Part shown: piece after piece, positions 1 to 64,000 of the stretch | Layout of the letters: each line of letters begins with the position of its first letter | How positions within the stretch are numbered: the stretch's first letter is position 1 | Assembly: GCF_020179425.1 (NCBI RefSeq) | Contig: NZ_JAILYM010000009.1 | Location: 1-64,000 of the forward strand | DNA from: Novosphingobium percolationis | Lineage (GTDB): Bacteria; Pseudomonadota; Alphaproteobacteria; Sphingomonadales; Sphingomonadaceae | Direction of reading: 5' to 3' | DNA length: 64,000 bases | Made by a program: the position numbers and the translations under genes | Notes under the pieces: generated by a model | Databases searched by the model: none | Told to the model about the DNA's origin: nothing | Seen by the model: the letters and a program-made list of their open reading frames with translations, nothing else

Positions 1-1
1 C

Positions 2-112
2 GGTGAGCGAACCGTCAATGGGCTGTGGGACCTGATCGGCAGGCTCGTCGATATCTTCCAGCCCGGCGAATGCGCCAACTACTTCACCTCATGCGGATAT
101 GACCCGGAATGA
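2..112 (+). pseudogene. IS630-family transposase, C-terminal end only
   Basis: The reading frame is open from the window edge and stops with TGA at 110-112, giving 36 residues. The sequence has the usual IS630 C-terminus: a GLWDLIGRLVD helix, then ECANYF and a final GYDPE. No DDE residue lies inside the window, so activity cannot be judged. The next transposase starts 27 bases downstream, so the left end of that element must lie in or very close to this gene. It may be an intact gene cut by the window or a fragment. Confidence 0.7.
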
Positions 113-139
113 TCGAAAAACGCTCTAGAGGAGTCGTCC

Positions 140-1072
140 ATGTCCCAGGAGATCGTTGTTATCGGCCTCGATCTGGCCAAGAACGTGTTCCGGATCCACG
201 CCATCGATGCGCAAGTACAGCCCGTCGTACGCCGGCAGCTTCGCCGAACAGAGGTCCTGAAGTTCTTCGCCAAGCTGCCGCCGTGTCTTGTCGGGATGGA
301 GGCCTGTGCCTCGGCCCACTATTGGGGCCGAGAGATCGGCGCTCGTGGTCACCGGGTGCGGCTGATGCCGCCAGCCTACGTGAAGCCATGCGCGAAGCGC
401 GGCAAGACTGATGCCGCCGATGCCGAGGCGATCTGCGAAGCAGTGACCAGACCAACCATGCGGTTCGTGGCGGTGAAGTCGGAAGAGCAGCAAGCTGAAC
501 TCATGCTGCACAAGACCCGGGACCTTCTGGTCCGGCAGCGGACCATGCTGATCAACGCATTGCGTGCGCACCTTGGCGAATACGGGATCGTGAAGGCCCA
601 AGGCCCTGCCGGCGTCAACTCGCTGCTGGCGCTGGTGCAGGAAGCGCAAGATGCCGTGCCGGTTCATGCGCAGTCGGCTCTGCGTAGCATCGTGGCTCAG
701 TTCCATGCGCTTGTTCGCGAGATCGGACATCTCGAGAAGCAGATCCTCGACTGGTATCGCCACGACGAGGTCAGCCAGCGCTTGGCGACGGTTCCCGGCA
801 TCGGACCGATTACAGCGTCGGTCATTGCGGCAACAGTACCAGATGCCTCGATCTTCCGATCAGGCCGCCAGTTCGCGGCCTGGTTGGGCCTGACACCGCG
901 ACCGCACAGTTCGGGCGGCAAGGAACGGCTTGACGGCATCACCAAACAGGGTGATGGCTACCTTCGACGCCTGCTTGTCGTTGGGGCCACGGTCGTGATG
1001 CGAATGACCCGCAAGGACCGAGCGAAGCAGCCGTGGCTGGCCAGACTGCTGGCGACCAAACCGGCAAAGTGA
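140..1072 (+). pseudogene. IS110/IS1111-type transposase, N-terminal part, split by an IS3 element
   Basis: DEDD-type recombinase that would move the element with a guide RNA. The first 310 codons are intact: an N-terminal GLDLAKNVF motif, the MEACASAHYW and KTDAADAEAI motifs of the RuvC-like domain, and the C-terminal GIGPITASVIAA helix-hairpin and SSGGKERL motif with the conserved serine region. At codon 310 (PAK) the frame runs into the end of an IS3 element at 1070 and stops on its TGA. The missing end resumes at 3870. The gene is therefore disrupted, although almost all conserved motifs remain. An SD-like GAGGAG lies just before the ATG. Confidence 0.85.
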
Positions 1073-1128
1073 ATAGCCCCTAGATTTCTGGACGCCTTGG
1101 ATCCTAATTTTGAGGACAGGAGGCGACG

Positions 1129-1398
1129 ATGGGGAAGCCCAATTTCAGTGATGAGTTCAAGCGCGATGCGGTGGCCCAGATCACCGAACGCGGGTATCCG
1201 GTCGCGGAGGTCTCGCAGCGGCTCGGGGGCAGCGCGCACTCGCTGTATGCGTGGAAGCGGCAGCTGGCGAAGGTTGTATCCGGCGATGCCGACAAGGATG
1301 CCGAGATCCGCCAGCTGAAGCGCGAGCTGGCCCGGGTGACCGAGGAGCGCGACATTCAAAAAAACGGTCGCGGGTTTTTGCCCGCCTGTGCGCGGTAG
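1129..1398 (+). pseudogene. IS3-family orfA (HTH protein), 5' part, interrupted
   Basis: The frame has the helix-turn-helix of IS3 OrfA (FSDEFKRDAVAQI, then VAEVSQRLG and SLYAWKRQL) and the leucine-zipper segment rich in E, L and K before it breaks. True homology ends after RDI at about 1357. From there the frame reads into the inserted IS110-type element and stops at 1398. The missing end, LRKATACFARDAK followed by TGA, is found at 2938-2979, so the two parts join in frame. OrfA normally binds the terminal repeats and gives the OrfAB transposase by frameshifting. Confidence 0.85.
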
Positions 1399-1590
1399 AA
1401 ACGGGCCGTGATATGGTAGCGAACGGGGGGCTGCGGCCGTTCGCTTATTGGTGGCATGATACCCCGTTAAAAAACGTGGCCCGTGGGCTGTTGCGCACTT
1501 GAGAGTGGTGGCGCCGTACCGCGGCGACCCCGGTTAGGAAAATGACGGTTTGCATCGCCCATGCCCTCCTGTCTTCGAAGGAGGAGTGGA
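1358..1590 (+). ncRNA. Candidate bridge RNA in the left end of the nested IS110 element
   Basis: IS110 (non-IS1111) elements encode a guide RNA in the leader before the transposase. This 233-base leader has no reading frame of note but has strong foldback: AGCGAACGG at 1418-1426 pairs perfectly with CCGTTCGCT at 1437-1445 around a 10-base loop, and GCGGG/CCCGC near 1370-1385 forms another short stem. Function is inferred from position and fold only. Confidence 0.4.
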
Positions 1591-2937
1591 ATGAACAGAT
1601 CAAAATCTGGTCAATCGGATGGCCTGACGATGGTTTCTCCCGGCGCGGCCGCCATCGATATTGGTTCGACCATGCATATGGCGGCGGTCAGCCCCGATGC
1701 CGATGATCGTCCCGTTCGGGAGTTTGGCACATTCACCGGCGACCTTCACGACATGGGCAGATGGTTCAAGGCATGCGGCGTCACAAGCGTCGCGATGGAA
1801 TCCACCGGCGTCTATTGGATCCCAGCCTTCGAGGTTCTGGATGAGCACGGCTTCCACGTCATCCTGGTCAATGCGCGGTATGCCAAGAACGTGCCCGGTC
1901 GCAAAACTGATGTGAATGACGCGGCATGGCTGCAGCGCTTGCACAGCTATGGCCTTTTGCGCGGAAGTTTCCGCCCACGGCCGGGGTTGCCACGTTGCGC
2001 GCCTATATGCGGCAACGGGAACGTCTGATCGAATATTCGGCCTCGCATATCCAGCATATGCAAAGGGCGCTGATGGAGATGAATGTGCAACTGCAACACG
2101 TTGTCTCCGACATCATCGGCGCTACCGGCATGCGGATCATCCGGGCCATTGCGGCCGGCGAGCGGAACCCGATCACGCTGGCCGAGATGCGCGATGTTCG
2201 CTGCCATTTGAGCGTGGAGACAATCTGTTCGGCACTGACCGGCAACTGGCGCGACGAGCACGTTTTCGCTTTGTGCCAATCGCTTGCGCTGTTCGACTTT
2301 TATCAGGCCAAGATCGTCGAGTGCGATCGGAAGCTGGAGAACGCGCTCCGAGACCTCGAAGGCGGCAACGGACACGATACGGCAAGCCTGCCAAAGGCTC
2401 GGAACAAGACGAGACAAGTGAATGCGCCGGACTTTGAAGTTCGCTCGGCGTTGTATCGCGTGCTGGGCGTAGACCTGACCCAGCTCCACGGCATTGGCCT
2501 GTCGCTGGCCCTCAAGCTGGTCGGTGAATGCGGCACGGACCTTGCTGCGTGGCCAAGCTCGAAGCACTTCACATCATGGCTGTGCCTGGCGCCGGGCAAC
2601 AAGATATCGGGTGGCAAGCTGCTGTCATCGAAAACACGGCGATCTTCGAGCCGGGCGGCAGCGCTGTTGCGCCTGGCGGCGACAACGATCGGCCGGACCG
2701 ATACGGCCCTTGGCGCCTTCTACCGCCGACTGTCCGCCAGGGCCGGCAAGGCCAAGGCCGTGACCGCCACGGCGCGCAAACTTGCCGTGCTGTTCTATAA
2801 CAGCCTGCGATACGGGATGACCTACCAAGACCCTGGCGCAACTCAGTACGAAGAGCGCATCTCCAACCTTCAGCGCAGGGCCAAGGCCTTTGGCTTCGCC
2901 TTGCAGGAATTGCCGGAAGGCCCCGAGACAGTTGTTT
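1358..2937 (+). mobile_element. IS110-family element inserted in IS3 orfA
   Basis: Joining 1357 to 2938 restores the IS3 orfA frame exactly (GACATT-CTT-AGG-AAA), so the inserted DNA is about 1,580 bp, with one base of uncertainty. There are no obvious terminal inverted repeats, as is usual for IS110. A 233-bp leader (1358-1590) precedes a transposase gene that is frameshifted. The last sense codon and the stop of that gene (2937-2942) straddle the right junction, so the stop is supplied by the target. Confidence 0.8.
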
Positions 2938-2942
2938 CTTAG
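1591..2942 (+). pseudogene. IS110-type transposase of about 450 codons, frameshifted
   Basis: The ATG at 1591 follows a strong GAAGGAGGAG ribosome site. The N-terminal part has AAIDIGSTMHMAAV, MESTGVYWIP and KTDVNDAAW, the RuvC-like DEDD core. At about 1977 one base is missing: the frame ending GLLRGSFRP continues in the next frame as TAGVATLRAYMRQ. The rest carries LHGIGLSLALKLV, the SWLCLAPGNKISGGK motif and a C-terminal end at TAG 2940-2942. The gene is inactive unless the shift is a sequencing error or is bypassed. It is unlike the first IS110 transposase in length and sequence. Confidence 0.85.
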
Positions 2943-2979
2943 GAAAGCCACCGCGTGTTTCGCTCGAGATGCAAAGTGA
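2938..2979 (+). pseudogene. IS3-family orfA, 3' fragment
   Basis: Thirteen codons (LRKATACFARDAK) and TGA at 2977-2979 continue the orfA frame that was cut at 1357. The segment matches the usual end of IS3 OrfA proteins and runs into the start of orfB, which lies in another frame, the normal arrangement for programmed frameshifting. Confidence 0.75.
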
Positions 2980-3851
2980 GATACGCGTTCATTGCCGAGC
3001 ATCGCGATCGTTTTGGCGTGCGGGCGATGTGCCGCCGCCTCGCCGTGCAGCCCAGCGGCTTCTATGCCTGGCAGAAGAGCCCGCTGAGCCAGCGGGCTCG
3101 GGAAGATGCCCGGCAGACCGATCTGATCCGCAGAGCCTGGAACGACAGCGGCAAGGTCTATGGCTACCGCAAGCTGCACGATGACCTTCTGGATCACGGT
3201 GAGACCTGCTGCCCCAACCGCGTTGCCCGGTTGACCAGACTGGCGGGCATCAGGGCGCAGGTCGGCTACAAGCGCAGGCCCGGCAGCTACGGTGGCAAGC
3301 CGTCCCTGGTGGTCGACAACACGCTGGATCGGCAGTTCGATGTTGCTGCGCCGGATCGCGCCTGGGTGACCGACATCACTTACATTCGCACCCTGGAAGG
3401 TTTTGCCTATCTGGCGGTCGTGATCGACCTCTATTCCCGCCGTGTGGTGGGCTGGTCGATGCAGAGCCGGCAGACCACCGATGTGGTGCTGCAGGCGCTG
3501 CACATGGCGGTATGGCGGCGCAAGCCGAAGCAGCGGGTGCTGATCCACTCGGACCAGGGCTCGCAGTTCACCAGCATGGACTGGGCGGCTTTCATCCGGG
3601 CTCACAATCTTGAGCACTCGATGAGCCGACGCGGCAACTGCCATGACAATGCCGTCGCCGAGAGCTTCTTCTGCTCGCGCAAGAGTGAGCGCATCCGGCG
3701 CCGCACCTACAAAACCCGCGAGGAAGCCCGGCAGGACGTGTTCGATTACGTCGAGATGTTCTACAACCCGGTGCGCAAGCAGGTCAGGAACGGGATGCTG
3801 TCGCCCGCCGAGTTCGAACGGCAGCAGATTGTGAAAGCAGAAGGCGTCTAG
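2955..3851 (+). CDS. IS3-family transposase orfB (DDE integrase)
   Basis: The 298-residue frame has the HTH_21 region (FGVRAMCRRL, YGYRKLHDDL) and the rve integrase core: first Asp in WVTDITYI, second in HSDQGSQF, and Glu in NAVAESFF, which is the DDE triad. C-terminal YKTREEARQDVFDYVEMFYN is typical. The normal protein is an OrfAB fusion made by -1 frameshifting, so the real independent start is not clear. Since orfA is broken by the nested element, no fusion can be made from this copy and the element is probably immobile unless helped in trans. Confidence 0.88.
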   Translation: MFRSRCKVRYAFIAEHRDRFGVRAMCRRLAVQPSGFYAWQKSPLSQRAREDARQTDLIRRAWNDSGKVYGYRKLHDDLLDHGETCCPNRVARLTRLAGIRAQVGYKRRPGSYGGKPSLVVDNTLDRQFDVAAPDRAWVTDITYIRTLEGFAYLAVVIDLYSRRVVGWSMQSRQTTDVVLQALHMAVWRRKPKQRVLIHSDQGSQFTSMDWAAFIRAHNLEHSMSRRGNCHDNAVAESFFCSRKSERIRRRTYKTREEARQDVFDYVEMFYNPVRKQVRNGMLSPAEFERQQIVKAEGV

Positions 3852-3869
3852 AAAACTAGGGGCTATTCA

Positions 3870-3962
3870 AAGATCGCCAGCGTGGCTCTGGCCAACAAGA
3901 CTGCCCGGATCGCCTAGGTTATCATGAGCCGAGGAGAGGTATATCGATCGGTAGCGGCCTAA
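3870..3962 (+). pseudogene. IS110/IS1111-type transposase, C-terminal fragment
   Basis: In frame with codon 310 of the gene starting at 140 (after removing the IS3 element) the sequence reads IASVALANKTARIA, then TAG at 3915-3917, then VIMSRGEVYRSVAA and TAA at 3960-3962. Family members have Trp at the TAG position, so this is a TGG to TAG change. The transposase thus has two lesions, the IS3 insertion and a nonsense codon close to the end. Confidence 0.75.
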
Positions 3963-4558
3963 GCTCTAGGGAGCAAAAGGCCGCGACCACGAGATGGTGC
4001 GGGGTGAATGAGTGGTGATGACAACCGGTCAGACCGGGGATCGTGGAAACCCAAGGGGAGCAGGCGCTAACCAAGCGCGTTGACGTGATCAGGGAAACGA
4101 TCCGCGGACTTCATCAGGGCCAGCAGCCATGCGGTGCTGCGCGAACAGGTCGGACACATGGATGCACCCGACCGGTGCTCATCAATGCCAAAAACCTCTT
4201 GCACCGCGGGGGCAGTCCACACCATCACGTCACAATGGATTCCGGATTTCCCGAGAGTCCTCGACGTTCTGGTCACGTCTTCCAGCGGATGCGCCGAACT
4301 CCAGCGGATCCTTGCGGCTCGGGATGTCATGCCACCCAGAATTGTCGTTCGATCACCTGCCTTGTTTGACATTGATCCGACACCGTCCTGCGGACCTCCA
4401 GGGGTCAGAGAGTTCCCCGGCCATTGTCACGGTGACGCGCTGGGCACGCCCCCGTGATTTATCTACGACGTGATTGGGGACTTGCGGCCGACGGCGCCAT
4501 GCGACCGACAAAGGCGATGGCCCGCGCTTCAGAACAACGCGGCCACCTGGTATCTTCC
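3963..4558. other. Gene-free 3' flank of the IS110/IS1111-type element
   Basis: No credible gene: the short open frames on both strands lack family features and a convincing ribosome site. IS1111-group elements carry their guide RNA after the transposase, so the first part (about 3963-4110) may hold it. A small foldback, GCGCT/AGCGC, lies near 4065-4080. A TTGACA hexamer occurs near 4369. The right end of the IS element could not be placed. Confidence 0.4.
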
Positions 4559-5482
4559 CTACTCGGCAGGAACCGCCATCGAGTCCTTCATCTGCCGGAA
4601 AGCCCGGTGCGATTCGATATTTTCAGGTGCCAGCCCGAAGGCGGTCTGCCGCGGAATATCCTGCGCGTTGATCTCGTTGTAGCGCAGATAATAGGCCTTG
4701 TGCATCCGGTAGAAGGGGATCTCCGGATAGAGGTGATGGATCAGGTGGTAGTTCTGATAGACCAGTACCGGGGTCAGCAGCCATTCGAACCCGAACCGCA
4801 TCGTCGTCGCCATGTAGGGATCTTCGTCCTGGGCGACCACGGCCGGATAGTGCGGCAGAATCACGAACACCACCGCGATCATGAACAGCGAGATGCGCGA
4901 CGGGACGAACCACAGCATCAACAGCTCCAGCCCGTAGCCGAAATAGATCGCTCCGGCGAACAGCGCCGCCAGGAAGGAGTAGAAGACGATCAGCTGCGTG
5001 CCGTGCCGCTTGCGCACCGATTGCCCATGCTTGATGAAATAATGGATGTAGGCGCCATCGAAGAACGTCCAGCGGAAGGGCACCTGCCACCACGGCGCTT
5101 CGTGCTCGAACCGATCAGGATCCATCGGGCCGTTGGCGAAGCTGTGATGCTTGTTGTGAACCCACCGCAACAGGACCATCGGCGCATAGGGAAAGAGAAA
5201 GAAAAGACCGATCGCCCCGATCGATTCGTTCAGCCAGCCGATCCGCGACAACGAGCAATGCGATGCATCGTGGATAACGCTGAACAGCAAATAGGTGAGC
5301 AGGCCGTTGGCGATTGCGCCTTGCCAAAGCGCGATTTGCCCGGTCAGCGCCAGATACCATACGGTCCCGATCCCCAGCATCGACACCACAAACAGGAGCG
5401 CCGTTGGCCACGCCAGCAGCGGCGGCTGCCTTAGCTGTTCGAAATACTCTTCTTTGGTCGTCGGGAAAGCGCTCGTAGCCAC
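4559..5482 (-). CDS. Membrane di-iron fatty acid desaturase / hydroxylase family protein
   Basis: An integral membrane protein of 307 residues, probably inserting oxygen into or desaturating a hydrophobic substrate. The histidine boxes of the desaturase superfamily are present: HDASH, HNKHH and HLIHHLYP, separated by hydrophobic segments (about four transmembrane helices, e.g. AWPTALLFVVSMLGIG and a stretch after LFAGAIYFG). The GTG at 5482 is chosen because GAGGGG lies a suitable distance upstream and homology begins there; an in-frame ATG at 5554 has no ribosome site. It is last in the minus-strand block and is separated from the RraA gene by 218 bp, so it may have its own promoter. The family also includes carotenoid hydroxylases, so its link to aromatic catabolism is only by position. 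Confidence 0.75.
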   Translation of the reverse strand: MATSAFPTTKEEYFEQLRQPPLLAWPTALLFVVSMLGIGTVWYLALTGQIALWQGAIANGLLTYLLFSVIHDASHCSLSRIGWLNESIGAIGLFFLFPYAPMVLLRWVHNKHHSFANGPMDPDRFEHEAPWWQVPFRWTFFDGAYIHYFIKHGQSVRKRHGTQLIVFYSFLAALFAGAIYFGYGLELLMLWFVPSRISLFMIAVVFVILPHYPAVVAQDEDPYMATTMRFGFEWLLTPVLVYQNYHLIHHLYPEIPFYRMHKAYYLRYNEINAQDIPRQTAFGLAPENIESHRAFRQMKDSMAVPAE

Positions 5483-5606
5483 CGGCAATACCCCTCTACA
5501 GATTTGTTCATGCCACGGGTGTAATCTTCGCAGCCACCCTCTGGCTTCGTGCAAACGGCCTAGACGCAGCAGAACGGCTTCTGCCTCGTGGCACCTTATC
5601 GCATCA

Positions 5607-5621
5607 TTGCATAATGTGCAA
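5607..5621. promoter_or_regulatory. Palindrome upstream of the desaturase gene
   Basis: TTGCATAATGTGCAA is an inverted repeat with 5-base arms (TTGCA/TGCAA). It lies about 125 bp before the desaturase start, in the 218-bp gap, and shares the TTGCATAATG half with the site at 48257. A possible regulator site; weaker case than the others. Confidence 0.4.
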
Positions 5622-5700
5622 ATATTATCCTATTGAGCCATTTCTCGCGACCGGAGCAACTCTCGCCATTCGATCTCGAATGGCCCCCGTTCGGACCGCA

Positions 5701-6357
5701 TCAAACCGCACGAGACTGAAGCGCGTGATACCCACCGACGCGCCGGGCTTCGTCCAGGCGCATTCCCGCATCAACGGCGGCAAGGATTGCCTGTTCGGCT
5801 GCTTCCACTTCTTCGGCGATCGCGACGACTTCCTCGACCCGGCCGGCTGGAATTGCGACGACACCATCGGAATCGCCCACCAGCCAATCGCCGGGCTCGA
5901 TTCGAACGTCGGCAAGTTGAATGGGCACATCATAGGCGTGCGCTGTGGATCTGTCCTTGGCCGTCCGCATTGTGACGCTGCGGGAAAATACCGGGTAATC
6001 CAGCGAAACACAGCAATCACTGTCACGACAGACCCCATCGATCACCGTGGCCGCGACGCCCTTCCTGTGCGCGACACGGGTCAAGATATCGCCCCAGACG
6101 GTCTGATCAAGCTTACCGCCGTTGTTGATTGCAACCACTGCGCCTTCGGGTACGTCGTCGATATAGTCTCCGACTATTCCCCGCGTCAGTCCGACTGGAA
6201 GCATCTGAACCGTGAAGGCTGGTCCCGCAAACTTCATCCCCCGTGCTACCGGCAGGATGCCAATCGCCTGGCCGCTGATCGCCAGGCGATCCAGCGCATC
6301 GGACAAAGCGGTTACCCCCACTGCATTCAGTCGCGCAACAAGTGCTTCCTCGATCAT
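5701..6357 (-). CDS. RraA/LigK-like aldolase family protein (first copy)
   Basis: 218 residues, the size of RraA-fold proteins, which include 4-carboxy-4-hydroxy-2-oxoadipate aldolases (LigK/ProA) that release pyruvate from the end products of protocatechuate or gallate 4,5-cleavage. Visible motifs: the GDILTRVAHRKGV segment and VIDGVCRDSD, with the Arg-Asp pair that binds substrate and metal, then the EPGDWLVGDSDGVV loop. The true activity is not certain because the fold also covers oxaloacetate decarboxylases and non-enzymatic RNase regulators. Together with the LigJ-like gene in the same block it suggests an oxalomesaconate-type lower pathway. It starts 12 bp after the stop of its paralogue. 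Confidence 0.75.
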   Translation of the reverse strand: MIEEALVARLNAVGVTALSDALDRLAISGQAIGILPVARGMKFAGPAFTVQMLPVGLTRGIVGDYIDDVPEGAVVAINNGGKLDQTVWGDILTRVAHRKGVAATVIDGVCRDSDCCVSLDYPVFSRSVTMRTAKDRSTAHAYDVPIQLADVRIEPGDWLVGDSDGVVAIPAGRVEEVVAIAEEVEAAEQAILAAVDAGMRLDEARRVGGYHALQSRAV

Positions 6358-6369
6358 AGCTTGCCCCGC

Positions 6370-7047
6370 CTATTTCAACATATCTTCGTAGTTCGCGCCC
6401 ATCACCTGATCGATTGGAGCGCCTTGCTCAAGCGCGGCGATCATGGCTGTTTCGCGGCCCTGAATGCGCTCCGCCTCCGCCAGCACTTTGTCCAGGTGCT
6501 GCTGCTCGACGAACACGACTCCGCTTCCATCCGCGACAACCCAATCGCCGGGGTTGACCACAATGCTACCGATTGTGACGGGGCAGCCCCAGTCATGCTC
6601 CGCGACCCGTCCGCGCGCTGTAAGGGGAACAACTGCGCGGCCGAAGACTGGGAAACCAAGCTCACTGCTTTCATCCAGATCGCGACAGGCTCCGTCGACG
6701 ATCACCCCCGCAATGCCTTTCAGAACAGCTCCCCGGCTCAGCAAGCCACCCCAGCCCGAGGCATCGGTCCTGCCGCGATTCTCGACCACCACTATCTCGC
6801 CCGGTTTTGCCGCCATTATGGCAGAGGCACCCAAGTGCCGTTTGGGCAGTCCTTCCATCGCGGGTCCGAGTTTCACGGTGACAACCCTGCCGGCAATTCG
6901 TTGTCTGTTTGTGGTCAACCGGACGATTCCCGCGACGCCGCCACGGAAACCGAGTTTGTCGAGCGCGTCTGAAATGGTGCAAGTGTCAAAGGCGGCGATC
7001 CGCTGGGCAGCAACCGAACAAGACGAAAGGGGGTTGTCTTCAGGCAT
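6370..7047 (-). CDS. RraA/LigK-like aldolase family protein (second copy)
   Basis: 225 residues from the ATG at 7047, which overlaps the end of the RidA gene. It shares the fold and motifs of the neighbour at 5701 but is clearly diverged: GWGGLLSRGAVLKGI, IVDGACRDLDES (Arg-Asp pair kept) and NPGDWVVADGSGVVF. Tandem, non-identical copies suggest either two related substrates or a hetero-oligomer. The likely reaction is retro-aldol cleavage or decarboxylation of a 2-oxo-4-hydroxy acid. No quinone-methyltransferase features are present, despite old database names for this family. Confidence 0.72.
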   Translation of the reverse strand: MPEDNPLSSCSVAAQRIAAFDTCTISDALDKLGFRGGVAGIVRLTTNRQRIAGRVVTVKLGPAMEGLPKRHLGASAIMAAKPGEIVVVENRGRTDASGWGGLLSRGAVLKGIAGVIVDGACRDLDESSELGFPVFGRAVVPLTARGRVAEHDWGCPVTIGSIVVNPGDWVVADGSGVVFVEQQHLDKVLAEAERIQGRETAMIAALEQGAPIDQVMGANYEDMLK

Positions 7048-7435
7048 CGTCCGGCACAATCGCCATAGCTTCGCACTGGATCAGGATGTTGCCCGGGAAG
7101 TCTTCATAAACCAGCATATGCCGGGCCGGCCGCGAGGAAGGGTCGGGAAAGTGCGTGAGCCACAATTCGTTGATTGTCGGCCGAAGTTCTTTCGTCTTCA
7201 CATAGAAGGTCAATTTGGCGACATCGTCGAAACACGCACCTGCGGCTGCCAAAATCCGGCCCAGTTGCCAGAACGTCAGTCGGACTTGATCGGCAGCCTC
7301 CACCGCCACTTCACCGGTTGCCGGATCCATGCCGTAGACCCCACCTGTAACGACAAGTCGGTCCACCCGGCTGGCAGCCGGTATCGGACTGCCGGAATGA
7401 TGAAGGCTGTCAACTTCGATGCTGCGTCGTCTCAC
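7040..7435 (-). CDS. RidA/YjgF-family protein (enamine/imine deaminase or related hydrolase)
   Basis: 131 residues with the RidA fold: LVVTGGVYGMDPATGEV, the DQVRLTFWQLGRILAAAG helix and FPDPSSRPARHMLV with the Arg that binds the substrate carboxylate in this family. GTG at 7435 is preferred because AAGGA lies nine bases upstream; a TTG at 7444 is possible. RidA relatives in catabolic clusters can act on enamine or on unstable keto-enol intermediates. In this operon there is no amine donor, so tautomer or enol processing is a plausible but unproven role. The stop overlaps the start of the next gene by 8 bp, so the two are translationally coupled. Confidence 0.75.
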   Translation of the reverse strand: MRRRSIEVDSLHHSGSPIPAASRVDRLVVTGGVYGMDPATGEVAVEAADQVRLTFWQLGRILAAAGACFDDVAKLTFYVKTKELRPTINELWLTHFPDPSSRPARHMLVYEDFPGNILIQCEAMAIVPDDA

Positions 7436-7510
7436 AATTCCCAATCCTTGAAAGCGACCTGTCGAATTTCCCGAGGTCGCGAAGAGTCAGCATCGTCTGC
7501 AAACAGGTAT

Positions 7511-8521
7511 TCAAACGTCGAGTCGGGAAAACAATCGACGAGCATTGCCTGCGAAAACGCCGTTTAGCGCAGCCTCGTCAAGTGAAGGAAGCGCCTCGAT
7601 CACGGGTTTGAGATCATCGTAGTGACGCCCTGAAACAGGATCTATGCCGTCTCCCGATCCGGGCCTTTCCGTCCCGAAACAGCATCGGTCGTGTCCGACG
7701 GTTTTGAACAGAAGCGCGAGCGAATCCGGGTTATGAAGGACCGTGTCAAACCAGAATTTTCGCAGAATTTCATCGAATTGAGGCGCATCGGCAGCGATGC
7801 GTCCTTGAGCCCTAGCCATTTCCCGATGCGAGCGCCATCGTCCGATCTGATAGGGAATGGGACCGCCGCCATGGCTAATCATCAACTTGAGATCGGGAAA
7901 CCGGTTGAACACGTCGGCCCGGTAGATCGAGGAAATCGCAAGTCCCTCTTCTGCAATGAAATGCTCATCATAGGTCTCGCGCCCGTTGCAGCATTGTCCC
8001 GAATGAATATGAGCGGGAAGATCCAACTCACACAATTTCTCGTACAACGGGTACCAATAGGGATCGCCGAGCGGAGGCGATCCGTTCATCCCCTCACTCG
8101 GGTCAGGGTTCAGCAAGACGCCCACGAAACCAAGCTCGTCCACCACCCGCTCGATTTCATCGAACAACGAAGTGACTGGCCGCCCTACTTGCTGTGGCAA
8201 GGCTCCCACTCCCCGGAAGCGGTTCGGATGCATCCGAATCGTCCGGGCAATCATGTCGTTTGTGTCACATGTCCAGTCGACGATATCATTCCACCTGGCG
8301 CTACCATTCAAGGTCAGAAAAGGTCGCGGGGAAAGTAACTGCAGGTCGGTCCCCACTGCATCCATAATCCTGACATTCTGGTCCGCGCTCTCTTCCAGCA
8401 GACGATCGGGCACCTGCGCACGATAGCTGGCGCCATATTGCCCCCCCGAAACCACGAGGTTGCTCCTGTGCGAATAAAGCGCTGCGGGCGCGACAAGGTG
8501 AGCATGGGCGTCGATTATCAT
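7511..8521 (-). CDS. ligJ: Amidohydrolase-family protein, LigJ (4-oxalomesaconate hydratase)-like
   Basis: A 336-residue metal-dependent TIM-barrel protein. It has the N-terminal metal motif DAHAH, then SPRPF, NPDPSEG, PPLGDPYWYPLYEKL, the SHGGGPIPY histidine and a C-terminal FDTVLHNPDSLALL and GIDPVSGRHYDD. These segments follow the LigJ pattern of Sphingobium closely and less so the ACMSD decarboxylases. LigJ hydrates 4-oxalomesaconate to 4-carboxy-4-hydroxy-2-oxoadipate, the substrate of LigK; RraA/LigK-like genes lie just downstream. No protocatechuate dioxygenase (LigAB) is in the window, so the substrate may be different. A 2-amino-3-carboxymuconate decarboxylase-like activity remains possible. 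Confidence 0.72.
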   Translation of the reverse strand: MIIDAHAHLVAPAALYSHRSNLVVSGGQYGASYRAQVPDRLLEESADQNVRIMDAVGTDLQLLSPRPFLTLNGSARWNDIVDWTCDTNDMIARTIRMHPNRFRGVGALPQQVGRPVTSLFDEIERVVDELGFVGVLLNPDPSEGMNGSPPLGDPYWYPLYEKLCELDLPAHIHSGQCCNGRETYDEHFIAEEGLAISSIYRADVFNRFPDLKLMISHGGGPIPYQIGRWRSHREMARAQGRIAADAPQFDEILRKFWFDTVLHNPDSLALLFKTVGHDRCCFGTERPGSGDGIDPVSGRHYDDLKPVIEALPSLDEAALNGVFAGNARRLFSRLDV

Positions 8522-8585
8522 TTATTTGTGATCTTTCAGAAATTCTGGCCCGGCCCGTCAATGCCAGAGATGCTCAAAGCCAATG

Positions 8586-9083
8586 TCAAATTGGATAGAC
8601 CAGGTACCGGGGAAGCACGGACGTATCGAGTTCGGCCCGTCTGGACAGCAACTTCAACCCGCCGGCCTTGTCCAAACGGACGGTATCCAGATATTGACCC
8701 GCAGCCAGAACCTGGGTGATGCCGCTGTCGGTGGGCGTCATGAACACCGAGAAATTCGATCGCACCGAAATGGTCGCGGCATCGACGCGCCAGTACTTGA
8801 CGCGCTGGACAAAGTGGCGGGTGCGATAGTCCTGAAACGTCCCGACCCAGATATCGTTGACGAAGGTGACGCGATCCTCGAGCCGGGATCGGCAATCGTC
8901 GAACATGAACCCCAGGGCGAGACCGTTTTCCGAATTTTCGGCCGAACGGCAGATGTAGGAAGCCTCGTCTTCTTCGGAATAGTTGGCCAGCCAGCCCTGC
9001 ATGTCCTTGCCGTCGAGCGCGCTGGCATCGGCCAGCAAGAGGGCATCGAGCGCGGCTTCGAGCGCGGTGTCGGTCTGCATCAT
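8586..9083 (-). CDS. Rieske ring-hydroxylating oxygenase, beta subunit
   Basis: 165 residues, the small non-catalytic subunit that stabilises the alpha3beta3 hexamer. It shows the usual beta features: an N-terminal acidic helix ending in GWLANYSEEDEASY, RLEDRVTF and the C-terminal VLPRYLVYPI. The ATG overlaps the alpha stop (ATGA), so it is coupled to the alpha gene upstream. This pair is the only oxygenase inside the NahE/LigJ-like block and is not close to any of the other five pairs in sequence. Confidence 0.85.
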   Translation of the reverse strand: MMQTDTALEAALDALLLADASALDGKDMQGWLANYSEEDEASYICRSAENSENGLALGFMFDDCRSRLEDRVTFVNDIWVGTFQDYRTRHFVQRVKYWRVDAATISVRSNFSVFMTPTDSGITQVLAAGQYLDTVRLDKAGGLKLLSRRAELDTSVLPRYLVYPI

Positions 9084-10255
9084 GCCTCGGCCCTTTCGAA
9101 ACCCATCACCGATCGGTAATATTCCCAGCGGGGAAGATTGCCGCTCTCGTCGTTCTGGAGGAACTCCGACTCCAGCTTCGATTGGTCGTGCACCCCCTTC
9201 TGGAAAATCGCATTGCCGGGCGTGTGGTTGCCGATATGGATGCGATGGAAGATCGACGCGTCCTCCATGCTGATCAGACCGCATGGCCCCAGCAGGTTGG
9301 AGCTTTGCCGCAGACGGTGGCGGACCATGTCCTCGTCGTCGTCCTGGTGCGCGAAATAGGCATAGTGAACTTCCACCGTCTCTTCGTCGACCGGGGTCGC
9401 GAAGCGCAGGTTGATCACGTCGAGATGCTTGGTCGAAACGAAGGTCGGGAAGAGCGAAACGATGCGCGATCCGACCGCCGGATCCTGCCCCTTGAAGGCG
9501 ATCAACGAATCGTCCTTGAGCACCGTCGGCCCACTGACCACCGACAGCGCCGATTCGAAACAGATGTGTCCGTGTTTCGTCGCGGTGAACTGGCGCCCCT
9601 TGCCGCCTTGCCAGTTGAGCAGCTTGAAGGCCTGGTGGAGCAATGGCGCATGATAGCCGTCGTTATCGGTATAGGACTTCCAGTTGCTGTCGTATCGCAC
9701 CTTCTGATAGCCCAGCAGCTTGAGCCTGCCGTCCCCGCCGAGCAGTTCGCGCAAGGTGTTCTGCGAATCGCCGAGGAATTCGGGCAACGACTCGGTTTCC
9801 GCCGAAAGCGTCACGAAGAACAGGCCGTAGAAGCTGTCGAACCGCGGCTGCGCCAGGGGATAGTCCGATTTGTCGAAGCCGGGCAGGAAATCGCGATGGT
9901 TGGGGCAACCGACCAGATCGCCCTTCGCATCGAACAGCCAGCGGTGATAGGGGCATTCGAATTCGGTCTTGTTCCCCATTACCGCGGTTTCAAGCTGGTT
10001 GCCGCGGTGCGAACAGGCGTTGTAGAACACCCGCACCATGCCTTCCATGTCGCGGGCGATCAGCAGCGGCACGCCGGCCAGGCGGAAGGTCTTGAAATCG
10101 CCCGGATTGGGCAACTCGCTTTCATGCGCGACGGGGTGCCATTCCTGTCCGAAAAAGATGCGCTTCATCTCTTCCGCATAGATGTCCTTGCGCGTGAACG
10201 CCGCCTTGGGAATCTCGTTGACGTTCTTGGGCCAGGTCAAACCAGTCTCGGTCAT
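9080..10255 (-). CDS. Rieske ring-hydroxylating oxygenase, alpha subunit
   Basis: 391 residues, shorter than biphenyl-type alphas (about 450). The Rieske cluster site is C81-x-H83 (CSHRG) and C101-x2-H104 (CPYHRW). The mononuclear iron site is NDGYHAPLLH (H202 and H207), and SMEDA near residue 340 supplies the bridging/third ligand region. The family uses NADH electrons through a ferredoxin and a reductase; neither is in this operon, but a reductase gene lies at 12250 and a Rieske ferredoxin at 39168. The substrate is unknown. Next to the NahE- and LigJ-like genes it could attack a carboxylated or hydroxylated aromatic acid. Confidence 0.88.
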   Translation of the reverse strand: MTETGLTWPKNVNEIPKAAFTRKDIYAEEMKRIFFGQEWHPVAHESELPNPGDFKTFRLAGVPLLIARDMEGMVRVFYNACSHRGNQLETAVMGNKTEFECPYHRWLFDAKGDLVGCPNHRDFLPGFDKSDYPLAQPRFDSFYGLFFVTLSAETESLPEFLGDSQNTLRELLGGDGRLKLLGYQKVRYDSNWKSYTDNDGYHAPLLHQAFKLLNWQGGKGRQFTATKHGHICFESALSVVSGPTVLKDDSLIAFKGQDPAVGSRIVSLFPTFVSTKHLDVINLRFATPVDEETVEVHYAYFAHQDDDEDMVRHRLRQSSNLLGPCGLISMEDASIFHRIHIGNHTPGNAIFQKGVHDQSKLESEFLQNDESGNLPRWEYYRSVMGFERAEA

Positions 10256-10265
10256 TGCAATCCTC

Positions 10266-11267
10266 CTAGGCGGCAGCCCCCAAGGCTTCGGCTTCGAGCG
10301 CCTTGCCCAGTTCGGCCCACATCTGACCGGATTGGCGCGCGCCAGCCAGATAGGGCTCGGGGCAGAGATGATAGGGCGGGCGCACCGGCCCCGCCTTCAT
10401 CCAGCCGCCGGCATCCATCCGCGCCTTTTCCAACGGAATGTTGTAGGTCGAGAATTCCTTGAAGCTGCCGTTCGGGAACAGCGGAGCCGCCGTCGGGCCG
10501 AGGCGGCCCATGAACGCCTTGGCCGCGCTCCAGTCGCCGCTGGCGCGGGCCTTGATGACCAGATCGCGCAGGGTCGTGGTCACCAGGGGATGGCAGACCG
10601 CCCCGCTCGACCAGAACGCATCGATCGAATCATCCATCCGCGCCGCGCCGTAATAGTCGAAGTCGATCGGCAGTAGCTTGATCCGGCCACGGATCGCGGC
10701 CAGATCCGGCAGCAGGTTGCCGACGCCGATGTACTTGGCCGTCACCACCTGCGGGATTTCCGCGACTTGCGCCCAGAACGAGCGCGGGAAATCGAACTTG
10801 AAGGCTTCCGGGTTCGCATAGATCGCGATGTTGATGTCCGGCACGGCCTCGGCAACGTCCTTGTAGAACTGGACAGCAACGTCGAGGCTCGGTGCGCACC
10901 ACATCGGCACGCCAAGCATCGTCCCGTCGGCGCCGAGCGCAAGCGCTTCGCGTGTCAGTGCCACCGTATCGCGGGTGTTGACGCAGGTCGTGCCGACGAA
11001 GACCGGCACCCGGCCCGCCGCCGCATCGACCAGCGCCTTCATGAAATCGAGCTTTTCGTCATGGGTCATGGTTGCCGCTTCGCCCAGCGTTCCCATGCTC
11101 AGGATGCCGTTGATCCCGGCGTCGATCAAGCCGTTGACCACGCGGGCGGTTTCGTCGAGATCGACCGTCTTGGTGGCCCGCCAATCCGAAGCGTTATCCT
11201 TGGACGGGGTCGGAATGATTGCCCAGGCGCCCTTGACATCGGCGGTGCTCAACAGAGTCTTGGCCAC
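10266..11267 (-). CDS. nahE: Hydratase-aldolase of the NahE/PhdJ type (DHDPS superfamily)
   Basis: The 333-residue protein has [20 protein letters not shown], a PMWC segment, IYANPEAF (Schiff-base partner Tyr) and TAKYIG with the catalytic Lys. These match trans-o-hydroxybenzylidenepyruvate hydratase-aldolases (NahE, PhdJ), which split the side chain of a ring-cleaved bicyclic aromatic into an aldehyde and pyruvate. The start is GTG at 11267, seven bases after GGGAGAG. It is first in the minus-strand block and diverges from the benD-like gene over about 185 bp. The partner isomerase (NahD-like) is 30 kb away at 41264. Confidence 0.85.
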
Positions 11268-11318
11268 GGCTTCTGCTCTCCCAATAAAAATGCCCCCACC
11301 AAAAGCGGGCCGTTCCCC

Positions 11319-11343
11319 ATTGTGTAATGCTTTTCCTTATGCC
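11319..11343. promoter_or_regulatory. Possible operator in the nahE/benD divergent region
   Basis: ATTGTGTAATG at 11319, followed by CTTATGCC ending at 11343, resembles half-sites of the GTGCAA-type palindromes elsewhere in the window but is more degenerate. It sits between two divergent genes where a shared operator is expected. Confidence 0.3.
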
Positions 11344-11454
11344 ACTTCAAGTCCTATTATCGGAATCTCGCCGCTGGCGGCCGGACTTGGCGAAAAATCG
11401 ACCCAGTCCGGTTTCGCCCGGGACACAATCTTGGGGGAGCGACTGGACGTGACT

Positions 11455-12234
11455 ATGCTCAAGCGATTTCATGACAAGGTAGCCGTGGTGACAGGCGGGG
11501 CGCAGGGAATCGGTCTCGCGACTGCAAAACGCCTGGCCGAGGAAGGCGCGGTGGTCGTCATTGCTGACCGGGCGAGCGAAGCGGCCGAAGCTGCCGTGGG
11601 TCTGCTCAAGGCCGAGGGCCGTGAGGCCATGGCAGTCGCGGTGGACCTGGAGCACTGCGCAGGCGCGGTCGAACTGTATCAGACGGTCATTGACCGCTTC
11701 GGGCGAATCGACGTCGCCGTTCACAACGTCGGCGGCACGATCTGGGCCAAGCCCTACTGGGACTACGCCCCGCATGAAATTACCGCGGAAATCAACCGTT
11801 CGCTGTGGCCGACGCTGTGGTGCTGCCACGCGGTGCTGCCCCACATGCGGGCGGCAGGGCGCGGCGCGATCGTCAATATCGGGTCGGTTGCGACACGCGG
11901 CGTCAACCGGGTCCCCTATGCCGCCTCAAAGGGCGGGGTCGCCGCGTTGACCGCAGCCCTTTCGCTTGAGCTCGAAGCCAGCGGCATCCGGATCAACTGC
12001 GTCGCGCCGGGCGGGGTGAACGTGACCAGGGTCACCCCGCGCAATCCGGCTCCGCCGACCGAAGCCGATCGCCTGGGGTTCGGCCAGGTGATGGAGCAGA
12101 CCTTGCGCGATACGCCGATGGCCCGGTTTGGCGAACCCGAAGAGCTGGCCGCGGCGATCTGCTTTTTTGCCTCCGACGATGCGTCCTATGTCACGGGCCA
12201 GACGCTTTTCGTGGCCGGAGGCGGCATCGGCTGA
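11455..12234 (+). CDS. benD: BenD/XylL-like cis-dihydrodiol carboxylate dehydrogenase (SDR)
   Basis: 259-residue short-chain dehydrogenase. NAD site TGGAQGIG, then NVGGTIWAKP, SLWPTLWCCH, and the catalytic Ser-Tyr-Lys in GSVATRGVNRVPYAASKGG. These last segments are characteristic of BenD/XylL, which oxidises and decarboxylates benzoate or toluate cis-diols to catechols. Its natural partner oxygenase would be the BenAB-like pair 25 kb away (36024-37927). ATG 11455 is used; a GTG at 11449 fits the GGGGAG ribosome site better and is also possible. Faces the reductase gene with only 15 bp between the stops. Confidence 0.85.
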   Translation: MLKRFHDKVAVVTGGAQGIGLATAKRLAEEGAVVVIADRASEAAEAAVGLLKAEGREAMAVAVDLEHCAGAVELYQTVIDRFGRIDVAVHNVGGTIWAKPYWDYAPHEITAEINRSLWPTLWCCHAVLPHMRAAGRGAIVNIGSVATRGVNRVPYAASKGGVAALTAALSLELEASGIRINCVAPGGVNVTRVTPRNPAPPTEADRLGFGQVMEQTLRDTPMARFGEPEELAAAICFFASDDASYVTGQTLFVAGGGIG

Positions 12235-12249
12235 CCCCGGCGCCGGAAA

Positions 12250-13491
12250 TCAGCCAGCCTGCTTGAGCAGATCCCGCAAGGACACACCGGCGTCGGCCAG
12301 GCTGGCCGCGCTGGCGCGGGCCCGGCGTTCGACCAGCCGCTTGCCGACCCCCATGTCAGGGGCGCGGTTGACGGTCAGCACACCTTCGATCGTCTCGCCG
12401 GCCAGGAAGAAGGCGACGAAGGCGTTGCTGTCCATCTCGCCGCGGATCGCCACCTCGGCTTCGACCGGGATCTGCCCGCAGAACTGGATGTTGAGATCGA
12501 ACTGGTCGCTCCAGTACCACATCGGCTTGCAGTAGGAGACCTCCTGCCCCAGCATCGCCAGGGCAGCCGCCTGCGCCTGGTCCGCCGCGTTCTGGTAGGT
12601 TTCCTGACGGAACCGCCCGCCGAAGAACCCGTCCTGCTCGGCCACGTCGCCGGCCGCGAACACCGCCGGATTGCTGGTCTGGCAGCGGCGGTCGACGATG
12701 ATCCCGTTGTTGACCTCGATCCCGGCATCGCGGGCCAGCGAAGTGGCCGGCACGATCCCCACCCCGACGATGACGGCATCGCAGGGGATCACGGTGCCAT
12801 CGTCCGCCTCGACCGCGCTGACGCGGTTGTCGGCAAACCTGAAGCCGGTCACGCCGCAGTTGAAGTGGGCCGTCACGCCCCGCTTGCGATGTTCATCGCC
12901 CAGCCATTGCCCGAAGCGCCGGCCGAGCGCGCGCTCCATCGGCACCGGCATCGGCTCGACCACGGTGACCTTGCAGCCGAGCTTCACCGCGCTGGCAGCG
13001 ACTTCGGCGCCGATCACGCCCATGCCGACGATGACAATGCTGGCTCCTTCGCGCAGGTCAAGCGCCATGCGGGTCGCATCGTCGCGGGTGCGCAGGTAGT
13101 GGACGTTGGCGCAATCGGCCCCGGCAAGGTTGAGCTTGCGGGCATGACCGCCGGTGGCGAGCAGGATCCGGTCCGCCTGCACCAGTTCGCCGCCCGCCAG
13201 GCGCACACCGCCGCCGGCAAGGTCGAGCGCTTCGGCGCGCGTGCCCAGCCGCATGTCGATCCGGTTGTCGTCGTACCAGGCTTCGTCCTGCAGGAAGAAG
13301 TTGTCCGGAACATTGGCCGGATCCCACAGCACTTCCTTGGACAGCGGCGGCCGTTCGTAGGGACGCCACGGTTCCTCGCCGATCAGGGTGATCCGTCCGT
13401 CGAACCCGGACTGCCGCAAGGCTTCGACGGCCCGTCCACCGGCCAAATTCGCACCAACTATCGCAATCGATCGCACCGGGTTCTCTCCCAT
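12250..13491 (-). CDS. FAD/NADH ferredoxin reductase of ring-hydroxylating oxygenases
   Basis: 413 residues. FAD site GANLAGG near the N-terminus, PYERPPLSK (typical of BphA4/AhdA4-type reductases), NADH site GMGVIGAE at about 150, and AAGDVAEQDG near 265, followed by the C-terminal reductase domain with MWYWSDQFD. It passes electrons from NADH to a Rieske ferredoxin. It is the only such reductase in the window, so it probably serves several of the six oxygenases, a common sphingomonad arrangement. The ATG at 13491 is where homology begins; an upstream ATG at 13551 sits directly on the promoter-like TATAAT. Confidence 0.85.
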   Translation of the reverse strand: MGENPVRSIAIVGANLAGGRAVEALRQSGFDGRITLIGEEPWRPYERPPLSKEVLWDPANVPDNFFLQDEAWYDDNRIDMRLGTRAEALDLAGGGVRLAGGELVQADRILLATGGHARKLNLAGADCANVHYLRTRDDATRMALDLREGASIVIVGMGVIGAEVAASAVKLGCKVTVVEPMPVPMERALGRRFGQWLGDEHRKRGVTAHFNCGVTGFRFADNRVSAVEADDGTVIPCDAVIVGVGIVPATSLARDAGIEVNNGIIVDRRCQTSNPAVFAAGDVAEQDGFFGGRFRQETYQNAADQAQAAALAMLGQEVSYCKPMWYWSDQFDLNIQFCGQIPVEAEVAIRGEMDSNAFVAFFLAGETIEGVLTVNRAPDMGVGKRLVERRARASAASLADAGVSLRDLLKQAG

Positions 13492-13545
13492 AATTCTGTT
13501 TGCCTCATCCGGGCTGCTCACGGCCTGGCCATGAACCGCCAATCG

Positions 13546-13570
13546 TTGCATATTATACAATTCATTGCAA
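13546..13570 (-). promoter_or_regulatory. Palindromic promoter region of the reductase gene
   Basis: On the minus strand the segment begins TTGCAATGAATTG, contains TATAAT and ends ATGCAA, so TTGCA/TGCAA arms bracket a good -10 hexamer. It lies 55-80 bp before the reductase start and just beyond the 3' end of the xylR-type gene... a repressor site over the promoter is plausible. Confidence 0.4.
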
Positions 13571-13594
13571 GGAGGAGGAATCGGGGTCTGCCTC

Positions 13595-15229
13595 CTATAG
13601 TCCCATTTTTTCCAGCCGCGAAGCAAGTTGCCGGCGGGTCAGGCCAAGATCCCGCGCCGCCTGCGCCACATTGCCGCGCGCAGCTTCCAGCGCTGCGCGA
13701 ACCATCATGCTCTCGACTGTCTTCAGCCCTTCCCCTTTTTCCCGCAACAGTCCGACCAAATGGCCGATCGACTGGGTCTGGTCCGGACCGGTTTCGGCGC
13801 CTGCCACCCGCCCGTCGTCGGTCAGGGCCAGTCCTGCCCTGATTCGCGCGCGATCCGAGCCGAGGAACAGGTGCCGGATATCGATCGCCTCACCTTCGTT
13901 CACCAGCAATACCGCGCGCTCGACCATGCGTTCCAGCTCTCTGACATTGCCGGGGAAATCGTGCATCAGCAGGGCATTGATCGAGCGAGCGGTGAAGCCG
14001 GCCGCCGTGCGATTGTGGCGCTGGGCGTATTTCGCCCGAAAATGTTCCATCAGGCCGGGAATGTCCTCGCGGCGCTGCCGCAGCGGTGGAACCCGGATCG
14101 GCAGGGTCGCAAGGCGGAAGAACAGGTCGGCGCGAAAATTCCCTTCGTCCACCGCCTGTTCAAGATCGACATTGGATGCCGCAAGCAACCGCACATCGAC
14201 CTTGGTTGTCCTGGTGTCGCCGACCCGTTCGAACTCCCCTTCCTGAATGGCGCGCAGGACCTTGCTCTGGGCCAAGGGCGAAAGCATCGAGATTTCGTCG
14301 AGAAACAGCGTCCCGCCATGTGCCAGTTCGAACCGGCCCGGTCGGCTCGCGACCGCGCTCGTGTAGGCCCCCTTGGCCACTCCGAACAATTCCGCCTCGA
14401 TCAGCCCCTCGGGTATCGCCGCACAATTGAGCGCGACGAAGGGCGCATCCTTCCTGAGACTCATGCGGTGCGCCAATTTGGCGAACACTTCCTTGCCTAC
14501 GCCGGTTTCGCCCAGAAACAGCAGGCTGGCATCGGTCCCCGCCGCGCGCTCGATCATGTTGCGCACGGCATGGTAGCCGGCCGACACGCCCGGAACGATT
14601 TCCTGCGGATCGGACCGCCGGCATGGCGCCGCCAGCGGCCCCACCGAATTCTCGACATCGTCAAGCTCGGGCCATTCGGCTTCGGGCCTGGCGTGCAGCA
14701 GGCAGGCGGCATCGCCCATGCCCTGGCACTCGATCTCGCGCATCACGATCGGCTGGCCGGCGAAGGTGCTGGCAAATCCGCTGGCAAAGCCGGTCTGCAG
14801 CCAGCAGACCGGATCGGCGCTGACCCCGTCGGTCGCCAGGTGGACCGCCGCCTCGATCGAATCGTGGACCAGGAAACTGCCGCGGAAGTGGCCGCTGGCG
14901 GAATCGCTGTCGAGCGTCTCGATCTCGGTCCAGCCGAACCCGGTCAGGGCGTGGGCCTGCGGTCCGAAGGCGAAGGCTTCGAGAAAGTCCCGGTCGGGCC
15001 GCAGTTCCTTGGCCTCTACCGCGCAGCGCGCACCCTCGGCAAAGCCCATATCCCAGAACAGCTGCCGGGCCCTGGCCTGGCCGATCTGCGCCACCAGCTG
15101 GCTGCGCAGCGTGGTCAGAGCCGATTGGCTCATCAGCACGCACCGTTCGCTGTCGCGCCAGATGCGGCCGTGCTCGGGCGAAAAGCGCAGACGATTGGTA
15201 AGGTCGGCGTAGCCGGGAAGGAGCTTCAT
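13595..15229 (-). CDS. xylR: XylR/DmpR-type sigma-54-dependent activator with unusual GAYTSA loop
   Basis: 544 residues. Domains in order: XylR_N sensor (about 5-95, DLTNRLRFSPEHGRIW), V4R domain (about 110-185, with ECQGMGDAACLL metal-type cysteines), linker, AAA+ ATPase (about 220-460; Walker A GETGVGKE, Walker B GGTLFLDE) and a C-terminal Fis-type helix-turn-helix (NVAQAARDLGLTRRQLASRL). It should bind an aromatic effector and activate sigma-54 RNA polymerase. The sigma-54 contact loop, normally GAFTGA, reads GAYTSA here. It diverges from the oxygenase operon that carries a -24/-12 promoter, so that is the obvious target. Read from ATG 15229 with a weak ribosome site. Confidence 0.9.
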   Translation of the reverse strand: MKLLPGYADLTNRLRFSPEHGRIWRDSERCVLMSQSALTTLRSQLVAQIGQARARQLFWDMGFAEGARCAVEAKELRPDRDFLEAFAFGPQAHALTGFGWTEIETLDSDSASGHFRGSFLVHDSIEAAVHLATDGVSADPVCWLQTGFASGFASTFAGQPIVMREIECQGMGDAACLLHARPEAEWPELDDVENSVGPLAAPCRRSDPQEIVPGVSAGYHAVRNMIERAAGTDASLLFLGETGVGKEVFAKLAHRMSLRKDAPFVALNCAAIPEGLIEAELFGVAKGAYTSAVASRPGRFELAHGGTLFLDEISMLSPLAQSKVLRAIQEGEFERVGDTRTTKVDVRLLAASNVDLEQAVDEGNFRADLFFRLATLPIRVPPLRQRREDIPGLMEHFRAKYAQRHNRTAAGFTARSINALLMHDFPGNVRELERMVERAVLLVNEGEAIDIRHLFLGSDRARIRAGLALTDDGRVAGAETGPDQTQSIGHLVGLLREKGEGLKTVESMMVRAALEAARGNVAQAARDLGLTRRQLASRLEKMGL

Positions 15230-15361
15230 TGTTGCGTTCTTACCAAAATGTCATTCTTGTGCCAAGATCATCCGAAAATTTGACGAAAATGGCAATCGCC
15301 GCAACCAGTCGAGCCAAGTCGCGACGCGACCAATCGCGCGACAAGGCGCTCTTTTTCAACT

Positions 15362-15377
15362 TGGCATGAGCTTTGCT
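15362..15377 (+). promoter_or_regulatory. Sigma-54 (-24/-12) promoter of the oxygenase-xylMA operon
   Basis: TGGCATGAGCTTTGCT matches the consensus TGGCAC-N5-TTGCW at all but one position, and the GG and GC doublets are 10 bases apart, as required. It lies 70-85 bp before the first oxygenase start and downstream of the divergent xylR-type gene. The AT-rich 15240-15300 stretch is where activator sites would be expected. Confidence 0.8.
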
Positions 15378-15445
15378 TTCACCGTGGCTACGTGGAACCG
15401 CCCGCAACCAGCAGGGAGGTCCAACGGAGGAGAGGAGAAGGCAGA

Positions 15446-16792
15446 ATGGATGTCGCAGGTCTGATCGACACAAGCACGGGCCGCCAATCGCGCGCGATCT
15501 ATTCGGACGAAGCAGTCTATCGTCAGGAACTCGAACGGGTGTTCGGCCGGTGCTGGCTGTTCCTGGCCCACACCAGCCAGATTCCGAAGCCCAACGATTT
15601 CTTCCGCACCTACATGGGCGAAGACGACGTCATCGTCGTCCGGCAGAAGGACGGCTCGGTAAAGGCCTTCCTCAACACCTGCACCCATCGCGGCAACCGT
15701 ATCTGCCGCGCCGACCGCGGCAATGCCCGGTCCTTCACCTGCAACTATCACGGCTGGTCGTTCGCCCCCGATGGCGCGCTGGCGGGTGTCCCGCTCGAAA
15801 ACGAAGCCTATTTCGGCGAACTCGACCGCAGCAAGTTCGGGCTGGTCCCGGTGGCGCAGGTCGCCGAATACAAGGGGCTGATCTTCGGCTGCTTCGATCC
15901 CGCCGCGCCGTCGCTCGAGGACTACCTCGGCGATGCCAAATTCTATCTCGATGTCTGGCTCGATGCCCTGCCCGGCGGCACCTCGCTGGTCGGCGAAACC
16001 CAGAAGATGGTCCTGAACACCAACTGGAAGCTGCCGGTCGAAAATGTCTGCGGCGATGGCTATCACCTGGGCTGGGCCCATGCCGGGGCGATGATGGCGG
16101 TGCAGTCGATGGACCTGTCCGGCCTCAGCGTCGGCAATTCGAGCGCCAACCTCGAAGGCGGCCTGTCGGTGGCCGGGCTCAACGGCCACATGGCGCTGAC
16201 TTCGCTCGACGGCGTTTCGGGCTATGCCTTCTATCCCGAGCCCAAGCCGATGCTCGATTATCTCGAGGCCAACCGGCCGGTCGCGATCGAGCGCCTCGGC
16301 AAGACCCGCGGCGAACAGCTGTGGGGCTCGCAGATCAACATCACCATCTTTCCCAACCTCCAGTTCCTGCCCGGGCTCAACTGGTTCCGGGTCTATCACC
16401 CCAAGGGGCCGGGGCAGATCGAGCAATGGACCTGGGCGATGGTCGAAAACGACATGCCCGAACAGGTCAAGGCGACGATCCTCGACAACCAGTGCCTGAC
16501 CTTCGGGCTGGCGGGCCTGTTCGACAACGACGATGGCGACAACCTCGCCGCCTGCACCGAGCAGTCGCGCGGCTGGCGCACCGCGCAGATGGATGTCTAC
16601 ACCAACATGGCGCTGGGCCGCTCCGGTCCGCGCGAGGGCTTTCCCGGCGACATTGCCGCGGGCCTCGTCAGCGAACACAACCAGCGCTACTTCTACCGCC
16701 GCTGGCAGGAACACATGCAGGCGTCGAGCTGGAGCGAGGTTCCCACCTACAATCTCAATCCGTTGGCCTCGCGGGAGGCTGTCGATGCTTGA
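15446..16792 (+). CDS. Biphenyl/naphthalene-type dioxygenase, alpha subunit (pair 1 of the sigma-54 operon)
   Basis: 448 residues. Rieske site C79-x-H81 (CTHRG) and C99-x2-H102 (CNYHGW); catalytic iron site GDGYHLGWAH with H207 and H212. Length and motifs fit BphA1/XylX-like large subunits of sphingomonad bph clusters, which open the pathway by making a cis-dihydrodiol from a hydrocarbon or an aromatic acid. GGAGGAGAGG gives a strong ribosome site for ATG 15446. It is the first gene after the sigma-54 promoter and overlaps the beta gene by 8 bp. Confidence 0.9.
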   Translation: MDVAGLIDTSTGRQSRAIYSDEAVYRQELERVFGRCWLFLAHTSQIPKPNDFFRTYMGEDDVIVVRQKDGSVKAFLNTCTHRGNRICRADRGNARSFTCNYHGWSFAPDGALAGVPLENEAYFGELDRSKFGLVPVAQVAEYKGLIFGCFDPAAPSLEDYLGDAKFYLDVWLDALPGGTSLVGETQKMVLNTNWKLPVENVCGDGYHLGWAHAGAMMAVQSMDLSGLSVGNSSANLEGGLSVAGLNGHMALTSLDGVSGYAFYPEPKPMLDYLEANRPVAIERLGKTRGEQLWGSQINITIFPNLQFLPGLNWFRVYHPKGPGQIEQWTWAMVENDMPEQVKATILDNQCLTFGLAGLFDNDDGDNLAACTEQSRGWRTAQMDVYTNMALGRSGPREGFPGDIAAGLVSEHNQRYFYRRWQEHMQASSWSEVPTYNLNPLASREAVDA

Positions 16793-17312
16793 CCTGCGCC
16801 AGGAACCCGCGCTGCACGACGCGGTAACCGCCCTGACCCAGCGCCTCTACCACGAGGCGCGGCTGCTCGACGAAGAACGCTTCGAGGATTGGCTGGAGCT
16901 GCTGTGCGAGGACGTGTCCTACCACATGGCGCTCAAGAGCCGGCGCTTCCGGGCCGACCGGTCGGCCCCGATCGCGGTCGGCGCGGGGAATGTCTTCAAC
17001 GACAATTTCGCCCGGCTGAAACTGCGGATCGACCGCCTGCGCTCCGGCTTCGTCTGGGCGGAGGATCCGCCGAACTTCGTGCGCCGGGTGGTCTCGAACG
17101 TCGAGGTTCTGCCCGCCGACAAGCCGGACGAAGCGCTGGTCCATTCGGTCGTCGTGATCCATCGCAACCGGATCGACGGGCAGACCCGCCTGCTCACCGC
17201 CGGACGCACGGATCGCTGGCGCAAGGGCGGCGAAAGCTGGTTTCTCGCCGCGCGCGAAATCGCGCTCGACCATGCGGTGCTGCCCGACAGCAACGTGAAC
17301 GTATTTTTCTAG
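16785..17312 (+). CDS. Ring-hydroxylating dioxygenase, beta subunit (pair 1)
   Basis: 175 residues with the NTF2-like beta fold: LTQRLYHEARLLDEERFEDWLELL, RLRSGFVWAEDPPNFVRR and C-terminal DSNVNVFF. The start codon lies inside the end of the alpha gene, giving coupled translation for a 1:1 hexamer. It forms a unit with the alpha at 15446. A second alpha/beta pair follows after 33 bp. Confidence 0.88.
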   Translation: MLDLRQEPALHDAVTALTQRLYHEARLLDEERFEDWLELLCEDVSYHMALKSRRFRADRSAPIAVGAGNVFNDNFARLKLRIDRLRSGFVWAEDPPNFVRRVVSNVEVLPADKPDEALVHSVVVIHRNRIDGQTRLLTAGRTDRWRKGGESWFLAAREIALDHAVLPDSNVNVFF

Positions 17313-17345
17313 ATCAACACAACCAGATCAACACATCGGGAGACG

Positions 17346-18719
17346 ATGACCATGCGTATGGAACGACTCGGCCGCGAACCGGAATTTTCGCGTTACATGG
17401 ACCTGAAGGAAGGCTGGCTCGATCGCCGCATCTTCAGCGATGCCGACATCTACGAGGAAGAGCTGTACCGCATCTTCGCGCGTTCGTGGCTGTTCGTCGC
17501 CCATGAAAGCCAGCTGCCCAGGGCCGGCGATTTCCTGACCACGCACATGGGCGAGGACGCGGTCATCGTCACCCGCCAGCCCGACGGCTCGATCAAGGTC
17601 TACCTCAATTCCTGCCCGCATCGCGGCAACAAGGTCTGTTTCGCCGATGCCGGCAACACCCGCCGGTTCGTCTGCAACTATCACGGCTGGGCCTTCAACA
17701 CCGCCGGTGAACTGCAGGGCATGCACGAGGAATACTGCTACGACGAAGGCGATATCGACCGCAAGAAGAACGGCCTGCGGCAGGTCGCCCGGGTCGGCAG
17801 CTACAAGGGACTGGTGTTCGCCACCTTCGCCGAGGATGGACCCAGCCTCGATGCCTGGCTCGGCGATTTCCGCTGGTATCTCGACATGCTGCTCGACAAC
17901 GAGGAAGGCGGCACCGAACTGATCGGCGGCTGCATCAAGTCGGTGATCAGCGCCAACTGGAAGTTCGGGGTCGAAAACTTCATCGGCGATGCCTACCACG
18001 CCGGCTGGACCCACGATTCGGGCTGCCGGTCGATGAACAACGGCCAGCCCTTCCCGCCGATCGACATGGAAAATTCCTACCATGCCAGCGTCAATGGGCA
18101 TGGCTGGGAATTCGGCACCGAGGGGGTCGGCGACCTGTTCCTCCTGGGCCGCCCCAAGGTGATGGAATATTACGAGAAGATGCGCCCGAAGATGGCGGAT
18201 CGGCTGGGCACGATGCGCTCGCAGATCTTCGGCTCGGTGGCCTCGGCCTCGATCTTCCCGAACGTCTCGTTCCTGCCCGGGATTTCCACCTTCCGGCAGT
18301 GGCAGCCCAAGGGCCCGATGCAGTTCGAGCTCAAGACCTGGGTGATCGTCAACAAGGCCATGCCCGACGACATCAAGGACGAAGTGACCAAGGGCGTGAT
18401 GCAGACCTTCGGCCCGGGCGGCACCTTCGAGATGGACGATGGCGAAAACTGGGAAAACTGCACCACGGTCAACCGCGGCGTCGTCACCCGTCACGAACGG
18501 CTGCACTACCGCTGCGGGATCGGGCGCCAGATTGATCACGATACCCTGCCCGGGATCGTCTATCGCGGCCAGTACAACGACGCCAACCAGCGCGGCTTCT
18601 ACCAGCGGTGGCTGGACATGATGGAGGCCACCGACCTCGGCGCGATGCCGCCACGGCCCGAACCGCGCCTGACCGGAATCGCCGAAACGCGCGACCTTCC
18701 CGGCCTGTTCGCGCTTTGA
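17346..18719 (+). CDS. Biphenyl/naphthalene-type dioxygenase, alpha subunit (pair 2, BphA1f-like)
   Basis: 457 residues. Rieske ligands in CPHRG and CNYHGW near residues 90-112; iron ligands in GDAYHAGWTH near 213-221. The pattern is nearest to the BphA1f branch of sphingomonad dioxygenases, which attack polycyclic or biaryl hydrocarbons. Three ATGs lie close together (17346, 17352, 17358); GGGAG at 17338-17342 best suits 17352, so the protein may be two residues shorter. It follows pair 1 in the same operon but is a distant paralogue, so the two pairs probably have different substrates. Confidence 0.88.
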   Translation: MTMRMERLGREPEFSRYMDLKEGWLDRRIFSDADIYEEELYRIFARSWLFVAHESQLPRAGDFLTTHMGEDAVIVTRQPDGSIKVYLNSCPHRGNKVCFADAGNTRRFVCNYHGWAFNTAGELQGMHEEYCYDEGDIDRKKNGLRQVARVGSYKGLVFATFAEDGPSLDAWLGDFRWYLDMLLDNEEGGTELIGGCIKSVISANWKFGVENFIGDAYHAGWTHDSGCRSMNNGQPFPPIDMENSYHASVNGHGWEFGTEGVGDLFLLGRPKVMEYYEKMRPKMADRLGTMRSQIFGSVASASIFPNVSFLPGISTFRQWQPKGPMQFELKTWVIVNKAMPDDIKDEVTKGVMQTFGPGGTFEMDDGENWENCTTVNRGVVTRHERLHYRCGIGRQIDHDTLPGIVYRGQYNDANQRGFYQRWLDMMEATDLGAMPPRPEPRLTGIAETRDLPGLFAL

Positions 18720-18735
18720 GAGAGGATATCAGACC

Positions 18736-19287
18736 ATGAACCAGACCACCACTCTCGAACGCCCCCGCGCCGGCGCTGCCGCTTCGCTGGAAGTGAGCCA
18801 CGCGCTGACCCAGACCCTCTATCGCGAAGCGCGCCGCCTCGACGATGAAGACTATGCCGGCTGGGTGGCGATGCTCGCCGACGACCTGCATTACCACATG
18901 CCGGGAATCGAAACCCGCTATCGCCGCGACACGACCGATCAGGTCACCGACCTGACGCGGATGGCCTATTACAACGACAGCCTCGACGAGATCAAAAAGC
19001 GCCTGACGCGCCTGGAGACGGGCACGGCCTGGTCGGAAGATCCGGCCACGCGCTACACCCATATCATCACCAATGTCGAAGTGGAAAACACCGACAAGGC
19101 GGATGAATTCCGGGTGTTCTCGAACTTCTACGCCTATCGCAATCGCAACGAACGCGACGAGGATTCGCTGATCGGCAACCGGATCGACATCTGGCGCGAA
19201 ACCGGCGGGGCCTATCAGCTCGTCAGGCGGCGGATCATCCTCAAGCACAACATCATGCTCAGCAAGAACCTGAACATCTACCTTTAG
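18736..19287 (+). CDS. Ring-hydroxylating dioxygenase, beta subunit (pair 2, BphA2f-like)
   Basis: 183 residues. Beta-subunit features: LTQTLYREARRLDDEDYAGWVAML, RLETGTAWSEDPATRY and a C-terminal IMLSKNLNIYL. An N-terminal extension of about 20 residues precedes the fold. It follows its alpha gene by 16 bp with an AGAGAGG ribosome site. With the alpha at 17346 it would make the second hexameric dioxygenase of the operon. It contains no cofactor of its own. Confidence 0.88.
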   Translation: MNQTTTLERPRAGAAASLEVSHALTQTLYREARRLDDEDYAGWVAMLADDLHYHMPGIETRYRRDTTDQVTDLTRMAYYNDSLDEIKKRLTRLETGTAWSEDPATRYTHIITNVEVENTDKADEFRVFSNFYAYRNRNERDEDSLIGNRIDIWRETGGAYQLVRRRIILKHNIMLSKNLNIYL

Positions 19288-19393
19288 GACATCCCGGCGC
19301 GACATCGGGCAGGCCCCGATGCCGCGCCGTTCAAACAACAGACAATGGGACGCTCCCCGGATCGGGGGAAGATACCCAAATCGGAGAGAAGCG

Positions 19394-20497
19394 ATGGACG
19401 CACTACGCTATTATCTGGTCCCGGCGATGACCCTTACCGGCGTTGCCGGCTTCATCCTCGGCGGCCCGTTCGTCTGGCTCGGCATCGCCACCTTCGCGGT
19501 GCTGATGCTGCTGGATATCGTCCTGCCAAGCGATCACAAGGTGCGCTCGCGCGGGATCGCGCCGCTTGCCGATATCGCCATCTACCTGCAATTGCCGCTG
19601 ATCGTGGCGCTCTATCTGGCCTTCGCCAATTCGGTGGCGAGCGGCACCAACCCGATCTGGGGAACCGATGGTTCGGCCTGGCAACTGATCGGTTCGATCG
19701 CCAGCCTGGCCTGGCTTTCGGCTGTCCCGACCCTGCCGGTGGCGCACGAGCTGATGCATCGCCGCCACTGGTTTCCGCGGGCCGTGGCCAAGGGGCTGAG
19801 CGCCTTCTATGGCGATCCCAACCGCGATGTCGCCCATATCGTCACCCATCATGTCCATCTCGACACCGCAAAGGACAGCGACACGCCGCTCCGCGGCCAG
19901 ACGATCTACAGCTTCGTGTTCCAGGCCACCTGGGGTTCGTACAAGGACACCTGGGAAAAGCAGGGCGAAATCCTCACGCGGCTCGGTTATTCGCCGTGGA
20001 GCTGGCGCAATGCCATGTGGCTCCAGCTGGTGCTGGTCGGCGCGATCATCCTGGGGGTCGCGGCGGCGGCGGGGCCGATCGCCGGCTTCGCTACCGTTGG
20101 CGCGATGTTCTTCGCCAAGATGTTCGTCGAAGGGTTCAACTATTTCCAGCACTACGGCCTGCTGCGCGTTGAAGGCGATCCCATCGCCAAACACCATGCC
20201 TGGAACCATCTGGGCATGATCGTGCGTCCGATCGGCGTGGAAATCACCAACCACATCAACCACCATCTCGATGGCCACATTCCCTTCTACGAACTTCAGC
20301 CCGAGCCGAAGGCGCCGCAGATGCCCTCGCTGTTCCTGTGCTTCCTGTGCGGTCTGGTTCCGCCCGTCTGGCATCGGTTCATCGCGCAGCCGCGGCTGAA
20401 GGACTGGGATATGCATTTCGCCTCGCCGACCGAGCGCCAGCTGGCGATGGCGGCGAACGCACGGGCGGGCTGGCCAGCCTGGGCCACCACCGATTGA
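19394..20497 (+). CDS. xylM: XylM-like membrane di-iron hydroxylase
   Basis: 367 residues, the size of XylM and the AlkB family. Histidine motifs: HELMHRRH, HHVHLDTAKD, NYFQHYGL and NHINHHLDGH, between six or so membrane segments, the first at about residues 7-50. XylM oxidises aryl methyl groups (toluene, xylenes, alkyl-aryl compounds) to the alcohol using electrons from XylA, encoded next. GGAGAG precedes ATG 19394. It is the fifth gene after the sigma-54 promoter. No XylB-type alcohol dehydrogenase is in the window, so either XylM works further along, or a remote gene completes the step. Confidence 0.85.
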   Translation: MDALRYYLVPAMTLTGVAGFILGGPFVWLGIATFAVLMLLDIVLPSDHKVRSRGIAPLADIAIYLQLPLIVALYLAFANSVASGTNPIWGTDGSAWQLIGSIASLAWLSAVPTLPVAHELMHRRHWFPRAVAKGLSAFYGDPNRDVAHIVTHHVHLDTAKDSDTPLRGQTIYSFVFQATWGSYKDTWEKQGEILTRLGYSPWSWRNAMWLQLVLVGAIILGVAAAAGPIAGFATVGAMFFAKMFVEGFNYFQHYGLLRVEGDPIAKHHAWNHLGMIVRPIGVEITNHINHHLDGHIPFYELQPEPKAPQMPSLFLCFLCGLVPPVWHRFIAQPRLKDWDMHFASPTERQLAMAANARAGWPAWATTD

Positions 20498-20556
20498 CCG
20501 ATTGACAGTTCCACCCGCATGGGGACCTTTCTCTCCGATTGCCCCATGTAACCTTG

Positions 20557-20592
20557 GCGGCATCCCCTTGCGGGGATGCCGCTTCTTTCTTT
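20557..20592 (+). terminator. Rho-independent terminator-like hairpin between xylM and xylA
   Basis: GCGGCATCCCC (20557-20567) pairs perfectly with GGGGATGCCGC (20572-20582) around the loop TTGC, followed by TTCTTTCTTT. An 11-bp GC-rich stem plus a U-rich tail is a good intrinsic terminator. It lies in the 130-bp gap between two genes whose products work together, so it may lower XylA relative to XylM rather than end transcription fully. Confidence 0.65.
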
Positions 20593-20627
20593 CAACGACA
20601 TCATGTCCTTTCAAGGCAGCCTGATCA

Positions 20628-21668
20628 ATGTTCTCGTTCTTCAAAAAACAGCAAGCAACCAAGGTCACCGTTGCCGGAGAAGCGGCAACCCTGGAAGTTC
20701 CGCGCGGCAAGACCCTGCTCGAGGCGATGCTGTCTGAAGGCCTTGCCATGCCGCACGATTGCAAGGTCGGCTCGTGCGGCACTTGCCGGTTCAAGCTGGT
20801 CGAAGGCAAGATCGGGGAGCTGAGCCCGTCCGCCCTGGTTCTCGAACGCGATGCACTTTCACAAGGCTATCGGCTGGCCTGCCAGGCGATGCCGCGCTCG
20901 GATCTGGTCATCGCCCTCGATGCTCCCCTGTCCCGCCAGCAGGCGGTGGAACATTACACCGCGACCATCGTTGCCACGCCTCGGCTGTGCCCGGACATCA
21001 TCAATCTGGTGGTCGAACTCGATCGCCCGATGGGATTCATTCCCGGACAATATGCCGACCTTACGGCACCGGGCATCGCCGAACCGCGCAGCTACTCGTT
21101 CGCTTTCGCTCCCGAAGCGGGGGAGGCAACCCGCCTCGAATTCCATGTCCGGCACGTTCCTGGCGGCCTTTTCACCGACTGGCTGTTCGGTGCGGAGCGC
21201 ATCGGCCAGACCCTCGACCTCTCGGGCCCCTACGGTCAATTCCGCCTCAAGGACAGCGCCGCGCCGATGCTCTGCCTGGCAGGCGGCAGCGGCCTTGCCC
21301 CGATCATGGCGATCTTGCAGCAGGCTCGATCCTTGGGGGCGAGCCGGCCGGTTACCCTGCTTTACGGGGCCCGGACCCGGCAACACCTCTATTGCCTGAA
21401 CGAGATCGAAGCGCTCCGCAGGGCCTGGAATGCGCCCTTCGAATTTGTTCCGGTGCTGTCGGAAGAGGATGCGGGCAGCGGCTGGACCGGGGCCCGGGGG
21501 CTGGTTACCGAGCCGATCGCACGGCTGGCTGACCTGGCCAGCACCGAAGCCTACCTGTGCGGACCTCCAGCCATGATCGACGCCGCCGAAGCCCAGCTTG
21601 TCCGGCACAGCCTATTGCCTGAGCTGATCGCCGCAGATCGCTTTCTCGACAAGAGCACGAAGCCCTGA
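20628..21668 (+). CDS. xylA: XylA-like electron-transfer reductase ([2Fe-2S] + FAD + NADH)
   Basis: 346 residues. N-terminal plant-type ferredoxin domain (about 1-95) with C-x4-C-x2-C in CKVGSCGTC and a fourth Cys in YRLACQ; FAD domain with RSYSFAF near 160; NADH domain with GGSGLAP near 218 and a C-terminal CGPPAMI. This matches XylA, the NADH reductase of xylene monooxygenase. The gene follows a terminator-like hairpin by 36 bp. The ATG at 20628 has no clear ribosome site except CAAGGCAG. It ends the plus-strand operon, and the next gene faces it. Confidence 0.88.
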   Translation: MFSFFKKQQATKVTVAGEAATLEVPRGKTLLEAMLSEGLAMPHDCKVGSCGTCRFKLVEGKIGELSPSALVLERDALSQGYRLACQAMPRSDLVIALDAPLSRQQAVEHYTATIVATPRLCPDIINLVVELDRPMGFIPGQYADLTAPGIAEPRSYSFAFAPEAGEATRLEFHVRHVPGGLFTDWLFGAERIGQTLDLSGPYGQFRLKDSAAPMLCLAGGSGLAPIMAILQQARSLGASRPVTLLYGARTRQHLYCLNEIEALRRAWNAPFEFVPVLSEEDAGSGWTGARGLVTEPIARLADLASTEAYLCGPPAMIDAAEAQLVRHSLLPELIAADRFLDKSTKP

Positions 21669-21689
21669 GCATGGACGTCTGGTCCGGGC

Positions 21690-21765
21690 CTGGAGTCGCT
21701 CCGGCCCGGTTTCCGATCAGGCGGTTCGACACGCCGGAACCGGCCCCAGGCCGGTCCGGCGCGCC
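21690..21765. terminator. GC-rich inverted repeats between convergent genes
   Basis: CCGGGCC/GGCCCGG near 21689-21712 and CCGGAACCGGCC/GGCCGGTCCGG near 21735-21760 form two stems in the 103-bp gap between xylA and the facing gene. T-runs are short, so they could act as a bidirectional or factor-assisted terminator. Confidence 0.4.
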
Positions 21766-21771
21766 GGGCGC

Positions 21772-22152
21772 TCAGTTGTCGACCAGGACCATTTTCCGCA
21801 CCAGGTCCTGAACGTCAACCTTTTCCTTGTTGTCCAGCAGCACGGCAACCCGGTTGATGGTCGCGATCACCGAGGTATACTGGCCATGGGCATAATAGGC
21901 GTCGATCGGGTAGACGACCGTCTTGTCGACCGGTGCCCGCTGGTAGCTGAGCTGCCCGATGCCATAGATCGCAAGCCCGCCTGCTTCGGCGTGGCCCATC
22001 ATGCGTTCGGCCCGATCCCGGGTGATTTGCCCGCCGAATTCGACCAATTCCGGCGGCGCCACCGAACCGCCCGGATGGGTCGGCTTCCACCGCGCCGCCC
22101 CGAGCACACCGGGAACAGCCAGCAATTCCTTGAAATCGAATCTTTCAGCCAT
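21772..22152 (-). CDS. Small roadblock/DUF2173-like protein
   Basis: 126 residues beginning MAERFDFKELLAVPGVLGA, the opening of DUF2173 (roadblock/LC7-like) proteins, then a central segment with EFGGQITRD and a C-terminal IATINRVAVLLDN. No catalytic motif, signal peptide or membrane segment is visible. Such genes occur in aromatic or C1 operons, but their function is unknown. It is last in the minus-strand meta-pathway series, 74 bp after the dihydrodiol dehydrogenase. GAAAAGGATCGAGAG before ATG 22152 is a fair ribosome site. The family name is my best match, not certain. Confidence 0.6.
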   Translation of the reverse strand: MAERFDFKELLAVPGVLGAARWKPTHPGGSVAPPELVEFGGQITRDRAERMMGHAEAGGLAIYGIGQLSYQRAPVDKTVVYPIDAYYAHGQYTSVIATINRVAVLLDNKEKVDVQDLVRKMVLVDN

Positions 22153-22226
22153 TGCTCTCGATCCTTTTCTTGTGATGTTCAGGCATTCCAGCCCGGTGAC
22201 CAATGGGCCCCGAGCGAGGTGGCGGA

Positions 22227-23045
22227 TCAGGCCTCGGGGCGCTTGCCGATGCCGATGCCGCCGTCGCTCAGCAGCACCGTTCCGGTCATGTACGCGGAAT
22301 CGCGGCGGGAGGCGAGAAGCGCGTAGAGGCCGGCATGGTCTTCCGGTTCGGCGATCCGCGCAAGCGGCGTCATTCCGGAAATGAGGTCGTCCAGGCCAGG
22401 CATCTCCTCCATCCGGGTTTCGGAGAAGCCGCCGCTCTCGGTCCCGCTGAGCGGGGTCCGGGTGCCGCCCGGGGCGACGCCATTGACCCGGATGTCGGGT
22501 GTCAGCTCCCAGGCCAGCTGCCGGATCAGACCGAGCACCGCGTGCTTCGATGCGACATACAGGGTCCCACCGCCGCCCGTGTAATAGCTCGAGGTCGAGG
22601 CGGTGAAGACGATGCTGCCCTTGGTCTTGCGCAGTTCGGGAATCGCGGCGCGCGCCCCGAAGAAATAGCCCTTCAGGTTGACGTCGAAGATTTCGTCGAA
22701 GGTCTTTTCGAGCTGATCGGGATCCTGCTGCTCGAGCGGCACCATGAAATCCCAGATCCCGACATTGCCGACAAAGACATCCAGTTTGCCGAATGCCGCG
22801 ACGGTTTCGGCGACGGCCCGGGCATTGTCTGCATAGGAACGGACGTCGCCCACGACCACGGTGACGTTGTCACCGTGGCGCGAACGCACCAGCTGGGCCT
22901 GCTCGTCGTCGCGGACGAGCACGCCGACCCTGGCCCCTTCCTCGATGTAGCGGGCGACCACCGCCGCACCAATTCCGGTTGCGCCGCCGGTCAGCAGCGC
23001 AACCTGTCCGTCAAGTCTTGCAGACAATGCCAATCTCCCATTCAA
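22227..23045 (-). CDS. bphB: cis-Dihydrodiol dehydrogenase, BphB-like (SDR)
   Basis: Up to 272 residues. NAD site TGGATGIG; catalytic residues in [13 protein letters not shown] and YVASKHA; BphB-type C-terminal half [11 protein letters not shown] and [15 protein letters not shown]. It oxidises the cis-dihydrodiol made by a BphA-type dioxygenase to the catechol. Encoded apart from, and on the strand opposite to, the oxygenase pairs at 15446-19287. The ATG at 23045 starts a 12-residue tail; a TTG a few codons later with GGGAG in front is an alternative. Confidence 0.88.
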
Positions 23046-23069
23046 GCCGTTTTTTTGCGTTGGGTGACC

Positions 23070-24569
23070 TTACTGGTCGAACATCCCCATGCGCCCTTCC
23101 TGCAGATTGATCACAACCGACTTGGTCTGCGTGTAGTGGTGCAGGACTTCATGGCTGAACTCACGGCCGAAACCGCTCTGCTTGTAACCGCCGAGCGGCA
23201 TGTTGGGCTTGAGGTTGTAGTAGCGGTTGACCCACACCGTCCCGGTTTCGAGCTTGCGGGCAAACCGGTGCGCGCGGGCGATGTCCTTGGTCCAGACGCC
23301 GCCGGCCAGGCCATAGGTCGTGTCATTGGCCAGCGCCATCATCGCGTCCTCGTCGTTCCAGGTCAGCACGCTGGTAACCGGGCCAAAGATTTCCTCGCGG
23401 GCGATCCGCATCGAATTGTTGACGTTGGTGAAGACCGTCGGCTTGATGAAATGCCCGTCGGCCAGGCTTTCGTTGCGGCTGCCGCCGGTGAGGACGGTCG
23501 CGCCTTCGTCGGTGGCCAGCTGCAGATAGCTCTGGACCTTGTCCATCTGCATCTGCGAGGCCTGCGCACCAATCTGGGTGGCAAAGTCGAGCGGATCGCC
23601 CTGGCGGATGCCTTCGAGCGCCACCTTGAACTTGGCGAGGAACTCGTCCTGGATCGATTCGTGCAGGAACAGGCGCGAACCGGCCAGACAGACCTCGCCC
23701 TTGTTGAGCACGGTCGACATCGTCGCGCTTTCGACGGCGGCATCGATGTCGGCATCGGCGCAGACGATGTGCGCCGACTTGCCACCCAGTTCGAGCGTCT
23801 GGGGGATGATGTTGGACGAAGCGTACTGGATGATCCGGCGAGCCGTCGCCACCGAACCGGTGAAGGCGACCTTGCGGACGTCTTCGTGGGTCACCAGCGC
23901 CTCACCGACGTCGGCGCCGTAGCCGGTCACGACGTTGATGACGCCCGGGGGCAGCAGGTCGGCCATTTCGACAAAGAATTCGATTACCGACAGGCACACG
24001 GTTTCCGCGGGCTTGAGCACGACCGTGTTGCCCGAAGCCAGCGCCGGGGCGATCTTGCAGGCCATCATCAGGATCGGGACGTTCCACGGGATGATCTGCG
24101 CACAGACGCCCAGCGGCTCGCGGTGGACGATGCCGATCGCGTCGGGATAGTCCAGCGTCTGGCCATGCAGGCCATAGGCCGCGCCGGCGAACACTTCGAA
24201 CTGGCCGATTGCCTGCGGCATGTCGAAGTACATCGATTCGCGGATCGGCTTGCCGTTGTTCAGGGTTTCGAGCGTGGCGTAGTGCTGGTGGCGCGCCTTG
24301 AGCCGGCGGGCGACTTCGATCAGGATTTCCTGGCGCTGGGCTGCCGAGCTTTCGGCCCACTTCGGGAAGGCGGCCTTGGCTGCGGCAACCGCGCGCTCGA
24401 TATCCTTGGCGTTGCCGGCCTGGATCTTGGTGAGCACCGCCCCGGTTGCCGGGTTGATCAGGTCGATCGTCTTGCCGCTGTCGCCCGAAACCCACTCGCC
24501 GCCGATGAAGTGGCCGTATTCCGACTTGATGCCGTATTCGTTTTCAGTGCTCTTCAGTTGGGTAGCCAT
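23070..24569 (-). CDS. NAD-dependent aldehyde dehydrogenase
   Basis: 499 residues of the ALDH superfamily: PWNVPILM, FTGSVATARRI, catalytic Glu in LELGGKS and catalytic Cys in KGEVCLAGSR, with a C-terminal GYKQSGFGREFS. It is of the general tetrameric ALDH2-like type. In this setting it may oxidise an aryl aldehyde from the XylM route or from the NahE-like aldolase. ATG 24569 follows GGAAGGAGA. It sits between the XylT ferredoxin gene and bphB on the same strand. Specificity cannot be read from the sequence. Confidence 0.85.
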   Translation of the reverse strand: MATQLKSTENEYGIKSEYGHFIGGEWVSGDSGKTIDLINPATGAVLTKIQAGNAKDIERAVAAAKAAFPKWAESSAAQRQEILIEVARRLKARHQHYATLETLNNGKPIRESMYFDMPQAIGQFEVFAGAAYGLHGQTLDYPDAIGIVHREPLGVCAQIIPWNVPILMMACKIAPALASGNTVVLKPAETVCLSVIEFFVEMADLLPPGVINVVTGYGADVGEALVTHEDVRKVAFTGSVATARRIIQYASSNIIPQTLELGGKSAHIVCADADIDAAVESATMSTVLNKGEVCLAGSRLFLHESIQDEFLAKFKVALEGIRQGDPLDFATQIGAQASQMQMDKVQSYLQLATDEGATVLTGGSRNESLADGHFIKPTVFTNVNNSMRIAREEIFGPVTSVLTWNDEDAMMALANDTTYGLAGGVWTKDIARAHRFARKLETGTVWVNRYYNLKPNMPLGGYKQSGFGREFSHEVLHHYTQTKSVVINLQEGRMGMFDQ

Positions 24570-24588
24570 TTCAAATCTCCTTCCAATC

Positions 24589-24867
24589 TCATTCAACTGC
24601 AATGACCAGGTCTCCGGCAGGAAACAGACGGCAGGCCAGGGCATAGCCGGCCTGGCGATCACTGTCCGGCACCTTCGCCGCACTCATCTTGCCGGTTCGG
24701 TATTCGCCTTCGACTACCTTCACCCGGCAGATTCCGCATCCCCCGCCCCGGCAGCCAACCCCGATATCGCCTGCGCCACAACGCTCCATCGCGAGAAGAA
24801 CCCGCTCGTCCCCGCCGCAGGTGAACTCACCGCCGTCCAGCACCCGGATTCGATAGGGGCCGCTCAC
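24589..24867 (-). CDS. xylT: Plant-type [2Fe-2S] ferredoxin, XylT-like
   Basis: 92 residues. Cluster ligands C-x4-C-x2-C in GCRGGGCGIC and a fourth Cys in YALACRLF. XylT reduces and so revives catechol 2,3-dioxygenase when its iron is oxidised by substituted catechols; a xylE gene lies in the same operon. It is chosen as a GTG start at 24867, four bases past the tautomerase stop, because homology starts at SGPYRIRV. It could also feed an oxygenase, but its domain is unlike Rieske ferredoxins. Confidence 0.8.
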   Translation of the reverse strand: MSGPYRIRVLDGGEFTCGGDERVLLAMERCGAGDIGVGCRGGGCGICRVKVVEGEYRTGKMSAAKVPDSDRQAGYALACRLFPAGDLVIAVE

Positions 24868-24871
24868 GGTA

Positions 24872-25084
24872 TTAGCCTTGTCCGGCTGCCTTCGCCGCCG
24901 CTTTGGCCGCGAAGGACTCTCCGCCCACCGCGAAATGGCCTGGCGGCATCTCGCGCAGGATGATGCGGACCGATGAGCGCGGCGCACCGATCGCTTCGAT
25001 GGCGGCATCGGTCAAAGCCTGGATCAACCGCTCCTTGTCGTCGGGAGTCCTCCCTTCGAGCATGTTGACCTCGATGATCGGCAT
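24872..25084 (-). CDS. xylH: 4-Oxalocrotonate tautomerase
   Basis: 70 residues starting Met-Pro; Pro1 is the catalytic base after removal of Met. PIIEVNMLEGR, the RLIQALTDAAI helix and IILREMPPGHFAVGG match the family. It interconverts the enol and keto forms of 2-hydroxymuconate before decarboxylation. It starts immediately after the decarboxylase stop codon. The C-terminal Ala/Lys-rich tail (AAKAAAKAA) is a little longer than in the 62-residue classic enzymes. Confidence 0.9.
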   Translation of the reverse strand: MPIIEVNMLEGRTPDDKERLIQALTDAAIEAIGAPRSSVRIILREMPPGHFAVGGESFAAKAAAKAAGQG

Positions 25085-25861
25085 TTACGCCTCCACCTGG
25101 AACATGACCGAGCCCAGCCCCTGGACGGTCGTGCGCACCGTCTGCCCGGGCGCCAGGTTGGGCGCGGCGGTGATCCCGCCCGCCATCACGATGTCCCCGG
25201 CCGCAATTTCCTCACCGGCTTCGGCGACCAGCCTGGCGGCCGCAACCAGCGAGCGCAGGGGGTGGCCGAGAATCGCGGCAGTCGAGCCGACCTGCGTCAC
25301 TTCCCCGTCGATTTCGAGGTAAACGCCGAGGTTGGAGAAATCCATCGCCGGGTCGTGCCAGGAACCGATCACCAGCCCCGACGACGAAGTGTTGTCGGCG
25401 ATGACATCGGACAGCGCGAACTTGAAGTTCTCATAGCGGCTGTCGATGATCTCCATCGCCGGGGCAATCGCCTCAACCGCCGCCAGCGCAGCGGCCGCCG
25501 TCACCTTGCCGGCCAGCGGTGCCTTCATCAGGAAGGCCACCTCCGGCTCGACCCGCGGATGGACGAAGCGCGCCCGCGACATGGCCGTCCCTTCCTCGAC
25601 CAGCATGGCGTCGGTCAACCGCCCCCAGGCGACCTCATCGACCCCGACCTGCAGCATCTTGGCGCGGCTTGTCAGCCCCATCTTGACTCCGATCCGGCGC
25701 TCACCGCGCGCCAGCCGGCGATCGACCGACAGCTTCTGGATGCGATAGGCATCCGCCACGCTCAGATCGGGGTCGGAATGGGTGAGCTGCGGCGTGGCGC
25801 GCGCGTGCAGGGCGGCGCTGTCGAGGATTTCGGCGTATCGCTCAAGCTTGTCCATCGCCAT
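25085..25861 (-). CDS. xylI: 4-Oxalocrotonate decarboxylase
   Basis: 258 residues of the hydratase/decarboxylase fold: KMGLTSRAKM, EPEVAFLM and EIIDSRYENFKF, with metal ligands expected in the Glu-x-Glu segment EPEVAF. It turns 4-oxalocrotonate into 2-oxopent-4-enoate, and usually forms a complex with the hydratase XylJ. MAMDKLERYAEIL is the natural N-terminus, giving ATG 25861, four bases after the aldolase stop. It is a relative of the xylJ product (27858) and of the HpaH-like gene (57788). Confidence 0.87.
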   Translation of the reverse strand: MAMDKLERYAEILDSAALHARATPQLTHSDPDLSVADAYRIQKLSVDRRLARGERRIGVKMGLTSRAKMLQVGVDEVAWGRLTDAMLVEEGTAMSRARFVHPRVEPEVAFLMKAPLAGKVTAAAALAAVEAIAPAMEIIDSRYENFKFALSDVIADNTSSSGLVIGSWHDPAMDFSNLGVYLEIDGEVTQVGSTAAILGHPLRSLVAAARLVAEAGEEIAAGDIVMAGGITAAPNLAPGQTVRTTVQGLGSVMFQVEA

Positions 25862-25865
25862 GTGC

Positions 25866-26897
25866 CTATGCAGCGCGAGCGGAAACGAGATCGAGCGCGA
25901 CATCGACGATCATGTCTTCCTGCCCGCCAACCATCCGGCGCTTGCCCAGCTCGATCAGGATTTCGCGCGTATCCAGCCCATACTGTTCGGCGGCCTTTTC
26001 CGCGTGGCGCAGGAAACTTGAATAGACCCCGGCATAGCCCAGGCTCAGCGTCTCGCGATCGACCCGCACCGGGCGGTCCTGAAGCGGCCGGATGATGTCT
26101 TCCGCCGCGTCCATCAGCGCCATCACGTTGCAGCCGTGGTTCCAGCCCTTGCGGTCGGCGGCAGCGACGAACACCTCAAGCGGCGCATTGCCGGCCCCTG
26201 CCCCCATTCCGGCCAGGCTGGCGTCGATCCGGACCGCGCCTTCCTGGGCTGCGACGATCGAGTTGGCGACGCCAAGCGAAAGGTTGTGGTGGGCGTGGAT
26301 GCCGCGCTGGGTCTCCGGCTTGAGCACGCGGTCATAGGCGCGCAGGCGATCGCGCACCCCGTCCATGTCGAGCGCGCCGCCGCTGTCGGTCACATAGACA
26401 CAGTGCGCCCCATAGCTTTCCATCAGAATGGCCTGCTGCGCCAGCGCCTCGGGATCGATCATGTGGCTCATCATCAGGAAGCCCGAGACATCCATGCCGA
26501 GATCGCGGGCAATGCCGATATGCTGCTTGGCGACATCGGCTTCGGTGCAATGGGTGGCGACGCGGACCGAGCGCACGCCGAGCGCGTAGGCGCGGCGCAG
26601 TTCCTCGACCGTGCCGATGCCCGGCACCAGCAAGGTGGTCAGCACGGCGTTCTTGATCACGTCGGCTGCGGCTTCGATCCATTCCCAGTCGGTATGGGCG
26701 CCGAAGCCGTAGTTGAACGAGCTGCCGTTGAGGCCGTCACCGTGCGACACCTCGATCGCATCGACGCCGGCATCGTCCAGCGCCTTGGCGATGGTGCGGA
26801 CACTGTCGGTGCCGTACATGTGAAGAATGGCATGCATCCCGTCACGCAGGGTGACGTCCTGGATGTAGAGCTTGCCGGTTTCGGGGTTGAAGGTCAT
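25866..26897 (-). CDS. xylK: 4-Hydroxy-2-oxovalerate aldolase
   Basis: 343 residues. DmpG-type aldolase: [11 protein letters not shown] at the N-terminus, [19 protein letters not shown] (metal His pair) and a C-terminal communication domain. It splits 4-hydroxy-2-oxovalerate into pyruvate and acetaldehyde and channels the aldehyde to the acylating dehydrogenase. The ATG overlaps the stop of that dehydrogenase gene (26894) by 4 bp, as is normal for this enzyme pair. Confidence 0.92.
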
Positions 26898-27832
26898 GCT
26901 GCCACCTTTGCGAGGCGTTGTTGGGCCATGCGTTCGCCGGCTGCCTTGGCGGCGGCGGTCATGATGTCGAGGTTCCCGGAATACTTGGGAAGATAGTCGC
27001 CAGCGCCCTCGACTTCGAGGAACACGCTGGTCTTCAGGCCGACGAATTCCCCGTATCCGGGGATCTTCAGCGGCCGGTTCGAGCCGAACCGTTCGAACTG
27101 CACTTCCTGCTTGAGGTGATAGCCGGGCACATAGGATTGGACGGTTTCGACCATTTCCTTGATCGAGGCGCGGATGGCGTCCTCGTCGACCTGATCGGTC
27201 AGCGTGAAGATCGTGTCGCGCATGATCATCGGCGGCTCGGCGGGGTTGAGGATGATGATCGCCCGGCCGCGGCCGGCTCCGCCCACCGTTTCGATCGCCT
27301 TCGCGGTGGTGCGGGTGAACTCGTCGATGTTCGCGCGCGTCCCCGGACCCGCCGAACGCGACGACACCGACGCGACGATTTCGGCGTAATGAACCGGAGT
27401 CACCCGCGAAACGGCGGCGACCATGGGAATGGTCGCCTGGCCGCCGCAGGTGACCATGTTGACGTTGCGAATGTTGTCTTCAAGCACCCCGCCGACCGGC
27501 GGGACGAAGAACGGCCCGATCGCGGCCGGGGTCAGGTCGACCACCAGCTTGCCATCGGCCTGCAGGGCGGCATCGTGTTCCTTGTGGGCGTAGGCCGACG
27601 TCGCATCGAAGGCGATGCCGATTTCGGGGTAGACCGGCAGCTTGCGCAGCCCGTCGATTCCCTCGTGGGTCGTCATCACGCCGCGTTCGCGGGCCATGGC
27701 GAGCCCTTCCGAGGCCGGGTCGATCCCGACCACTGCCGCTAGTTCAAGACTATCGGACCCTTTGAGCAGCTTGATCATCAGGTCGGTACCGATATTCCCG
27801 GAGCCGATGATGGCGCACTTCATCTTGGTCAT
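26894..27832 (-). CDS. xylQ: Acetaldehyde dehydrogenase (acylating)
   Basis: 312 residues. NAD motif [10 protein letters not shown], catalytic Cys in [11 protein letters not shown] (about residue 129) and [18 protein letters not shown], all as in DmpF/BphJ. It makes acetyl-CoA from the acetaldehyde released by the partner aldolase. ATG 27832 or the next in-frame ATG (27823) are both possible. Placed between xylJ and xylK in a tight minus-strand operon. Confidence 0.92.
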
Positions 27833-27857
27833 GCTTCGATCTTCCCGTTAACTTGCG

Positions 27858-28670
27858 TCAGCCGGCATCGGCGGCGAAAGCCGCCCGCACCGTTCCAACG
27901 CCATTGATCCTTGCTTCCACGACATCGCCGCGTGCGACCCCCGCCATCGGCCCGAGCGCGCCGGACAGGATCACGTCGCCTTCAAGCAGCGGACGCCCCA
28001 CCTTGGCCATCACCCGCGCCAGCCACAGCGCTGCGGTGATCGGGCTGCCGAGGCAGGCAATCCCCGCACCTACCGAGATCGGCTCGCCCTTCACTTCCAT
28101 CACCATGCCGCATTCGCGCAGGTCGAGCGCCTCGAGCTTGCGCGGCACCGCGCCAAGCACGAACAACCCGCTCGAGGCGTTGTCGGCGACGGTGTCCCAG
28201 ATCCGAATGTCCCAGTTGGCGACCCGGCTGTCGACGATCTCGATCGCGGGCACGACATATTCGACCGCGCGGATCATCTCGGCGGTGGTGAGATCGGGAT
28301 GAGGCAGATCACGGCCGACCACGATCGCGATTTCCGCCTCGACCTTGGGCTGGATGACCTGATCGAGCGAGATAGGAATCCCTTCGGGCACGTCCATGTC
28401 GGAGAACAGCATGCCGTAATCGGGCTGGTCAACGCCGAGCTGGCGCTGCACCGCCAGCGAGGTCAGCCCGATCTTGCGGCCGACCAGGCGCCGCCCGCTG
28501 TCAAGGGCGTGCCGGGTGTTGATTTCCTGCACGGCGTAGGCGGCATCCACCCCGCCGGCCGAAATGAGATCGCGGATCGGCGCTACCGGCTTGCCGCTGG
28601 CAGCCGCGCCCCGCAATTGCTCGGCCGCCTGTTGAATCGCCTTGGGATCGATCTTGGTTTCAGTCGTCAT
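27858..28670 (-). CDS. xylJ: 2-Oxopent-4-enoate (2-hydroxypenta-2,4-dienoate) hydratase
   Basis: 270 residues, same fold as the decarboxylase at 25085. Motifs: VGRKIGLTSLAVQ, PKVEAEIAIVVG (metal Glu-x-Glu) and EIVDSRVANWDI. It adds water to give 4-hydroxy-2-oxovalerate. It begins five bases after the stop of the semialdehyde dehydrogenase gene. A more distant role as a second decarboxylase is unlikely since the true decarboxylase is present. Confidence 0.9.
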   Translation of the reverse strand: MTTETKIDPKAIQQAAEQLRGAAASGKPVAPIRDLISAGGVDAAYAVQEINTRHALDSGRRLVGRKIGLTSLAVQRQLGVDQPDYGMLFSDMDVPEGIPISLDQVIQPKVEAEIAIVVGRDLPHPDLTTAEMIRAVEYVVPAIEIVDSRVANWDIRIWDTVADNASSGLFVLGAVPRKLEALDLRECGMVMEVKGEPISVGAGIACLGSPITAALWLARVMAKVGRPLLEGDVILSGALGPMAGVARGDVVEARINGVGTVRAAFAADAG

Positions 28671-28674
28671 GGTG

Positions 28675-30159
28675 TCAAAGCTTCACGCAGATGTTTTCGG
28701 TTTCGGTATAGAATTCGAGGCTGTGCACCCCGCCTTCGCGGCCGATCCCGGAATGTCCGGAACCGCCGAAGGCGGTGCGCAGATCGCGCAGGAACCAGCA
28801 ATTGACCCAGCACACGCCAACCTGCATCGCGGCGGCGACGCGGTGCGCCCGCGAGAGGTTTTCGGTCCAGATCGTCGCACACAACCCGTAGTCGGTGTCG
28901 TTGGCCAGGCCGATCACCTCGTCTTCGCTGTCGAAGGGAATGACCCCGCAGCACGGGCCGAAGATCTCTTCGCGCATCACCGAACTGTCGTGCGCCAGGC
29001 CCGTCCACAGCGTCGGCTCGACATAGAAGCCGCCCGCTGCGTCACCCGACAGCGCGGGAACCCCGCCGCCGGTGACGACAGTGGCACCTTCGGCCACCGC
29101 GCGGGCGTAATATCCCAGCACCTTTTCCTTGTGCTCGGCGCTGATCAGCGGCCCCAGATAGGCCTTATCGCCGGTCGCGCCGGGCTTGAACGCCTTGGCC
29201 GCCGCCGTCATCCGCTTGACGAATTCATCGAAAACCGGCCGCTCGACATAGACCCGCTCGGTTCCGAGGCAGACCTGCCCGGTGTTGAGAAACACCGAGC
29301 GCGACAGCCCTTCGACCACCTTGTCGAGATCGGCGTCGGCGAAAACGACTGCCGGATTCTTGCCGCCAAGCTCGAACGAAATATCGCGCACCCCGACCGC
29401 GGCCTTCTGCATGATCGCCTGGCCGGTGCCGGTTTCGCCGGTGAAGGTAATCGCGTCGACATCGGGGTTCGCGGTCAGGAATTCGCCGGCCGAGCCGCCC
29501 CCGAAACCGTGCACCACGTTGTAGACACCCTCGGGCATCCCGACCGCGTTCATGACCTCACCCAGCAGCGCTGCGGTCCGCGGCGTTTCTTCCGAGGGCT
29601 TGACCACAACCGTGTTGCCGCAAGCCAGCGCCGGGCCGACCTTCCAGGTCATCAGCAGCAGGGGAAAGTTCCACGGGCAGATCACCGCGATCACGCCCTT
29701 GGGTTTGCGCACCACGTAGTTGAGCGCCTTCCCGCCGTCGGGCGTTGCCGTTGCAAACGATTCAGTCGGGGTCGTCGAAATGACGTCGGCAAACATCCGG
29801 AAGTTCGCGGCACCGCGCGGAATGTCGATGTGCGAGGCGACATGGCGCGGCTTGCCGGTATCCGCCACTTCGGCTGCGAGGAAATCGTCCGCGCGGCGCT
29901 CGATCTCGGTGGCGACCGCGGAGATGAGCTTGACCCGTTCCGCCGTGGTCATCTTGCCCCAGGGGCCGTTGAGCGCCGCCTTGGCCGCGGCAACCGCATC
30001 GGCCACATCGGCTTCGCTCGCTTCGTGGACAGTACCGATCCGAAGGCCGGTCGCAGGAGCGAAATTGTCGAAGGTCTTGCCAGTGCTTCCACGGCGATAA
30101 GCTCCTGCGATGAAATTCAGGATGGTATCGGTAACAGCAGGGGTACTTTCGGTTGCCAT
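28675..30159 (-). CDS. xylG: 2-Hydroxymuconic semialdehyde dehydrogenase
   Basis: 494 residues. ALDH motifs: PWNFPLLLM, FTGETGTGQAI, Glu in ELGGKN and Cys in NTGQVCLGTER; GSGHSGIGREGG is typical of the XylG/DmpC group. It oxidises the ring-cleavage product of catechol to 2-hydroxymuconate (oxalocrotonate branch), while the hydrolase XylF handles methyl-substituted products. ATG 30159 follows GGAGAG; the frame extends further upstream without homology. Confidence 0.9.
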   Translation of the reverse strand: MATESTPAVTDTILNFIAGAYRRGSTGKTFDNFAPATGLRIGTVHEASEADVADAVAAAKAALNGPWGKMTTAERVKLISAVATEIERRADDFLAAEVADTGKPRHVASHIDIPRGAANFRMFADVISTTPTESFATATPDGGKALNYVVRKPKGVIAVICPWNFPLLLMTWKVGPALACGNTVVVKPSEETPRTAALLGEVMNAVGMPEGVYNVVHGFGGGSAGEFLTANPDVDAITFTGETGTGQAIMQKAAVGVRDISFELGGKNPAVVFADADLDKVVEGLSRSVFLNTGQVCLGTERVYVERPVFDEFVKRMTAAAKAFKPGATGDKAYLGPLISAEHKEKVLGYYARAVAEGATVVTGGGVPALSGDAAGGFYVEPTLWTGLAHDSSVMREEIFGPCCGVIPFDSEDEVIGLANDTDYGLCATIWTENLSRAHRVAAAMQVGVCWVNCWFLRDLRTAFGGSGHSGIGREGGVHSLEFYTETENICVKL

Positions 30160-30210
30160 GGGCTTTTGTCTCTCCGTAACGTCGTGCTTCAATGCCGCTA
30201 TGGCCAGGCG

Positions 30211-30642
30211 TCAATATTGGGCCGCCCCGATCGCGATGAGGGCTGCATTGGCACACTGCGTATCCAGTTCTTCGGTTCCGCCGGACACGCCGATTGCGCC
30301 GACGATTTCGCCGGCGATCGCAATCGGCAGCCCGCCGCCGAACATGGCGATTCCCGGCTTCGCGGCGATACCTCCGCTTAGCGCGGGATTGCCCGCGACC
30401 ATCTTGTAAACGTCAGGCGACGGAACCTTGAAGCTGGCCGCGGTATAGGCCTTGTCCTGCGCGATTTGGGACGAGGGCAACGGGGCCCCGGTTGCGCGCA
30501 ACAGGGCGACCAGCTCCCCGGTGGCGCCAACCACTGCGGCGACGAGGGGACAGCCCGCCTCGCCGCCTTTGGCCACGGCGACCTGCACCGCCTTGGCGGC
30601 AAGATCGTGTCCCATCGACCGGATTGTCGCCACTCCGTTCAT
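30211..30642 (-). CDS. GlcG/HbpS-like (DUF336) protein
   Basis: 143 residues with the GlcG/HbpS fold: a helix LAAKAVQVAVAKGGEAG, AAVVGATGELVAL, QDKAYTAASF and the Gly-rich GGLPIAIAGEIVGAIGVSGG. Members bind heme or are found beside dehydrogenases; none has a clear role in meta pathways. It starts three bases before the end of xylE and precedes xylG, so it is made together with catechol dioxygenase. It could protect or reactivate the dioxygenase, but this is only a guess from position. Confidence 0.75.
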   Translation of the reverse strand: MNGVATIRSMGHDLAAKAVQVAVAKGGEAGCPLVAAVVGATGELVALLRATGAPLPSSQIAQDKAYTAASFKVPSPDVYKMVAGNPALSGGIAAKPGIAMFGGGLPIAIAGEIVGAIGVSGGTEELDTQCANAALIAIGAAQY

Positions 30643-30644
30643 GC

Positions 30645-31568
30645 TCAGGTATTCACCGTCATGAAGCGGTCGTTGAGCGCCTTCTCGTAATAGAAGATCG
30701 CCTTGCCGGCATTCTCGGCCTGCCACATCCGGCGCGGATTGTCGGGATAGTAGGTATAGCCGCCGCTGAACGTCTCGTTGCGGTTGCCCGACGGGTCGAA
30801 GAAATAGATCGTCTGCCCGCGCGTGATCCCATGGCGGGTCGGGCCGATATCGAGCGAAATGTCGTAGCGGCTGATGATGTCCGCCGCATGGCCGACGTCG
30901 TGCCAGGATTCAAGGTTGAACGAGGTGTGATGGATCCGTCCGTCCTCGGGATAGCCCAGGAATGCCACGTCATGCGCCTTGTTGCTGCACGAAAGGAAGA
31001 TACCCAGACGAGTGCCCGAAGCCTCGTCCAGCAATTCCTCGGTAACCGAGAAATCGAGTGCTTCGACAAAAATCTTCGCACTCGCCGAAATATCGACACC
31101 ATTGAGGGCGCAATGATCGAACCGGGTCGCGCGCATGCCGCGCGGCTCGGCGATCCAGACATCCGGATTGCGCACGGCCGGTCCAGTCTCGGACAGCTCC
31201 ATCTCGGCATAGAGATCGAACACGTGGGCGGTTGGCGTATTGAACCGGATCTTGCGGCCAACGCCGGGATCCTCGCCCGCCGGAATGATTTCGACGTGGA
31301 CCCCCATGTCGAGCAGCCGTTCGGCAAAGTGGTCGAGATCGGCATCCTTGGCGACCTTGAATGCCATCCGGTCGAGCCCGGCGGAATCGGCCTCGCGCAA
31401 AATGATGCTGTGGCGATCGAACTCGTCGAAGGCCTGGAAGAAAGCCCTGCCGCCCTCGACGCTCACCAGGTTGAGGCCGATACGGTCACGATAGTGCTGG
31501 ATTGCTTCATCCAGATCGAGGACGCGCAACTGGACATAGCCGGGGCGAAGTACACCGGTCAGCGCCAT
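30645..31568 (-). CDS. xylE: Catechol 2,3-dioxygenase
   Basis: 307 residues, two vicinal-oxygen-chelate domains. Iron ligands: His in RFDHCALNG (about 153), His in GRIHHTSFNL (about 214) and Glu in SGNRNETF (about 265), as in XylE. It opens catechol by extradiol cleavage to 2-hydroxymuconic semialdehyde. Located between xylF and the GlcG-like gene. Substrate range may include methylcatechols given the XylMA genes. Confidence 0.92.
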   Translation of the reverse strand: MALTGVLRPGYVQLRVLDLDEAIQHYRDRIGLNLVSVEGGRAFFQAFDEFDRHSIILREADSAGLDRMAFKVAKDADLDHFAERLLDMGVHVEIIPAGEDPGVGRKIRFNTPTAHVFDLYAEMELSETGPAVRNPDVWIAEPRGMRATRFDHCALNGVDISASAKIFVEALDFSVTEELLDEASGTRLGIFLSCSNKAHDVAFLGYPEDGRIHHTSFNLESWHDVGHAADIISRYDISLDIGPTRHGITRGQTIYFFDPSGNRNETFSGGYTYYPDNPRRMWQAENAGKAIFYYEKALNDRFMTVNT

Positions 31569-31587
31569 TTCAGTTCTCCTTGTCCCT

Positions 31588-32439
31588 TCAGGCCTTGAGG
31601 CCGTTCTCGAAAAATTCGGTCACCATGCGGTTGAAGCTCGCCATCCGTTCGATCTGCACCCAGTGGCCGCATTCCGCGAACACGTGCAGGTCGGCGCGTG
31701 GCAACAGGCTGGCCAGGCGAACGGTGGACTCCAGCGGAATCACCTGGTCGAACAGGCCATGCAGGATCAGCGTTTCGTGCTTTAGCGCCGCCACGTCTTC
31801 CTCGCGGCTTGCCAGCATCGCGATGTTGCGCTGCCGGTCAGCCCCGCCGAACGTCGCGTGATACGGCTCGTGCGCTTCCGGACGCGCACTCGCTTCGTAG
31901 CGCGACTGGATCAGGTCTTCGGTCAGTCGGCTGTGATCCCAGGCGAGGTACTTGAGCGAGGCGCGCATTTCTTCCAGCGAAGGCTGGTAGCCCCAGACCA
32001 GGTCGAGCGCAGGCGTGATCGGGAAATCGAGCCCGGCCGGGCCCATCAGCACCGCCCTTTCGACCCGATCGGGATGCGCGATCATGAACGCCAGGGTTAT
32101 GCCGCCGCCGAAGGAATTGCCGACCATCGAGACCTTGTCGATCCCGAGGCTATCGAGCAGGGATGCGACCTGATCGACCCACACCCGCTTGTCTTCGATT
32201 CGGCCCTTCGAATCCGAATAGCCGAACCCGAACATGTCGGGCGCGATGACGCGGAAGCGCTTCGCGAGCTCGGGCATGTTGAGCCGCCAGTTGGCCCAGG
32301 CAGTCACCCCGGGTCCCGATCCGTGGATCAGCAGGACCGGTGCGCCATCGCCCACATCGTGGTAGTTCGTGACGCTTCCGTCAACCGAGATGGACTTGCC
32401 AACCTCCGGGCGTGCGATGTCATTGGCAACAGCAGTCAT
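31588..32439 (-). CDS. xylF: 2-Hydroxymuconic semialdehyde hydrolase
   Basis: 283 residues, alpha/beta hydrolase. HGSGPG oxyanion segment, nucleophile Ser in VGNSFGGG (about residue 115), Asp in HGLFDQVIPL and His in ECGHWVQIER. It cleaves C-C bonds of meta-fission products, giving a dienoate and an acid. The start has GGGAG eight bases upstream. It is the first gene of the meta series, after a 182-bp gap that carries a promoter-like palindrome. Confidence 0.9.
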   Translation of the reverse strand: MTAVANDIARPEVGKSISVDGSVTNYHDVGDGAPVLLIHGSGPGVTAWANWRLNMPELAKRFRVIAPDMFGFGYSDSKGRIEDKRVWVDQVASLLDSLGIDKVSMVGNSFGGGITLAFMIAHPDRVERAVLMGPAGLDFPITPALDLVWGYQPSLEEMRASLKYLAWDHSRLTEDLIQSRYEASARPEAHEPYHATFGGADRQRNIAMLASREEDVAALKHETLILHGLFDQVIPLESTVRLASLLPRADLHVFAECGHWVQIERMASFNRMVTEFFENGLKA

Positions 32440-32544
32440 GGTTCTCCCAATCGATTTTCAACCGCTTTTTTGCGGGTAGCATTGCCTCTCATCGCGACAG
32501 CCAACGCTACCGGCTCTCGCGTTCATCCGGCTTCGCGTTACTGT

Positions 32545-32573
32545 TGCACTAAACAGAATGCATTTGCAAATGG
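32545..32573 (-). promoter_or_regulatory. Palindromic region before the meta-pathway genes
   Basis: Contains TTGCACTA at 32544-32551 and the perfect palindrome CATTTGCAAATG ending at 32572, about 110-130 bp before the xylF start. Both share the TGCAA core of the sites at 38091 and 48257 but with different spacing. A possible regulator site, moderate evidence. Confidence 0.35.
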
Positions 32574-32621
32574 AGAATGATTCAACTCCATCGCATCACG
32601 CCGGAATTCGGTCGGTCCGGC

Positions 32622-33227
32622 TCACGCCAAGCCTTCCGCCTTGAGCGCCGCACCCACGGCGGGACGCTGCGCGATCTTGCCGGCATAGGCGCCAAGTGCG
32701 GGATAGGCGACCATGTCGATACCGACGTAGGCTGGCCAACCCAGCATCACGAACAGGTAGATGTCGGCGACACTGAAAGCACTGCCGGCAAAGTGGTCCC
32801 GCCCGGCCATTTCCTTGTCGAGCGCGGCGAGATGGTTCTTGACCGATTCCGCGGCCGCCGCCTTCGCTTCGTCGGAAGTGCCGGGGGCGAACAACGGCAC
32901 GAATGCCTTGTGGAATTCGGAACCGAGGAAGCTGAGACGGCTCAGCAGTCGGTAACGATCGAGGCTGCCTTCGGCCGGCGCCAGGCCGGACGCGGGGTTC
33001 TGGTCGGCAATGTAAAGCAGGATGGCGGGGTTCTCGGTCAGGGTCTCGCCGCTGTCCAGGGTCAGGGCCGGGACCTTGCCGGACGGATTGACGGTGAGGA
33101 AATCCTCGCCCGCTTCGGTCTTGCGCACGGCCAGATCGACCTTGACGGCTTCGAAATCGGCTCCGGTTTCGCGCAGGGCAATGTGCGGGGCAAGCGAGCA
33201 TGCGCCCGGGCTGATGAACAGTTTCAT
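32622..33227 (-). CDS. bphK: Glutathione S-transferase, BphK-like
   Basis: 201 residues, beta-class GST: MKLFISPGACSLAPH with the glutathione-reactive Cys10, VNPSGKVPAL, and an all-helical C-terminal domain. BphK-type enzymes are common in sphingomonad aromatic operons where they dechlorinate ring-cleavage products or act in detoxification. GGAGAAACACA precedes the ATG. It lies between an oxygenase beta subunit and the meta genes on the same strand. Confidence 0.88.
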   Translation of the reverse strand: MKLFISPGACSLAPHIALRETGADFEAVKVDLAVRKTEAGEDFLTVNPSGKVPALTLDSGETLTENPAILLYIADQNPASGLAPAEGSLDRYRLLSRLSFLGSEFHKAFVPLFAPGTSDEAKAAAAESVKNHLAALDKEMAGRDHFAGSAFSVADIYLFVMLGWPAYVGIDMVAYPALGAYAGKIAQRPAVGAALKAEGLA

Positions 33228-33276
33228 TGTGTTTCTCCTCTAGGTTCCTTGTCGACGCCAAATCGATGTTCGGCCA

Positions 33277-33756
33277 TCAAATCGGAGTCGCCAGCAGCGT
33301 TGCGATCCTGTGGGTGTCATAGACGCACATTCGGCTCACCAGCTTGGCCGCCCCGTCCTTGATCAGCAGCCGATCGACATATTTCCCGACGTTGTAGATG
33401 CGGGTCTCACCGTCGTTGCGGGTCTGCAGCAGGGCGTAGCTTGCTTCGGCTGACACGGTGTCCCCGTCGATCCCGGTCAAGACCGCTCGCGAAATCAGGT
33501 GACGGCTGAAATGCTCCGGAAAAACGTTGGCACGGCGCATCGCCACCACCCGATCGACCAGCATGCCCTTGCTGTCACAATACATCACCGCGGCCGGCAG
33601 CCCGTTGTCGACATTTTCGCGGGCGATCACCTGATAGAGGCAATCGTCCACGAAAAACTCGGGCCACTCCTCAAGCCGGCCGTCATCCAGACACAGTCCG
33701 TAAGCGGCGTTCAGAGAATCGACTAGGCCTTGCAATAGAGGATCAACCACGGTCAT
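33277..33756 (-). CDS. Ring-hydroxylating oxygenase, beta subunit (salicylate/anthranilate-oxygenase-like pair A)
   Basis: 159 residues: LDDGRLEEWPEFFVDDCLYQVIAREN, KGMLVDRV and RRANVFPEHFSRHLI match AndAd/AhdA2-like small subunits. It is close in sequence to the beta at 39495 and overlaps the alpha gene (ATGA). Encoded after its alpha, whereas the paralogous pair has the beta first. Together with the alpha at 33753 it forms one hexamer. Confidence 0.88.
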   Translation of the reverse strand: MTVVDPLLQGLVDSLNAAYGLCLDDGRLEEWPEFFVDDCLYQVIARENVDNGLPAAVMYCDSKGMLVDRVVAMRRANVFPEHFSRHLISRAVLTGIDGDTVSAEASYALLQTRNDGETRIYNVGKYVDRLLIKDGAAKLVSRMCVYDTHRIATLLATPI

Positions 33757-35027
33757 GCCGATGCCTCTGCGCTGACGGCAAGGGCATCGCCCATCAGGCT
33801 CAGATAGCCTTTCCAGAAGCCGCGCACTGCGTTCTCGTCCATGCCCATCGGTGCGTAATAGCCGCGCACGTCGTCGCCGCCCATTTCGATGAAACTGTGC
33901 TTGCCTTCGGCCCCAATCGTCCCTTGCTGGCAAAGCTCGACCGCTTCGCCGTCTTCCATCGAGATCAGGCCGGAGGGGCCGACAAGGTTCAGGTTGCGTA
34001 GGCGGTGACGCGTGGTCTCTTCATCGTCGTCGGCATAGCCGAAATAGGTCCAAACCAATTCGGTCTTGTCGACGCCGTGAGTCACGATCTGGCGTGTCGC
34101 CAGCGTGTTCTGGATCTGTTGCAGAACGACCGAGGGAAACAGCGACTGGATGTGCAGGCCGACATCGTCCTCGATCTCGGGCCGGAACTGCAACAGGCTT
34201 CCGTCCTGCAATTTGGCAGCGCCTTGCATTTCGCGATTGGCTTCATCGCCGAACGAGCCGTAATCGATGTCGCCCTTGGGCTTGGAGACGGTAAAGACGT
34301 TGTGAAAACCCTGCTCGGCCAGTTCTCCGGCGCTGTCCTGGCTTTGCCGGTAAATGCCGAAGGTCGGGTAGAACAGGTGGAGCAAGGCGCCGTGGTAGCT
34401 GTCACGGCTGTTTTCGGAATAGAGCTTCCAGTTGCCCGCCATATATTGCCGGGAATAACCGAGCACCCTGATCGGGCGGTGAAAAACGCGGTCGATGTAC
34501 TTGCGCATCACCGGGCCGAGAAAATCTTCAAGCGGCTCGATCTCGGCTGAAAAGGTGCCGAAAACCATGCCTTTGTAACTCTCCACCCGGAGCTTTTCGA
34601 GCGAGTGATTGGCCGGATCGAAATCCTTGTCATACCCCCCTACTCCCTTGAGGCCGCGCCGGAACGGCACGCCGACCAGTGTGCCTTCCGAATCGTAGGC
34701 CCACTGATGGTAGACGCAGACAAACGCGCCGTCGGCCTGGTTGCCGCGCAGCGAACGGCATACCGTTGCGCCTTTGTGCGCGCACCGGTTGACCCAGGCA
34801 TGGATCTTGCCTTCCTGCCCGCGCACAAGGACCACCGGCGTTTCGCCGACATGGGTCGCGCGAAAATCTCCGGCGTTGGGAACCTCGGCCTCAAGCCCAA
34901 GGTAGCACCAGGTGCGACCCTTGAAGACACTGCGCTGCTCGGCGGCGAAAATCTGCGTATCGTGGTAGACCTTGTAGTCCACCGCCGTAGGGAGCGACGG
35001 CGCCCCCACCGAGACCATGTCATTCAT
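33753..35027 (-). CDS. Ring-hydroxylating oxygenase, alpha subunit (salicylate/anthranilate-oxygenase-like pair A)
   Basis: 424 residues. Rieske ligands in CAHKGATVC and CVYHQW; iron site SRDSYHGALLH. The segment GVPFRRGLKGVGG is typical of AndAc anthranilate dioxygenases and sphingomonad salicylate 1-hydroxylases, which convert ortho-substituted benzoates to catechol. SMEDGEAV near residue 370 supplies the acidic ligand region. A close paralogue is at 40005. The ATG overlaps the end of the PdxA-like gene by 4 bp. Confidence 0.88.
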   Translation of the reverse strand: MNDMVSVGAPSLPTAVDYKVYHDTQIFAAEQRSVFKGRTWCYLGLEAEVPNAGDFRATHVGETPVVLVRGQEGKIHAWVNRCAHKGATVCRSLRGNQADGAFVCVYHQWAYDSEGTLVGVPFRRGLKGVGGYDKDFDPANHSLEKLRVESYKGMVFGTFSAEIEPLEDFLGPVMRKYIDRVFHRPIRVLGYSRQYMAGNWKLYSENSRDSYHGALLHLFYPTFGIYRQSQDSAGELAEQGFHNVFTVSKPKGDIDYGSFGDEANREMQGAAKLQDGSLLQFRPEIEDDVGLHIQSLFPSVVLQQIQNTLATRQIVTHGVDKTELVWTYFGYADDDEETTRHRLRNLNLVGPSGLISMEDGEAVELCQQGTIGAEGKHSFIEMGGDDVRGYYAPMGMDENAVRGFWKGYLSLMGDALAVSAEASA

Positions 35028-36040
35028 TGTGCGTCTCCCACAAAGCCCTGGCCCGACGCGAGCTGGCCGCAGGTGCGCATCGCGCTGAGCATCATTGCCG
35101 CGTCCGCCTGTCCCGTGCCGACGATGTCATAGGCGGTGCCGTGGGCTACCGACATGTGTAGATAGGGCGGCCCCATCATGATCACGCAGTTGCCCGAAAA
35201 GCCCCAGGTCTTGACGGCAATGTGTCCCTGATCGTGGAACATCGCGAGGACCATGTCGTAGCGCCCCTCGATGCACTGACGGAACACCGAATCGGGCGCA
35301 ATCGGGCCTTCGACGGCAATGCCCGCTGCCCGCGCCCGCTCGACCCCGGGGGCAATCGCAAACCGCTCCTCGTCGCCCATGGCGTGCGGGTTCAGCCCGG
35401 CCACGGCGATCCGCGGACGGGCGATTCCCCACGACCGCATGGCATCGTTGACCTGCCCGATCGCCTTGGCCACGAGGTCCGCGGTTATCACGTCGATCAC
35501 CTGGCGCAGAGACATGTGATCGGTAAGATGCGCGACCCGCAAGGGTCCGGTCAGCAAAACCAGATAGCTTTCGCCAGGGGTCGGACTGATGACCTTGTCG
35601 AGTTTTCCGGCCATCTTGAGCGAACCGGTGCTGATCGGTCCCATGATTGTCGCGGCAAAGGATCCGTCCCGGGCCAGCGCGTCGAGTTCGTCCAGCCATT
35701 GCGCCGAGGCATGGCCGGCCACTTCGGTATCCTCGCCCAGCGGCAAAACGCCGTCCGGCAAGGCACCGGTGTCGATCACGTCGATCACCCCGACATCGTC
35801 GCTGGGCCGTTCGAACGAACGCATCCGGCGCACCCGGGCCCTGACCCCGGTCATGTCGAGCGCACGCTCCACCGCGGCTGCCGAGCCAAGCAGCACCGGA
35901 ATCGACACCTCGTGTACCGCCCCGTCCGCGAGCGCCTTGACCGTCACTTCGGGTCCGATTCCCGCAGGATCGCCGATCATGGTCCCGACGACGGGCCGGT
36001 CTGCTGTTGCTGCCATGGGCCGGTCAGATGCTGTAGACAT
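35024..36040 (-). CDS. PdxA-family dehydrogenase, TphB-like dihydrodiol dehydrogenase
   Basis: Up to 338 residues of the PdxA fold: TMIGDPAGIGPEV, GPISTGSLKMAGK, HMSLRQVIDVIT, AGLNPHAMGDEE with metal-site His, and MFHDQGHIAVKTWGF. PdxA paralogues beside oxygenases (TphB) oxidatively decarboxylate terephthalate-type cis-diols to protocatechuate. Here it lies between two oxygenase pairs, so it could process a diol carboxylate from either. A housekeeping PdxA is less likely in this setting. ATG 36040 overlaps the beta gene; ATG 36016 is an alternative nearer to homology. Confidence 0.8.
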   Translation of the reverse strand: MSTASDRPMAATADRPVVGTMIGDPAGIGPEVTVKALADGAVHEVSIPVLLGSAAAVERALDMTGVRARVRRMRSFERPSDDVGVIDVIDTGALPDGVLPLGEDTEVAGHASAQWLDELDALARDGSFAATIMGPISTGSLKMAGKLDKVISPTPGESYLVLLTGPLRVAHLTDHMSLRQVIDVITADLVAKAIGQVNDAMRSWGIARPRIAVAGLNPHAMGDEERFAIAPGVERARAAGIAVEGPIAPDSVFRQCIEGRYDMVLAMFHDQGHIAVKTWGFSGNCVIMMGPPYLHMSVAHGTAYDIVGTGQADAAMMLSAMRTCGQLASGQGFVGDAQ

Positions 36041-36518
36041 CGAGCATGGTCTGCGCGAGGTCGTTGATGATCACGGTCTTCTTGCGCTTGATCACAAAAC
36101 TCGCGCCGACAGGCTCGAGATCGTAGAAGGCCGATCCGCTGTAGACGGTTACCGCCCCATCGAGCACGGATGTCACCGTCCACGATGTGCGCGCCCGCAC
36201 CAGGCCATCGCCTTCTTCCGTCGATAGCAGCGTGAACACGTGCGAAGTGCGCGGCCCGGGCGTACTTGCCGAGGACCGCCCGGTGCGAATGCGGAAAACC
36301 CGATCCTCCAGGCCGCCGCGATTGTGGTAGTAGATCAGCGAGATTTCGCGCTGCGGATCGACGGTCAGGCGCTCGCGGTCATCCCAGGCCGGCGCCCAGT
36401 ATTCCGCGTCTTCGGCATAGAGCGACAGCCAAGTGTCCCAGTCCTTGTCGTCGAGCGCAACTGCCTCACGGCCAAGAAAGCGGTGAACGGCAAGCCATTG
36501 CGTATCGGTAGCCGTCAT
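36024..36518 (-). CDS. benB: Benzoate-dioxygenase-like beta subunit
   Basis: 164 residues: AVALDDKDWDTWLSLYAEDAEYWAPAW, ISLIYYHNRGGLEDRVFRI and C-terminal IKRKKTVIINDLAQTMLDVYSI match BenB/XylY. ATGA overlap with the alpha gene. Together with 36515 it would produce a 1,2-cis-diol of benzoate or a substituted benzoate for BenD (11455) or the PdxA-like enzyme next door. Confidence 0.88.
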   Translation of the reverse strand: MTATDTQWLAVHRFLGREAVALDDKDWDTWLSLYAEDAEYWAPAWDDRERLTVDPQREISLIYYHNRGGLEDRVFRIRTGRSSASTPGPRTSHVFTLLSTEEGDGLVRARTSWTVTSVLDGAVTVYSGSAFYDLEPVGASFVIKRKKTVIINDLAQTMLDVYSI

Positions 36519-37927
36519 CGCGCCAACTCCAAATCGCCCTTGGCAAGCAGTTCGGCGGTCTCCTGGTCGATTGCGGTGTTCATCCGGCTGATCCATTCGT
36601 CGTGGATGGCAACATAAAGTCCCTCGTCGGCCACAGCCGGGCTGCTCATCACGGCATCCACCGCGAGGCCCGCGCCGAATTGACCGGCGCCTTTCTCCCA
36701 CCGGGTCGCACCGCGCGACATGTCGTTCATCCGGCCTTCGCCGGCACCAAATCCGGCCTGGCAGTTGTTGAATTCGGTCAGGTCGTCGGGAGTCGCCATG
36801 CCGCTGGCATTGAAGAAGTCCTCGTACTGCCGGATCCTCAGGGCCCGGGCCGCGGGGCTTTCACCCACCGGAGCGATGCAATAGGTCGTGACTTCGGTCT
36901 CATCGACGGAGACCGGCTGGATGATCCTGATCTGGGTGCTGGTCTGATCCATCAGGAAGACATTCGGGAAGAGCTGCAGGTTGCGGATGCGCTTGTTCAT
37001 CCACAGCGCCTTTTCCTCGCCATGGGCGTCCACTATCCAGTCGAGGACCTCGAAATTGGGCCGATCCCTGAAATTGGCATAGTCGGCCCACAGCACCGAA
37101 TGCCCGTTGTGGAAGGAAAACGAACCTCCATCTTGTTGATTGAAGTTCGCGAAATCGATCGCCCTGGTATCGTTATTGGATTGCCCTTCCACCCGGCGCT
37201 GCACCGTCAGGAAATAGTTCGCGTGAACGGTACTGACGTGATAACCGTCCAACCCGTTCTCAACCTGCATCTTCCAGTTGCCGCGATAGCGGTACCGGGT
37301 TGCACCCGGCAGCACTTCCATTTCACCATGTTGCGATTGGTCCACCAACAGGTCGACGAACGCCTTGGAACCGGCGAGATACTCTTCGAGCGGCAAGACA
37401 TCGGCCGACAGGCTTCCAAAAATGAAGCCGCGGTAAATTTCGAGACGGGCGATTTGGGGAAGCCCGAAATCGGCGCGGTCGAAGCCGGGCGCATAGCCCC
37501 CTGCCCCTTCCTCAGTGACGTCGAGAAGATCGCCCGCCGACGAGTAGGTCCAGCCGTGGAAGGGGCACATGAAGTTCTTCTTGTTGCCGGCCTTTTCGCG
37601 GCAGACCTTGGCACCGCGGTGGGCGCAGGCGTTGACCAGTCCGCGGACAGTGCCCGTCCTGTCCCGGGTGATGATGACGGGCGTCCGTCCGATCTTGGTC
37701 GTCAGGAAATCGTGGGGCTTGGCGACCTGGCTTTCATGCGCGAGAAAAATCCAGTTGCGCTCGAAAATATACTTCATCTCAATATCGAACAGCTCGGCAT
37801 CGGTGAAGGCGGCGCGGTCGATCTGGAAGATTCCCCTCGCCTGGTCTTTCACGAGCCACGACTTCAGTCGCCGTTTGATCGCTTGCAAATCGGCAATCCG
37901 ACCGACGCGCTTTTCTGCGACTTCCAT
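36515..37927 (-). CDS. benA: Benzoate-dioxygenase-like alpha subunit
   Basis: 470 residues. Rieske ligands in CAHRGAKVC and CPFHGW near residues 95-118; iron ligands in LDGYHVSTVHANY near 220. Length and the QVENGLDGYH and HGHSVLWADY segments fit the benzoate/toluate branch. ATG 37927 follows GGAGTGGAG. First gene of the minus-strand series, it diverges from bphC over 290 bp with a strong palindrome at 38091. No dedicated reductase BenC is present; the shared reductase at 12250 and ferredoxin at 39168 may serve. Confidence 0.88.
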   Translation of the reverse strand: MEVAEKRVGRIADLQAIKRRLKSWLVKDQARGIFQIDRAAFTDAELFDIEMKYIFERNWIFLAHESQVAKPHDFLTTKIGRTPVIITRDRTGTVRGLVNACAHRGAKVCREKAGNKKNFMCPFHGWTYSSAGDLLDVTEEGAGGYAPGFDRADFGLPQIARLEIYRGFIFGSLSADVLPLEEYLAGSKAFVDLLVDQSQHGEMEVLPGATRYRYRGNWKMQVENGLDGYHVSTVHANYFLTVQRRVEGQSNNDTRAIDFANFNQQDGGSFSFHNGHSVLWADYANFRDRPNFEVLDWIVDAHGEEKALWMNKRIRNLQLFPNVFLMDQTSTQIRIIQPVSVDETEVTTYCIAPVGESPAARALRIRQYEDFFNASGMATPDDLTEFNNCQAGFGAGEGRMNDMSRGATRWEKGAGQFGAGLAVDAVMSSPAVADEGLYVAIHDEWISRMNTAIDQETAELLAKGDLELAR

Positions 37928-38084
37928 AACGCTCCACTCCCAATATGCGAAAGCCGGATCGGTCGGCTGTCGCTGGATGACCGGGCACCTTGGCGGTGCT
38001 CCCGAACGCTGCCCCGCGCCGTTCGCCCATCGCGAACGAATCACTGGTTTGACGTTCTGCTGCGCATTTCCTACGCCAACAAAT

Positions 38085-38106
38085 TACCCTGTGCAACGTA
38101 TTGCAC
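38085..38106. promoter_or_regulatory. Operator-like palindrome between benA and bphC
   Basis: GTGCAACGTATTGCAC at 38091-38106 is a perfect 6-base-arm inverted repeat. Read on the minus strand with its flank (ATAGTGCAATACGTTGCACA) it matches the site at 48257 at most positions. Central in a 290-bp divergent region, 165 bp from benA and 112 bp from bphC. Confidence 0.7.
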
Positions 38107-38217
38107 TATGGGGAACTATCGGTTATTGCCTCGACTCAGCCGGCAAGACCGGCGGCAAGACAATCGGCGATGACGGTCCCGCGAGATGCGAGCCGCGTCC
38201 TCTGGGAGAGAAGGCAA

Positions 38218-39117
38218 ATGGCAGCTGTCACGGAACTCGGTTACCTCGGTTTGACCGTCTCAAGCCTTGATGCATGGCGCAGTTATGCTGCCGAAGTGGC
38301 CGGCATGGAGATTGTCGACGAGGGCGAAGGCGACCGCCTCTACCTGCGCATGGACCAATGGCATCATCGCATCGTTCTGCACGCCGCCGATTCCGACGAT
38401 CTTGCCTATCTTGGCTGGCGCGTTGCCGGTCCGGTCGAATTCGACGCCATGGTGGCAAAGCTGGCCGCCGCCGGAATCGCGGTGGAAGTGGCGAGCGACA
38501 CCGAAGCTCGTGAGCGGCGCGTGCTTGGCCTCGCCAAGCTCGCCGATCCAGGCGGGAACCCCACCGAAATCTTTTACGGCCCGCAAGTCGACACTCACAA
38601 GCCCTTCCATCCCGGACGCCCGATGTACGGCAAGTTCGTGACCGGCTCGGAAGGAATCGGGCATTGCATCCTGCGTCAGGACGATGTTCCCGCGGCGGCG
38701 GCGTTCTACGGACTGCTGGGGCTGCGCGGATCGGTCGAGTATCACCTGCAGCTGCCCAACGGGATGGTGGCCCAGCCGTACTTCATGCACTGCAACGAGC
38801 GGCAGCATTCGGTCGCTTTCGGGCTTGGCCCGATGGAAAAGCGCATCAACCACCTGATGTTCGAATATACCGACCTCGACGATCTCGGCCTCGCGCATGA
38901 TATTGTGCGGGCGCGCAAGATCGACGTCGCCCTGCAACTCGGCAAGCACGCGAACGACCAGGCGCTGACCTTCTACTGCGCCAACCCGTCGGGCTGGCTG
39001 TGGGAGTTCGGCTGGGGTGCCCGCAAGGCCCCGAGCCAGCAGGAATACTACACCCGCGATATATTCGGTCACGGCAACGAAGCCGCGGGGTACGGAATGG
39101 ATATTCCCCTCGGCTGA
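38218..39117 (+). CDS. bphC: Type I extradiol dioxygenase, BphC/NahC-like
   Basis: 299 residues, two VOC domains. Iron ligands: His in GSEGIGHCILR (about 147), His in RINHLMFEY (about 215) and Glu in SGWLWEFGWG (about 265). It cleaves bicyclic or biaryl catechols such as 2,3-dihydroxybiphenyl or 1,2-dihydroxynaphthalene, distinct from XylE. GGGAGAGAAGG precedes ATG 38218. It leads a plus-strand operon with a ferredoxin, an oxygenase pair and a NahD-like isomerase. Confidence 0.88.
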   Translation: MAAVTELGYLGLTVSSLDAWRSYAAEVAGMEIVDEGEGDRLYLRMDQWHHRIVLHAADSDDLAYLGWRVAGPVEFDAMVAKLAAAGIAVEVASDTEARERRVLGLAKLADPGGNPTEIFYGPQVDTHKPFHPGRPMYGKFVTGSEGIGHCILRQDDVPAAAAFYGLLGLRGSVEYHLQLPNGMVAQPYFMHCNERQHSVAFGLGPMEKRINHLMFEYTDLDDLGLAHDIVRARKIDVALQLGKHANDQALTFYCANPSGWLWEFGWGARKAPSQQEYYTRDIFGHGNEAAGYGMDIPLG

Positions 39118-39167
39118 TCATCCATTTGATCGCCGGTCCATAACCTAGATTGGAATTGCCAGACGCC

Positions 39168-39494
39168 ATGTCGAACAAATTGCGCCTTTGCCAAGTAGCG
39201 GCCGTCAAGGACGGTGAACCGGTCGCGGTCTACCAAGACAAAATGCCTGCGCTTGCAGTCTACAACGTCGATGGCGAAGTGTTCGTCACCGACAATCTGT
39301 GCACCCATGGCAATGCCATGCTCACCGATGGCTACCAGGACGGCACAATTATCGAGTGCCCGTTTCACGGTGGTTCGTTCGACATCGCGACCGGAGCTGC
39401 CAAGGCCTTTCCCTGCCAGATCCCCATCAAGACATACCCCGTCACGATCGAAGACGGCTGGGTGTGCATCGATCAACCGAAAGAGAGCGCCTGA
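39168..39494 (+). CDS. Rieske-type [2Fe-2S] ferredoxin
   Basis: 108 residues. Cluster ligands in CTHGNAML and CPFHGGSFD. Shuttles electrons from the reductase (12250) to oxygenase alpha subunits. It is the only Rieske ferredoxin in the window and so probably serves several of the six oxygenases. ATG 39168 is chosen because homology begins at SNKLRLCQVAA. One base separates the stop from the next start, and its operon partners are the salicylate-hydroxylase-like subunits. Confidence 0.9.
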   Translation: MSNKLRLCQVAAVKDGEPVAVYQDKMPALAVYNVDGEVFVTDNLCTHGNAMLTDGYQDGTIIECPFHGGSFDIATGAAKAFPCQIPIKTYPVTIEDGWVCIDQPKESA

Positions 39495-39983
39495 ATGCTC
39501 CTCGACACCCCTTCCCGCTATGAGCTGCAGCAGCTCACTTCCGAGCTCAACGCGCTCTACGCCGAACTCATTGACGATGATCGCTTGGAAGAGTGGCCCG
39601 AACTCTTTGTTTCGGACTGCGTTTATACCGTGATCTCGCGCGAGAACTTCGAGCGAAACTTGGATTCAGCGGCGATCTATTGCGACAGCCGCGGAATGCT
39701 TGTGGATCGCATTGTTTCACTGCGCAAAGCCAATATCTTCCCGGTGCATGCCTACCGTCATATTCTCGGTCCGACCCGGATGGTTTCCACAACGGGAGCA
39801 CTCGCAAAGACGCAAACCAACTATGCGGTCCTTATGACCCGTACCGACGGACACACCACAATCTACAATTCGGGCAAGTATATAGACGAGATCGACTTGT
39901 CGGGCGAGCGCCCCTTGTTTCGTTCGAAGATCGCCGTTTTCGATACCAACCTCATCGACACGATGATGGTTCGCCCGATTTAG
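39495..39983 (+). CDS. Ring-hydroxylating oxygenase, beta subunit (salicylate/anthranilate-oxygenase-like pair B)
   Basis: 162 residues, paralogue of the beta at 33277: IDDDRLEEWPELFVSDCVYTVISREN, GMLVDRIV and RKANIFPVHAYRHIL. The gene begins immediately after the ferredoxin stop. Beta-before-alpha order is that of sphingomonad ahdA2/ahdA1-type loci. It stabilises the hexamer and takes no part in chemistry directly. Confidence 0.88.
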   Translation: MLLDTPSRYELQQLTSELNALYAELIDDDRLEEWPELFVSDCVYTVISRENFERNLDSAAIYCDSRGMLVDRIVSLRKANIFPVHAYRHILGPTRMVSTTGALAKTQTNYAVLMTRTDGHTTIYNSGKYIDEIDLSGERPLFRSKIAVFDTNLIDTMMVRPI

Positions 39984-40004
39984 TTCGCGACCAGGATTTT
40001 GATC

Positions 40005-41267
40005 ATGACCGACACAGCTCTGCTAGACGAAAATCCCTCGACAACCGCAAACGGAACTGGTCGCCGGGTTCCCTACCGGGTTTTCACCGATCCGGAGTAT
40101 CACGCGCGCGAGCAGGAAAAGATCTTCCAGGGCGAGACTTGGTCCTTCGTCGCGCTCGAGGCAGAAGTGCCCGAGGCTGGCGATTTCAAATCAACCTTCA
40201 TCGGAGAAACCCCGGTCATCGTCACCAGGGCCGCTGATGGCGCCGTTCATGTCGTGGTCAATCGCTGCGCTCATCGCGGGGCCCTGGTATGCCGCGAACT
40301 GCGCGGCAATCGCCCCAATCTCGAATGTGTTTACCACCAATGGGCCTATGACCTCGCCGGCAATCTGATCGGGGTGCCGTTCCGCCGCGGTCTCAAGGGC
40401 CAGGGCGGAATGCCCGGCGATTTCGACATGAAACAGCATGGCCTCAAGCAGTTGCGCGTCGGGATCGTCGGCGGGCTTGTCTTCGCCAGCTTTTCTCAAA
40501 GCGTGGTGCCACTGAACGATTTCCTCGGCCCGCTGGTTGTCGAGCATATCAAACGGATCATGCACAAGCCGATCAAGGTTCTGGGCGATCAGCGGCAATA
40601 TGTTCACGGCAACTGGAAGCTCTATGCCGAGAATACCCGCGATCCCTATCACGCCAGCCTTCTGCACCTGTTCCACAATACGTTCGGGCTCTACCGATCG
40701 ACCCAGACCGGCAAGTCACTGATGGACAGCGAGAAGCGGCATTCGCTCCTTTATTCCATCGCCGCCAGCAACGACGATGCCGCCGACAAACAGGCCTATG
40801 GCGATTCCAGGACATTCGATACCGAGTTCAAGCTTCAGGACATGTCGCTGCTCAAGGGCCGCCAGGAATTCGATGACGGCATTACCCTGGTTATCCTCGC
40901 GGTTTTCCCGAACCTGGTCCTCCAGCAGATTCAGAACACGCTCGCCGTGCGGCAAATCGTGCCAAAGGGACAGGAAGCGTTCGAGCTGGTCTGGACCCAC
41001 TTCGGTTACGCCGACGACGATGCAGAAATGCAGGCAATCCGGCGCAAGCAGACCAACCTGATCGGTCCGGCCGGCCTGATCTCGATGGAAGACGGCGAAG
41101 CGGTGGAAATCGTCCAGAACGCCATTGTCGGCGAACAGCAGGCAACCTCGTTCATCGCGATGGGCGGTGGCCGCGCCGAAGATGCCGACCACCTTGTCAC
41201 CGAAGGCGCCATTGTCGGCTTCTGGGACAATTACGAGAAGCTCGTCGGCTTTGGGACCTCCCAATGA
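40005..41267 (+). CDS. Ring-hydroxylating oxygenase, alpha subunit (salicylate/anthranilate-oxygenase-like pair B)
   Basis: 420 residues from ATG 40005 (AGGA eight bases upstream; a TTG at 39999 is possible). Rieske ligands in CAHRGALVC and CVYHQW; iron ligands in TRDPYHASLLH. GVPFRRGLKGQGGMPGDF is the signature of the anthranilate/salicylate 1-hydroxylase branch. Likely role: ipso-hydroxylation and decarboxylation of salicylate (from NahE/ALDH steps) to catechol. It overlaps the NahD-like gene by 4 bp. Confidence 0.88.
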   Translation: MTDTALLDENPSTTANGTGRRVPYRVFTDPEYHAREQEKIFQGETWSFVALEAEVPEAGDFKSTFIGETPVIVTRAADGAVHVVVNRCAHRGALVCRELRGNRPNLECVYHQWAYDLAGNLIGVPFRRGLKGQGGMPGDFDMKQHGLKQLRVGIVGGLVFASFSQSVVPLNDFLGPLVVEHIKRIMHKPIKVLGDQRQYVHGNWKLYAENTRDPYHASLLHLFHNTFGLYRSTQTGKSLMDSEKRHSLLYSIAASNDDAADKQAYGDSRTFDTEFKLQDMSLLKGRQEFDDGITLVILAVFPNLVLQQIQNTLAVRQIVPKGQEAFELVWTHFGYADDDAEMQAIRRKQTNLIGPAGLISMEDGEAVEIVQNAIVGEQQATSFIAMGGGRAEDADHLVTEGAIVGFWDNYEKLVGFGTSQ

Positions 41268-41857
41268 CCCGAACGATCGACTTCTATTTCGACTTCATCA
41301 GTCCCTTCAGCTACCTCGCACAGCTGAAGCTCCCCGAAATCGCCCGCAAGACTGGTTGCGACCTTGAATATTGGCCGATCGACATCCCCGAGGCGAAGAT
41401 CGCGGCGGGGAACTACGGCCCGTCCAATCGCGAAGTGGCTCCAAAAATCAAGGTGATGATGGCGGACCTCAACCGGTGGGCCCGCAAGTACGACATCCCC
41501 TTGCGGTTCCCGGCTAGCTTTACCTGTTCCGACTGGAACTGCGCCACGCTCTACGCGCGCGAACAGGGCAAGGCGAAAGCTTTCGTCGCCGCCGCATACA
41601 ATCGCATCTGGGGGCAGGGAATCGATCCAAGCGACCGCGAAGAGCTGCGCGCCTGCGCAAAAGAAGCCGGGCTCGATCCAGATGGGCTGATTACCTTCGT
41701 CGACTCGCCACTCGGTCAGAACGAATACCGCAAGGTTCGCAGCCAAGCCTATAAGCGGGGAGTCTTCGGCGCACCATTAATGTTTGTCGATGATGAAGTA
41801 TTCTGGGGAAATGATCGTCTCGACTTTCTGGAAGAGTATCTCTCGCGACAGAAATAG
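41264..41857 (+). CDS. nahD: 2-Hydroxychromene-2-carboxylate isomerase, NahD-like
   Basis: 197 residues, DsbA-like kappa-GST fold: DFYFDFISPFSYLA with the glutathione-activating Ser at the start, YDIPLRFP, and GVFGAPLMFVDDEVFWGNDRLDFLEEY near the end. It isomerises 2-hydroxychromene-2-carboxylate to the benzylidenepyruvate used by the NahE-like aldolase. Its presence argues that a bicyclic aromatic such as a naphthalene is broken down. Coupled to the oxygenase alpha by a 4-bp overlap. Confidence 0.88.
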   Translation: MTRTIDFYFDFISPFSYLAQLKLPEIARKTGCDLEYWPIDIPEAKIAAGNYGPSNREVAPKIKVMMADLNRWARKYDIPLRFPASFTCSDWNCATLYAREQGKAKAFVAAAYNRIWGQGIDPSDREELRACAKEAGLDPDGLITFVDSPLGQNEYRKVRSQAYKRGVFGAPLMFVDDEVFWGNDRLDFLEEYLSRQK

Positions 41858-41902
41858 AACTTTACGTAATAAAGCAAGTTAAACAACATAGGGAGAGAGA
41901 AA

Positions 41903-44074
41903 ATGAGGGGGCTTAAGCTGCGCCTGTTCGTGACTGCGACCACCATTCTTACGCAATCGCTTTTTTCTAACGTCGCACTGGCCCAGGATTCGGCCGCCAC
42001 GCAATCCGAGGAGGAACAAGCAACGACCGGTATCGAAGATATCGTCGTCACTGCGACCCGCCGCGAAGCAAGATTGCAGCAGGTGCCCGTGGCCGTCACA
42101 GCGCTGGGCGGAGATGCCCTGCAATCGGCCGACGTCTCAACAGTAAGGACGCTGACCCAGCTGGTGCCTGGCTTTGTAGGCAGCCGCAACATGGGTGTCT
42201 TCCAGCCCGTGGTTCGCGGTGTCGGCTCAACCGGCATCTCGATTGGCGACGAACCCAATATCGCCACCTACATCGACGGTGTCTATCAGCCCGAATCTGC
42301 CGCAAACTGGATCGATCTGGTCGAGGTCGAGCGGGTTGAGGTGCTGCGCGGTCCGCAAGGCACCACTTTTGGTCGCAATGCGACGGGCGGGCTGATCAAT
42401 GTGATCACGCCGGACCCCAGCTTCGATTTCCGGGGCAAGGCTTCCTTGCGGGTCGGTAGGATGCGGCGCGAAGCGGGCGACTATGACGCGCGGCTCTATG
42501 TGACCGGCCCGATCAGCGAAAAGGCCGCGATCGATCTATCTGGCCTCTTCCGCAAGAACGATGGCTATATTGACGATCTGGTGCGTGGTGGAACGCTTGG
42601 CGATCAGCGGGTCATCGACCTGCGCAGCAAGGTTCTGTTCAAGCCTGCGGACAATTTCAAGGTTGTCCTGACCGGCGAATTCTTCGATCAGCAGAGCACC
42701 ACCAATTCGCCCCAGCCGGTCGACGGCAACACTGCTGGACGGCGGTTTCCTGGCGTCATCCTGCCAACGGGCCCCTGGCAGGCGTCGTTGACCGAGGTGC
42801 CCATGCTGAACCTTCGGCGGTGGACCTTCGCCCTGCACACCAAACTCGAACTGGGCGCAGTCAACCTGGAAACCACCAGCGGTTTCCTGAACTTGCGCTG
42901 GACCCAGAACACCGATTCGGATGCATCGAACCTGCGCCTTGGAAACTTTCTGGCCATCTTCAACGCGGAATCCGGCAGCCAGGAAATCAAGCTCAGCTCG
43001 TCGAACCCCGGGCCGTTCCAATGGCTCGTAGGCGGCTATTTCTACCAGTTCGGTGGCAGTTCCTTCCTCCAGCCCTGGACGGCCGCGAATCCTACCCTCC
43101 CCCTAGCCGGGCCGACTCTTGAGCCGCACCTCGGCGGTCGGTCCTTCGCGGGCTTTGCGGATGCGACCTATGAGGCCACGCCCGGCCTGTTCGTGAATCT
43201 CGGTGGCCGTTACACCACGGAAAAACGCGAGTTCTCGCAAACGGCGAATGGCACCCTAGTCGTCAACGACGTCGATAAGACGTTCAATAAGTTCAACTAC
43301 AAAGTCGGCCTTCGTTACGAAATTAGCAACACCACGAACGTCTACGCAAGTTGGAGCACCGCCTTCAAGAGTGGTGTCTACAATATGGCGAGCACCCGCA
43401 GCGTGCCGGTCGAACCGGAGGAAATCAAGGCCGCCGAATTCGGCATCAAGTCGGATCCGCTCAATTGGCTGCGGGTCAACCTTGCGACCTATTACTACGA
43501 CTACAAAAACCTTCAACTGCAGTCGAAGGATTCGCTTGGCGCGGGATACATTCTCCAGAATGCCGCCAATGCGGAAATCTATGGCGGCGAACTGGAATTG
43601 ACCGTTGCACCCACCAGGGATTTGAAGTTGCGCGGGGCGCTAGCCTACACCTACGCGCGCTACAAGGATTTCACGGCCGCCCAGGGCTTTCTCCCGCAGA
43701 CTGACGGCGGAAATACCGTCGTAACGCTGGATGCTTCGGGCAACGTCATGACTCGTGCACCGAAATGGTCAGGCAACGTCGGCTTTGACTGGGGGCATGA
43801 TCTGGGCGGCGGTCGGTTGAGCATCAACGGCAACCTCTCTTTCAGTTCGCGCCTCTACTACGACTTCGCCAACAACTTCTCGCAAGGTGCCTATACCTTG
43901 TCGAACATGTCGATTGGCTGGACGCCCGAGAGCGAGAAATGGAAAGTTTCCCTGTGGGCCACCAACCTGACCAACGAAAAAGTGTTCCAGACGATGCGCC
44001 CTGGCGCGCTATCGACCGATGGTTTCTACGAGCAGCCGCGCAAGATCGGTGCGACGGTTGAAGTCAGGTTTTAA
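41903..44074 (+). CDS. TonB-dependent outer-membrane receptor (first)
   Basis: 723 residues. N-terminal signal peptide (about 1-28, ending NVALAQ), TonB-box region IEDIVVTATRRE, plug domain with QLVPGFVGSRN and VLRGPQGTTFGRNATGG, then a beta-barrel ending in GATVEVRF with the terminal Phe. It probably imports a bulky or poorly soluble substrate or a siderophore. GGGAGAGAG precedes the ATG. It is next after nahD with a 45-bp gap, and a second receptor follows. Substrate unknown. Confidence 0.88.
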   Translation: MRGLKLRLFVTATTILTQSLFSNVALAQDSAATQSEEEQATTGIEDIVVTATRREARLQQVPVAVTALGGDALQSADVSTVRTLTQLVPGFVGSRNMGVFQPVVRGVGSTGISIGDEPNIATYIDGVYQPESAANWIDLVEVERVEVLRGPQGTTFGRNATGGLINVITPDPSFDFRGKASLRVGRMRREAGDYDARLYVTGPISEKAAIDLSGLFRKNDGYIDDLVRGGTLGDQRVIDLRSKVLFKPADNFKVVLTGEFFDQQSTTNSPQPVDGNTAGRRFPGVILPTGPWQASLTEVPMLNLRRWTFALHTKLELGAVNLETTSGFLNLRWTQNTDSDASNLRLGNFLAIFNAESGSQEIKLSSSNPGPFQWLVGGYFYQFGGSSFLQPWTAANPTLPLAGPTLEPHLGGRSFAGFADATYEATPGLFVNLGGRYTTEKREFSQTANGTLVVNDVDKTFNKFNYKVGLRYEISNTTNVYASWSTAFKSGVYNMASTRSVPVEPEEIKAAEFGIKSDPLNWLRVNLATYYYDYKNLQLQSKDSLGAGYILQNAANAEIYGGELELTVAPTRDLKLRGALAYTYARYKDFTAAQGFLPQTDGGNTVVTLDASGNVMTRAPKWSGNVGFDWGHDLGGGRLSINGNLSFSSRLYYDFANNFSQGAYTLSNMSIGWTPESEKWKVSLWATNLTNEKVFQTMRPGALSTDGFYEQPRKIGATVEVRF

Positions 44075-44133
44075 AACGAGGTGGAAAAATGGATCGGAAC
44101 CGCGGTCCAAATCAAACTCTAGGGAGAAGATGC

Positions 44134-46608
44134 ATGTCAATGATGTACAACACGGGCAGCGGCAAGCAATGGCTGCTTACTGGCAGCAGCCTTGTGCTTG
44201 CTTGCCTTGCCGTTGCTCCGACCAACGCTTTCGCGCAGGACGCTACGACCAATAGCGCGGTCGGCCAGGATGCCGAACGCCAGGGCGGCCTCGACGAGAT
44301 CTTGGTCACGGCCCGTAAGCGCGAGGAGAACGCCCAGGAAACCCCGGTTGCGATTACCGCGATGAGCGGCACGATGATCGAGGATCGGCAGATTGCCAAC
44401 GTGGCGCAGGTCGCGTCCTATGCGCCCAACGTCAACATTCAGCCAGTCGGCAATATTTCGGGCTCGAGCGCCTCGCTCACCGCGTTCATTCGCGGCGTCG
44501 GCCAGACCGACTTCAACATTACCGTCGATCCTGGCGTCGGCATCTATGTCGATGGCGTCTACGTGGCGCGGTCGGTCGGTGGACTGCTGGACATGGCGGA
44601 CATTGGCAGCGTTCAGATCCTGCGCGGTCCGCAAGGCACGCTGTTCGGCAAGAACACCATCGGTGGTGCGATCATCGTCAACACGAACCAGCCGAGCAAC
44701 GATTTCGAACTAAAGCTTGAGGCCGCCACCGGCAGCTTCAACCGCGCCGACTTCAAAGGCATCGTCAACATCCCGATCAGCGAAACGCTCGCCATGCGGG
44801 CGGTCGCGTCCTACGAAACCCGCGACGGCTATCAGCGCCGCCTGTTCGATGGCGGACGGCAGGGCAACAAGGACAGCTTCGCCGGCCGCGTGGCGTTCAA
44901 GTGGACGCCCTCTGATGCCTTCACCGCAACTCTCGCCGGCGACGTCAACATTCGCCGCGAGGAGCAGGCAGCCATCTATCTCATCGAAAACCGGGACTCA
45001 CCCGATCTTCTGCAAATCGTGAATCTGCCTGATGGCCGTCAAGTTGCCTTCCCTAGCTCAAACTTCGGTTACAACAAGCTGGGCGGTGGCGCTGGACAAT
45101 GTGGCGCCCCGGGTGAACTGGCACCGGTCAGCAATCCGAACTGCGTTTCTTCCCGATGGGTTACAGGCGATATCGATACGACTTGGGCCGGAGGTCCAAA
45201 CCGTTCGGACTTCGACCTATGGGGTGTCAACCTGACCCTCGAATATGACTTCGGGGATGTGACACTGAAGTCTATCAGCGCCTATCGCGACCAGAAATCG
45301 GTCATCGAATACGACTTTGACGTGACCCCCCACGAGGTGCTGCAGCTGACCAACAATATCAACTTGTGGCAGGCCTCGCAAGAACTGCAGCTCAATGGCA
45401 ACCTGTTCGACGACAAGCTCAAATTCGCTCTGGGCGCCTATTACCTGAAGGAAAAGGGCGACGACATCGAACCGCTGCGGTTCGGCTTCGCAAATTTCTT
45501 CAGCGGCGGGGCAATCGATAACGACAGCTATGCGGCCTATCTCCAGTTCACCTACAAGGTCACCGACCGTCTCTCGATTACGCCGGGCATCCGCTACACT
45601 AACGAAACCAAGCGTTTCGATCCTTCGGCGCAGGTGATCTACCGCGATTACACCGCCGGGCTGCTTCCGCCCTATCCCGATGGCGTATTCATCCAGTACA
45701 GCCGCTGCCTTGTGGGTCAACCCGCGCCGCAGTTGCTGCCGAACGGGTTCCCCGACCCGGCATGTGTTCCGTCGGCGACCAATCCTGGCGGCAACCATAA
45801 TCTACCTGCGGTTGAGGTGTCCGCCAAAGCCAAGGAATGGACCCCCGCGGTCTCGGTGAACTATCAGTTCACCAACGACATCATGGGCTATGCGTCTTAT
45901 TCGAAGGGCTTCAAGAACGGCGGCTTCAGCCAGCGTATTTTCCCTGGTGAACTGGTAACTCCGGCATTTACGCCCGAATTTGTGGAATCTTACGAAGTTG
46001 GCCTGAAGACCGAACTGTTCGACCGAAGGCTTCGCATGAACCTCGCTGTCTTCCAGTCCGATTACAGCGATATCCAGATCGTAGTGAACGAAGGCATTGC
46101 GCCTAAGGTTCGCAATGCTGGTGAAGGGCGCATCAAGGGCTTCGAAATCGAAGGCCAGGCCGCCCCGACCGACTGGCTGCGGATCGATTACGGCGTCGGC
46201 TATCTCGACGCCTATTACCGGACAGTCAGTCCTACAGCCTTTCCGGTGAACCTTAACTCGAAATTTGCCTTTGTTCCCGAATGGACTGCGACAGTCGCTG
46301 CTAACGCAACTGTTTACGAAGGCGACAAGGGCAAGGTCGTGCTTCGCGGCGACTGGTACCACCAGAGCGGCACCTTCAAGGATGCCGTGAACAGCCCGCA
46401 ACTCTATCAACCTGCCTATAGCGTGTTCGGGGCCGGCGCCTCGTACACCGATCCCAGCAATCATGTAACCGTTACTGCCGGTGTCACCAACATCGGTGAC
46501 AAGCGCTACATTCAGGGCGGTTATGTCGATCTGAACGTCGGCGGCGTTGCGGAAGCCACCTATTCGCGGCCGCGCGAATGGTTCCTCAAGGTCGCCTACA
46601 AGTACTGA
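44134..46608 (+). CDS. TonB-dependent outer-membrane receptor (second)
   Basis: 824 residues. Signal peptide (about 1-35, ending TNAFAQD), TonB box LDEILVTARKRE, plug with SYAPNVNIQP and ILRGPQGTLFGKNTIGG, barrel ending FLKVAYKY. Longer loops than the first receptor and only distant similarity, so it likely takes a different ligand. ATG 44134 follows AGGGAGAAG. The two receptors are the only outer-membrane uptake proteins in the window. Confidence 0.88.
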   Translation: MSMMYNTGSGKQWLLTGSSLVLACLAVAPTNAFAQDATTNSAVGQDAERQGGLDEILVTARKREENAQETPVAITAMSGTMIEDRQIANVAQVASYAPNVNIQPVGNISGSSASLTAFIRGVGQTDFNITVDPGVGIYVDGVYVARSVGGLLDMADIGSVQILRGPQGTLFGKNTIGGAIIVNTNQPSNDFELKLEAATGSFNRADFKGIVNIPISETLAMRAVASYETRDGYQRRLFDGGRQGNKDSFAGRVAFKWTPSDAFTATLAGDVNIRREEQAAIYLIENRDSPDLLQIVNLPDGRQVAFPSSNFGYNKLGGGAGQCGAPGELAPVSNPNCVSSRWVTGDIDTTWAGGPNRSDFDLWGVNLTLEYDFGDVTLKSISAYRDQKSVIEYDFDVTPHEVLQLTNNINLWQASQELQLNGNLFDDKLKFALGAYYLKEKGDDIEPLRFGFANFFSGGAIDNDSYAAYLQFTYKVTDRLSITPGIRYTNETKRFDPSAQVIYRDYTAGLLPPYPDGVFIQYSRCLVGQPAPQLLPNGFPDPACVPSATNPGGNHNLPAVEVSAKAKEWTPAVSVNYQFTNDIMGYASYSKGFKNGGFSQRIFPGELVTPAFTPEFVESYEVGLKTELFDRRLRMNLAVFQSDYSDIQIVVNEGIAPKVRNAGEGRIKGFEIEGQAAPTDWLRIDYGVGYLDAYYRTVSPTAFPVNLNSKFAFVPEWTATVAANATVYEGDKGKVVLRGDWYHQSGTFKDAVNSPQLYQPAYSVFGAGASYTDPSNHVTVTAGVTNIGDKRYIQGGYVDLNVGGVAEATYSRPREWFLKVAYKY

Positions 46609-46619
46609 CGGCTCTGCCT

Positions 46620-46641
46620 GGGGTGACCGAAAGGTCACCCC
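46620..46641 (+). terminator. Hairpin after the second TonB receptor
   Basis: GGGGTGACC and GGTCACCCC form a perfect 9-bp stem with a GAAA loop, 12 bp after the receptor stop. There is no T-run afterwards, so it may stabilise mRNA or end transcription with Rho. Confidence 0.5.
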
Positions 46642-46729
46642 ATCGATTGGGGGGGATCCGCTCCGGCGGTTCCGCCCCGTTTCGTTTGCATCCCTTGAAC
46701 TTCCCAACCGACTGCCAAGGTTTCGCTCC

Positions 46730-48229
46730 ATGCCTGTTTCCCAGCCATCCTTGTCCCGGCCCGAATTCGCTGCAGGCCTGCCGATCGTCGATGGCGAGGC
46801 CATAGCCACTACCGAGCGGGCGATTGCCGTGATCAATCCTGCGACGGGGATGGCGCTGACGGAAATCCCCCTCCTAGGTGCGGTCGAGGCGAACCGCGCC
46901 GTCGAAAGCAACGCCAGAGCCTTCGGGGAATGGCGGGCCCATTCGGCCGCCGAACGCGCCGCCATTCTGCACGCTTGGTTCGCGCTTGTTCGCGAAAACC
47001 GCAACGATCTGGCAATACTGCTCACGGCCGAACAGGGCAAGCCGCTCGCCGAAGCGCTGGGCGAGATCGACTATGCGGCCAGTTTCATCCAATGGTTCGC
47101 GGAAGAAGCCCGGCGCATCAATGGCGAGATCATCCCCGCCCAACGCGATCGCCGGGTCCTGGTTCTCAAGCAGCCGGTGGGCCTGGTCGGCGCGATTACG
47201 CCATGGAATTTTCCCGCAGCGATGATCACGCGCAAGGTCGCGCCCGCCCTGGCCGCAGGATGCACCGTTACACTCAAACCCGCCGAACTGACCCCGCTCA
47301 CGGCCTTCGCGCTGGCCCGGCTGGCACTCGAAGCCGGTGTTCCGGCGGGCACTTTCAACGTCATCGCAGGCGATGCGCCGGCGATCGGATCGGTCCTGAC
47401 CAGCCATCCCGGCGTTGCCAAATTCACCTTCACCGGCTCCACCACGGTTGGCAAGCTGCTGACCGCGCAGTGCGCGACGACGCTCAAGCGGGTGTCGATG
47501 GAGCTGGGCGGCAACGCTCCGCTGATCGTGTTCGACGATGCCGATATCGACGTCGCCGTGGCGGGCACGATCGCTTCAAAGTTCCGAAACACCGGCCAGA
47601 CCTGCGTCTGCGCCAACCGCATCCTGGTGCAGAACGGCATCCATGACCGGTTCGCCGAAGCGCTGGCCGCCAGAGTCGCGGCTTTCCGCGTCGGCAACGG
47701 CCTGGAAGGCGAGACCGATCAGGGCCCGCTGATCACCGCCGCGGCATTGCAGAAGGTGCGCGAACATGTCGGCGATGCCGTCGGGCGCGGTGCCCGGATC
47801 GTCACGGGAGGCGAAGGCCATGAAGCCGGCGAGCTGTTCCACCAGCCCACGGTCCTGACCGGCGCCAACCCGGACATGCGGCTGGCGCTGGAAGAGACCT
47901 TCGGACCGGTCGCTCCCCTCTTCCGTTTCGAAACCGAGGCCGAAGCCCTGACCCTGGCCAACAGCACCCGCTCGGGCCTGGCCGCCTACGCATTCACCCG
48001 CGACATGGACCGGTTCTGGCGCCTTGCCGAAGGTCTCGAGGTCGGCATGGTCGGCGTCAACAACGGCATCATTTCTTCGGAAACCATGCCTTTCGGCGGG
48101 GTCAAGGAATCGGGACTGGGGCGCGAGGGATCGCGTCACGGGATCGACGAATTCCTGGAACTCAAGGCCATAAGTCTCGGCTTGCCGCCGCAGCCCGCAA
48201 TTGAAGCGGAGAATCCCCAAAGGTCATAG
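46730..48229 (+). CDS. NAD(P)-dependent (succinate-)semialdehyde dehydrogenase
   Basis: 499 residues of the GabD-type ALDH group: PWNFPAAMITRK, FTGSTTVGKLL, Glu in MELGGNAP and Cys in NTGQTCVCANR, FGGVKESGLGREGS at the end. It fits succinic semialdehyde, which an HpaI aldolase (58652) would release here together with pyruvate. The ATG at 46730 is where homology begins, with no strong ribosome site. It is followed by an untranscribed-looking gap of about 45 bp with an operator-like palindrome. Confidence 0.85.
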   Translation: MPVSQPSLSRPEFAAGLPIVDGEAIATTERAIAVINPATGMALTEIPLLGAVEANRAVESNARAFGEWRAHSAAERAAILHAWFALVRENRNDLAILLTAEQGKPLAEALGEIDYAASFIQWFAEEARRINGEIIPAQRDRRVLVLKQPVGLVGAITPWNFPAAMITRKVAPALAAGCTVTLKPAELTPLTAFALARLALEAGVPAGTFNVIAGDAPAIGSVLTSHPGVAKFTFTGSTTVGKLLTAQCATTLKRVSMELGGNAPLIVFDDADIDVAVAGTIASKFRNTGQTCVCANRILVQNGIHDRFAEALAARVAAFRVGNGLEGETDQGPLITAAALQKVREHVGDAVGRGARIVTGGEGHEAGELFHQPTVLTGANPDMRLALEETFGPVAPLFRFETEAEALTLANSTRSGLAAYAFTRDMDRFWRLAEGLEVGMVGVNNGIISSETMPFGGVKESGLGREGSRHGIDEFLELKAISLGLPPQPAIEAENPQRS

Positions 48230-48256
48230 CTTCAAGGTGCTCTTAAATGTTGCTTA

Positions 48257-48279
48257 TAGTGCAATTTGTTGCATAATGG
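48257..48279. promoter_or_regulatory. Operator-like palindrome upstream of the decarboxylase/methylhydroxylase operon
   Basis: TAGTGCAATTTGTTGCATA has arms TGCAA/TTGCA around TTTG and an adjoining CATAAT that could be the -10 hexamer. It is nearly the same as the minus-strand reading of the site at 38091. Confidence 0.65.
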
Positions 48280-48353
48280 ATGAGGGAGAAGGATTCGGGC
48301 ATGAACGTTGCGACGGGAGTACGCAGGAAACGCGCGGGCGGCGCAGTCCGCCA

Positions 48354-48971
48354 GTGAAGCGCGTGGTCGTTGCCATAACCGGAGCGACAGGCTCGGTTTA
48401 CGGGCAGCGCCTGCTCGAGATGCTCCGCGAACAAGGTGGCTGGGAAACCCACCTCGTCATGTCGCAAGCCGCCTTGCTCAACATCCGCGAAGAAATTCCC
48501 GATGGGCGCCGCCTGATCGAAGGTGCAGCCGATGTGGTGCACAGTGTCCGCAATGTCGGTGCCAGCATCGCCAGCGGTTCGTTCTTGTGCGACGGCATGG
48601 TGATAGCGCCCTGCTCGATGCGCACTCTGGCAGCGGTGGCCCACGGTCTGTCCGACAATCTGATCACGCGCGCCGCCGATGTGATGCTGAAGGAGCGGCG
48701 CAAGCTGGTGCTGATGACCCGCGAGACGCCGCTCAACCTGGCTCACCTGCGCAACATGGTCGCCTGCACCGAAATGGGCGCGGTCATTTTTCCACCGGTC
48801 CCGGCATTCTACGCCCGTCCTGCAGGCCTTCAGGACATCGTCGATCACAGCTGCACACGGGTGCTGGATCACTTCGACATACATCGCAACGCAGCGGGCC
48901 GCTGGCAGGGACTTTCCACCGAGAGTGCGGTCGCCGAACCGGCGCCGCTGAAGATCGAAAGGCAAGCATGA
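48354..48971 (+). CDS. vdcB: UbiX-like flavin prenyltransferase (VdcB-type)
   Basis: 205 residues from GTG 48354. ITGATGSVYG (FMN site), then GSFLCDGMVIAPCSMRTLAAVAHG, KERRKLVLMTRETPLNLAHL and FYARPAG. It makes prenyl-FMN from FMN and dimethylallyl phosphate, the cofactor for the UbiD decarboxylase encoded 4 kb downstream. A longer form from ATG 48276 is possible but the extra residues are not conserved. Its stop overlaps the next start (ATGA). First gene of the p-alkylphenol-type operon. Confidence 0.88.
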   Translation: MKRVVVAITGATGSVYGQRLLEMLREQGGWETHLVMSQAALLNIREEIPDGRRLIEGAADVVHSVRNVGASIASGSFLCDGMVIAPCSMRTLAAVAHGLSDNLITRAADVMLKERRKLVLMTRETPLNLAHLRNMVACTEMGAVIFPPVPAFYARPAGLQDIVDHSCTRVLDHFDIHRNAAGRWQGLSTESAVAEPAPLKIERQA

Positions 48972-49540
48972 TGGCTTGGGATATCAAGCGACGCGAGCTC
49001 CTGGGAGCCGGAGCGCTGGGCGCAGCCGTGGCCGGGCTTGGCGTATTGCCCGGAGCGGCGGCGGCCCGCGCACGCAGGGTGACGGTGATCGAGGAAAGCG
49101 CGTCGCCGGAAAGCCGGATGTTCGCGGCGACGCTTGCCGAAAGCGGCGTGGTTGGCCGGACCATCCGGCTTGACCGGTCGCTCAATGTCCTTCTGCACGA
49201 ACTGGACGATGCCGATGGCCTGATCGTTGGCCTGACGTCGGATCCCGCGGCCATGATCGCCGGACAGGTTCTGGTCGCGCGCGGCGCCCGCCCGGCGTTG
49301 TTGTGGCGGCACCATTACACGGGCGGACGCTGGCAGCATCGGACCAAGGGCGCCGCGCAGCTGCTCCAAGGCGCCTCGGCGGCATGGCCGGTGGCCGTCG
49401 CGCACCTGGTTCGCGACGCGCTCGGCGCGCCAACCGAAGCTCGCTTGAACACCTGTCAGTCGGGTTCGTGCGATATCGCGGCCAGCAGCCCCGGACTGCT
49501 GGCCTCCTGGGTTTATGAAATCGGGGGAGACCTGTCTTGA
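48968..49540 (+). CDS. Unrecognised protein with twin-arginine signal
   Basis: 190 residues. I recognise no family. The N-terminus MAWDIKRRELLGAGALGAAV looks like a twin-arginine (Tat) signal with an alanine-rich hydrophobic segment and a likely cleavage site after AAAARA. The mature part has no membrane segment; it includes a His-rich WRHHYTGGRWQHR and a Cys pair in NTCQSGSCD that could bind metal or form a disulfide. The gene overlaps ubiX and the flavoprotein gene at both ends, so it is firmly in the operon and its product may accompany the methylhydroxylase in the periplasm. Confidence 0.7.
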   Translation: MMAWDIKRRELLGAGALGAAVAGLGVLPGAAAARARRVTVIEESASPESRMFAATLAESGVVGRTIRLDRSLNVLLHELDDADGLIVGLTSDPAAMIAGQVLVARGARPALLWRHHYTGGRWQHRTKGAAQLLQGASAAWPVAVAHLVRDALGAPTEARLNTCQSGSCDIAASSPGLLASWVYEIGGDLS

Positions 49541-51096
49541 GCCGCATTGTTCCCCAGGGTGTCGACGCATCCACTTTCAACAAGGCGCTCGACGAGCTTG
49601 CCGCGGTTGTCGGCAAGCAATGGGTATTCCTCGACGAGCTTCCGCTTTCGGCGTACCGGGACGCCTATTCGCCGCTGGCCGATGGCGAAATGCTGCCGTC
49701 CGCCGCTGTTGCGCCCGACGGTGTCGAGCAAATCCAGAAGATCCTGGCAGTCGTAAACGCCTACAAGATCCCTGTCTGGACCATCGGGACCGGCCGCAAT
49801 TTTGCCTATGGCGGCCCGGCCCCGCGCAAATCCGGCTATGTCATGCTCGATCTGCGGCGGATGAACCGCGTGATCGAAGTAAACGAGAAATACGGCTATG
49901 CGCTGGTCGAACCCGGCGTGTCCTACATGCAGCTTTATCGCCATCTGCGCCAGATCGGCAGCAAGCTGTGGATCGATCCTGCCGCACCAGCCTGGGGCGG
50001 CGTGATGGGCAATGCGCTGGAGCATGGCGCCGGCTATACCCCCTATGGCGACCATTTTGTCATGCAGTGCGGCATGGAAGTGGTTCTGGCCGATGGTGAA
50101 ATCGTCCGCACCGGCCAGGGCGCACTTGCCGGATCGAAGCATTGGCAAGTCACCAAGCACGTGGCCGGCCCGCATTTCGACGGCATGTTCACCCAATCCA
50201 ATTTCGGCGTGGTGACCAAGATGGGCATCTGGCTGATGCCGGAACCGCCGGGCTACAAGCCCTTCATGATCACCTACCAGAAGGAGGAGGATCTTGAGGC
50301 GATCTTCGAGGTCACCCGGGCGCTCAAGGTCAACCAGATCATCCCGAATGCGGCGGTTGCGGTTGATCTGCTGTGGGAGGCCTCGGCCAAGACCACGCGG
50401 CGCCACTATTACGATGGCAAGGGCCCGCTGCCGCCGTCGATCCGTGCCAAGATCGCCTCGGACCACGATCTGGGAATGTGGAACTATTACGGTGCGCTGT
50501 ACGGCCCGCCTCCGGTGATCGAGAACAACTGGAAGGTGGTGGAGGATGCCTTGATGAGCATTCCCGGCGCCAAGGTCCATTTCGATCGCAAGAACGATCC
50601 GGCCTGGGACTATCGCGTACGGCTGATGCGCGGCGAGCCGAACATGACCGAATTCAGCATCATGAACTGGATCGGCGGCGGCGGGCACATCAACTTTTCG
50701 CCGATCTCGGCGCCCAGTGGTTCCGAAGCACTTGCCCAATACAAGCTGATCAAGCAGCGCTGCAACGATCACGGCTTCGACTACATCGGCGAATTCCTGG
50801 TCGGCTGGCGCGACATGCATCACATCCTGATGATCATGTACGACCGCGCCGACGAGACGATGCGCAAGAGCGCCTACGACCTGTTCGGCCTGCTGGTCGA
50901 CGAGGCTGCGGAGGCGGGGTTCGGCGAATACCGCACGCACCTCGCCTTCATGGATCAGATCGCCAGGACCTACAAACACAACGACGGCGCACTCTGGGAT
51001 CTCCACCACCGTCTCAAGGATGTTCTCGATCCCAACGGCATTCTCTCTCCGGGCAAGCAGGGCATCTGGCCCAAGGCGATGCGCACAAGCGCGTAA
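49537..51096 (+). CDS. pchF: p-Cresol methylhydroxylase-type flavoprotein (VAO/PCMH family)
   Basis: 519 residues. N-terminal FAD-binding domain with the loop TIGTGRNFAYGGPAP (residues 82-96) and GNALEHGAGYTPYGDHF (about 155-171). Substrate domain with MNWIGGGGHINFSP and the phenolate-binding Tyr-Arg in EYRTHLAFMD (about 463-472), ending GKQGIWP. It would oxidise a 4-alkylphenol or a related benzylic alcohol to the aldehyde, passing electrons to a cytochrome c (55793). ATGA overlap with the preceding gene. No own export signal is visible. Confidence 0.87.
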   Translation: MSRIVPQGVDASTFNKALDELAAVVGKQWVFLDELPLSAYRDAYSPLADGEMLPSAAVAPDGVEQIQKILAVVNAYKIPVWTIGTGRNFAYGGPAPRKSGYVMLDLRRMNRVIEVNEKYGYALVEPGVSYMQLYRHLRQIGSKLWIDPAAPAWGGVMGNALEHGAGYTPYGDHFVMQCGMEVVLADGEIVRTGQGALAGSKHWQVTKHVAGPHFDGMFTQSNFGVVTKMGIWLMPEPPGYKPFMITYQKEEDLEAIFEVTRALKVNQIIPNAAVAVDLLWEASAKTTRRHYYDGKGPLPPSIRAKIASDHDLGMWNYYGALYGPPPVIENNWKVVEDALMSIPGAKVHFDRKNDPAWDYRVRLMRGEPNMTEFSIMNWIGGGGHINFSPISAPSGSEALAQYKLIKQRCNDHGFDYIGEFLVGWRDMHHILMIMYDRADETMRKSAYDLFGLLVDEAAEAGFGEYRTHLAFMDQIARTYKHNDGALWDLHHRLKDVLDPNGILSPGKQGIWPKAMRTSA

Positions 51097-51130
51097 CGGC
51101 GCCAGATTCTGACCCAAGGAAAGCAGCAAG

Positions 51131-52576
51131 ATGAAGAACCTCGATCACTGGATTGGCGGCGTGGCGGTAGCGCCTGGAAGTGGCACCTATTTCGACGACC
51201 TCAATCCGGTCGACGACAGCGTCTACGCCAGGGTTGCGGCGGGCACCGCCGCCGACGTCGATCGTGCTGTCGAGGCCGCCGACAAGGCGTTTCGCCAGCA
51301 CCGCGACCTGCCCGCCGCGGTGCGCGAAGGCTGGATGGTCAAGGCCGCGGAAATCATGGAGCGCGACGCCGCGCTGTTCAGCGAGGTATTGATCGACGAA
51401 ATCGGTTCGCCCGCTGCCAAGGCCGGGTTCGAGACGCGGTTCGCAGTGAGCTTCCTGCGCGCCGCCGCCGGGGTGCCGCGGCGGGTCCGCGGCGAGACAA
51501 TTCCCTCCGACACGCCGGGCCGCTTCAGCATGAGCCTGCGCCAGCCGGTGGGGGTAGTCGCCGGGATTACCCCGTTCAACGTGCCGCTGATAAAGGGCAT
51601 CAAGCAATCTGCGATGGCGCTGGCGACCGGCAACGCCTTCGTTCTCCTGCCGTCCGAAGCCGCACCCAAGGTCGCCGATCTGCTCGCCGCCCTGTGGCGC
51701 GAAGCCGGCGTGCCCGATGGGCTGTTCAACATCGTCTACGGCAATGGCGCGGAAATCGGAGATGCCCTGACCGGCCATCCCAAGGTTGCCTCGATAACCT
51801 TCACCGGGTCGTCGCGGGTCGGCAAGCACATCGCCGGGATCGCCGCCCGGAACCTCAAGAAGTATACACTCGAACTCGGCGGCAAGAGCCCGTTGATCGT
51901 GTGCGCCGATGCCGATCTCGAAAAGGCCGTCGGTGCCGCGCTGTTCAGCATCTTCATGTATCAGGGCCAGGTCTGCATGGGGGCATCGCGGATCTACGTT
52001 GAACGTCCAATCTTCAACGCCTTTGCCAAGGCCTTCGCCGCCGCGACGGCCAAGGCCAAGGGCGGCGACCTGCGCGAGCCCACCACCATGCTCGGACCGA
52101 TCATTTCGGAACGCCAACGCGATCGCGTCCGCCGGCATATCGACGATGCCCGCACCAAGGGCGCTGCAATTCTTGCGGGGGCCGAATGGAACGGCAACTG
52201 TTGCTCGGCCACGGTGCTGAGCGGCGTGACGCCAGAGATGACGGTCTTTGCCGAGGAAACCTTCGGCCCGGTCACTTCGCTCTATCCATTCGACTCGCTC
52301 GAGGAAGCGATCGACCTGGCGAATGACACCGAATACGGCCTGAGCGCGTCGATCTTCACCCGCGATATCGACAAGGCCCTGCGCTTTGCCCAGCAGGCGG
52401 AAGCGGGGATGGTCCATATCAACGCTCCGACCCTGCACGACGAACCGCACGTTCCCTTCGGCGGCACCAAGGCTTCGGGGTTCGGGCGCGAAGGCACCGA
52501 GGCCGATCTGGAAATCATGACCGAGTGGAAATGGGTGACCGTCCAGACGGCCCCCGCCGGCCACGGCGGCCATTGA
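51131..52576 (+). CDS. Aromatic aldehyde dehydrogenase (vanillin/4-hydroxybenzaldehyde type)
   Basis: 481 residues. ALDH motifs: ITPFNVPLIKG, FTGSSRVGKHI, Glu in LELGGKSP, Cys in YQGQVCMGASR and a C-terminal FGGTKASGFGREG. The ITPFNVPL segment is common in benzaldehyde and vanillin dehydrogenases. Between the flavoprotein and the decarboxylase genes it should turn 4-hydroxybenzaldehyde (or vanillin) into the acid. GGAAAGCAGCAAG is the ribosome site. Confidence 0.86.
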   Translation: MKNLDHWIGGVAVAPGSGTYFDDLNPVDDSVYARVAAGTAADVDRAVEAADKAFRQHRDLPAAVREGWMVKAAEIMERDAALFSEVLIDEIGSPAAKAGFETRFAVSFLRAAAGVPRRVRGETIPSDTPGRFSMSLRQPVGVVAGITPFNVPLIKGIKQSAMALATGNAFVLLPSEAAPKVADLLAALWREAGVPDGLFNIVYGNGAEIGDALTGHPKVASITFTGSSRVGKHIAGIAARNLKKYTLELGGKSPLIVCADADLEKAVGAALFSIFMYQGQVCMGASRIYVERPIFNAFAKAFAAATAKAKGGDLREPTTMLGPIISERQRDRVRRHIDDARTKGAAILAGAEWNGNCCSATVLSGVTPEMTVFAEETFGPVTSLYPFDSLEEAIDLANDTEYGLSASIFTRDIDKALRFAQQAEAGMVHINAPTLHDEPHVPFGGTKASGFGREGTEADLEIMTEWKWVTVQTAPAGHGGH

Positions 52577-52599
52577 GCTGGTCTGACTGAAGGGAATTG

Positions 52600-54057
52600 A
52601 TGATGCAGGATCTGGCCAAGCGATCGCGGTCCATCACCTCGCTGCGGGACTTCCTCGAATTGCTGGGCGATGCCGGACAGGCGATCACCTGGAGCGAGCG
52701 GGTGATGCCCGAGCCCGACGTGCGCAACATCGCGGTCGCCGCATCGCGCGACGCCAACGGCGCGCCTGCGATCGTGTTTGACAACATTGCCGGATACCCC
52801 GGCAAACGCACCGCAGTCGGCGTGCACGGTTCATGGGACAATATCGCGCTGTTGCTCGGCCGCCCCAAGGGAACGACAATCCGCGAACTGTTCTTCGAGA
52901 TCGCCGGGCGCTGGGGCGATGCGGCGGCGCAGATCAGCACCGTTCCCGAAGGCCAGGCGCCGGTTCACGAATGCCGGATCGAAAGCGGGATCAACCTCTA
53001 CGACGTGCTGCCGGTCTACCGCATCAACGAATTCGATGGCGGCTTCTACCTCGGCAAGGCGTCGGTGGCGTCGCGCGATCCGGAAGACCCGGACAATTTC
53101 GGCAAGCAGAACGTCGGCATCTACCGGCTGCAACTGCAAGGTCCCGACAGCTTCACCCTGATGACCATCCCGTCGCACGACATGGGCAAGCAGATCATGG
53201 CGGCCGAACGTACCGGCCTGCCGCTCAAGATCGCGGTCATGCTGGGCAACCATCCGGGGCTGGCGGTGTTCGCGGCGACACCGATCGGTTACGAAGAATC
53301 GGAATATTCCTATGCCTCGGCGATGATGGGCGCGCCGATCCGGCTGACCAGGTCGGGCAATGGCATCGACATCCTCGCCGACAGCGAGATAGTGATCGAA
53401 GCCGAAATGCAACTGGGCGAACGGGTCCTGGAAGGTCCGTTCGGAGAGTTTCCCGGTTCCTACAGCGGGGTCCGCAAGGCGCCGATCTTCAAGGTGACGG
53501 CCATCTCGCACCGCAAGAACCCGATCTTCGAGAACATTTATATCGGTCGCGGCTGGACCGAACACGATACCTTGATCGGCCTTCATACCTCGGCCCCGAT
53601 CTATGCCCAGCTCCGCCAGAATTTTCCGGAAGTCACCGCGGTCAACGCGCTGTACCAGCACGGGCTGACCGGGATCATTTCGGTCAAGAACCGGATGGCG
53701 GGCTTTGCCAAGACCGTCGCGCTGCGCGCGCTGAGCACTCCGCACGGGGTGATGTATCTCAAGAACCTGATCATGGTCGATGCCGATGTCGATCCGTTCG
53801 ATCTCAACCAGGTGATGTGGGCGCTTTCCACCCGCACCCGCGCCGACGACATCATCGTCCTGCCCAACATGCCGGCGGTGCCGATCGATCCCTCGGCCGT
53901 CGTTCCCGGCAAGGGTCACCGCCTGATCATCGACGCGACCAGCTACCTACCCCCCGACCCCGTCGGCGAGGCGCATCTGGTCACCCCTCCGACCGGGCCG
54001 GACATCGACGAGCTGAGCAAGAAGATCCGGGCCATGCAACTGGGAGCTGTGCAATGA
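52600..54057 (+). CDS. vdcC: UbiD-family hydroxyarylate decarboxylase (VdcC-type)
   Basis: 485 residues. The prenyl-FMN enzyme motifs are there: GIYRLQ (Arg) and the Glu pair in LEGPFGEFPG, MGKQIMAAERTGLP and ENIYIGRGWTEHDTLIG. It removes the carboxylate from a 4-hydroxybenzoate or vanillate (or adds it in reverse). It works with UbiX (48354) for the cofactor and the small VdcD-like partner encoded next. ATG 52600 or 52603 (AAGGGA upstream). Here the acid would come from the flavoprotein/dehydrogenase pair upstream. Confidence 0.88.
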   Translation: MMQDLAKRSRSITSLRDFLELLGDAGQAITWSERVMPEPDVRNIAVAASRDANGAPAIVFDNIAGYPGKRTAVGVHGSWDNIALLLGRPKGTTIRELFFEIAGRWGDAAAQISTVPEGQAPVHECRIESGINLYDVLPVYRINEFDGGFYLGKASVASRDPEDPDNFGKQNVGIYRLQLQGPDSFTLMTIPSHDMGKQIMAAERTGLPLKIAVMLGNHPGLAVFAATPIGYEESEYSYASAMMGAPIRLTRSGNGIDILADSEIVIEAEMQLGERVLEGPFGEFPGSYSGVRKAPIFKVTAISHRKNPIFENIYIGRGWTEHDTLIGLHTSAPIYAQLRQNFPEVTAVNALYQHGLTGIISVKNRMAGFAKTVALRALSTPHGVMYLKNLIMVDADVDPFDLNQVMWALSTRTRADDIIVLPNMPAVPIDPSAVVPGKGHRLIIDATSYLPPDPVGEAHLVTPPTGPDIDELSKKIRAMQLGAVQ

Positions 54058-54278
54058 GCAAGACGGTCTGTCCGCGCTGCGCGACCGGCGGCGCCCTCGA
54101 TGACTATCAAGGCAAGGAAGGCGGCAAGGTGGTGTGGACCATCCACCGCTGCCCGACTTGCTGTTTTTCGTGGCGCGACAGCGAACCGGCCAGCGCCATC
54201 GGCATCGGGACTCGTTCGGCGGACTTTGCCGTCGATGCAGCCAATTTCGATCGTTACGTGAAGATTCTCCAGCAATAG
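54054..54278 (+). CDS. vdcD: VdcD-type small subunit of hydroxyarylate decarboxylase
   Basis: 74 residues with two zinc-ribbon knuckles, CPRC and CPTC, and FSWRDSEP, as in VdcD/ShdD subunits. These small proteins are needed for activity or stability of BCD-type decarboxylases. It starts inside the last codons of the ubiD gene (ATGA overlap). The presence of B, C and D subunits supports a decarboxylase of hydroxyaryl acids and not a ubiquinone biosynthesis enzyme. Confidence 0.85.
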   Translation: MSKTVCPRCATGGALDDYQGKEGGKVVWTIHRCPTCCFSWRDSEPASAIGIGTRSADFAVDAANFDRYVKILQQ

Positions 54279-54296
54279 ACAGGCGGAACAGGACCC

Positions 54297-55763
54297 ATGA
54301 CAGACCAAGCTCGCCAGATGGCCGCGCTGACCGCGGTGGAAGCTGCGATCGGCGCCGCGGGAGTCGATCGCACCCCTCAGGGGCTGGCCCGCTTTGCAAT
54401 CAGCGGCGCGGCACCGCTTGGCATCGTCCTGCCGGCGGATGAAACCCAGCTCGCCAAGGCGCTGGAGGCGGCGCGAACCGCCGGCGGTGTGCTGCAACCC
54501 GTGTGCAACGGCGCCCACGGCCTCGAAAAGGCCGGGCTGGACAAGGTCATCATCCTTGATCTGCAGCGCATGAACAAAATTCTCGAGGTCAACGAGGCCC
54601 TGGCCTATTGCCTGGTCGAACCGGGGGTGACCTTCCGCCAGCTCGATGCCCATATCAAGGAAAAGGGCATCAAGCTGTGGATCGACCATTGCGGCAATCC
54701 CGACGCCAGTGTGGCCGCAAGCTTCGTCCAGCGTCAGCCTGGCTATACGCCCTATTCCGACCACTTCCTGATGCAGTGCGGGCTCGAGGTCATGCTTGCG
54801 GACGGAAAGCTGGTGCGGACCGGCATGGGCGCCATGCCCAAGAGCACCTGCTGGCAACTGTTCAAGTTCGGCTACGGCCCCTGGGTCGATGGCCTGTTCA
54901 CGCAATCGGATTTCGCCGTGCCGACTAAGGTCGGCATGTGGATGATGCCGCAACCGCCGGCCCACCAGACCTTCATGGTGACCGTGCCCAAGGAAGACCA
55001 GCTGGCCGACCTGCTCGACGTGCTTGGCCCGCTGAAACTCAACATGGTCGTGGCCAACGGCGTCGCGGTCGGGAACGCACTCCACGAAGCCGCCCTGCTC
55101 GGCAAGAAGCGCGGCGACTATGATGGCAAGGGACCGATGGCGGCCAGCGCGGTAACCGCTGCGGGCGAGGCGCTGGGCCTGGGCCACTGGAATCTCTATG
55201 GCGCGCTCTATGGCTTGCCAGGCAATGTCCCGATCCTGTGTGATATGGTCAAGGGGGCGTATTCCTCGATCCCCGGTGCGCGGGTAATCACCGATGGCAA
55301 GGGCATCGATCCCCGCCTGTGGGCCTGGCGCATGGGTGCCATGACCGGCGTGGTGGCCGATGCGCCGGCGCGCGTGCCGGCATGGAACGGCGATCAGGCG
55401 GTTGCCGTCAATCCGGTCAGTCCCGTAGACGGTGAGGAGGCGATGCGGCTCTACGAACTGTCGCGCGACATCTGCGCCAAGCACGAATTCGACTATCTCG
55501 GCGAAACCGTGGCGATCTGGCGTTCGGCCAATCATCGCCAGATTCTGCCTTTTGCCGCCGCGCAGTCCGAAAGCTCTGCACATGCTGGCGAATGCGCCGC
55601 TGCGCTGATCGCGGCGCAGGCCGAAGCCGGTTTCGGGCAGGCGATCGCCGAACCCGGAATGCGCGAAACGGTCGGCAAAACGTTCGAAACCAAGGGGCTT
55701 TCAACCTTGCATGAGCGAGTCAAGAAGGCGCTCGACCCGACGGCCCTGTTCGCATCCGCCTGA
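54297..55763 (+). CDS. Divergent VAO/PCMH-family flavoprotein paralogue, key sites changed
   Basis: 488 residues, clearly related to the flavoprotein at 49537 (VEPGVTFRQLD, GYTPYSDHFLMQCGLEVMLADGKLVRTG, MWMMPQPP). But the FAD phosphate loop (TIGTGRNFAYGG in the first copy) reads PVCNGAHGLEKAG, the second FAD motif MGNALEHG reads AASFVQRQ, and the phenolate pair YR-TH is replaced by a segment ending GQAIAEPGMR. It may lack FAD binding or bind another ligand, and could be an inactive partner of the first subunit. It follows vdcD by 18 bp and precedes a cytochrome c gene. Confidence 0.78.
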   Translation: MTDQARQMAALTAVEAAIGAAGVDRTPQGLARFAISGAAPLGIVLPADETQLAKALEAARTAGGVLQPVCNGAHGLEKAGLDKVIILDLQRMNKILEVNEALAYCLVEPGVTFRQLDAHIKEKGIKLWIDHCGNPDASVAASFVQRQPGYTPYSDHFLMQCGLEVMLADGKLVRTGMGAMPKSTCWQLFKFGYGPWVDGLFTQSDFAVPTKVGMWMMPQPPAHQTFMVTVPKEDQLADLLDVLGPLKLNMVVANGVAVGNALHEAALLGKKRGDYDGKGPMAASAVTAAGEALGLGHWNLYGALYGLPGNVPILCDMVKGAYSSIPGARVITDGKGIDPRLWAWRMGAMTGVVADAPARVPAWNGDQAVAVNPVSPVDGEEAMRLYELSRDICAKHEFDYLGETVAIWRSANHRQILPFAAAQSESSAHAGECAAALIAAQAEAGFGQAIAEPGMRETVGKTFETKGLSTLHERVKKALDPTALFASA

Positions 55764-55792
55764 GCCGTCCCGCAATTATTCGAGTTGGAGAG

Positions 55793-56161
55793 ATGATGAA
55801 AAAGCTGGCTGTCTTGTCGCTCGTTGCTGTTCTCGGTGCTTGCAGCAAGGCACCGAATGCCGAAAAGCCCGACGGCGCCGAAAATTACGCCCTCAAGTGC
55901 GCCGGGTGCCATAACCCGGGGCCCGGTCATCCCGGCACGATGCTGCTTGACCAACTGAAGCGTCCGGTCCCGGCACTGATCGGCCGCAAGGATCTTGAGC
56001 TCGACTATCTGAAGTCGGTGGTGCGCCATGGCCTCGTCGAAATGCCCCCATTCCGTCCGACCGAACTGAGCGACGACGAGATCGCGGAAATCTACGCCTA
56101 CATCAAGGATGCGAAAGCTCCCGTCCAGGCCCCGGCAATGCCGGCTAAGGAAGCGCCCTGA
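55793..56161 (+). CDS. Lipoprotein c-type cytochrome (PchC-like electron acceptor)
   Basis: 122 residues. Lipoprotein signal with lipobox LGAC (Cys at about 17), heme site CAGCH (about 37-41) and a likely distal Met in EMPPF. It should accept electrons from the methylhydroxylase flavoprotein in the periplasm, attached to a membrane. GGAGAG before the ATG. PchC is usually a soluble cytochrome; the lipid anchor here is a variation. It overlaps by 17 bp the end of a minus-strand gene. Confidence 0.87.
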   Translation: MMKKLAVLSLVAVLGACSKAPNAEKPDGAENYALKCAGCHNPGPGHPGTMLLDQLKRPVPALIGRKDLELDYLKSVVRHGLVEMPPFRPTELSDDEIAEIYAYIKDAKAPVQAPAMPAKEAP

Positions 56162-56657
56162 CGATAAGCTGCGCAAGCGGCGCGGCGGCTGCATCGGGCG
56201 CTTCGATGGACCGCCGGTATCGCTCCAGGCTCGCCCTCGCCGCGGCTTGAGGCGTTGGCGTTTCGCCGCCCCGTTCCAAGCCTGCCGCCAAAGTTTCCAC
56301 CATCTCCGCCTGGACAAGACGTTCGGCCTCTAGTTCGACCTGCTTGAGTGCCCCGTAAATCTTGTGTCGCGCAGTTTCCGTAACGGGATCGGACGGCTTG
56401 ACCCAGCGCCTCGCCCGGCGCAGCGGCTGCACGAGGTTGTCGTTAAGCGGTGCGACGGCTTCGCGCAGCTCACAGATCCGTTCGGCATCAAGCGCCTTCC
56501 GCTGCGTCTCCGCCACCCACAGGCCCAGTAGCAGCAGATTGACGTCGAAACCGTATTCGTCCTGCAGGGCAATGCACAGTTCCGCCACCTGCGGCACGGC
56601 ATAGACCTCGAGCGAAAACGCCCAGAAGGCCTCGGCATCGGTTGCTGATTCATTCAT
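56145..56657 (-). CDS. TIGR02444-family hypothetical protein
   Basis: 170 residues. The N-terminal FWAFSLEVYAVPQVAELCIALQDEYGFDVNLLLLGLW matches the short conserved family TIGR02444, known from many proteobacteria, with no known function; the rest is helical and Arg/Glu rich. It lies opposite to the methylhydroxylase operon and overlaps the cytochrome gene tail to tail. ATG 56657 at MNESATD. Perhaps a displaced chromosomal gene and not part of the pathway. Confidence 0.65.
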   Translation of the reverse strand: MNESATDAEAFWAFSLEVYAVPQVAELCIALQDEYGFDVNLLLLGLWVAETQRKALDAERICELREAVAPLNDNLVQPLRRARRWVKPSDPVTETARHKIYGALKQVELEAERLVQAEMVETLAAGLERGGETPTPQAAARASLERYRRSIEAPDAAAAPLAQLIVRALP

Positions 56658-56777
56658 GCGTGGCACCTTCAAACCAAAAGGGGTGGCCAGGCAAGACGCC
56701 CGACCACCCCCTCGTTTCCTTGGTTGCCCAGCCCTGCTCTGCAAAGCAAGCGCACGGCGTTATGCTGCCGGCTGCGC

Positions 56778-57638
56778 TCAGAACGAACGCGCGCCGAAGT
56801 GAATCTCCAGCATCGGCCGCATCACGTCCCAGCGTTCGAGCTGCGACCAGTGGCCGGAGCGATCGAGCACGTAGAGCTCGGCATGTTTGAGGTGTTCGAT
56901 CAGGTAGAGGCTGGTATCGAGCGGAACGATGCGATCCTGCCGGCCATGGAAGATCAGCACCTTGTGCGGCAGCTTGCACAGGATCGACGGCGGCATGTTG
57001 AGCGTATCGACGCCCTGCTTCATCGAATCGATCATCTTGACCGCGGTCTTCATGATCTCGGGATCGGTGGCGATCTTGTAGCGGTTGTTGACGATTTCTT
57101 CCATGCCTTCGAACTTGTCGGGGTCATAGGCGAAACTGTGCATCAGTTGGCGATAGCGCGAGGGCCGCGGATCGGAATAGAACGACAGCAGCCGCACCAG
57201 TTCGGGCGTCTTCGGGCCTGGCGCCCCGATCGAGCCCATCAGCACCACCCGGTCGATCCGGTCAGGCTCCTCGCTCATCATCTGCAGGGTCAGCGCACCG
57301 CCCATCGAATTGCCGACAACATGGGCCTTCTCGATGCCCAGCGTCTCCAGCAGCCCGAAGCACTGGTCCACCCGGGTGCCGATCCAGGCCATGACATTGT
57401 CGGGCCAGGGTTCGGGGATGACCGACTGTCCGAAGCCGATCAGGTCCGGTGCGATCACGAAGAAGTTTTCCGCCAGGTCGGGCATCAGGTGCAGCCAGTT
57501 CGATCCGGCGTGGGCTCCCGGTCCTGCCCCGTGCAGCAGCAGCACCGCCGGTTTGCTCGGATCGCCGGCCAGAAGGGTATGCGAAGTCAGGCCCCGGCCC
57601 GTAATCTTTTCTTCTCGAACGCTTGTGTCGATGGTCAT
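56778..57638 (-). CDS. Meta-cleavage-product C-C hydrolase (alpha/beta hydrolase)
   Basis: 286 residues. [13 protein letters not shown] (oxyanion), nucleophile Ser in VGNSMGGAL (about 110), Asp in HGRQDRIVP and His in SGHWSQLE. It is like BphD/CarC/CumD hydrolases that split vinylogous diketones into an acid and a dienoate. It diverges from hpaH across a 149-bp promoter region. The XylF at 31588 is a different, second hydrolase. The substrate here may carry an extra carboxylate, since the hydratase next door is HpaH-like. Confidence 0.85.
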
Positions 57639-57740
57639 CCTCTATCTCCGCCGTTTTGCTCTTGTGCCCCTATGGCGCCGCCTTTGCGATCAAGGCCGGG
57701 GTCGTTGGGAGAGCGCAGGATGTGGTAGACGACCATTTAT

Positions 57741-57768
57741 TATTGTGCAATGCATTTGGCATAATGCT
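57741..57768. promoter_or_regulatory. Operator-like site between the hydrolase and hpaH
   Basis: Contains TTGTGCAATGCATTTGGCAT, followed by AATG; the same 27-base pattern with about six changes is found at 61951. CATAAT could serve as -10 for hpaH. Position in the divergent gap supports an operator. Confidence 0.65.
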
Positions 57769-57787
57769 TGAGGATCAGGGAGAGGAT

Positions 57788-58636
57788 ATGACAAGCCCGA
57801 ATCGCGGCGCTCGATCCGGTCAATCGCAACCAACGCTTGATCCTGCTCTAGTCGCGGAGCTCGCGCGGGAACTCGATGCCGCCGAGCAGAACCGCAAGCC
57901 AATCCGCCAGTTTACCGCCCGCTATCCGGACATGACGATTGCCGATGGCTATCGGATCAGTAAGCAATGGGTCGATCTCAAGCTCGCGCGCGGGCGGACG
58001 GTCCATGGCCACAAGATCGGCCTCACCTCGCGCGCCATGCAGCAGGTCGCAGGCATCACCGAGCCGGATTATGGCACCTTGCTCGACGACATGGTGTTCG
58101 AACAGGGCGGCGACATCCCTTGCGACCGTTTCATCACCCCCAAGGTCGAGGTCGAACTGGCCTTTGTCCTGGCCCGCCGGATCGAAGGCCCGAATGTCAC
58201 CGTGTTCGACGTCCTGCGGGCAACCGAATATGTCATCCCTTCGGTTGAAATCATCGACAGCCGCACGACAGTGGTAGATGCCGAGACCGGCGCCCGCCGC
58301 AAGGTGCAGGACACGATCAGCGACAATGCGGCCAACGCCGGCATCATCGTTGGCGGCCTGCCGATGCGGCCCGAAAAGGTCGACATGCGCTGGATCGGCG
58401 CGATGCTGAGCCGCAACGCGGTGGTCGAGGAAACCGGGATCGCGGCGGGCGTGCTTAACAACCCCGCCAATGGCATCGCCTGGCTGGCCAACCGCCTGGC
58501 ACCTTGGGGCCAGGCGCTCGAACCCGGCGAAGTCGTGCTGGGCGGCTCGTTCACCCGTCCGGTCGAAGCGCGGCCGGGCGACGTTTTCAACGCCGATTTC
58601 GGGCCGATGGGCGCGATCGGTTTCCGGTTCGTTTGA
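57788..58636 (+). CDS. hpaH: 2-Oxo-hept-4-ene-1,7-dioate hydratase, HpaH/HpcG-like
   Basis: 282 residues. [46 protein letters not shown] (metal Glu-x-Glu), [11 protein letters not shown] and [15 protein letters not shown] closely follow HpaH of the homoprotocatechuate pathway, better than XylJ. It adds water to a dicarboxylic enoate. Followed 15 bp later by an HpaI aldolase gene. GGGAGAGGAT is the ribosome site for ATG 57788. Confidence 0.9.
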
Positions 58637-58651
58637 GAGGCAGCCACACCG

Positions 58652-59440
58652 ATGAAGACTCCTGCGAACCGCTTCAAGCAAGGCCTGGGCGAAGGCCCAA
58701 TGCAGCTCGGCTTCTGGCTCGCGCTGGCAAGCCCGAACATCGCCGAAATCTGCGCCGGGCTTGGCTACGACTGGCTGCTGGTGGATGCCGAGCACGGCGC
58801 CCAGACCTTGCCGGGCATCGCCGATCAGCTCCGCGCGGTGGACGCCAATCCGCCCTGTTCGGCGATCGTGCGCGTTCCTAGCGACGATCCTATCGGCATT
58901 CGCCAAATCCTCGATCTCGGCGCCCAGACGATCATGGTGCCGATGGTCGAAACCGCCGAACAGGCCGCGGCGCTGGTCAAGGCCGCGCGCTATCCGCCGC
59001 AAGGCGAGCGCGGTATCGGCGGCGCCCGGGCCGCGCGCTGGGGGCGCTACCCGGCCTATGTCGCCGAAGCCAACCGGCAGCTGTGCATCATCGTCCAGAT
59101 CGAGACCGCGCTGGCGCTGGAAAACATCGAGGCGATCGCCGCCGTCGATGGCATCGATGCGCTGTTCGTCGGCCCGGTCGATCTGGCCGCGTCGCTGGGT
59201 CTGCTGGGCGAAAGCAATTTCGCCGCCCTGTCCGAAGTGACCGCAGGCGCGCTGGCCCGGATCCGGGCAACCGGCAAACCTTGCGGGATCCTGTCGCGCG
59301 ACCAGCGCCTGGTGCAGCAATTCCTCGATGGCGGCGCGCGTTTCGTCGCGGTCGGGATCGATGCCTTCGCGCTGGCCAAGGCGGCCGGCGACATGGCCAA
59401 GGAATGGGCGGCCCGGATCGCCGGGCAAGCAGCGGACTGA
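58652..59440 (+). CDS. hpaI: HpaI/HpcH-type 2-oxo-3-deoxy acid aldolase
   Basis: 262 residues, class II pyruvate aldolase: [28 protein letters not shown] and VDLAASLGL, with metal Glu/Asp in the last two. It splits the hydrated product (4-hydroxy-2-oxoheptanedioate) to pyruvate and succinic semialdehyde, which the dehydrogenase at 46730 can use. Its start lies 15 bp past hpaH and the CoA-transferase gene begins 4 bp after its stop. Confidence 0.9.
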
Positions 59441-59444
59441 AACG

Positions 59445-60626
59445 ATGCCGACAACCGGATGGCAGACGCAATTACCCGCCGACGGCATGGCCAAGCCGCT
59501 GAGCGGGGTTCGTGTGCTGGAGCTGGCCCGGATCCTGGCCGGTCCGTGGTGCGGACAGCTGCTGGCCGATCTTGGCGCCGAAGTGATCAAGATCGAACGA
59601 CCGGTCAGCGGCGATGATACCCGCCACTGGGGCCCGCCATTTGTCATCTCGGACAGCGGCGAAAACCTCGGCGCGGCCTATTACCACTCCACCAACCGCG
59701 GCAAACGATCGATTGCCGTCGATATCGCCAGCCCGGCCGGACAGCGGATCGTCCGCGAGCTGGCCGCCTCGGCCGATGTCGTGATCGAGAACTACAAGGT
59801 CGGCGGGCTGAAGAAATACGGGCTCGATCATCCCGCGTTGAGCGCGCTCAACCCTCGACTGATCACCTGCTCGATCACCGGCTTCGGCCAGACCGGGCCC
59901 TATGCCCACCGTCCCGGCTATGACTATATCGCCCAGGCCATGGGCGGCCTGATGTCGATGACCGGAGAAGCCGGGCGCCAGCCGCAGAAGGCCGGGATCG
60001 CGGTGGCCGACCTGTTCACCGGGGTCTACAGCGCAGTCGCGATCCTGGCCGCAATCAACCGGCGGCACGGAACCGGACTGGGCGCCCATATCGACATGGC
60101 CCTGCTCGATACCCAGGTAAGCGTCATGGCGAACCAGGCGCTGAACTGGATGACCTCGGGCACCGTGCCGCGCCGGGTCGGCAACGGCCACGCCAATCTG
60201 GTGCCCTATCAGGCCTTCCCGACCAGCGACGGCGATCTGGTCATCGCAGTGGGCAACGATGGCCAGTTCGCCAGCCTGTGCCGGGTGCTCGGCACCGGGC
60301 TTGATAATGATGCCCGCTTTGCCACCAATCCCGGCCGGGTCCGCAACCGCGAGGTCTTGCTCGCCGCGCTCGAAGCGCTGACCGCAACCTGGACCCGGCA
60401 GGAACTGGCCGACGCGCTCGAGGGGGCAGGCGTTCCGGCGGGTCCGATCAACGAACTCGACGATGTCTTCGCCAACCCGCAGGTCATCGCGCGGGGCATG
60501 GCGATCGCGCGCGACCAGCGCACCGGAGTCGCCAGTCCGATCGTGATCGATGGGGTGCGGATGGTTTCGGATATTGCAGCGCCCGGCGTCCCCGAAACGC
60601 TTGAGGAGCCATTGACCTCGTCCTGA
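59445..60626 (+). CDS. Class III (CaiB/BaiF) CoA-transferase
   Basis: 393 residues. LSGVRVLELARILAGPWC, LADLGAEVIKIERP, YYHSTNRGKRSI, and the catalytic Asp in VADLFTGVYSA; ends with conserved APGVPETLEE. It moves CoA from a donor to an organic acid; in this operon the acid may be the one released by the C-C hydrolase. ATG 59445 lacks a good ribosome site; ATG 59487 fits homology equally well. Third gene of the hpaH operon. Confidence 0.86.
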   Translation: MPTTGWQTQLPADGMAKPLSGVRVLELARILAGPWCGQLLADLGAEVIKIERPVSGDDTRHWGPPFVISDSGENLGAAYYHSTNRGKRSIAVDIASPAGQRIVRELAASADVVIENYKVGGLKKYGLDHPALSALNPRLITCSITGFGQTGPYAHRPGYDYIAQAMGGLMSMTGEAGRQPQKAGIAVADLFTGVYSAVAILAAINRRHGTGLGAHIDMALLDTQVSVMANQALNWMTSGTVPRRVGNGHANLVPYQAFPTSDGDLVIAVGNDGQFASLCRVLGTGLDNDARFATNPGRVRNREVLLAALEALTATWTRQELADALEGAGVPAGPINELDDVFANPQVIARGMAIARDQRTGVASPIVIDGVRMVSDIAAPGVPETLEEPLTSS

Positions 60627-60635
60627 GGCAAGCGT

Positions 60636-61874
60636 CTATCGGCTCGGCGGATTGAGGCGCTGGAACAGCTTGCCGCGTTCGCTATAAAGCACAAGGGCCA
60701 AGGTCAGCGAGCCGACCATGACCAGCGCAATCGCGAGCGGCCGCGGTGTGCCATCGTAAGCATACCCGATCAGGCCGCCCAGCCCCGCCCCCAGCACCAG
60801 CCGGAAGAATGCCTGAACCGATGCCGCCGCACCGGCAATATGCCCGAAAGCCTGCAAGGCAATTGCAGTGAAATTGACGAAGACGGTAATCAGCAGGCAC
60901 ATGTTGAGAGACATGAGGACGACAAACTGGACCAGGGTTTCGCCGGGAGCAGAGGCCAGGAGCAATTGTCCCACCGATGCCGCAAGGTGGCAGAAAATTG
61001 CGGCATGGCCGATCCGCCGGGTGCCGAAGCGCTCGACGATCGCCGAATTGACCAGGCTGGCCAGCGCCATGGTTGCCGCCATCGAGCCGAAGATCAGTGG
61101 ATAGGCCGAGCCTGCGCCGAAATGTTCGCCAATCAGTTGTTGCGAACTGTTGATGAACCCGAAGTGCCCGCCAAAAATTAGCGACATGCCAATGACATAG
61201 CCGATCGACGCCCGGTTCCCGAGCACCGTTGCAACATTGCCCAGCAAGTTGCCCGAGCGCTCCGACTGCCGGTTCTGCTTCGGATTGGTTTCCTCCATTC
61301 TGAGCAGGAACCAGCCCGTCACCGCCAGCGCCAAAGCACCGATCACCAGGAAGATCGCCCGCCATCCCGCGAGCTCGAGAATCGCATAGCCAAGGCTGGG
61401 CGCGAAGGTCGGCACCGCCATGAACAGCATCGCCACCACTGCCTGCAGCTTGGCCATGCCGGCACCTTCATAGCGATCGCGGATGATCGCCAGCGGCAGC
61501 ACCGTCAGCCCGGACGACGCGAAACCCAGTATGGCGCGCAGCGCCAGAAGCACATAGAAGTCACGCACCAGCGCCGACACCGCATTGACGGCCACGAACA
61601 ACGCCATGTAGCCGAGCAGGACCGGCTTGCGCCCATAGCGATCGGAGATTGTTCCGGGTATCAGCGAACCCAATCCCGAACTGACCAGGAAAACGCTGAT
61701 GATCAACTGGCGCTGGTTCGACTGGGCAACCTCAAAATCGGCAGCGATGTGTCCGAGAGCCGGCAGCAGCGAGGTGAAGGCCAGCGACTGGAGCGCCTGT
61801 ATCATCGCCATCATGGCGATGAATTCACGCCGGCCTAAGCCGGATTCCGTCGCGGAACTTTGAAGGTTCGCCAA
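60636..61874 (-). CDS. MFS transporter (Bcr/CflA-like)
   Basis: 412 residues, about 12 membrane segments, DRYGRKPVLLGY between helices 2 and 3 (the MFS signature) and a long loop with Asn/Gln/Arg at mid protein. It may take up an aromatic acid or export an intermediate. Start: TTG at 61874, seven bases after AGGAG, with no ATG nearer; the frame extends to an ATG at 61967 but without homology. It faces the CoA-transferase gene. The promoter contains the second copy of the operator pattern of 57741. Confidence 0.82.
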   Translation of the reverse strand: MANLQSSATESGLGRREFIAMMAMIQALQSLAFTSLLPALGHIAADFEVAQSNQRQLIISVFLVSSGLGSLIPGTISDRYGRKPVLLGYMALFVAVNAVSALVRDFYVLLALRAILGFASSGLTVLPLAIIRDRYEGAGMAKLQAVVAMLFMAVPTFAPSLGYAILELAGWRAIFLVIGALALAVTGWFLLRMEETNPKQNRQSERSGNLLGNVATVLGNRASIGYVIGMSLIFGGHFGFINSSQQLIGEHFGAGSAYPLIFGSMAATMALASLVNSAIVERFGTRRIGHAAIFCHLAASVGQLLLASAPGETLVQFVVLMSLNMCLLITVFVNFTAIALQAFGHIAGAAASVQAFFRLVLGAGLGGLIGYAYDGTPRPLAIALVMVGSLTLALVLYSERGKLFQRLNPPSR

Positions 61875-61950
61875 ACCATGCTCTCCTGAAGCTGCCACAG
61901 GGCCGGATCGAACCCGCAACACACTGTCAGGAGTTAAGGAAGGCGCCGCC

Positions 61951-61978
61951 CTTATTGTGCAACGCATTACGCATATCG
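61951..61978. promoter_or_regulatory. Operator-like site before the MFS gene
   Basis: TTGTGCAACGCATTACGCAT, preceded by TTA, nearly repeats the site at 57741. It is 80-105 bp before the MFS start and 10 bp after the end of the IclR-type gene that may control it. Confidence 0.65.
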
Positions 61979-61988
61979 ATACAAAGGG

Positions 61989-62864
61989 TCAAGCTGGGCC
62001 TGGCCAACCGATCGCTTCGCTTGCTTGCCGCGCCCGCTCCAAAATTCGTCCGATCTTTGCCTTGCTAAAATAGGTCTTGTCCTGTGAACGGGCAAGAACG
62101 CTCATTGTCACGACTAGCCGATGTTGCGAATCGAAAATCGGCACCGATACTGCGGCAAGACCTGGCACCACGGACCCATAGGTTCTTGCATATCCGAGTT
62201 TCCGAGCGGCCTCGATTTGCTCTGACAATTCCCCATCGTCGACAACAATCCCCTCGGCCCTCTCCCGCTCAACGCGATCGCGCGTTTGCGCAGGCGGACA
62301 ATAGGTCAGGAAAAGGGTGCCGGTGGAGGAGCCTTGCAAAGGCAAGGTGGAACCAACATGCATTGACGTGAACAGGGGGATTCCGCCGTCGATCCAGCGA
62401 ATTACCGTTGGTCCATAGTCGCCCCAGACACTGAGCAGCCCGGTCGTTTTCAACTCATCCAGCAGGTACTCGAGGTATCCGGTAGCGATGCGTACGGGGT
62501 CTAGCCTGGCCATAGCCGCCAGGCCCAGGCGTACAGCGAGCGTGCCAAGCGAATACCGCCCGCTGGACGCATTCTGTTCGACCATTCCGGTATTGACGAA
62601 GGCAAGCAAATAGCGATGCGCCTGACTGCGCGAAAGCCCCGAGCTGGACGCAACATCTCGAAGAAACGAACCACCTGGGTCCGCCTTCAACAGGGCAAGA
62701 AGGACCCTTGCCCCAATTTCTACGGACTGAATGGACTTCCTCTGACTGCCATTCTCGGTATCGACACTCGATTTCTCATCACTCTTTGATTCTAGTATGG
62801 CCAATTTTTCCACCCGCGTTTTCAGGAGACAATGCAATTCCCAGCAAACCTGCTGTATTAACAT
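61989..62864 (-). CDS. IclR-family transcriptional regulator
   Basis: Up to 291 residues. N-terminal winged helix-turn-helix (SFLRDVASSSGLSRSQAHRYL) after a 45-residue extension, then the IclR effector domain (GLLSVWGDYGPTVIRWIDGG, GTLFLTYCPP, VPGLAAVSVPIFD). IclR regulators bind short palindromes near aromatic catabolic promoters. The start is not certain: ATG 62864, GTG 62813 and TTG 62804 are all possible and a shorter form would match typical length. It is the only classical repressor-type gene in the right module. Confidence 0.85.
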   Translation of the reverse strand: MLIQQVCWELHCLLKTRVEKLAILESKSDEKSSVDTENGSQRKSIQSVEIGARVLLALLKADPGGSFLRDVASSSGLSRSQAHRYLLAFVNTGMVEQNASSGRYSLGTLAVRLGLAAMARLDPVRIATGYLEYLLDELKTTGLLSVWGDYGPTVIRWIDGGIPLFTSMHVGSTLPLQGSSTGTLFLTYCPPAQTRDRVERERAEGIVVDDGELSEQIEAARKLGYARTYGSVVPGLAAVSVPIFDSQHRLVVTMSVLARSQDKTYFSKAKIGRILERARQASEAIGWPGPA

Positions 62865-63056
62865 GCTGTCCGAACCACCCCCTTCGGAAAGATGCGAGCC
62901 TTGGCTCAATGGCCACGATAGGAGGCCAAACAGAGTCTTGCAACTAGCTTGGACGCCAACGCTGCCGCGTGCGTCGAGCTGGCTGACGTTCTCTCCTGAT
63001 TGATACCGGCTACAGGTCGAGTCTCGCTCCCAAATTATTGCTGTTTTTTGGATGGC

Positions 63057-63088
63057 AACGTGTCTGGGGACCTGTCCCTAGACACGTT
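63057..63088. repeat. Near-perfect hairpin at the end of the IS relic
   Basis: AACGTGTCTGGGGAC and GTCCCTAGACACGTT form a 15-bp stem with one G-T pair and a 2-base loop (CT). It lies next to the C-terminus of the older IS3 orfB remnant (minus strand), so it is probably part of that element's end. Confidence 0.6.
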
Positions 63089-63099
63089 GGCCGACGATC

Positions 63100-63401
63100 T
63101 GAACCGCCCCGGGTTTGCCGGAGGCCCCAACTCCTGAAAAGGGGCCATCATGAGCGAGACGACGACCAAGTTTGCGCCCCGAGGTTGGCGAGCGGGCGGT
63201 GAGGATGATGATTGACCACGAGGACGAGCATTCGTGCCGATGGGCAGCGGCTACGTCGATCGCAGGCAACATCGGCTGCTTCAACCGATCGGAAATTTCC
63301 CGCCAGCTGAAGCCGAAGTACTATTCTACGCCATACTGGACGACGTCCCAATGGCTGCGCAACTCAAACCAACCGGCCTTCCGCAAACCCGAGACGATTC
63401 A
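63100..63401 (+). mobile_element. Internally deleted IS3-family element, 302 bp, both ends kept
   Basis: Left end TGAACCGCCCCGGGTTTGCC at 63100 and right end GCAAACCCGAGACGATTCA ending 63401 are imperfect inverted repeats. A 3-bp repeat ATC flanks them (63097-63099 and 63402-63404). Inside are the start of orfA (63150 to about 63277, one extra base near 63177) and directly the end of orfB (PPAEAE..FYAILDDVPMAA), so about 900 bp are missing. Its orfB stop is lost (CAA in place of TAA). Confidence 0.75.
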
Positions 63402-63620
63402 ATCTCGGTTGGGTCCTTCCCGCCCAGTTTCGAGTGTGGCCTCACTGTATTGTAGCCGTGGCTCCAGGCGGCGAGCACGAACCGCGCACGAGCGAGCAGA
63501 ATGAATAACGCCTCATTGAAGCATTCATCCCGCAGGCGGCCGTTTTGAAGTTATCGACGAAGGCGGTCCGCATCGGCTTGTCGCGGGGAACGATTACGTT
63601 CGTCAGCTCACGGACAACCC
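63402..63620 (-). pseudogene. Older IS3-family orfB remnant
   Basis: On the minus strand, in more than one frame, the segment reads FNEALFILLARARFVLAAW and SHGYNTVRPHSKLGGKDPTEI, the C-terminal part of IS3 OrfB integrases. The frame then meets the 302-bp element, and continues beyond it as VGQRV with a stop at about 63078. Frameshifts make it a dead relic into which the younger element jumped. Confidence 0.65.
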
Positions 63621-63666
63621 ACGCGCCAAACAGTGACGTGTCGGCTACGTGTGCCTGGTACTCCCG

Positions 63667-63999
63667 CTACTTCGGCAACAGGAGTTCGAGGAAATGTGCA
63701 TCGGACCAACCGCTTTTCTTCCCCGCAGCTAGCCCCAGAATGTTTAGCCTGGCTTGTCTCACGATGGTGAGACGAAGTGAGGGAATGACATAGAGGCGCT
63801 GGTCGCCAGCACCCGCTGCCACAACCATGTCGGCGGGTAGGTCGGCGGCGTGTGCCGCGATGTCCGTCGAACGGGTAACGGGGGCGGTTGCCGCGGTCGC
63901 CTGCGGCAACCACCAGGTGAGGCCATAGGCGGGATTGGCCGCGCTGCCCCTGAACAGTTCGGCGAGCGCTGCCGCGTCGATGAGCTGCTTCCCCTCCTG
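63667..63999 (-). CDS. Serine hydrolase (beta-lactamase-like), C-terminal part, runs off the window
   Basis: 111 codons open at the window edge and ending with TAA at 63667. PAYGLTWWLP, VVAAGAGDQRLYVIPSLRLTIVRQ and GWSDAHFLELLL match the end of class C beta-lactamase-like hydrolases such as 6-aminohexanoate-dimer hydrolases. The catalytic Ser-x-x-Lys is outside the window. It may be complete beyond the edge; its relation to the cluster is unknown since IS relics lie between. Confidence 0.65.
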   Translation of the reverse strand, partial: QEGKQLIDAAALAELFRGSAANPAYGLTWWLPQATAATAPVTRSTDIAAHAADLPADMVVAAGAGDQRLYVIPSLRLTIVRQARLNILGLAAGKKSGWSDAHFLELLLPK

Positions 64000-64000
64000 C

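Follow-up and report, generated by a model that had tools for sequence, protein, structure and literature searches.

A conserved VAO/PCMH-fold protein without the canonical FAD and phenolate sites, probably a non-catalytic pseudo-subunit of a PCMH-type flavocytochrome

The gene cluster in the window

The window analyzed here is a stretch of 64,000 nucleotides from Novosphingobium percolationis (contig NZ_JAILYM010000009.1, positions 1 to 64,000, forward strand). Positions 25000-62000 form an aromatic-degradation island with several Rieske dioxygenases, meta-cleavage enzymes and TonB receptors, in addition to a biphenyl-2,3-diol 1,2-dioxygenase and a catechol 2,3-dioxygenase. Between about 40 and 61 kb, the genes follow an order like that of plasmid pNL1. 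A PdxA-like dehydrogenase at 35024-36040 (- strand), which scored below the PdxA cut-offs, is flanked by genes for ring-hydroxylating dioxygenases. The genes of the cluster considered here and those just upstream of it are as follows:

41903..44074 (+), first of two upstream genes for TonB-dependent receptors
44089..46608 (+), the other upstream TonB-dependent receptor
46547..48229 (+), second aldehyde dehydrogenase, also upstream and missing from some homologous loci
48354..48971 (+), VdcB/UbiX-type flavin prenyltransferase, passing two UbiX subfamily cut-offs, with 254 bits below the VdcB cut-off of 290
48968..49540 (+), Tat-signal protein (KRREL), 190 aa, with no Pfam or NCBIfam family match at the thresholds used
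49537..51096 (+), alpha, a canonical VAO/PCMH flavoprotein with all five motifs, 519 aa, TTG start
51131..52576 (+), aldehyde dehydrogenase, between alpha and VdcC
52597..54057 (+), VdcC, UbiD-type hydroxyarylic acid decarboxylase (674.6 bits, cut-off 650)
54054..54278 (+), VdcD, small decarboxylase subunit (63.3 bits, cut-off 30)
54297..55763 (+), alpha', a putative FAD-less pseudo-subunit of VAO/PCMH fold, 488 aa
55793..56161 (+), cytochrome c with a CAGCH haem site and a lipoprotein-like signal LGAC (lipobox assigned by eye)

Here, alpha refers to the flavoprotein at 49537-51096 and alpha' to the protein at 54297-55763. The motifs kept in alpha are GTGRNFAYGG (FAD loop), GVMGNALEHG, GGGH, EYRTH and ILSPGKQGIWP. 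We take the roles of these five elements (FAD loop, GN motif, GGGH, Tyr-Arg pair and C-terminus) to be those of their counterparts in VAO, EUGO and PCMH structures. Residues 193-216 of alpha form an unusual GQGALAGSKHWQVTKHVAGPHFDG stretch, and at this place alpha' has the GMGAMP...WQLFK.GYGP form, as in vanillyl-alcohol dehydrogenase (VAD). By homology, the cytochrome c at 55793..56161 is the only cytochrome in the cluster.

Lost motifs and retained fold of alpha'

As the first-pass annotation had stated, the alpha' reading frame is intact, coding for 488 aa with no inner stop; the true start may lie 21 bases downstream, judging from the annotated Sphingobium fuliginis homolog. Alpha' shares 37% identity with alpha over nearly its full length (180 of 490 columns, BLASTP). 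Alignment of the two proteins bears out the earlier observation that the FAD loop, the GNALEHG motif and the catalytic Tyr-Arg pair are all replaced in alpha': NFAYGG of the FAD loop reads NG---AHGLE, the GN motif GVMGNALEHG reads SVAASFVQRQ, and EYRTH, with the phenolate Tyr-Arg pair, reads QAIAE. In the column of the covalent-link histidine, GGGH of alpha is replaced by DQAV, and the C-terminal SPGKQGIWP (PGKxGI) is absent.

The same columns were read in 29 alpha' rows (26 + 3, many near-identical). The N-x-x-Y FAD loop was missing in all 29, and the Tyr-Arg pair in all 28 rows that extend that far. Some alpha' rows in this reading, in the 61-row tree and in the dN/dS analysis begin at an earlier start codon and carry up to 20 extra upstream residues, and loci L011, L021 and L030 failed the open-frame check. 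A set of 42 FAD-type rows, in which the sphingomonad and Cycloclasticus alphas have five representatives, shows 62 positions conserved at 90% or more. Across 12 diverse alpha' rows, 40 of these are kept, 5 are kept in part and 17 are lost. These losses are clustered, with nine neighboring pairs within six residues against a mean of 5.2 (p = 0.022), chiefly at the FAD loop, GN motif, Tyr-Arg pair and C-terminus. Residues Y91, N159, Y465, R466 and G509 are retained in none of the 12 rows, and N88 and G158 in two. Decay is less complete in the Parvularculaceae alpha' (L071:1326-2852), which has lost the FAD loop and Tyr-Arg pair but keeps a C-terminal LSPGK and reaches the Pfam FAD-oxidase_C cut-off just barely (21.2 bits). 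Because the covalent-link histidine is also missing in several FAD-type rows, its loss is not used here as proof for alpha'; in L167, a histidine lies one place off the aligned column.

An AlphaFold2 model of alpha' built on a 49-row alignment reached a pLDDT of 92.1 and a pTM of 0.90, with lower mean confidence at residues 71-80, where the FAD loop is lost, and at 181-200 and 461-470. The 45 best PDB hits in Foldseek were all VAO/PCMH-type enzymes with TM 0.90-0.93 by query length, and the best of them included VAD, EUGO, the PCMH flavoprotein 1dii_A (TM 0.93 by query length), nsVAO and VAO. In this model alpha' keeps the two-domain VAO/PCMH fold at nearly full length, in line with the earlier statement that the rest of the fold was kept. 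It does not qualify as a catalytic VAO/PCMH protein at the FAD loop (N88, Y91), the GN motif (G158, N159) or the Tyr-Arg pair, and its original description as a second methylhydroxylase is misleading, since the residues expected for such chemistry are gone. Pfam FAD_binding_4 matched alpha' with 81.3 bits (cut-off 26.4) and six other alpha' proteins with 63.7-85.5 bits, well above the cut-off, so alpha' might still bind FAD through other contacts. FAD-oxidase_C was matched in alpha only, not in the neighboring alpha' of the window.

Distribution, partners and descent of alpha'

Within the family of the window, 8 of 397 genomes, counting the window's own, carry an alpha' with 60-100% identity, and in each of them an alpha-like match lies at a distance of about 4.6 kb. 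A scan of GTDB species genomes recovered at least 21 alpha' loci at 59-95% identity (L050-L070) from Sphingobium, Novosphingobium, Croceicoccus, Erythrobacter, Sphingopyxis, one MAG named Hoeflea and one alphaproteobacterial MAG. Among the GTDB matches listed, divergent alpha' proteins came from a Parvularculaceae MAG (42%) and two Cycloclasticus MAGs (36-37%). Three further alpha' genes (L156, L047 and L167) have no decarboxylase genes in the stretch read. At the level of classes alpha' is rare: samples of 321 gammaproteobacterial-class and 367 alphaproteobacterial-class genomes, with matches in 8 genomes of each, yielded it in G398, G923 and the window's own genome (G000), among the matches read for motifs, a set that does not include those in G820, G939, G103, G1306, G1399 and G1476 and some second matches.

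Close alpha' homologs (77-96%) were also present in 5 of 34 matching plasmid records, all five typed conjugative and carrying the Tat-signal gene; two of them are pNL1 of N. aromaticivorans. All five records label alpha' an FAD-binding or FAD-dependent oxidoreductase (on pNL1, FAD-binding oxidoreductase, with the Tat-signal gene as hypothetical protein), a label that is probably wrong in function. An assembly error is an unlikely source of alpha', given its presence in at least 21 public loci and three annotated plasmid regions.

Complete sphingomonad loci have the order UbiX-type gene, Tat-signal gene, alpha, aldehyde dehydrogenase, VdcC, VdcD, alpha' and cytochrome c, and the gene order of the window recurs on pNL1 and S. 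fuliginis p1. The Cycloclasticus order is UbiX-type gene, Tat-signal gene, alpha, cytochrome, VdcC, VdcD, alpha' and two aldehyde dehydrogenases. L156 reads TonB receptor, Tat-signal gene, alpha, cytochrome, alpha', and L047 and L167 read alpha, cytochrome, alpha', with a TonB receptor within the locus.

Of 29 alpha' loci, 27 have a single FAD-type alpha, a single alpha' and a single cytochrome c, with the FAD-type label assigned by a regular expression. The two remaining loci are truncated at contig ends: in L062 the region of alpha and the 3' part of alpha' are missing, and L071 starts downstream of the place of alpha. In a non-random sample of 16 loci without alpha', the number of cytochromes equaled that of FAD-type alphas in 15; five two-alpha loci carry two cytochromes, a three-alpha locus carries three, and L165 has none. 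The plasmid loci L168 and L169 entered these gene counts only. With one cytochrome per FAD-type alpha, no gene for an electron acceptor is left over for alpha' in these loci. Close relatives of alpha in L158, L159 and L160 occur with a second FAD-type alpha and without alpha', indicating that alpha' is not required by every such alpha.

The gene directly upstream of alpha encodes a protein (P0007) with an N-terminal twin-arginine signal. Among 15 members of its family, PF10518 (TAT_signal) was matched in five and nothing else was matched; the RR pair, G88, H115, H124, W140-P141 and W181 are invariant. The mature domain is well predicted from about residue 40, and its fold gave no Foldseek match at E <= 0.001 and a middling best VIA Z of 6.7. 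The gene was present in 8 of 397 genomes of the window's family. It accompanies alpha' in seven of the eight alpha' genomes (in the eighth, G070, the contig begins at alpha), and in G382 it lies beside an ordinary alpha. Homologs just upstream of PCMH-type alphas include:

L072:5414-5998, Tat-signal homolog
L156:12330-12899 (-), Tat-signal homolog
L158:16489-17076 (-), Tat-signal homolog
L160:9773-10441, Tat-signal homolog
L046:10296-10925 (-), Tat-signal homolog, uncounted in the locus counts as a weak match under the cut-off (E 4.8e-4; 1.5e-7 in another search)

The Tat and cytochrome genes of L066 contain frame breaks, and its Tat count of 2 represents one split gene. Tat homologs precede the alphas of L158, L159 and L160, where alpha' is absent, and none was found at L047 or L167; the gene thus seems linked more closely to alpha than to alpha'. 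By eye, no signal peptide is apparent in alpha or in alpha'. PCMH-type flavoproteins are described as lacking a predicted signal peptide and their cytochromes as having one (PMC12724174). The Tat-signal protein may carry the signal-less subunits to the periplasm as hitchhikers. No description of a Tat protein beside PCMH was found in the open-access literature, among the matches listed.

In a 61-row tree, 14 alpha' rows fell on one side of a single branch (100/100; long alpha' branches may inflate such support). After the FAD, active-site and C-terminal columns were masked, the eight alpha' rows included still grouped together (98/97), making a clade from shared gaps alone less likely. The seven partner alphas formed a clade after masking (94/91) but not in the 61-row tree without masking, where the alphas of L156, L047 and L167 grouped with the first alpha of L160 (92/90). 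Constraining alpha' to its own alpha was rejected (p-AU 1e-6, 2e-5, 4e-53 and 9e-10, for groups chosen once the first tree had been seen), and since the constrained trees were rejected with the lost columns masked, recent duplication of the neighboring alpha was rejected as an origin. The trees exclude L023, which was read out of frame, and L010, which is identical with the alpha gene of L167.

Trees of alpha and alpha' for 12 pairs had 6 of 9 splits in common, a number reached in 0 of 2000 label shuffles (mean 0.23, maximum 4). Of the six unshared splits, four had less than 80% bootstrap and two were above (92/95 in alpha, 99/99 in alpha'), so the congruence is strong, although incomplete. 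Together with the AU tests, the shared splits show that alpha' is no recent copy of its neighbor and has largely traveled with alpha. Phylogenetically, alpha' is placed as one old clade across Alpha- and Gammaproteobacteria. Second FAD-type alphas in L158 (5764-7356, -) and L159 (4664-6361, -) have Leu-Lys in place of Tyr-Arg, keep the FAD motifs and have their own cytochrome. That of L158 is the FAD-type branch nearest to alpha' in the masked tree (86/88), and constraining it to the other alphas was not rejected (p-AU 0.24). Stepwise loss is possible, first of the phenolate site and then of the FAD site and own cytochrome.

Possible roles and known systems

We consider that alpha', a conserved protein, is probably a pseudo-subunit of a PCMH-type flavocytochrome and has no catalytic role. 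The first-pass annotation had offered two readings, a pseudo-subunit of a hetero-oligomer or an enzyme of altered chemistry. The former is now the better supported of the two, by the single FAD-type alpha wherever the contig allows a check, the lack of a second cytochrome gene for alpha' and the alpha-like tree, and it is still a reading of genes and trees.

In the proposed working, alpha' would fill the second flavoprotein place of the alpha dimer, and the result would be an asymmetric alpha-alpha'-cytochrome complex with one FAD. In a reaction with water, alpha would oxidize a 4-alkylphenol such as one of the p-cresol or creosol type to its benzyl alcohol and aldehyde, with FAD passing the electrons to the lipoprotein cytochrome. 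The aldehyde dehydrogenase would then produce the acid and the Vdc-type decarboxylase would decarboxylate it. The role of alpha' would lie in assembly, stability, export or half-site control, not in chemistry, and the pair of alpha and alpha', which lacks signals of its own, would be brought to the periplasm by the Tat-signal protein. A cresol-like phenol as the substrate is a guess. Catabolism of p-cresol is located on pNL1; no paper on cresol genes of pNL1 or Cycloclasticus was found in the open-access literature, among the matches listed.

Another possible role of alpha' is that of an independent enzyme with changed chemistry, using another cofactor or ligand or binding FAD differently, and acting on a pathway intermediate. 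Such an enzyme would explain the retained fold and Pfam FAD domain and the 72 positions at least 90% conserved among the 12 alpha' rows, 39 of which fall in residues 149-226. It is nonetheless unlikely: the FAD, phenolate and C-terminal motifs have been lost together, the former active-site columns vary between alpha' groups with no new common motif seen by eye, and alpha' has no cytochrome of its own. The position of alpha' next to decarboxylase genes in most loci found fits an enzyme of this pathway, and is offset by L156, L047 and L167, where alpha' occurs without them in the stretch read.

Slightly less probable again is a chaperone for the assembly, flavinylation or export of alpha that stays outside the finished enzyme. 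One alpha alongside alpha' wherever testable, the missing catalytic residues and the Tat protein in most of the same clusters are all compatible with this role. However, a nearly full-length fold and an alpha-like tree fit a dimer partner at least as well, and some close alphas do without alpha'.

Selection on alpha' was assessed by the Nei-Gojobori method in 11 strain pairs, which were hand-picked and non-independent. Ratios of dN/dS were 0.07-0.21 for alpha' in all 11 pairs and 0.03-0.14 for alpha in the same pairs; several dS values were tiny or above 1, so single ratios are rough, and all are far below 1. Both dN (1.1- to 3.6-fold in eight of the pairs) and dN/dS were higher in alpha' than in alpha in 10 of 11 pairs. 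By these estimates alpha' is under purifying selection, and the earlier view that the gene is selected holds, also considering that it has been kept with the cluster across two proteobacterial classes. A pseudogene was rejected on the low dN/dS and the conservation in relatives. A paralog decaying toward loss, which the raised dN might suggest, is highly improbable given these ratios, reading frames free of inner stops in 21 sphingomonad-type loci (L062 being cut by a contig end) and 6 others, and a single clade in two classes. Within the same strain pair, dS was strongly unequal across adjacent operon genes in L051/L052 (alpha 0.48, alpha' 0.04), L053/L057 and L058/L059, which suggests recombination inside the cluster.

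If alpha' is indeed a pseudo-subunit, its retention with an active partner in two proteobacterial classes would provide a natural experiment on why an enzyme retains an inactive half. A wider picture, which we put forward tentatively and hold to be rather doubtful as a whole, is that alpha' represents an old subfamily of cofactor-free look-alikes in one-sided PCMH-type enzymes, the dead half serving assembly or half-site control, combined with Tat hitchhiker export. Hitchhiking, if true, would explain how signal-less flavoproteins reach a lipoprotein cytochrome. The gene sets on pNL1 of the laboratory species N. aromaticivorans bear on both the role of an FAD-less alpha' and the export of signal-less flavoproteins. 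In strain DSM 12444 the Tat-signal protein, alpha, alpha' and the cytochrome are encoded by SARO_RS17175, SARO_RS17180, SARO_RS17200 and SARO_RS17205, respectively.

The nearest precedent for alpha' is the PCMH of Geobacter metallireducens (PcmI/PcmJ), likened here by description and not by sequence. As in the window, it has two unequal flavoprotein-type subunits and a cytochrome c; according to Johannes and coworkers in 2008, it is reportedly an alpha-alpha'-beta2 complex with FAD on alpha only and an FAD-free alpha'. We know of no VdcBCD or Tat protein in the Geobacter system. In the phylum of Desulfobacter latus, alpha-like genes occurred in 7 of 395 genomes, and the two loci read there, L076 and L129, had no tandem alpha genes. 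One study gives 41% and 39% identity of PcmI and PcmJ to BpfA, names Tyr394 of PcmI as the FAD link and describes a pcmCDEF membrane complex in the Geobacter system (PMC12724174). From identities so close to each other, PcmJ would appear less diverged than the alpha' of the window.

The PCMH of Pseudomonas putida (PchF/PchC) shares the fold of alpha' (1dii_A) and a cytochrome partner, and its flavoprotein has no predicted signal peptide (PMC12724174). It is described as alpha2beta2 with FAD in each alpha (PMC13416013), whereas alpha' lacks those sites. The VAD of Marinicaulis flavus (8s7n-8s7w) ranks first among the sequence and structure matches of alpha', whose closest folds also include nsVAO of Novosphingobium (9ffk, 9fge); both are FAD enzymes, unlike alpha' as read here. 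The FAD of nsVAO is bound non-covalently (PMC7617285), so that loss of the covalent link alone need not mean an FAD-free protein, but the losses in alpha' go much further. BpfAB of Sphingobium yanoikuyae DN12 resembles the window in pairing a sphingomonad PCMH-like flavoprotein with a Sec/SPII cytochrome; its two clusters each have one flavoprotein and one cytochrome, and the accessible part of the paper mentions no alpha' (PMC12724174).

No description of the alpha' clade of the window was found in the open-access literature, among the matches listed. An FAD-free alpha' is, from what is reported of Geobacter, already known as a kind, and what seems new is a widespread and strongly degenerate clade, the rule of one cytochrome and the Tat partner.
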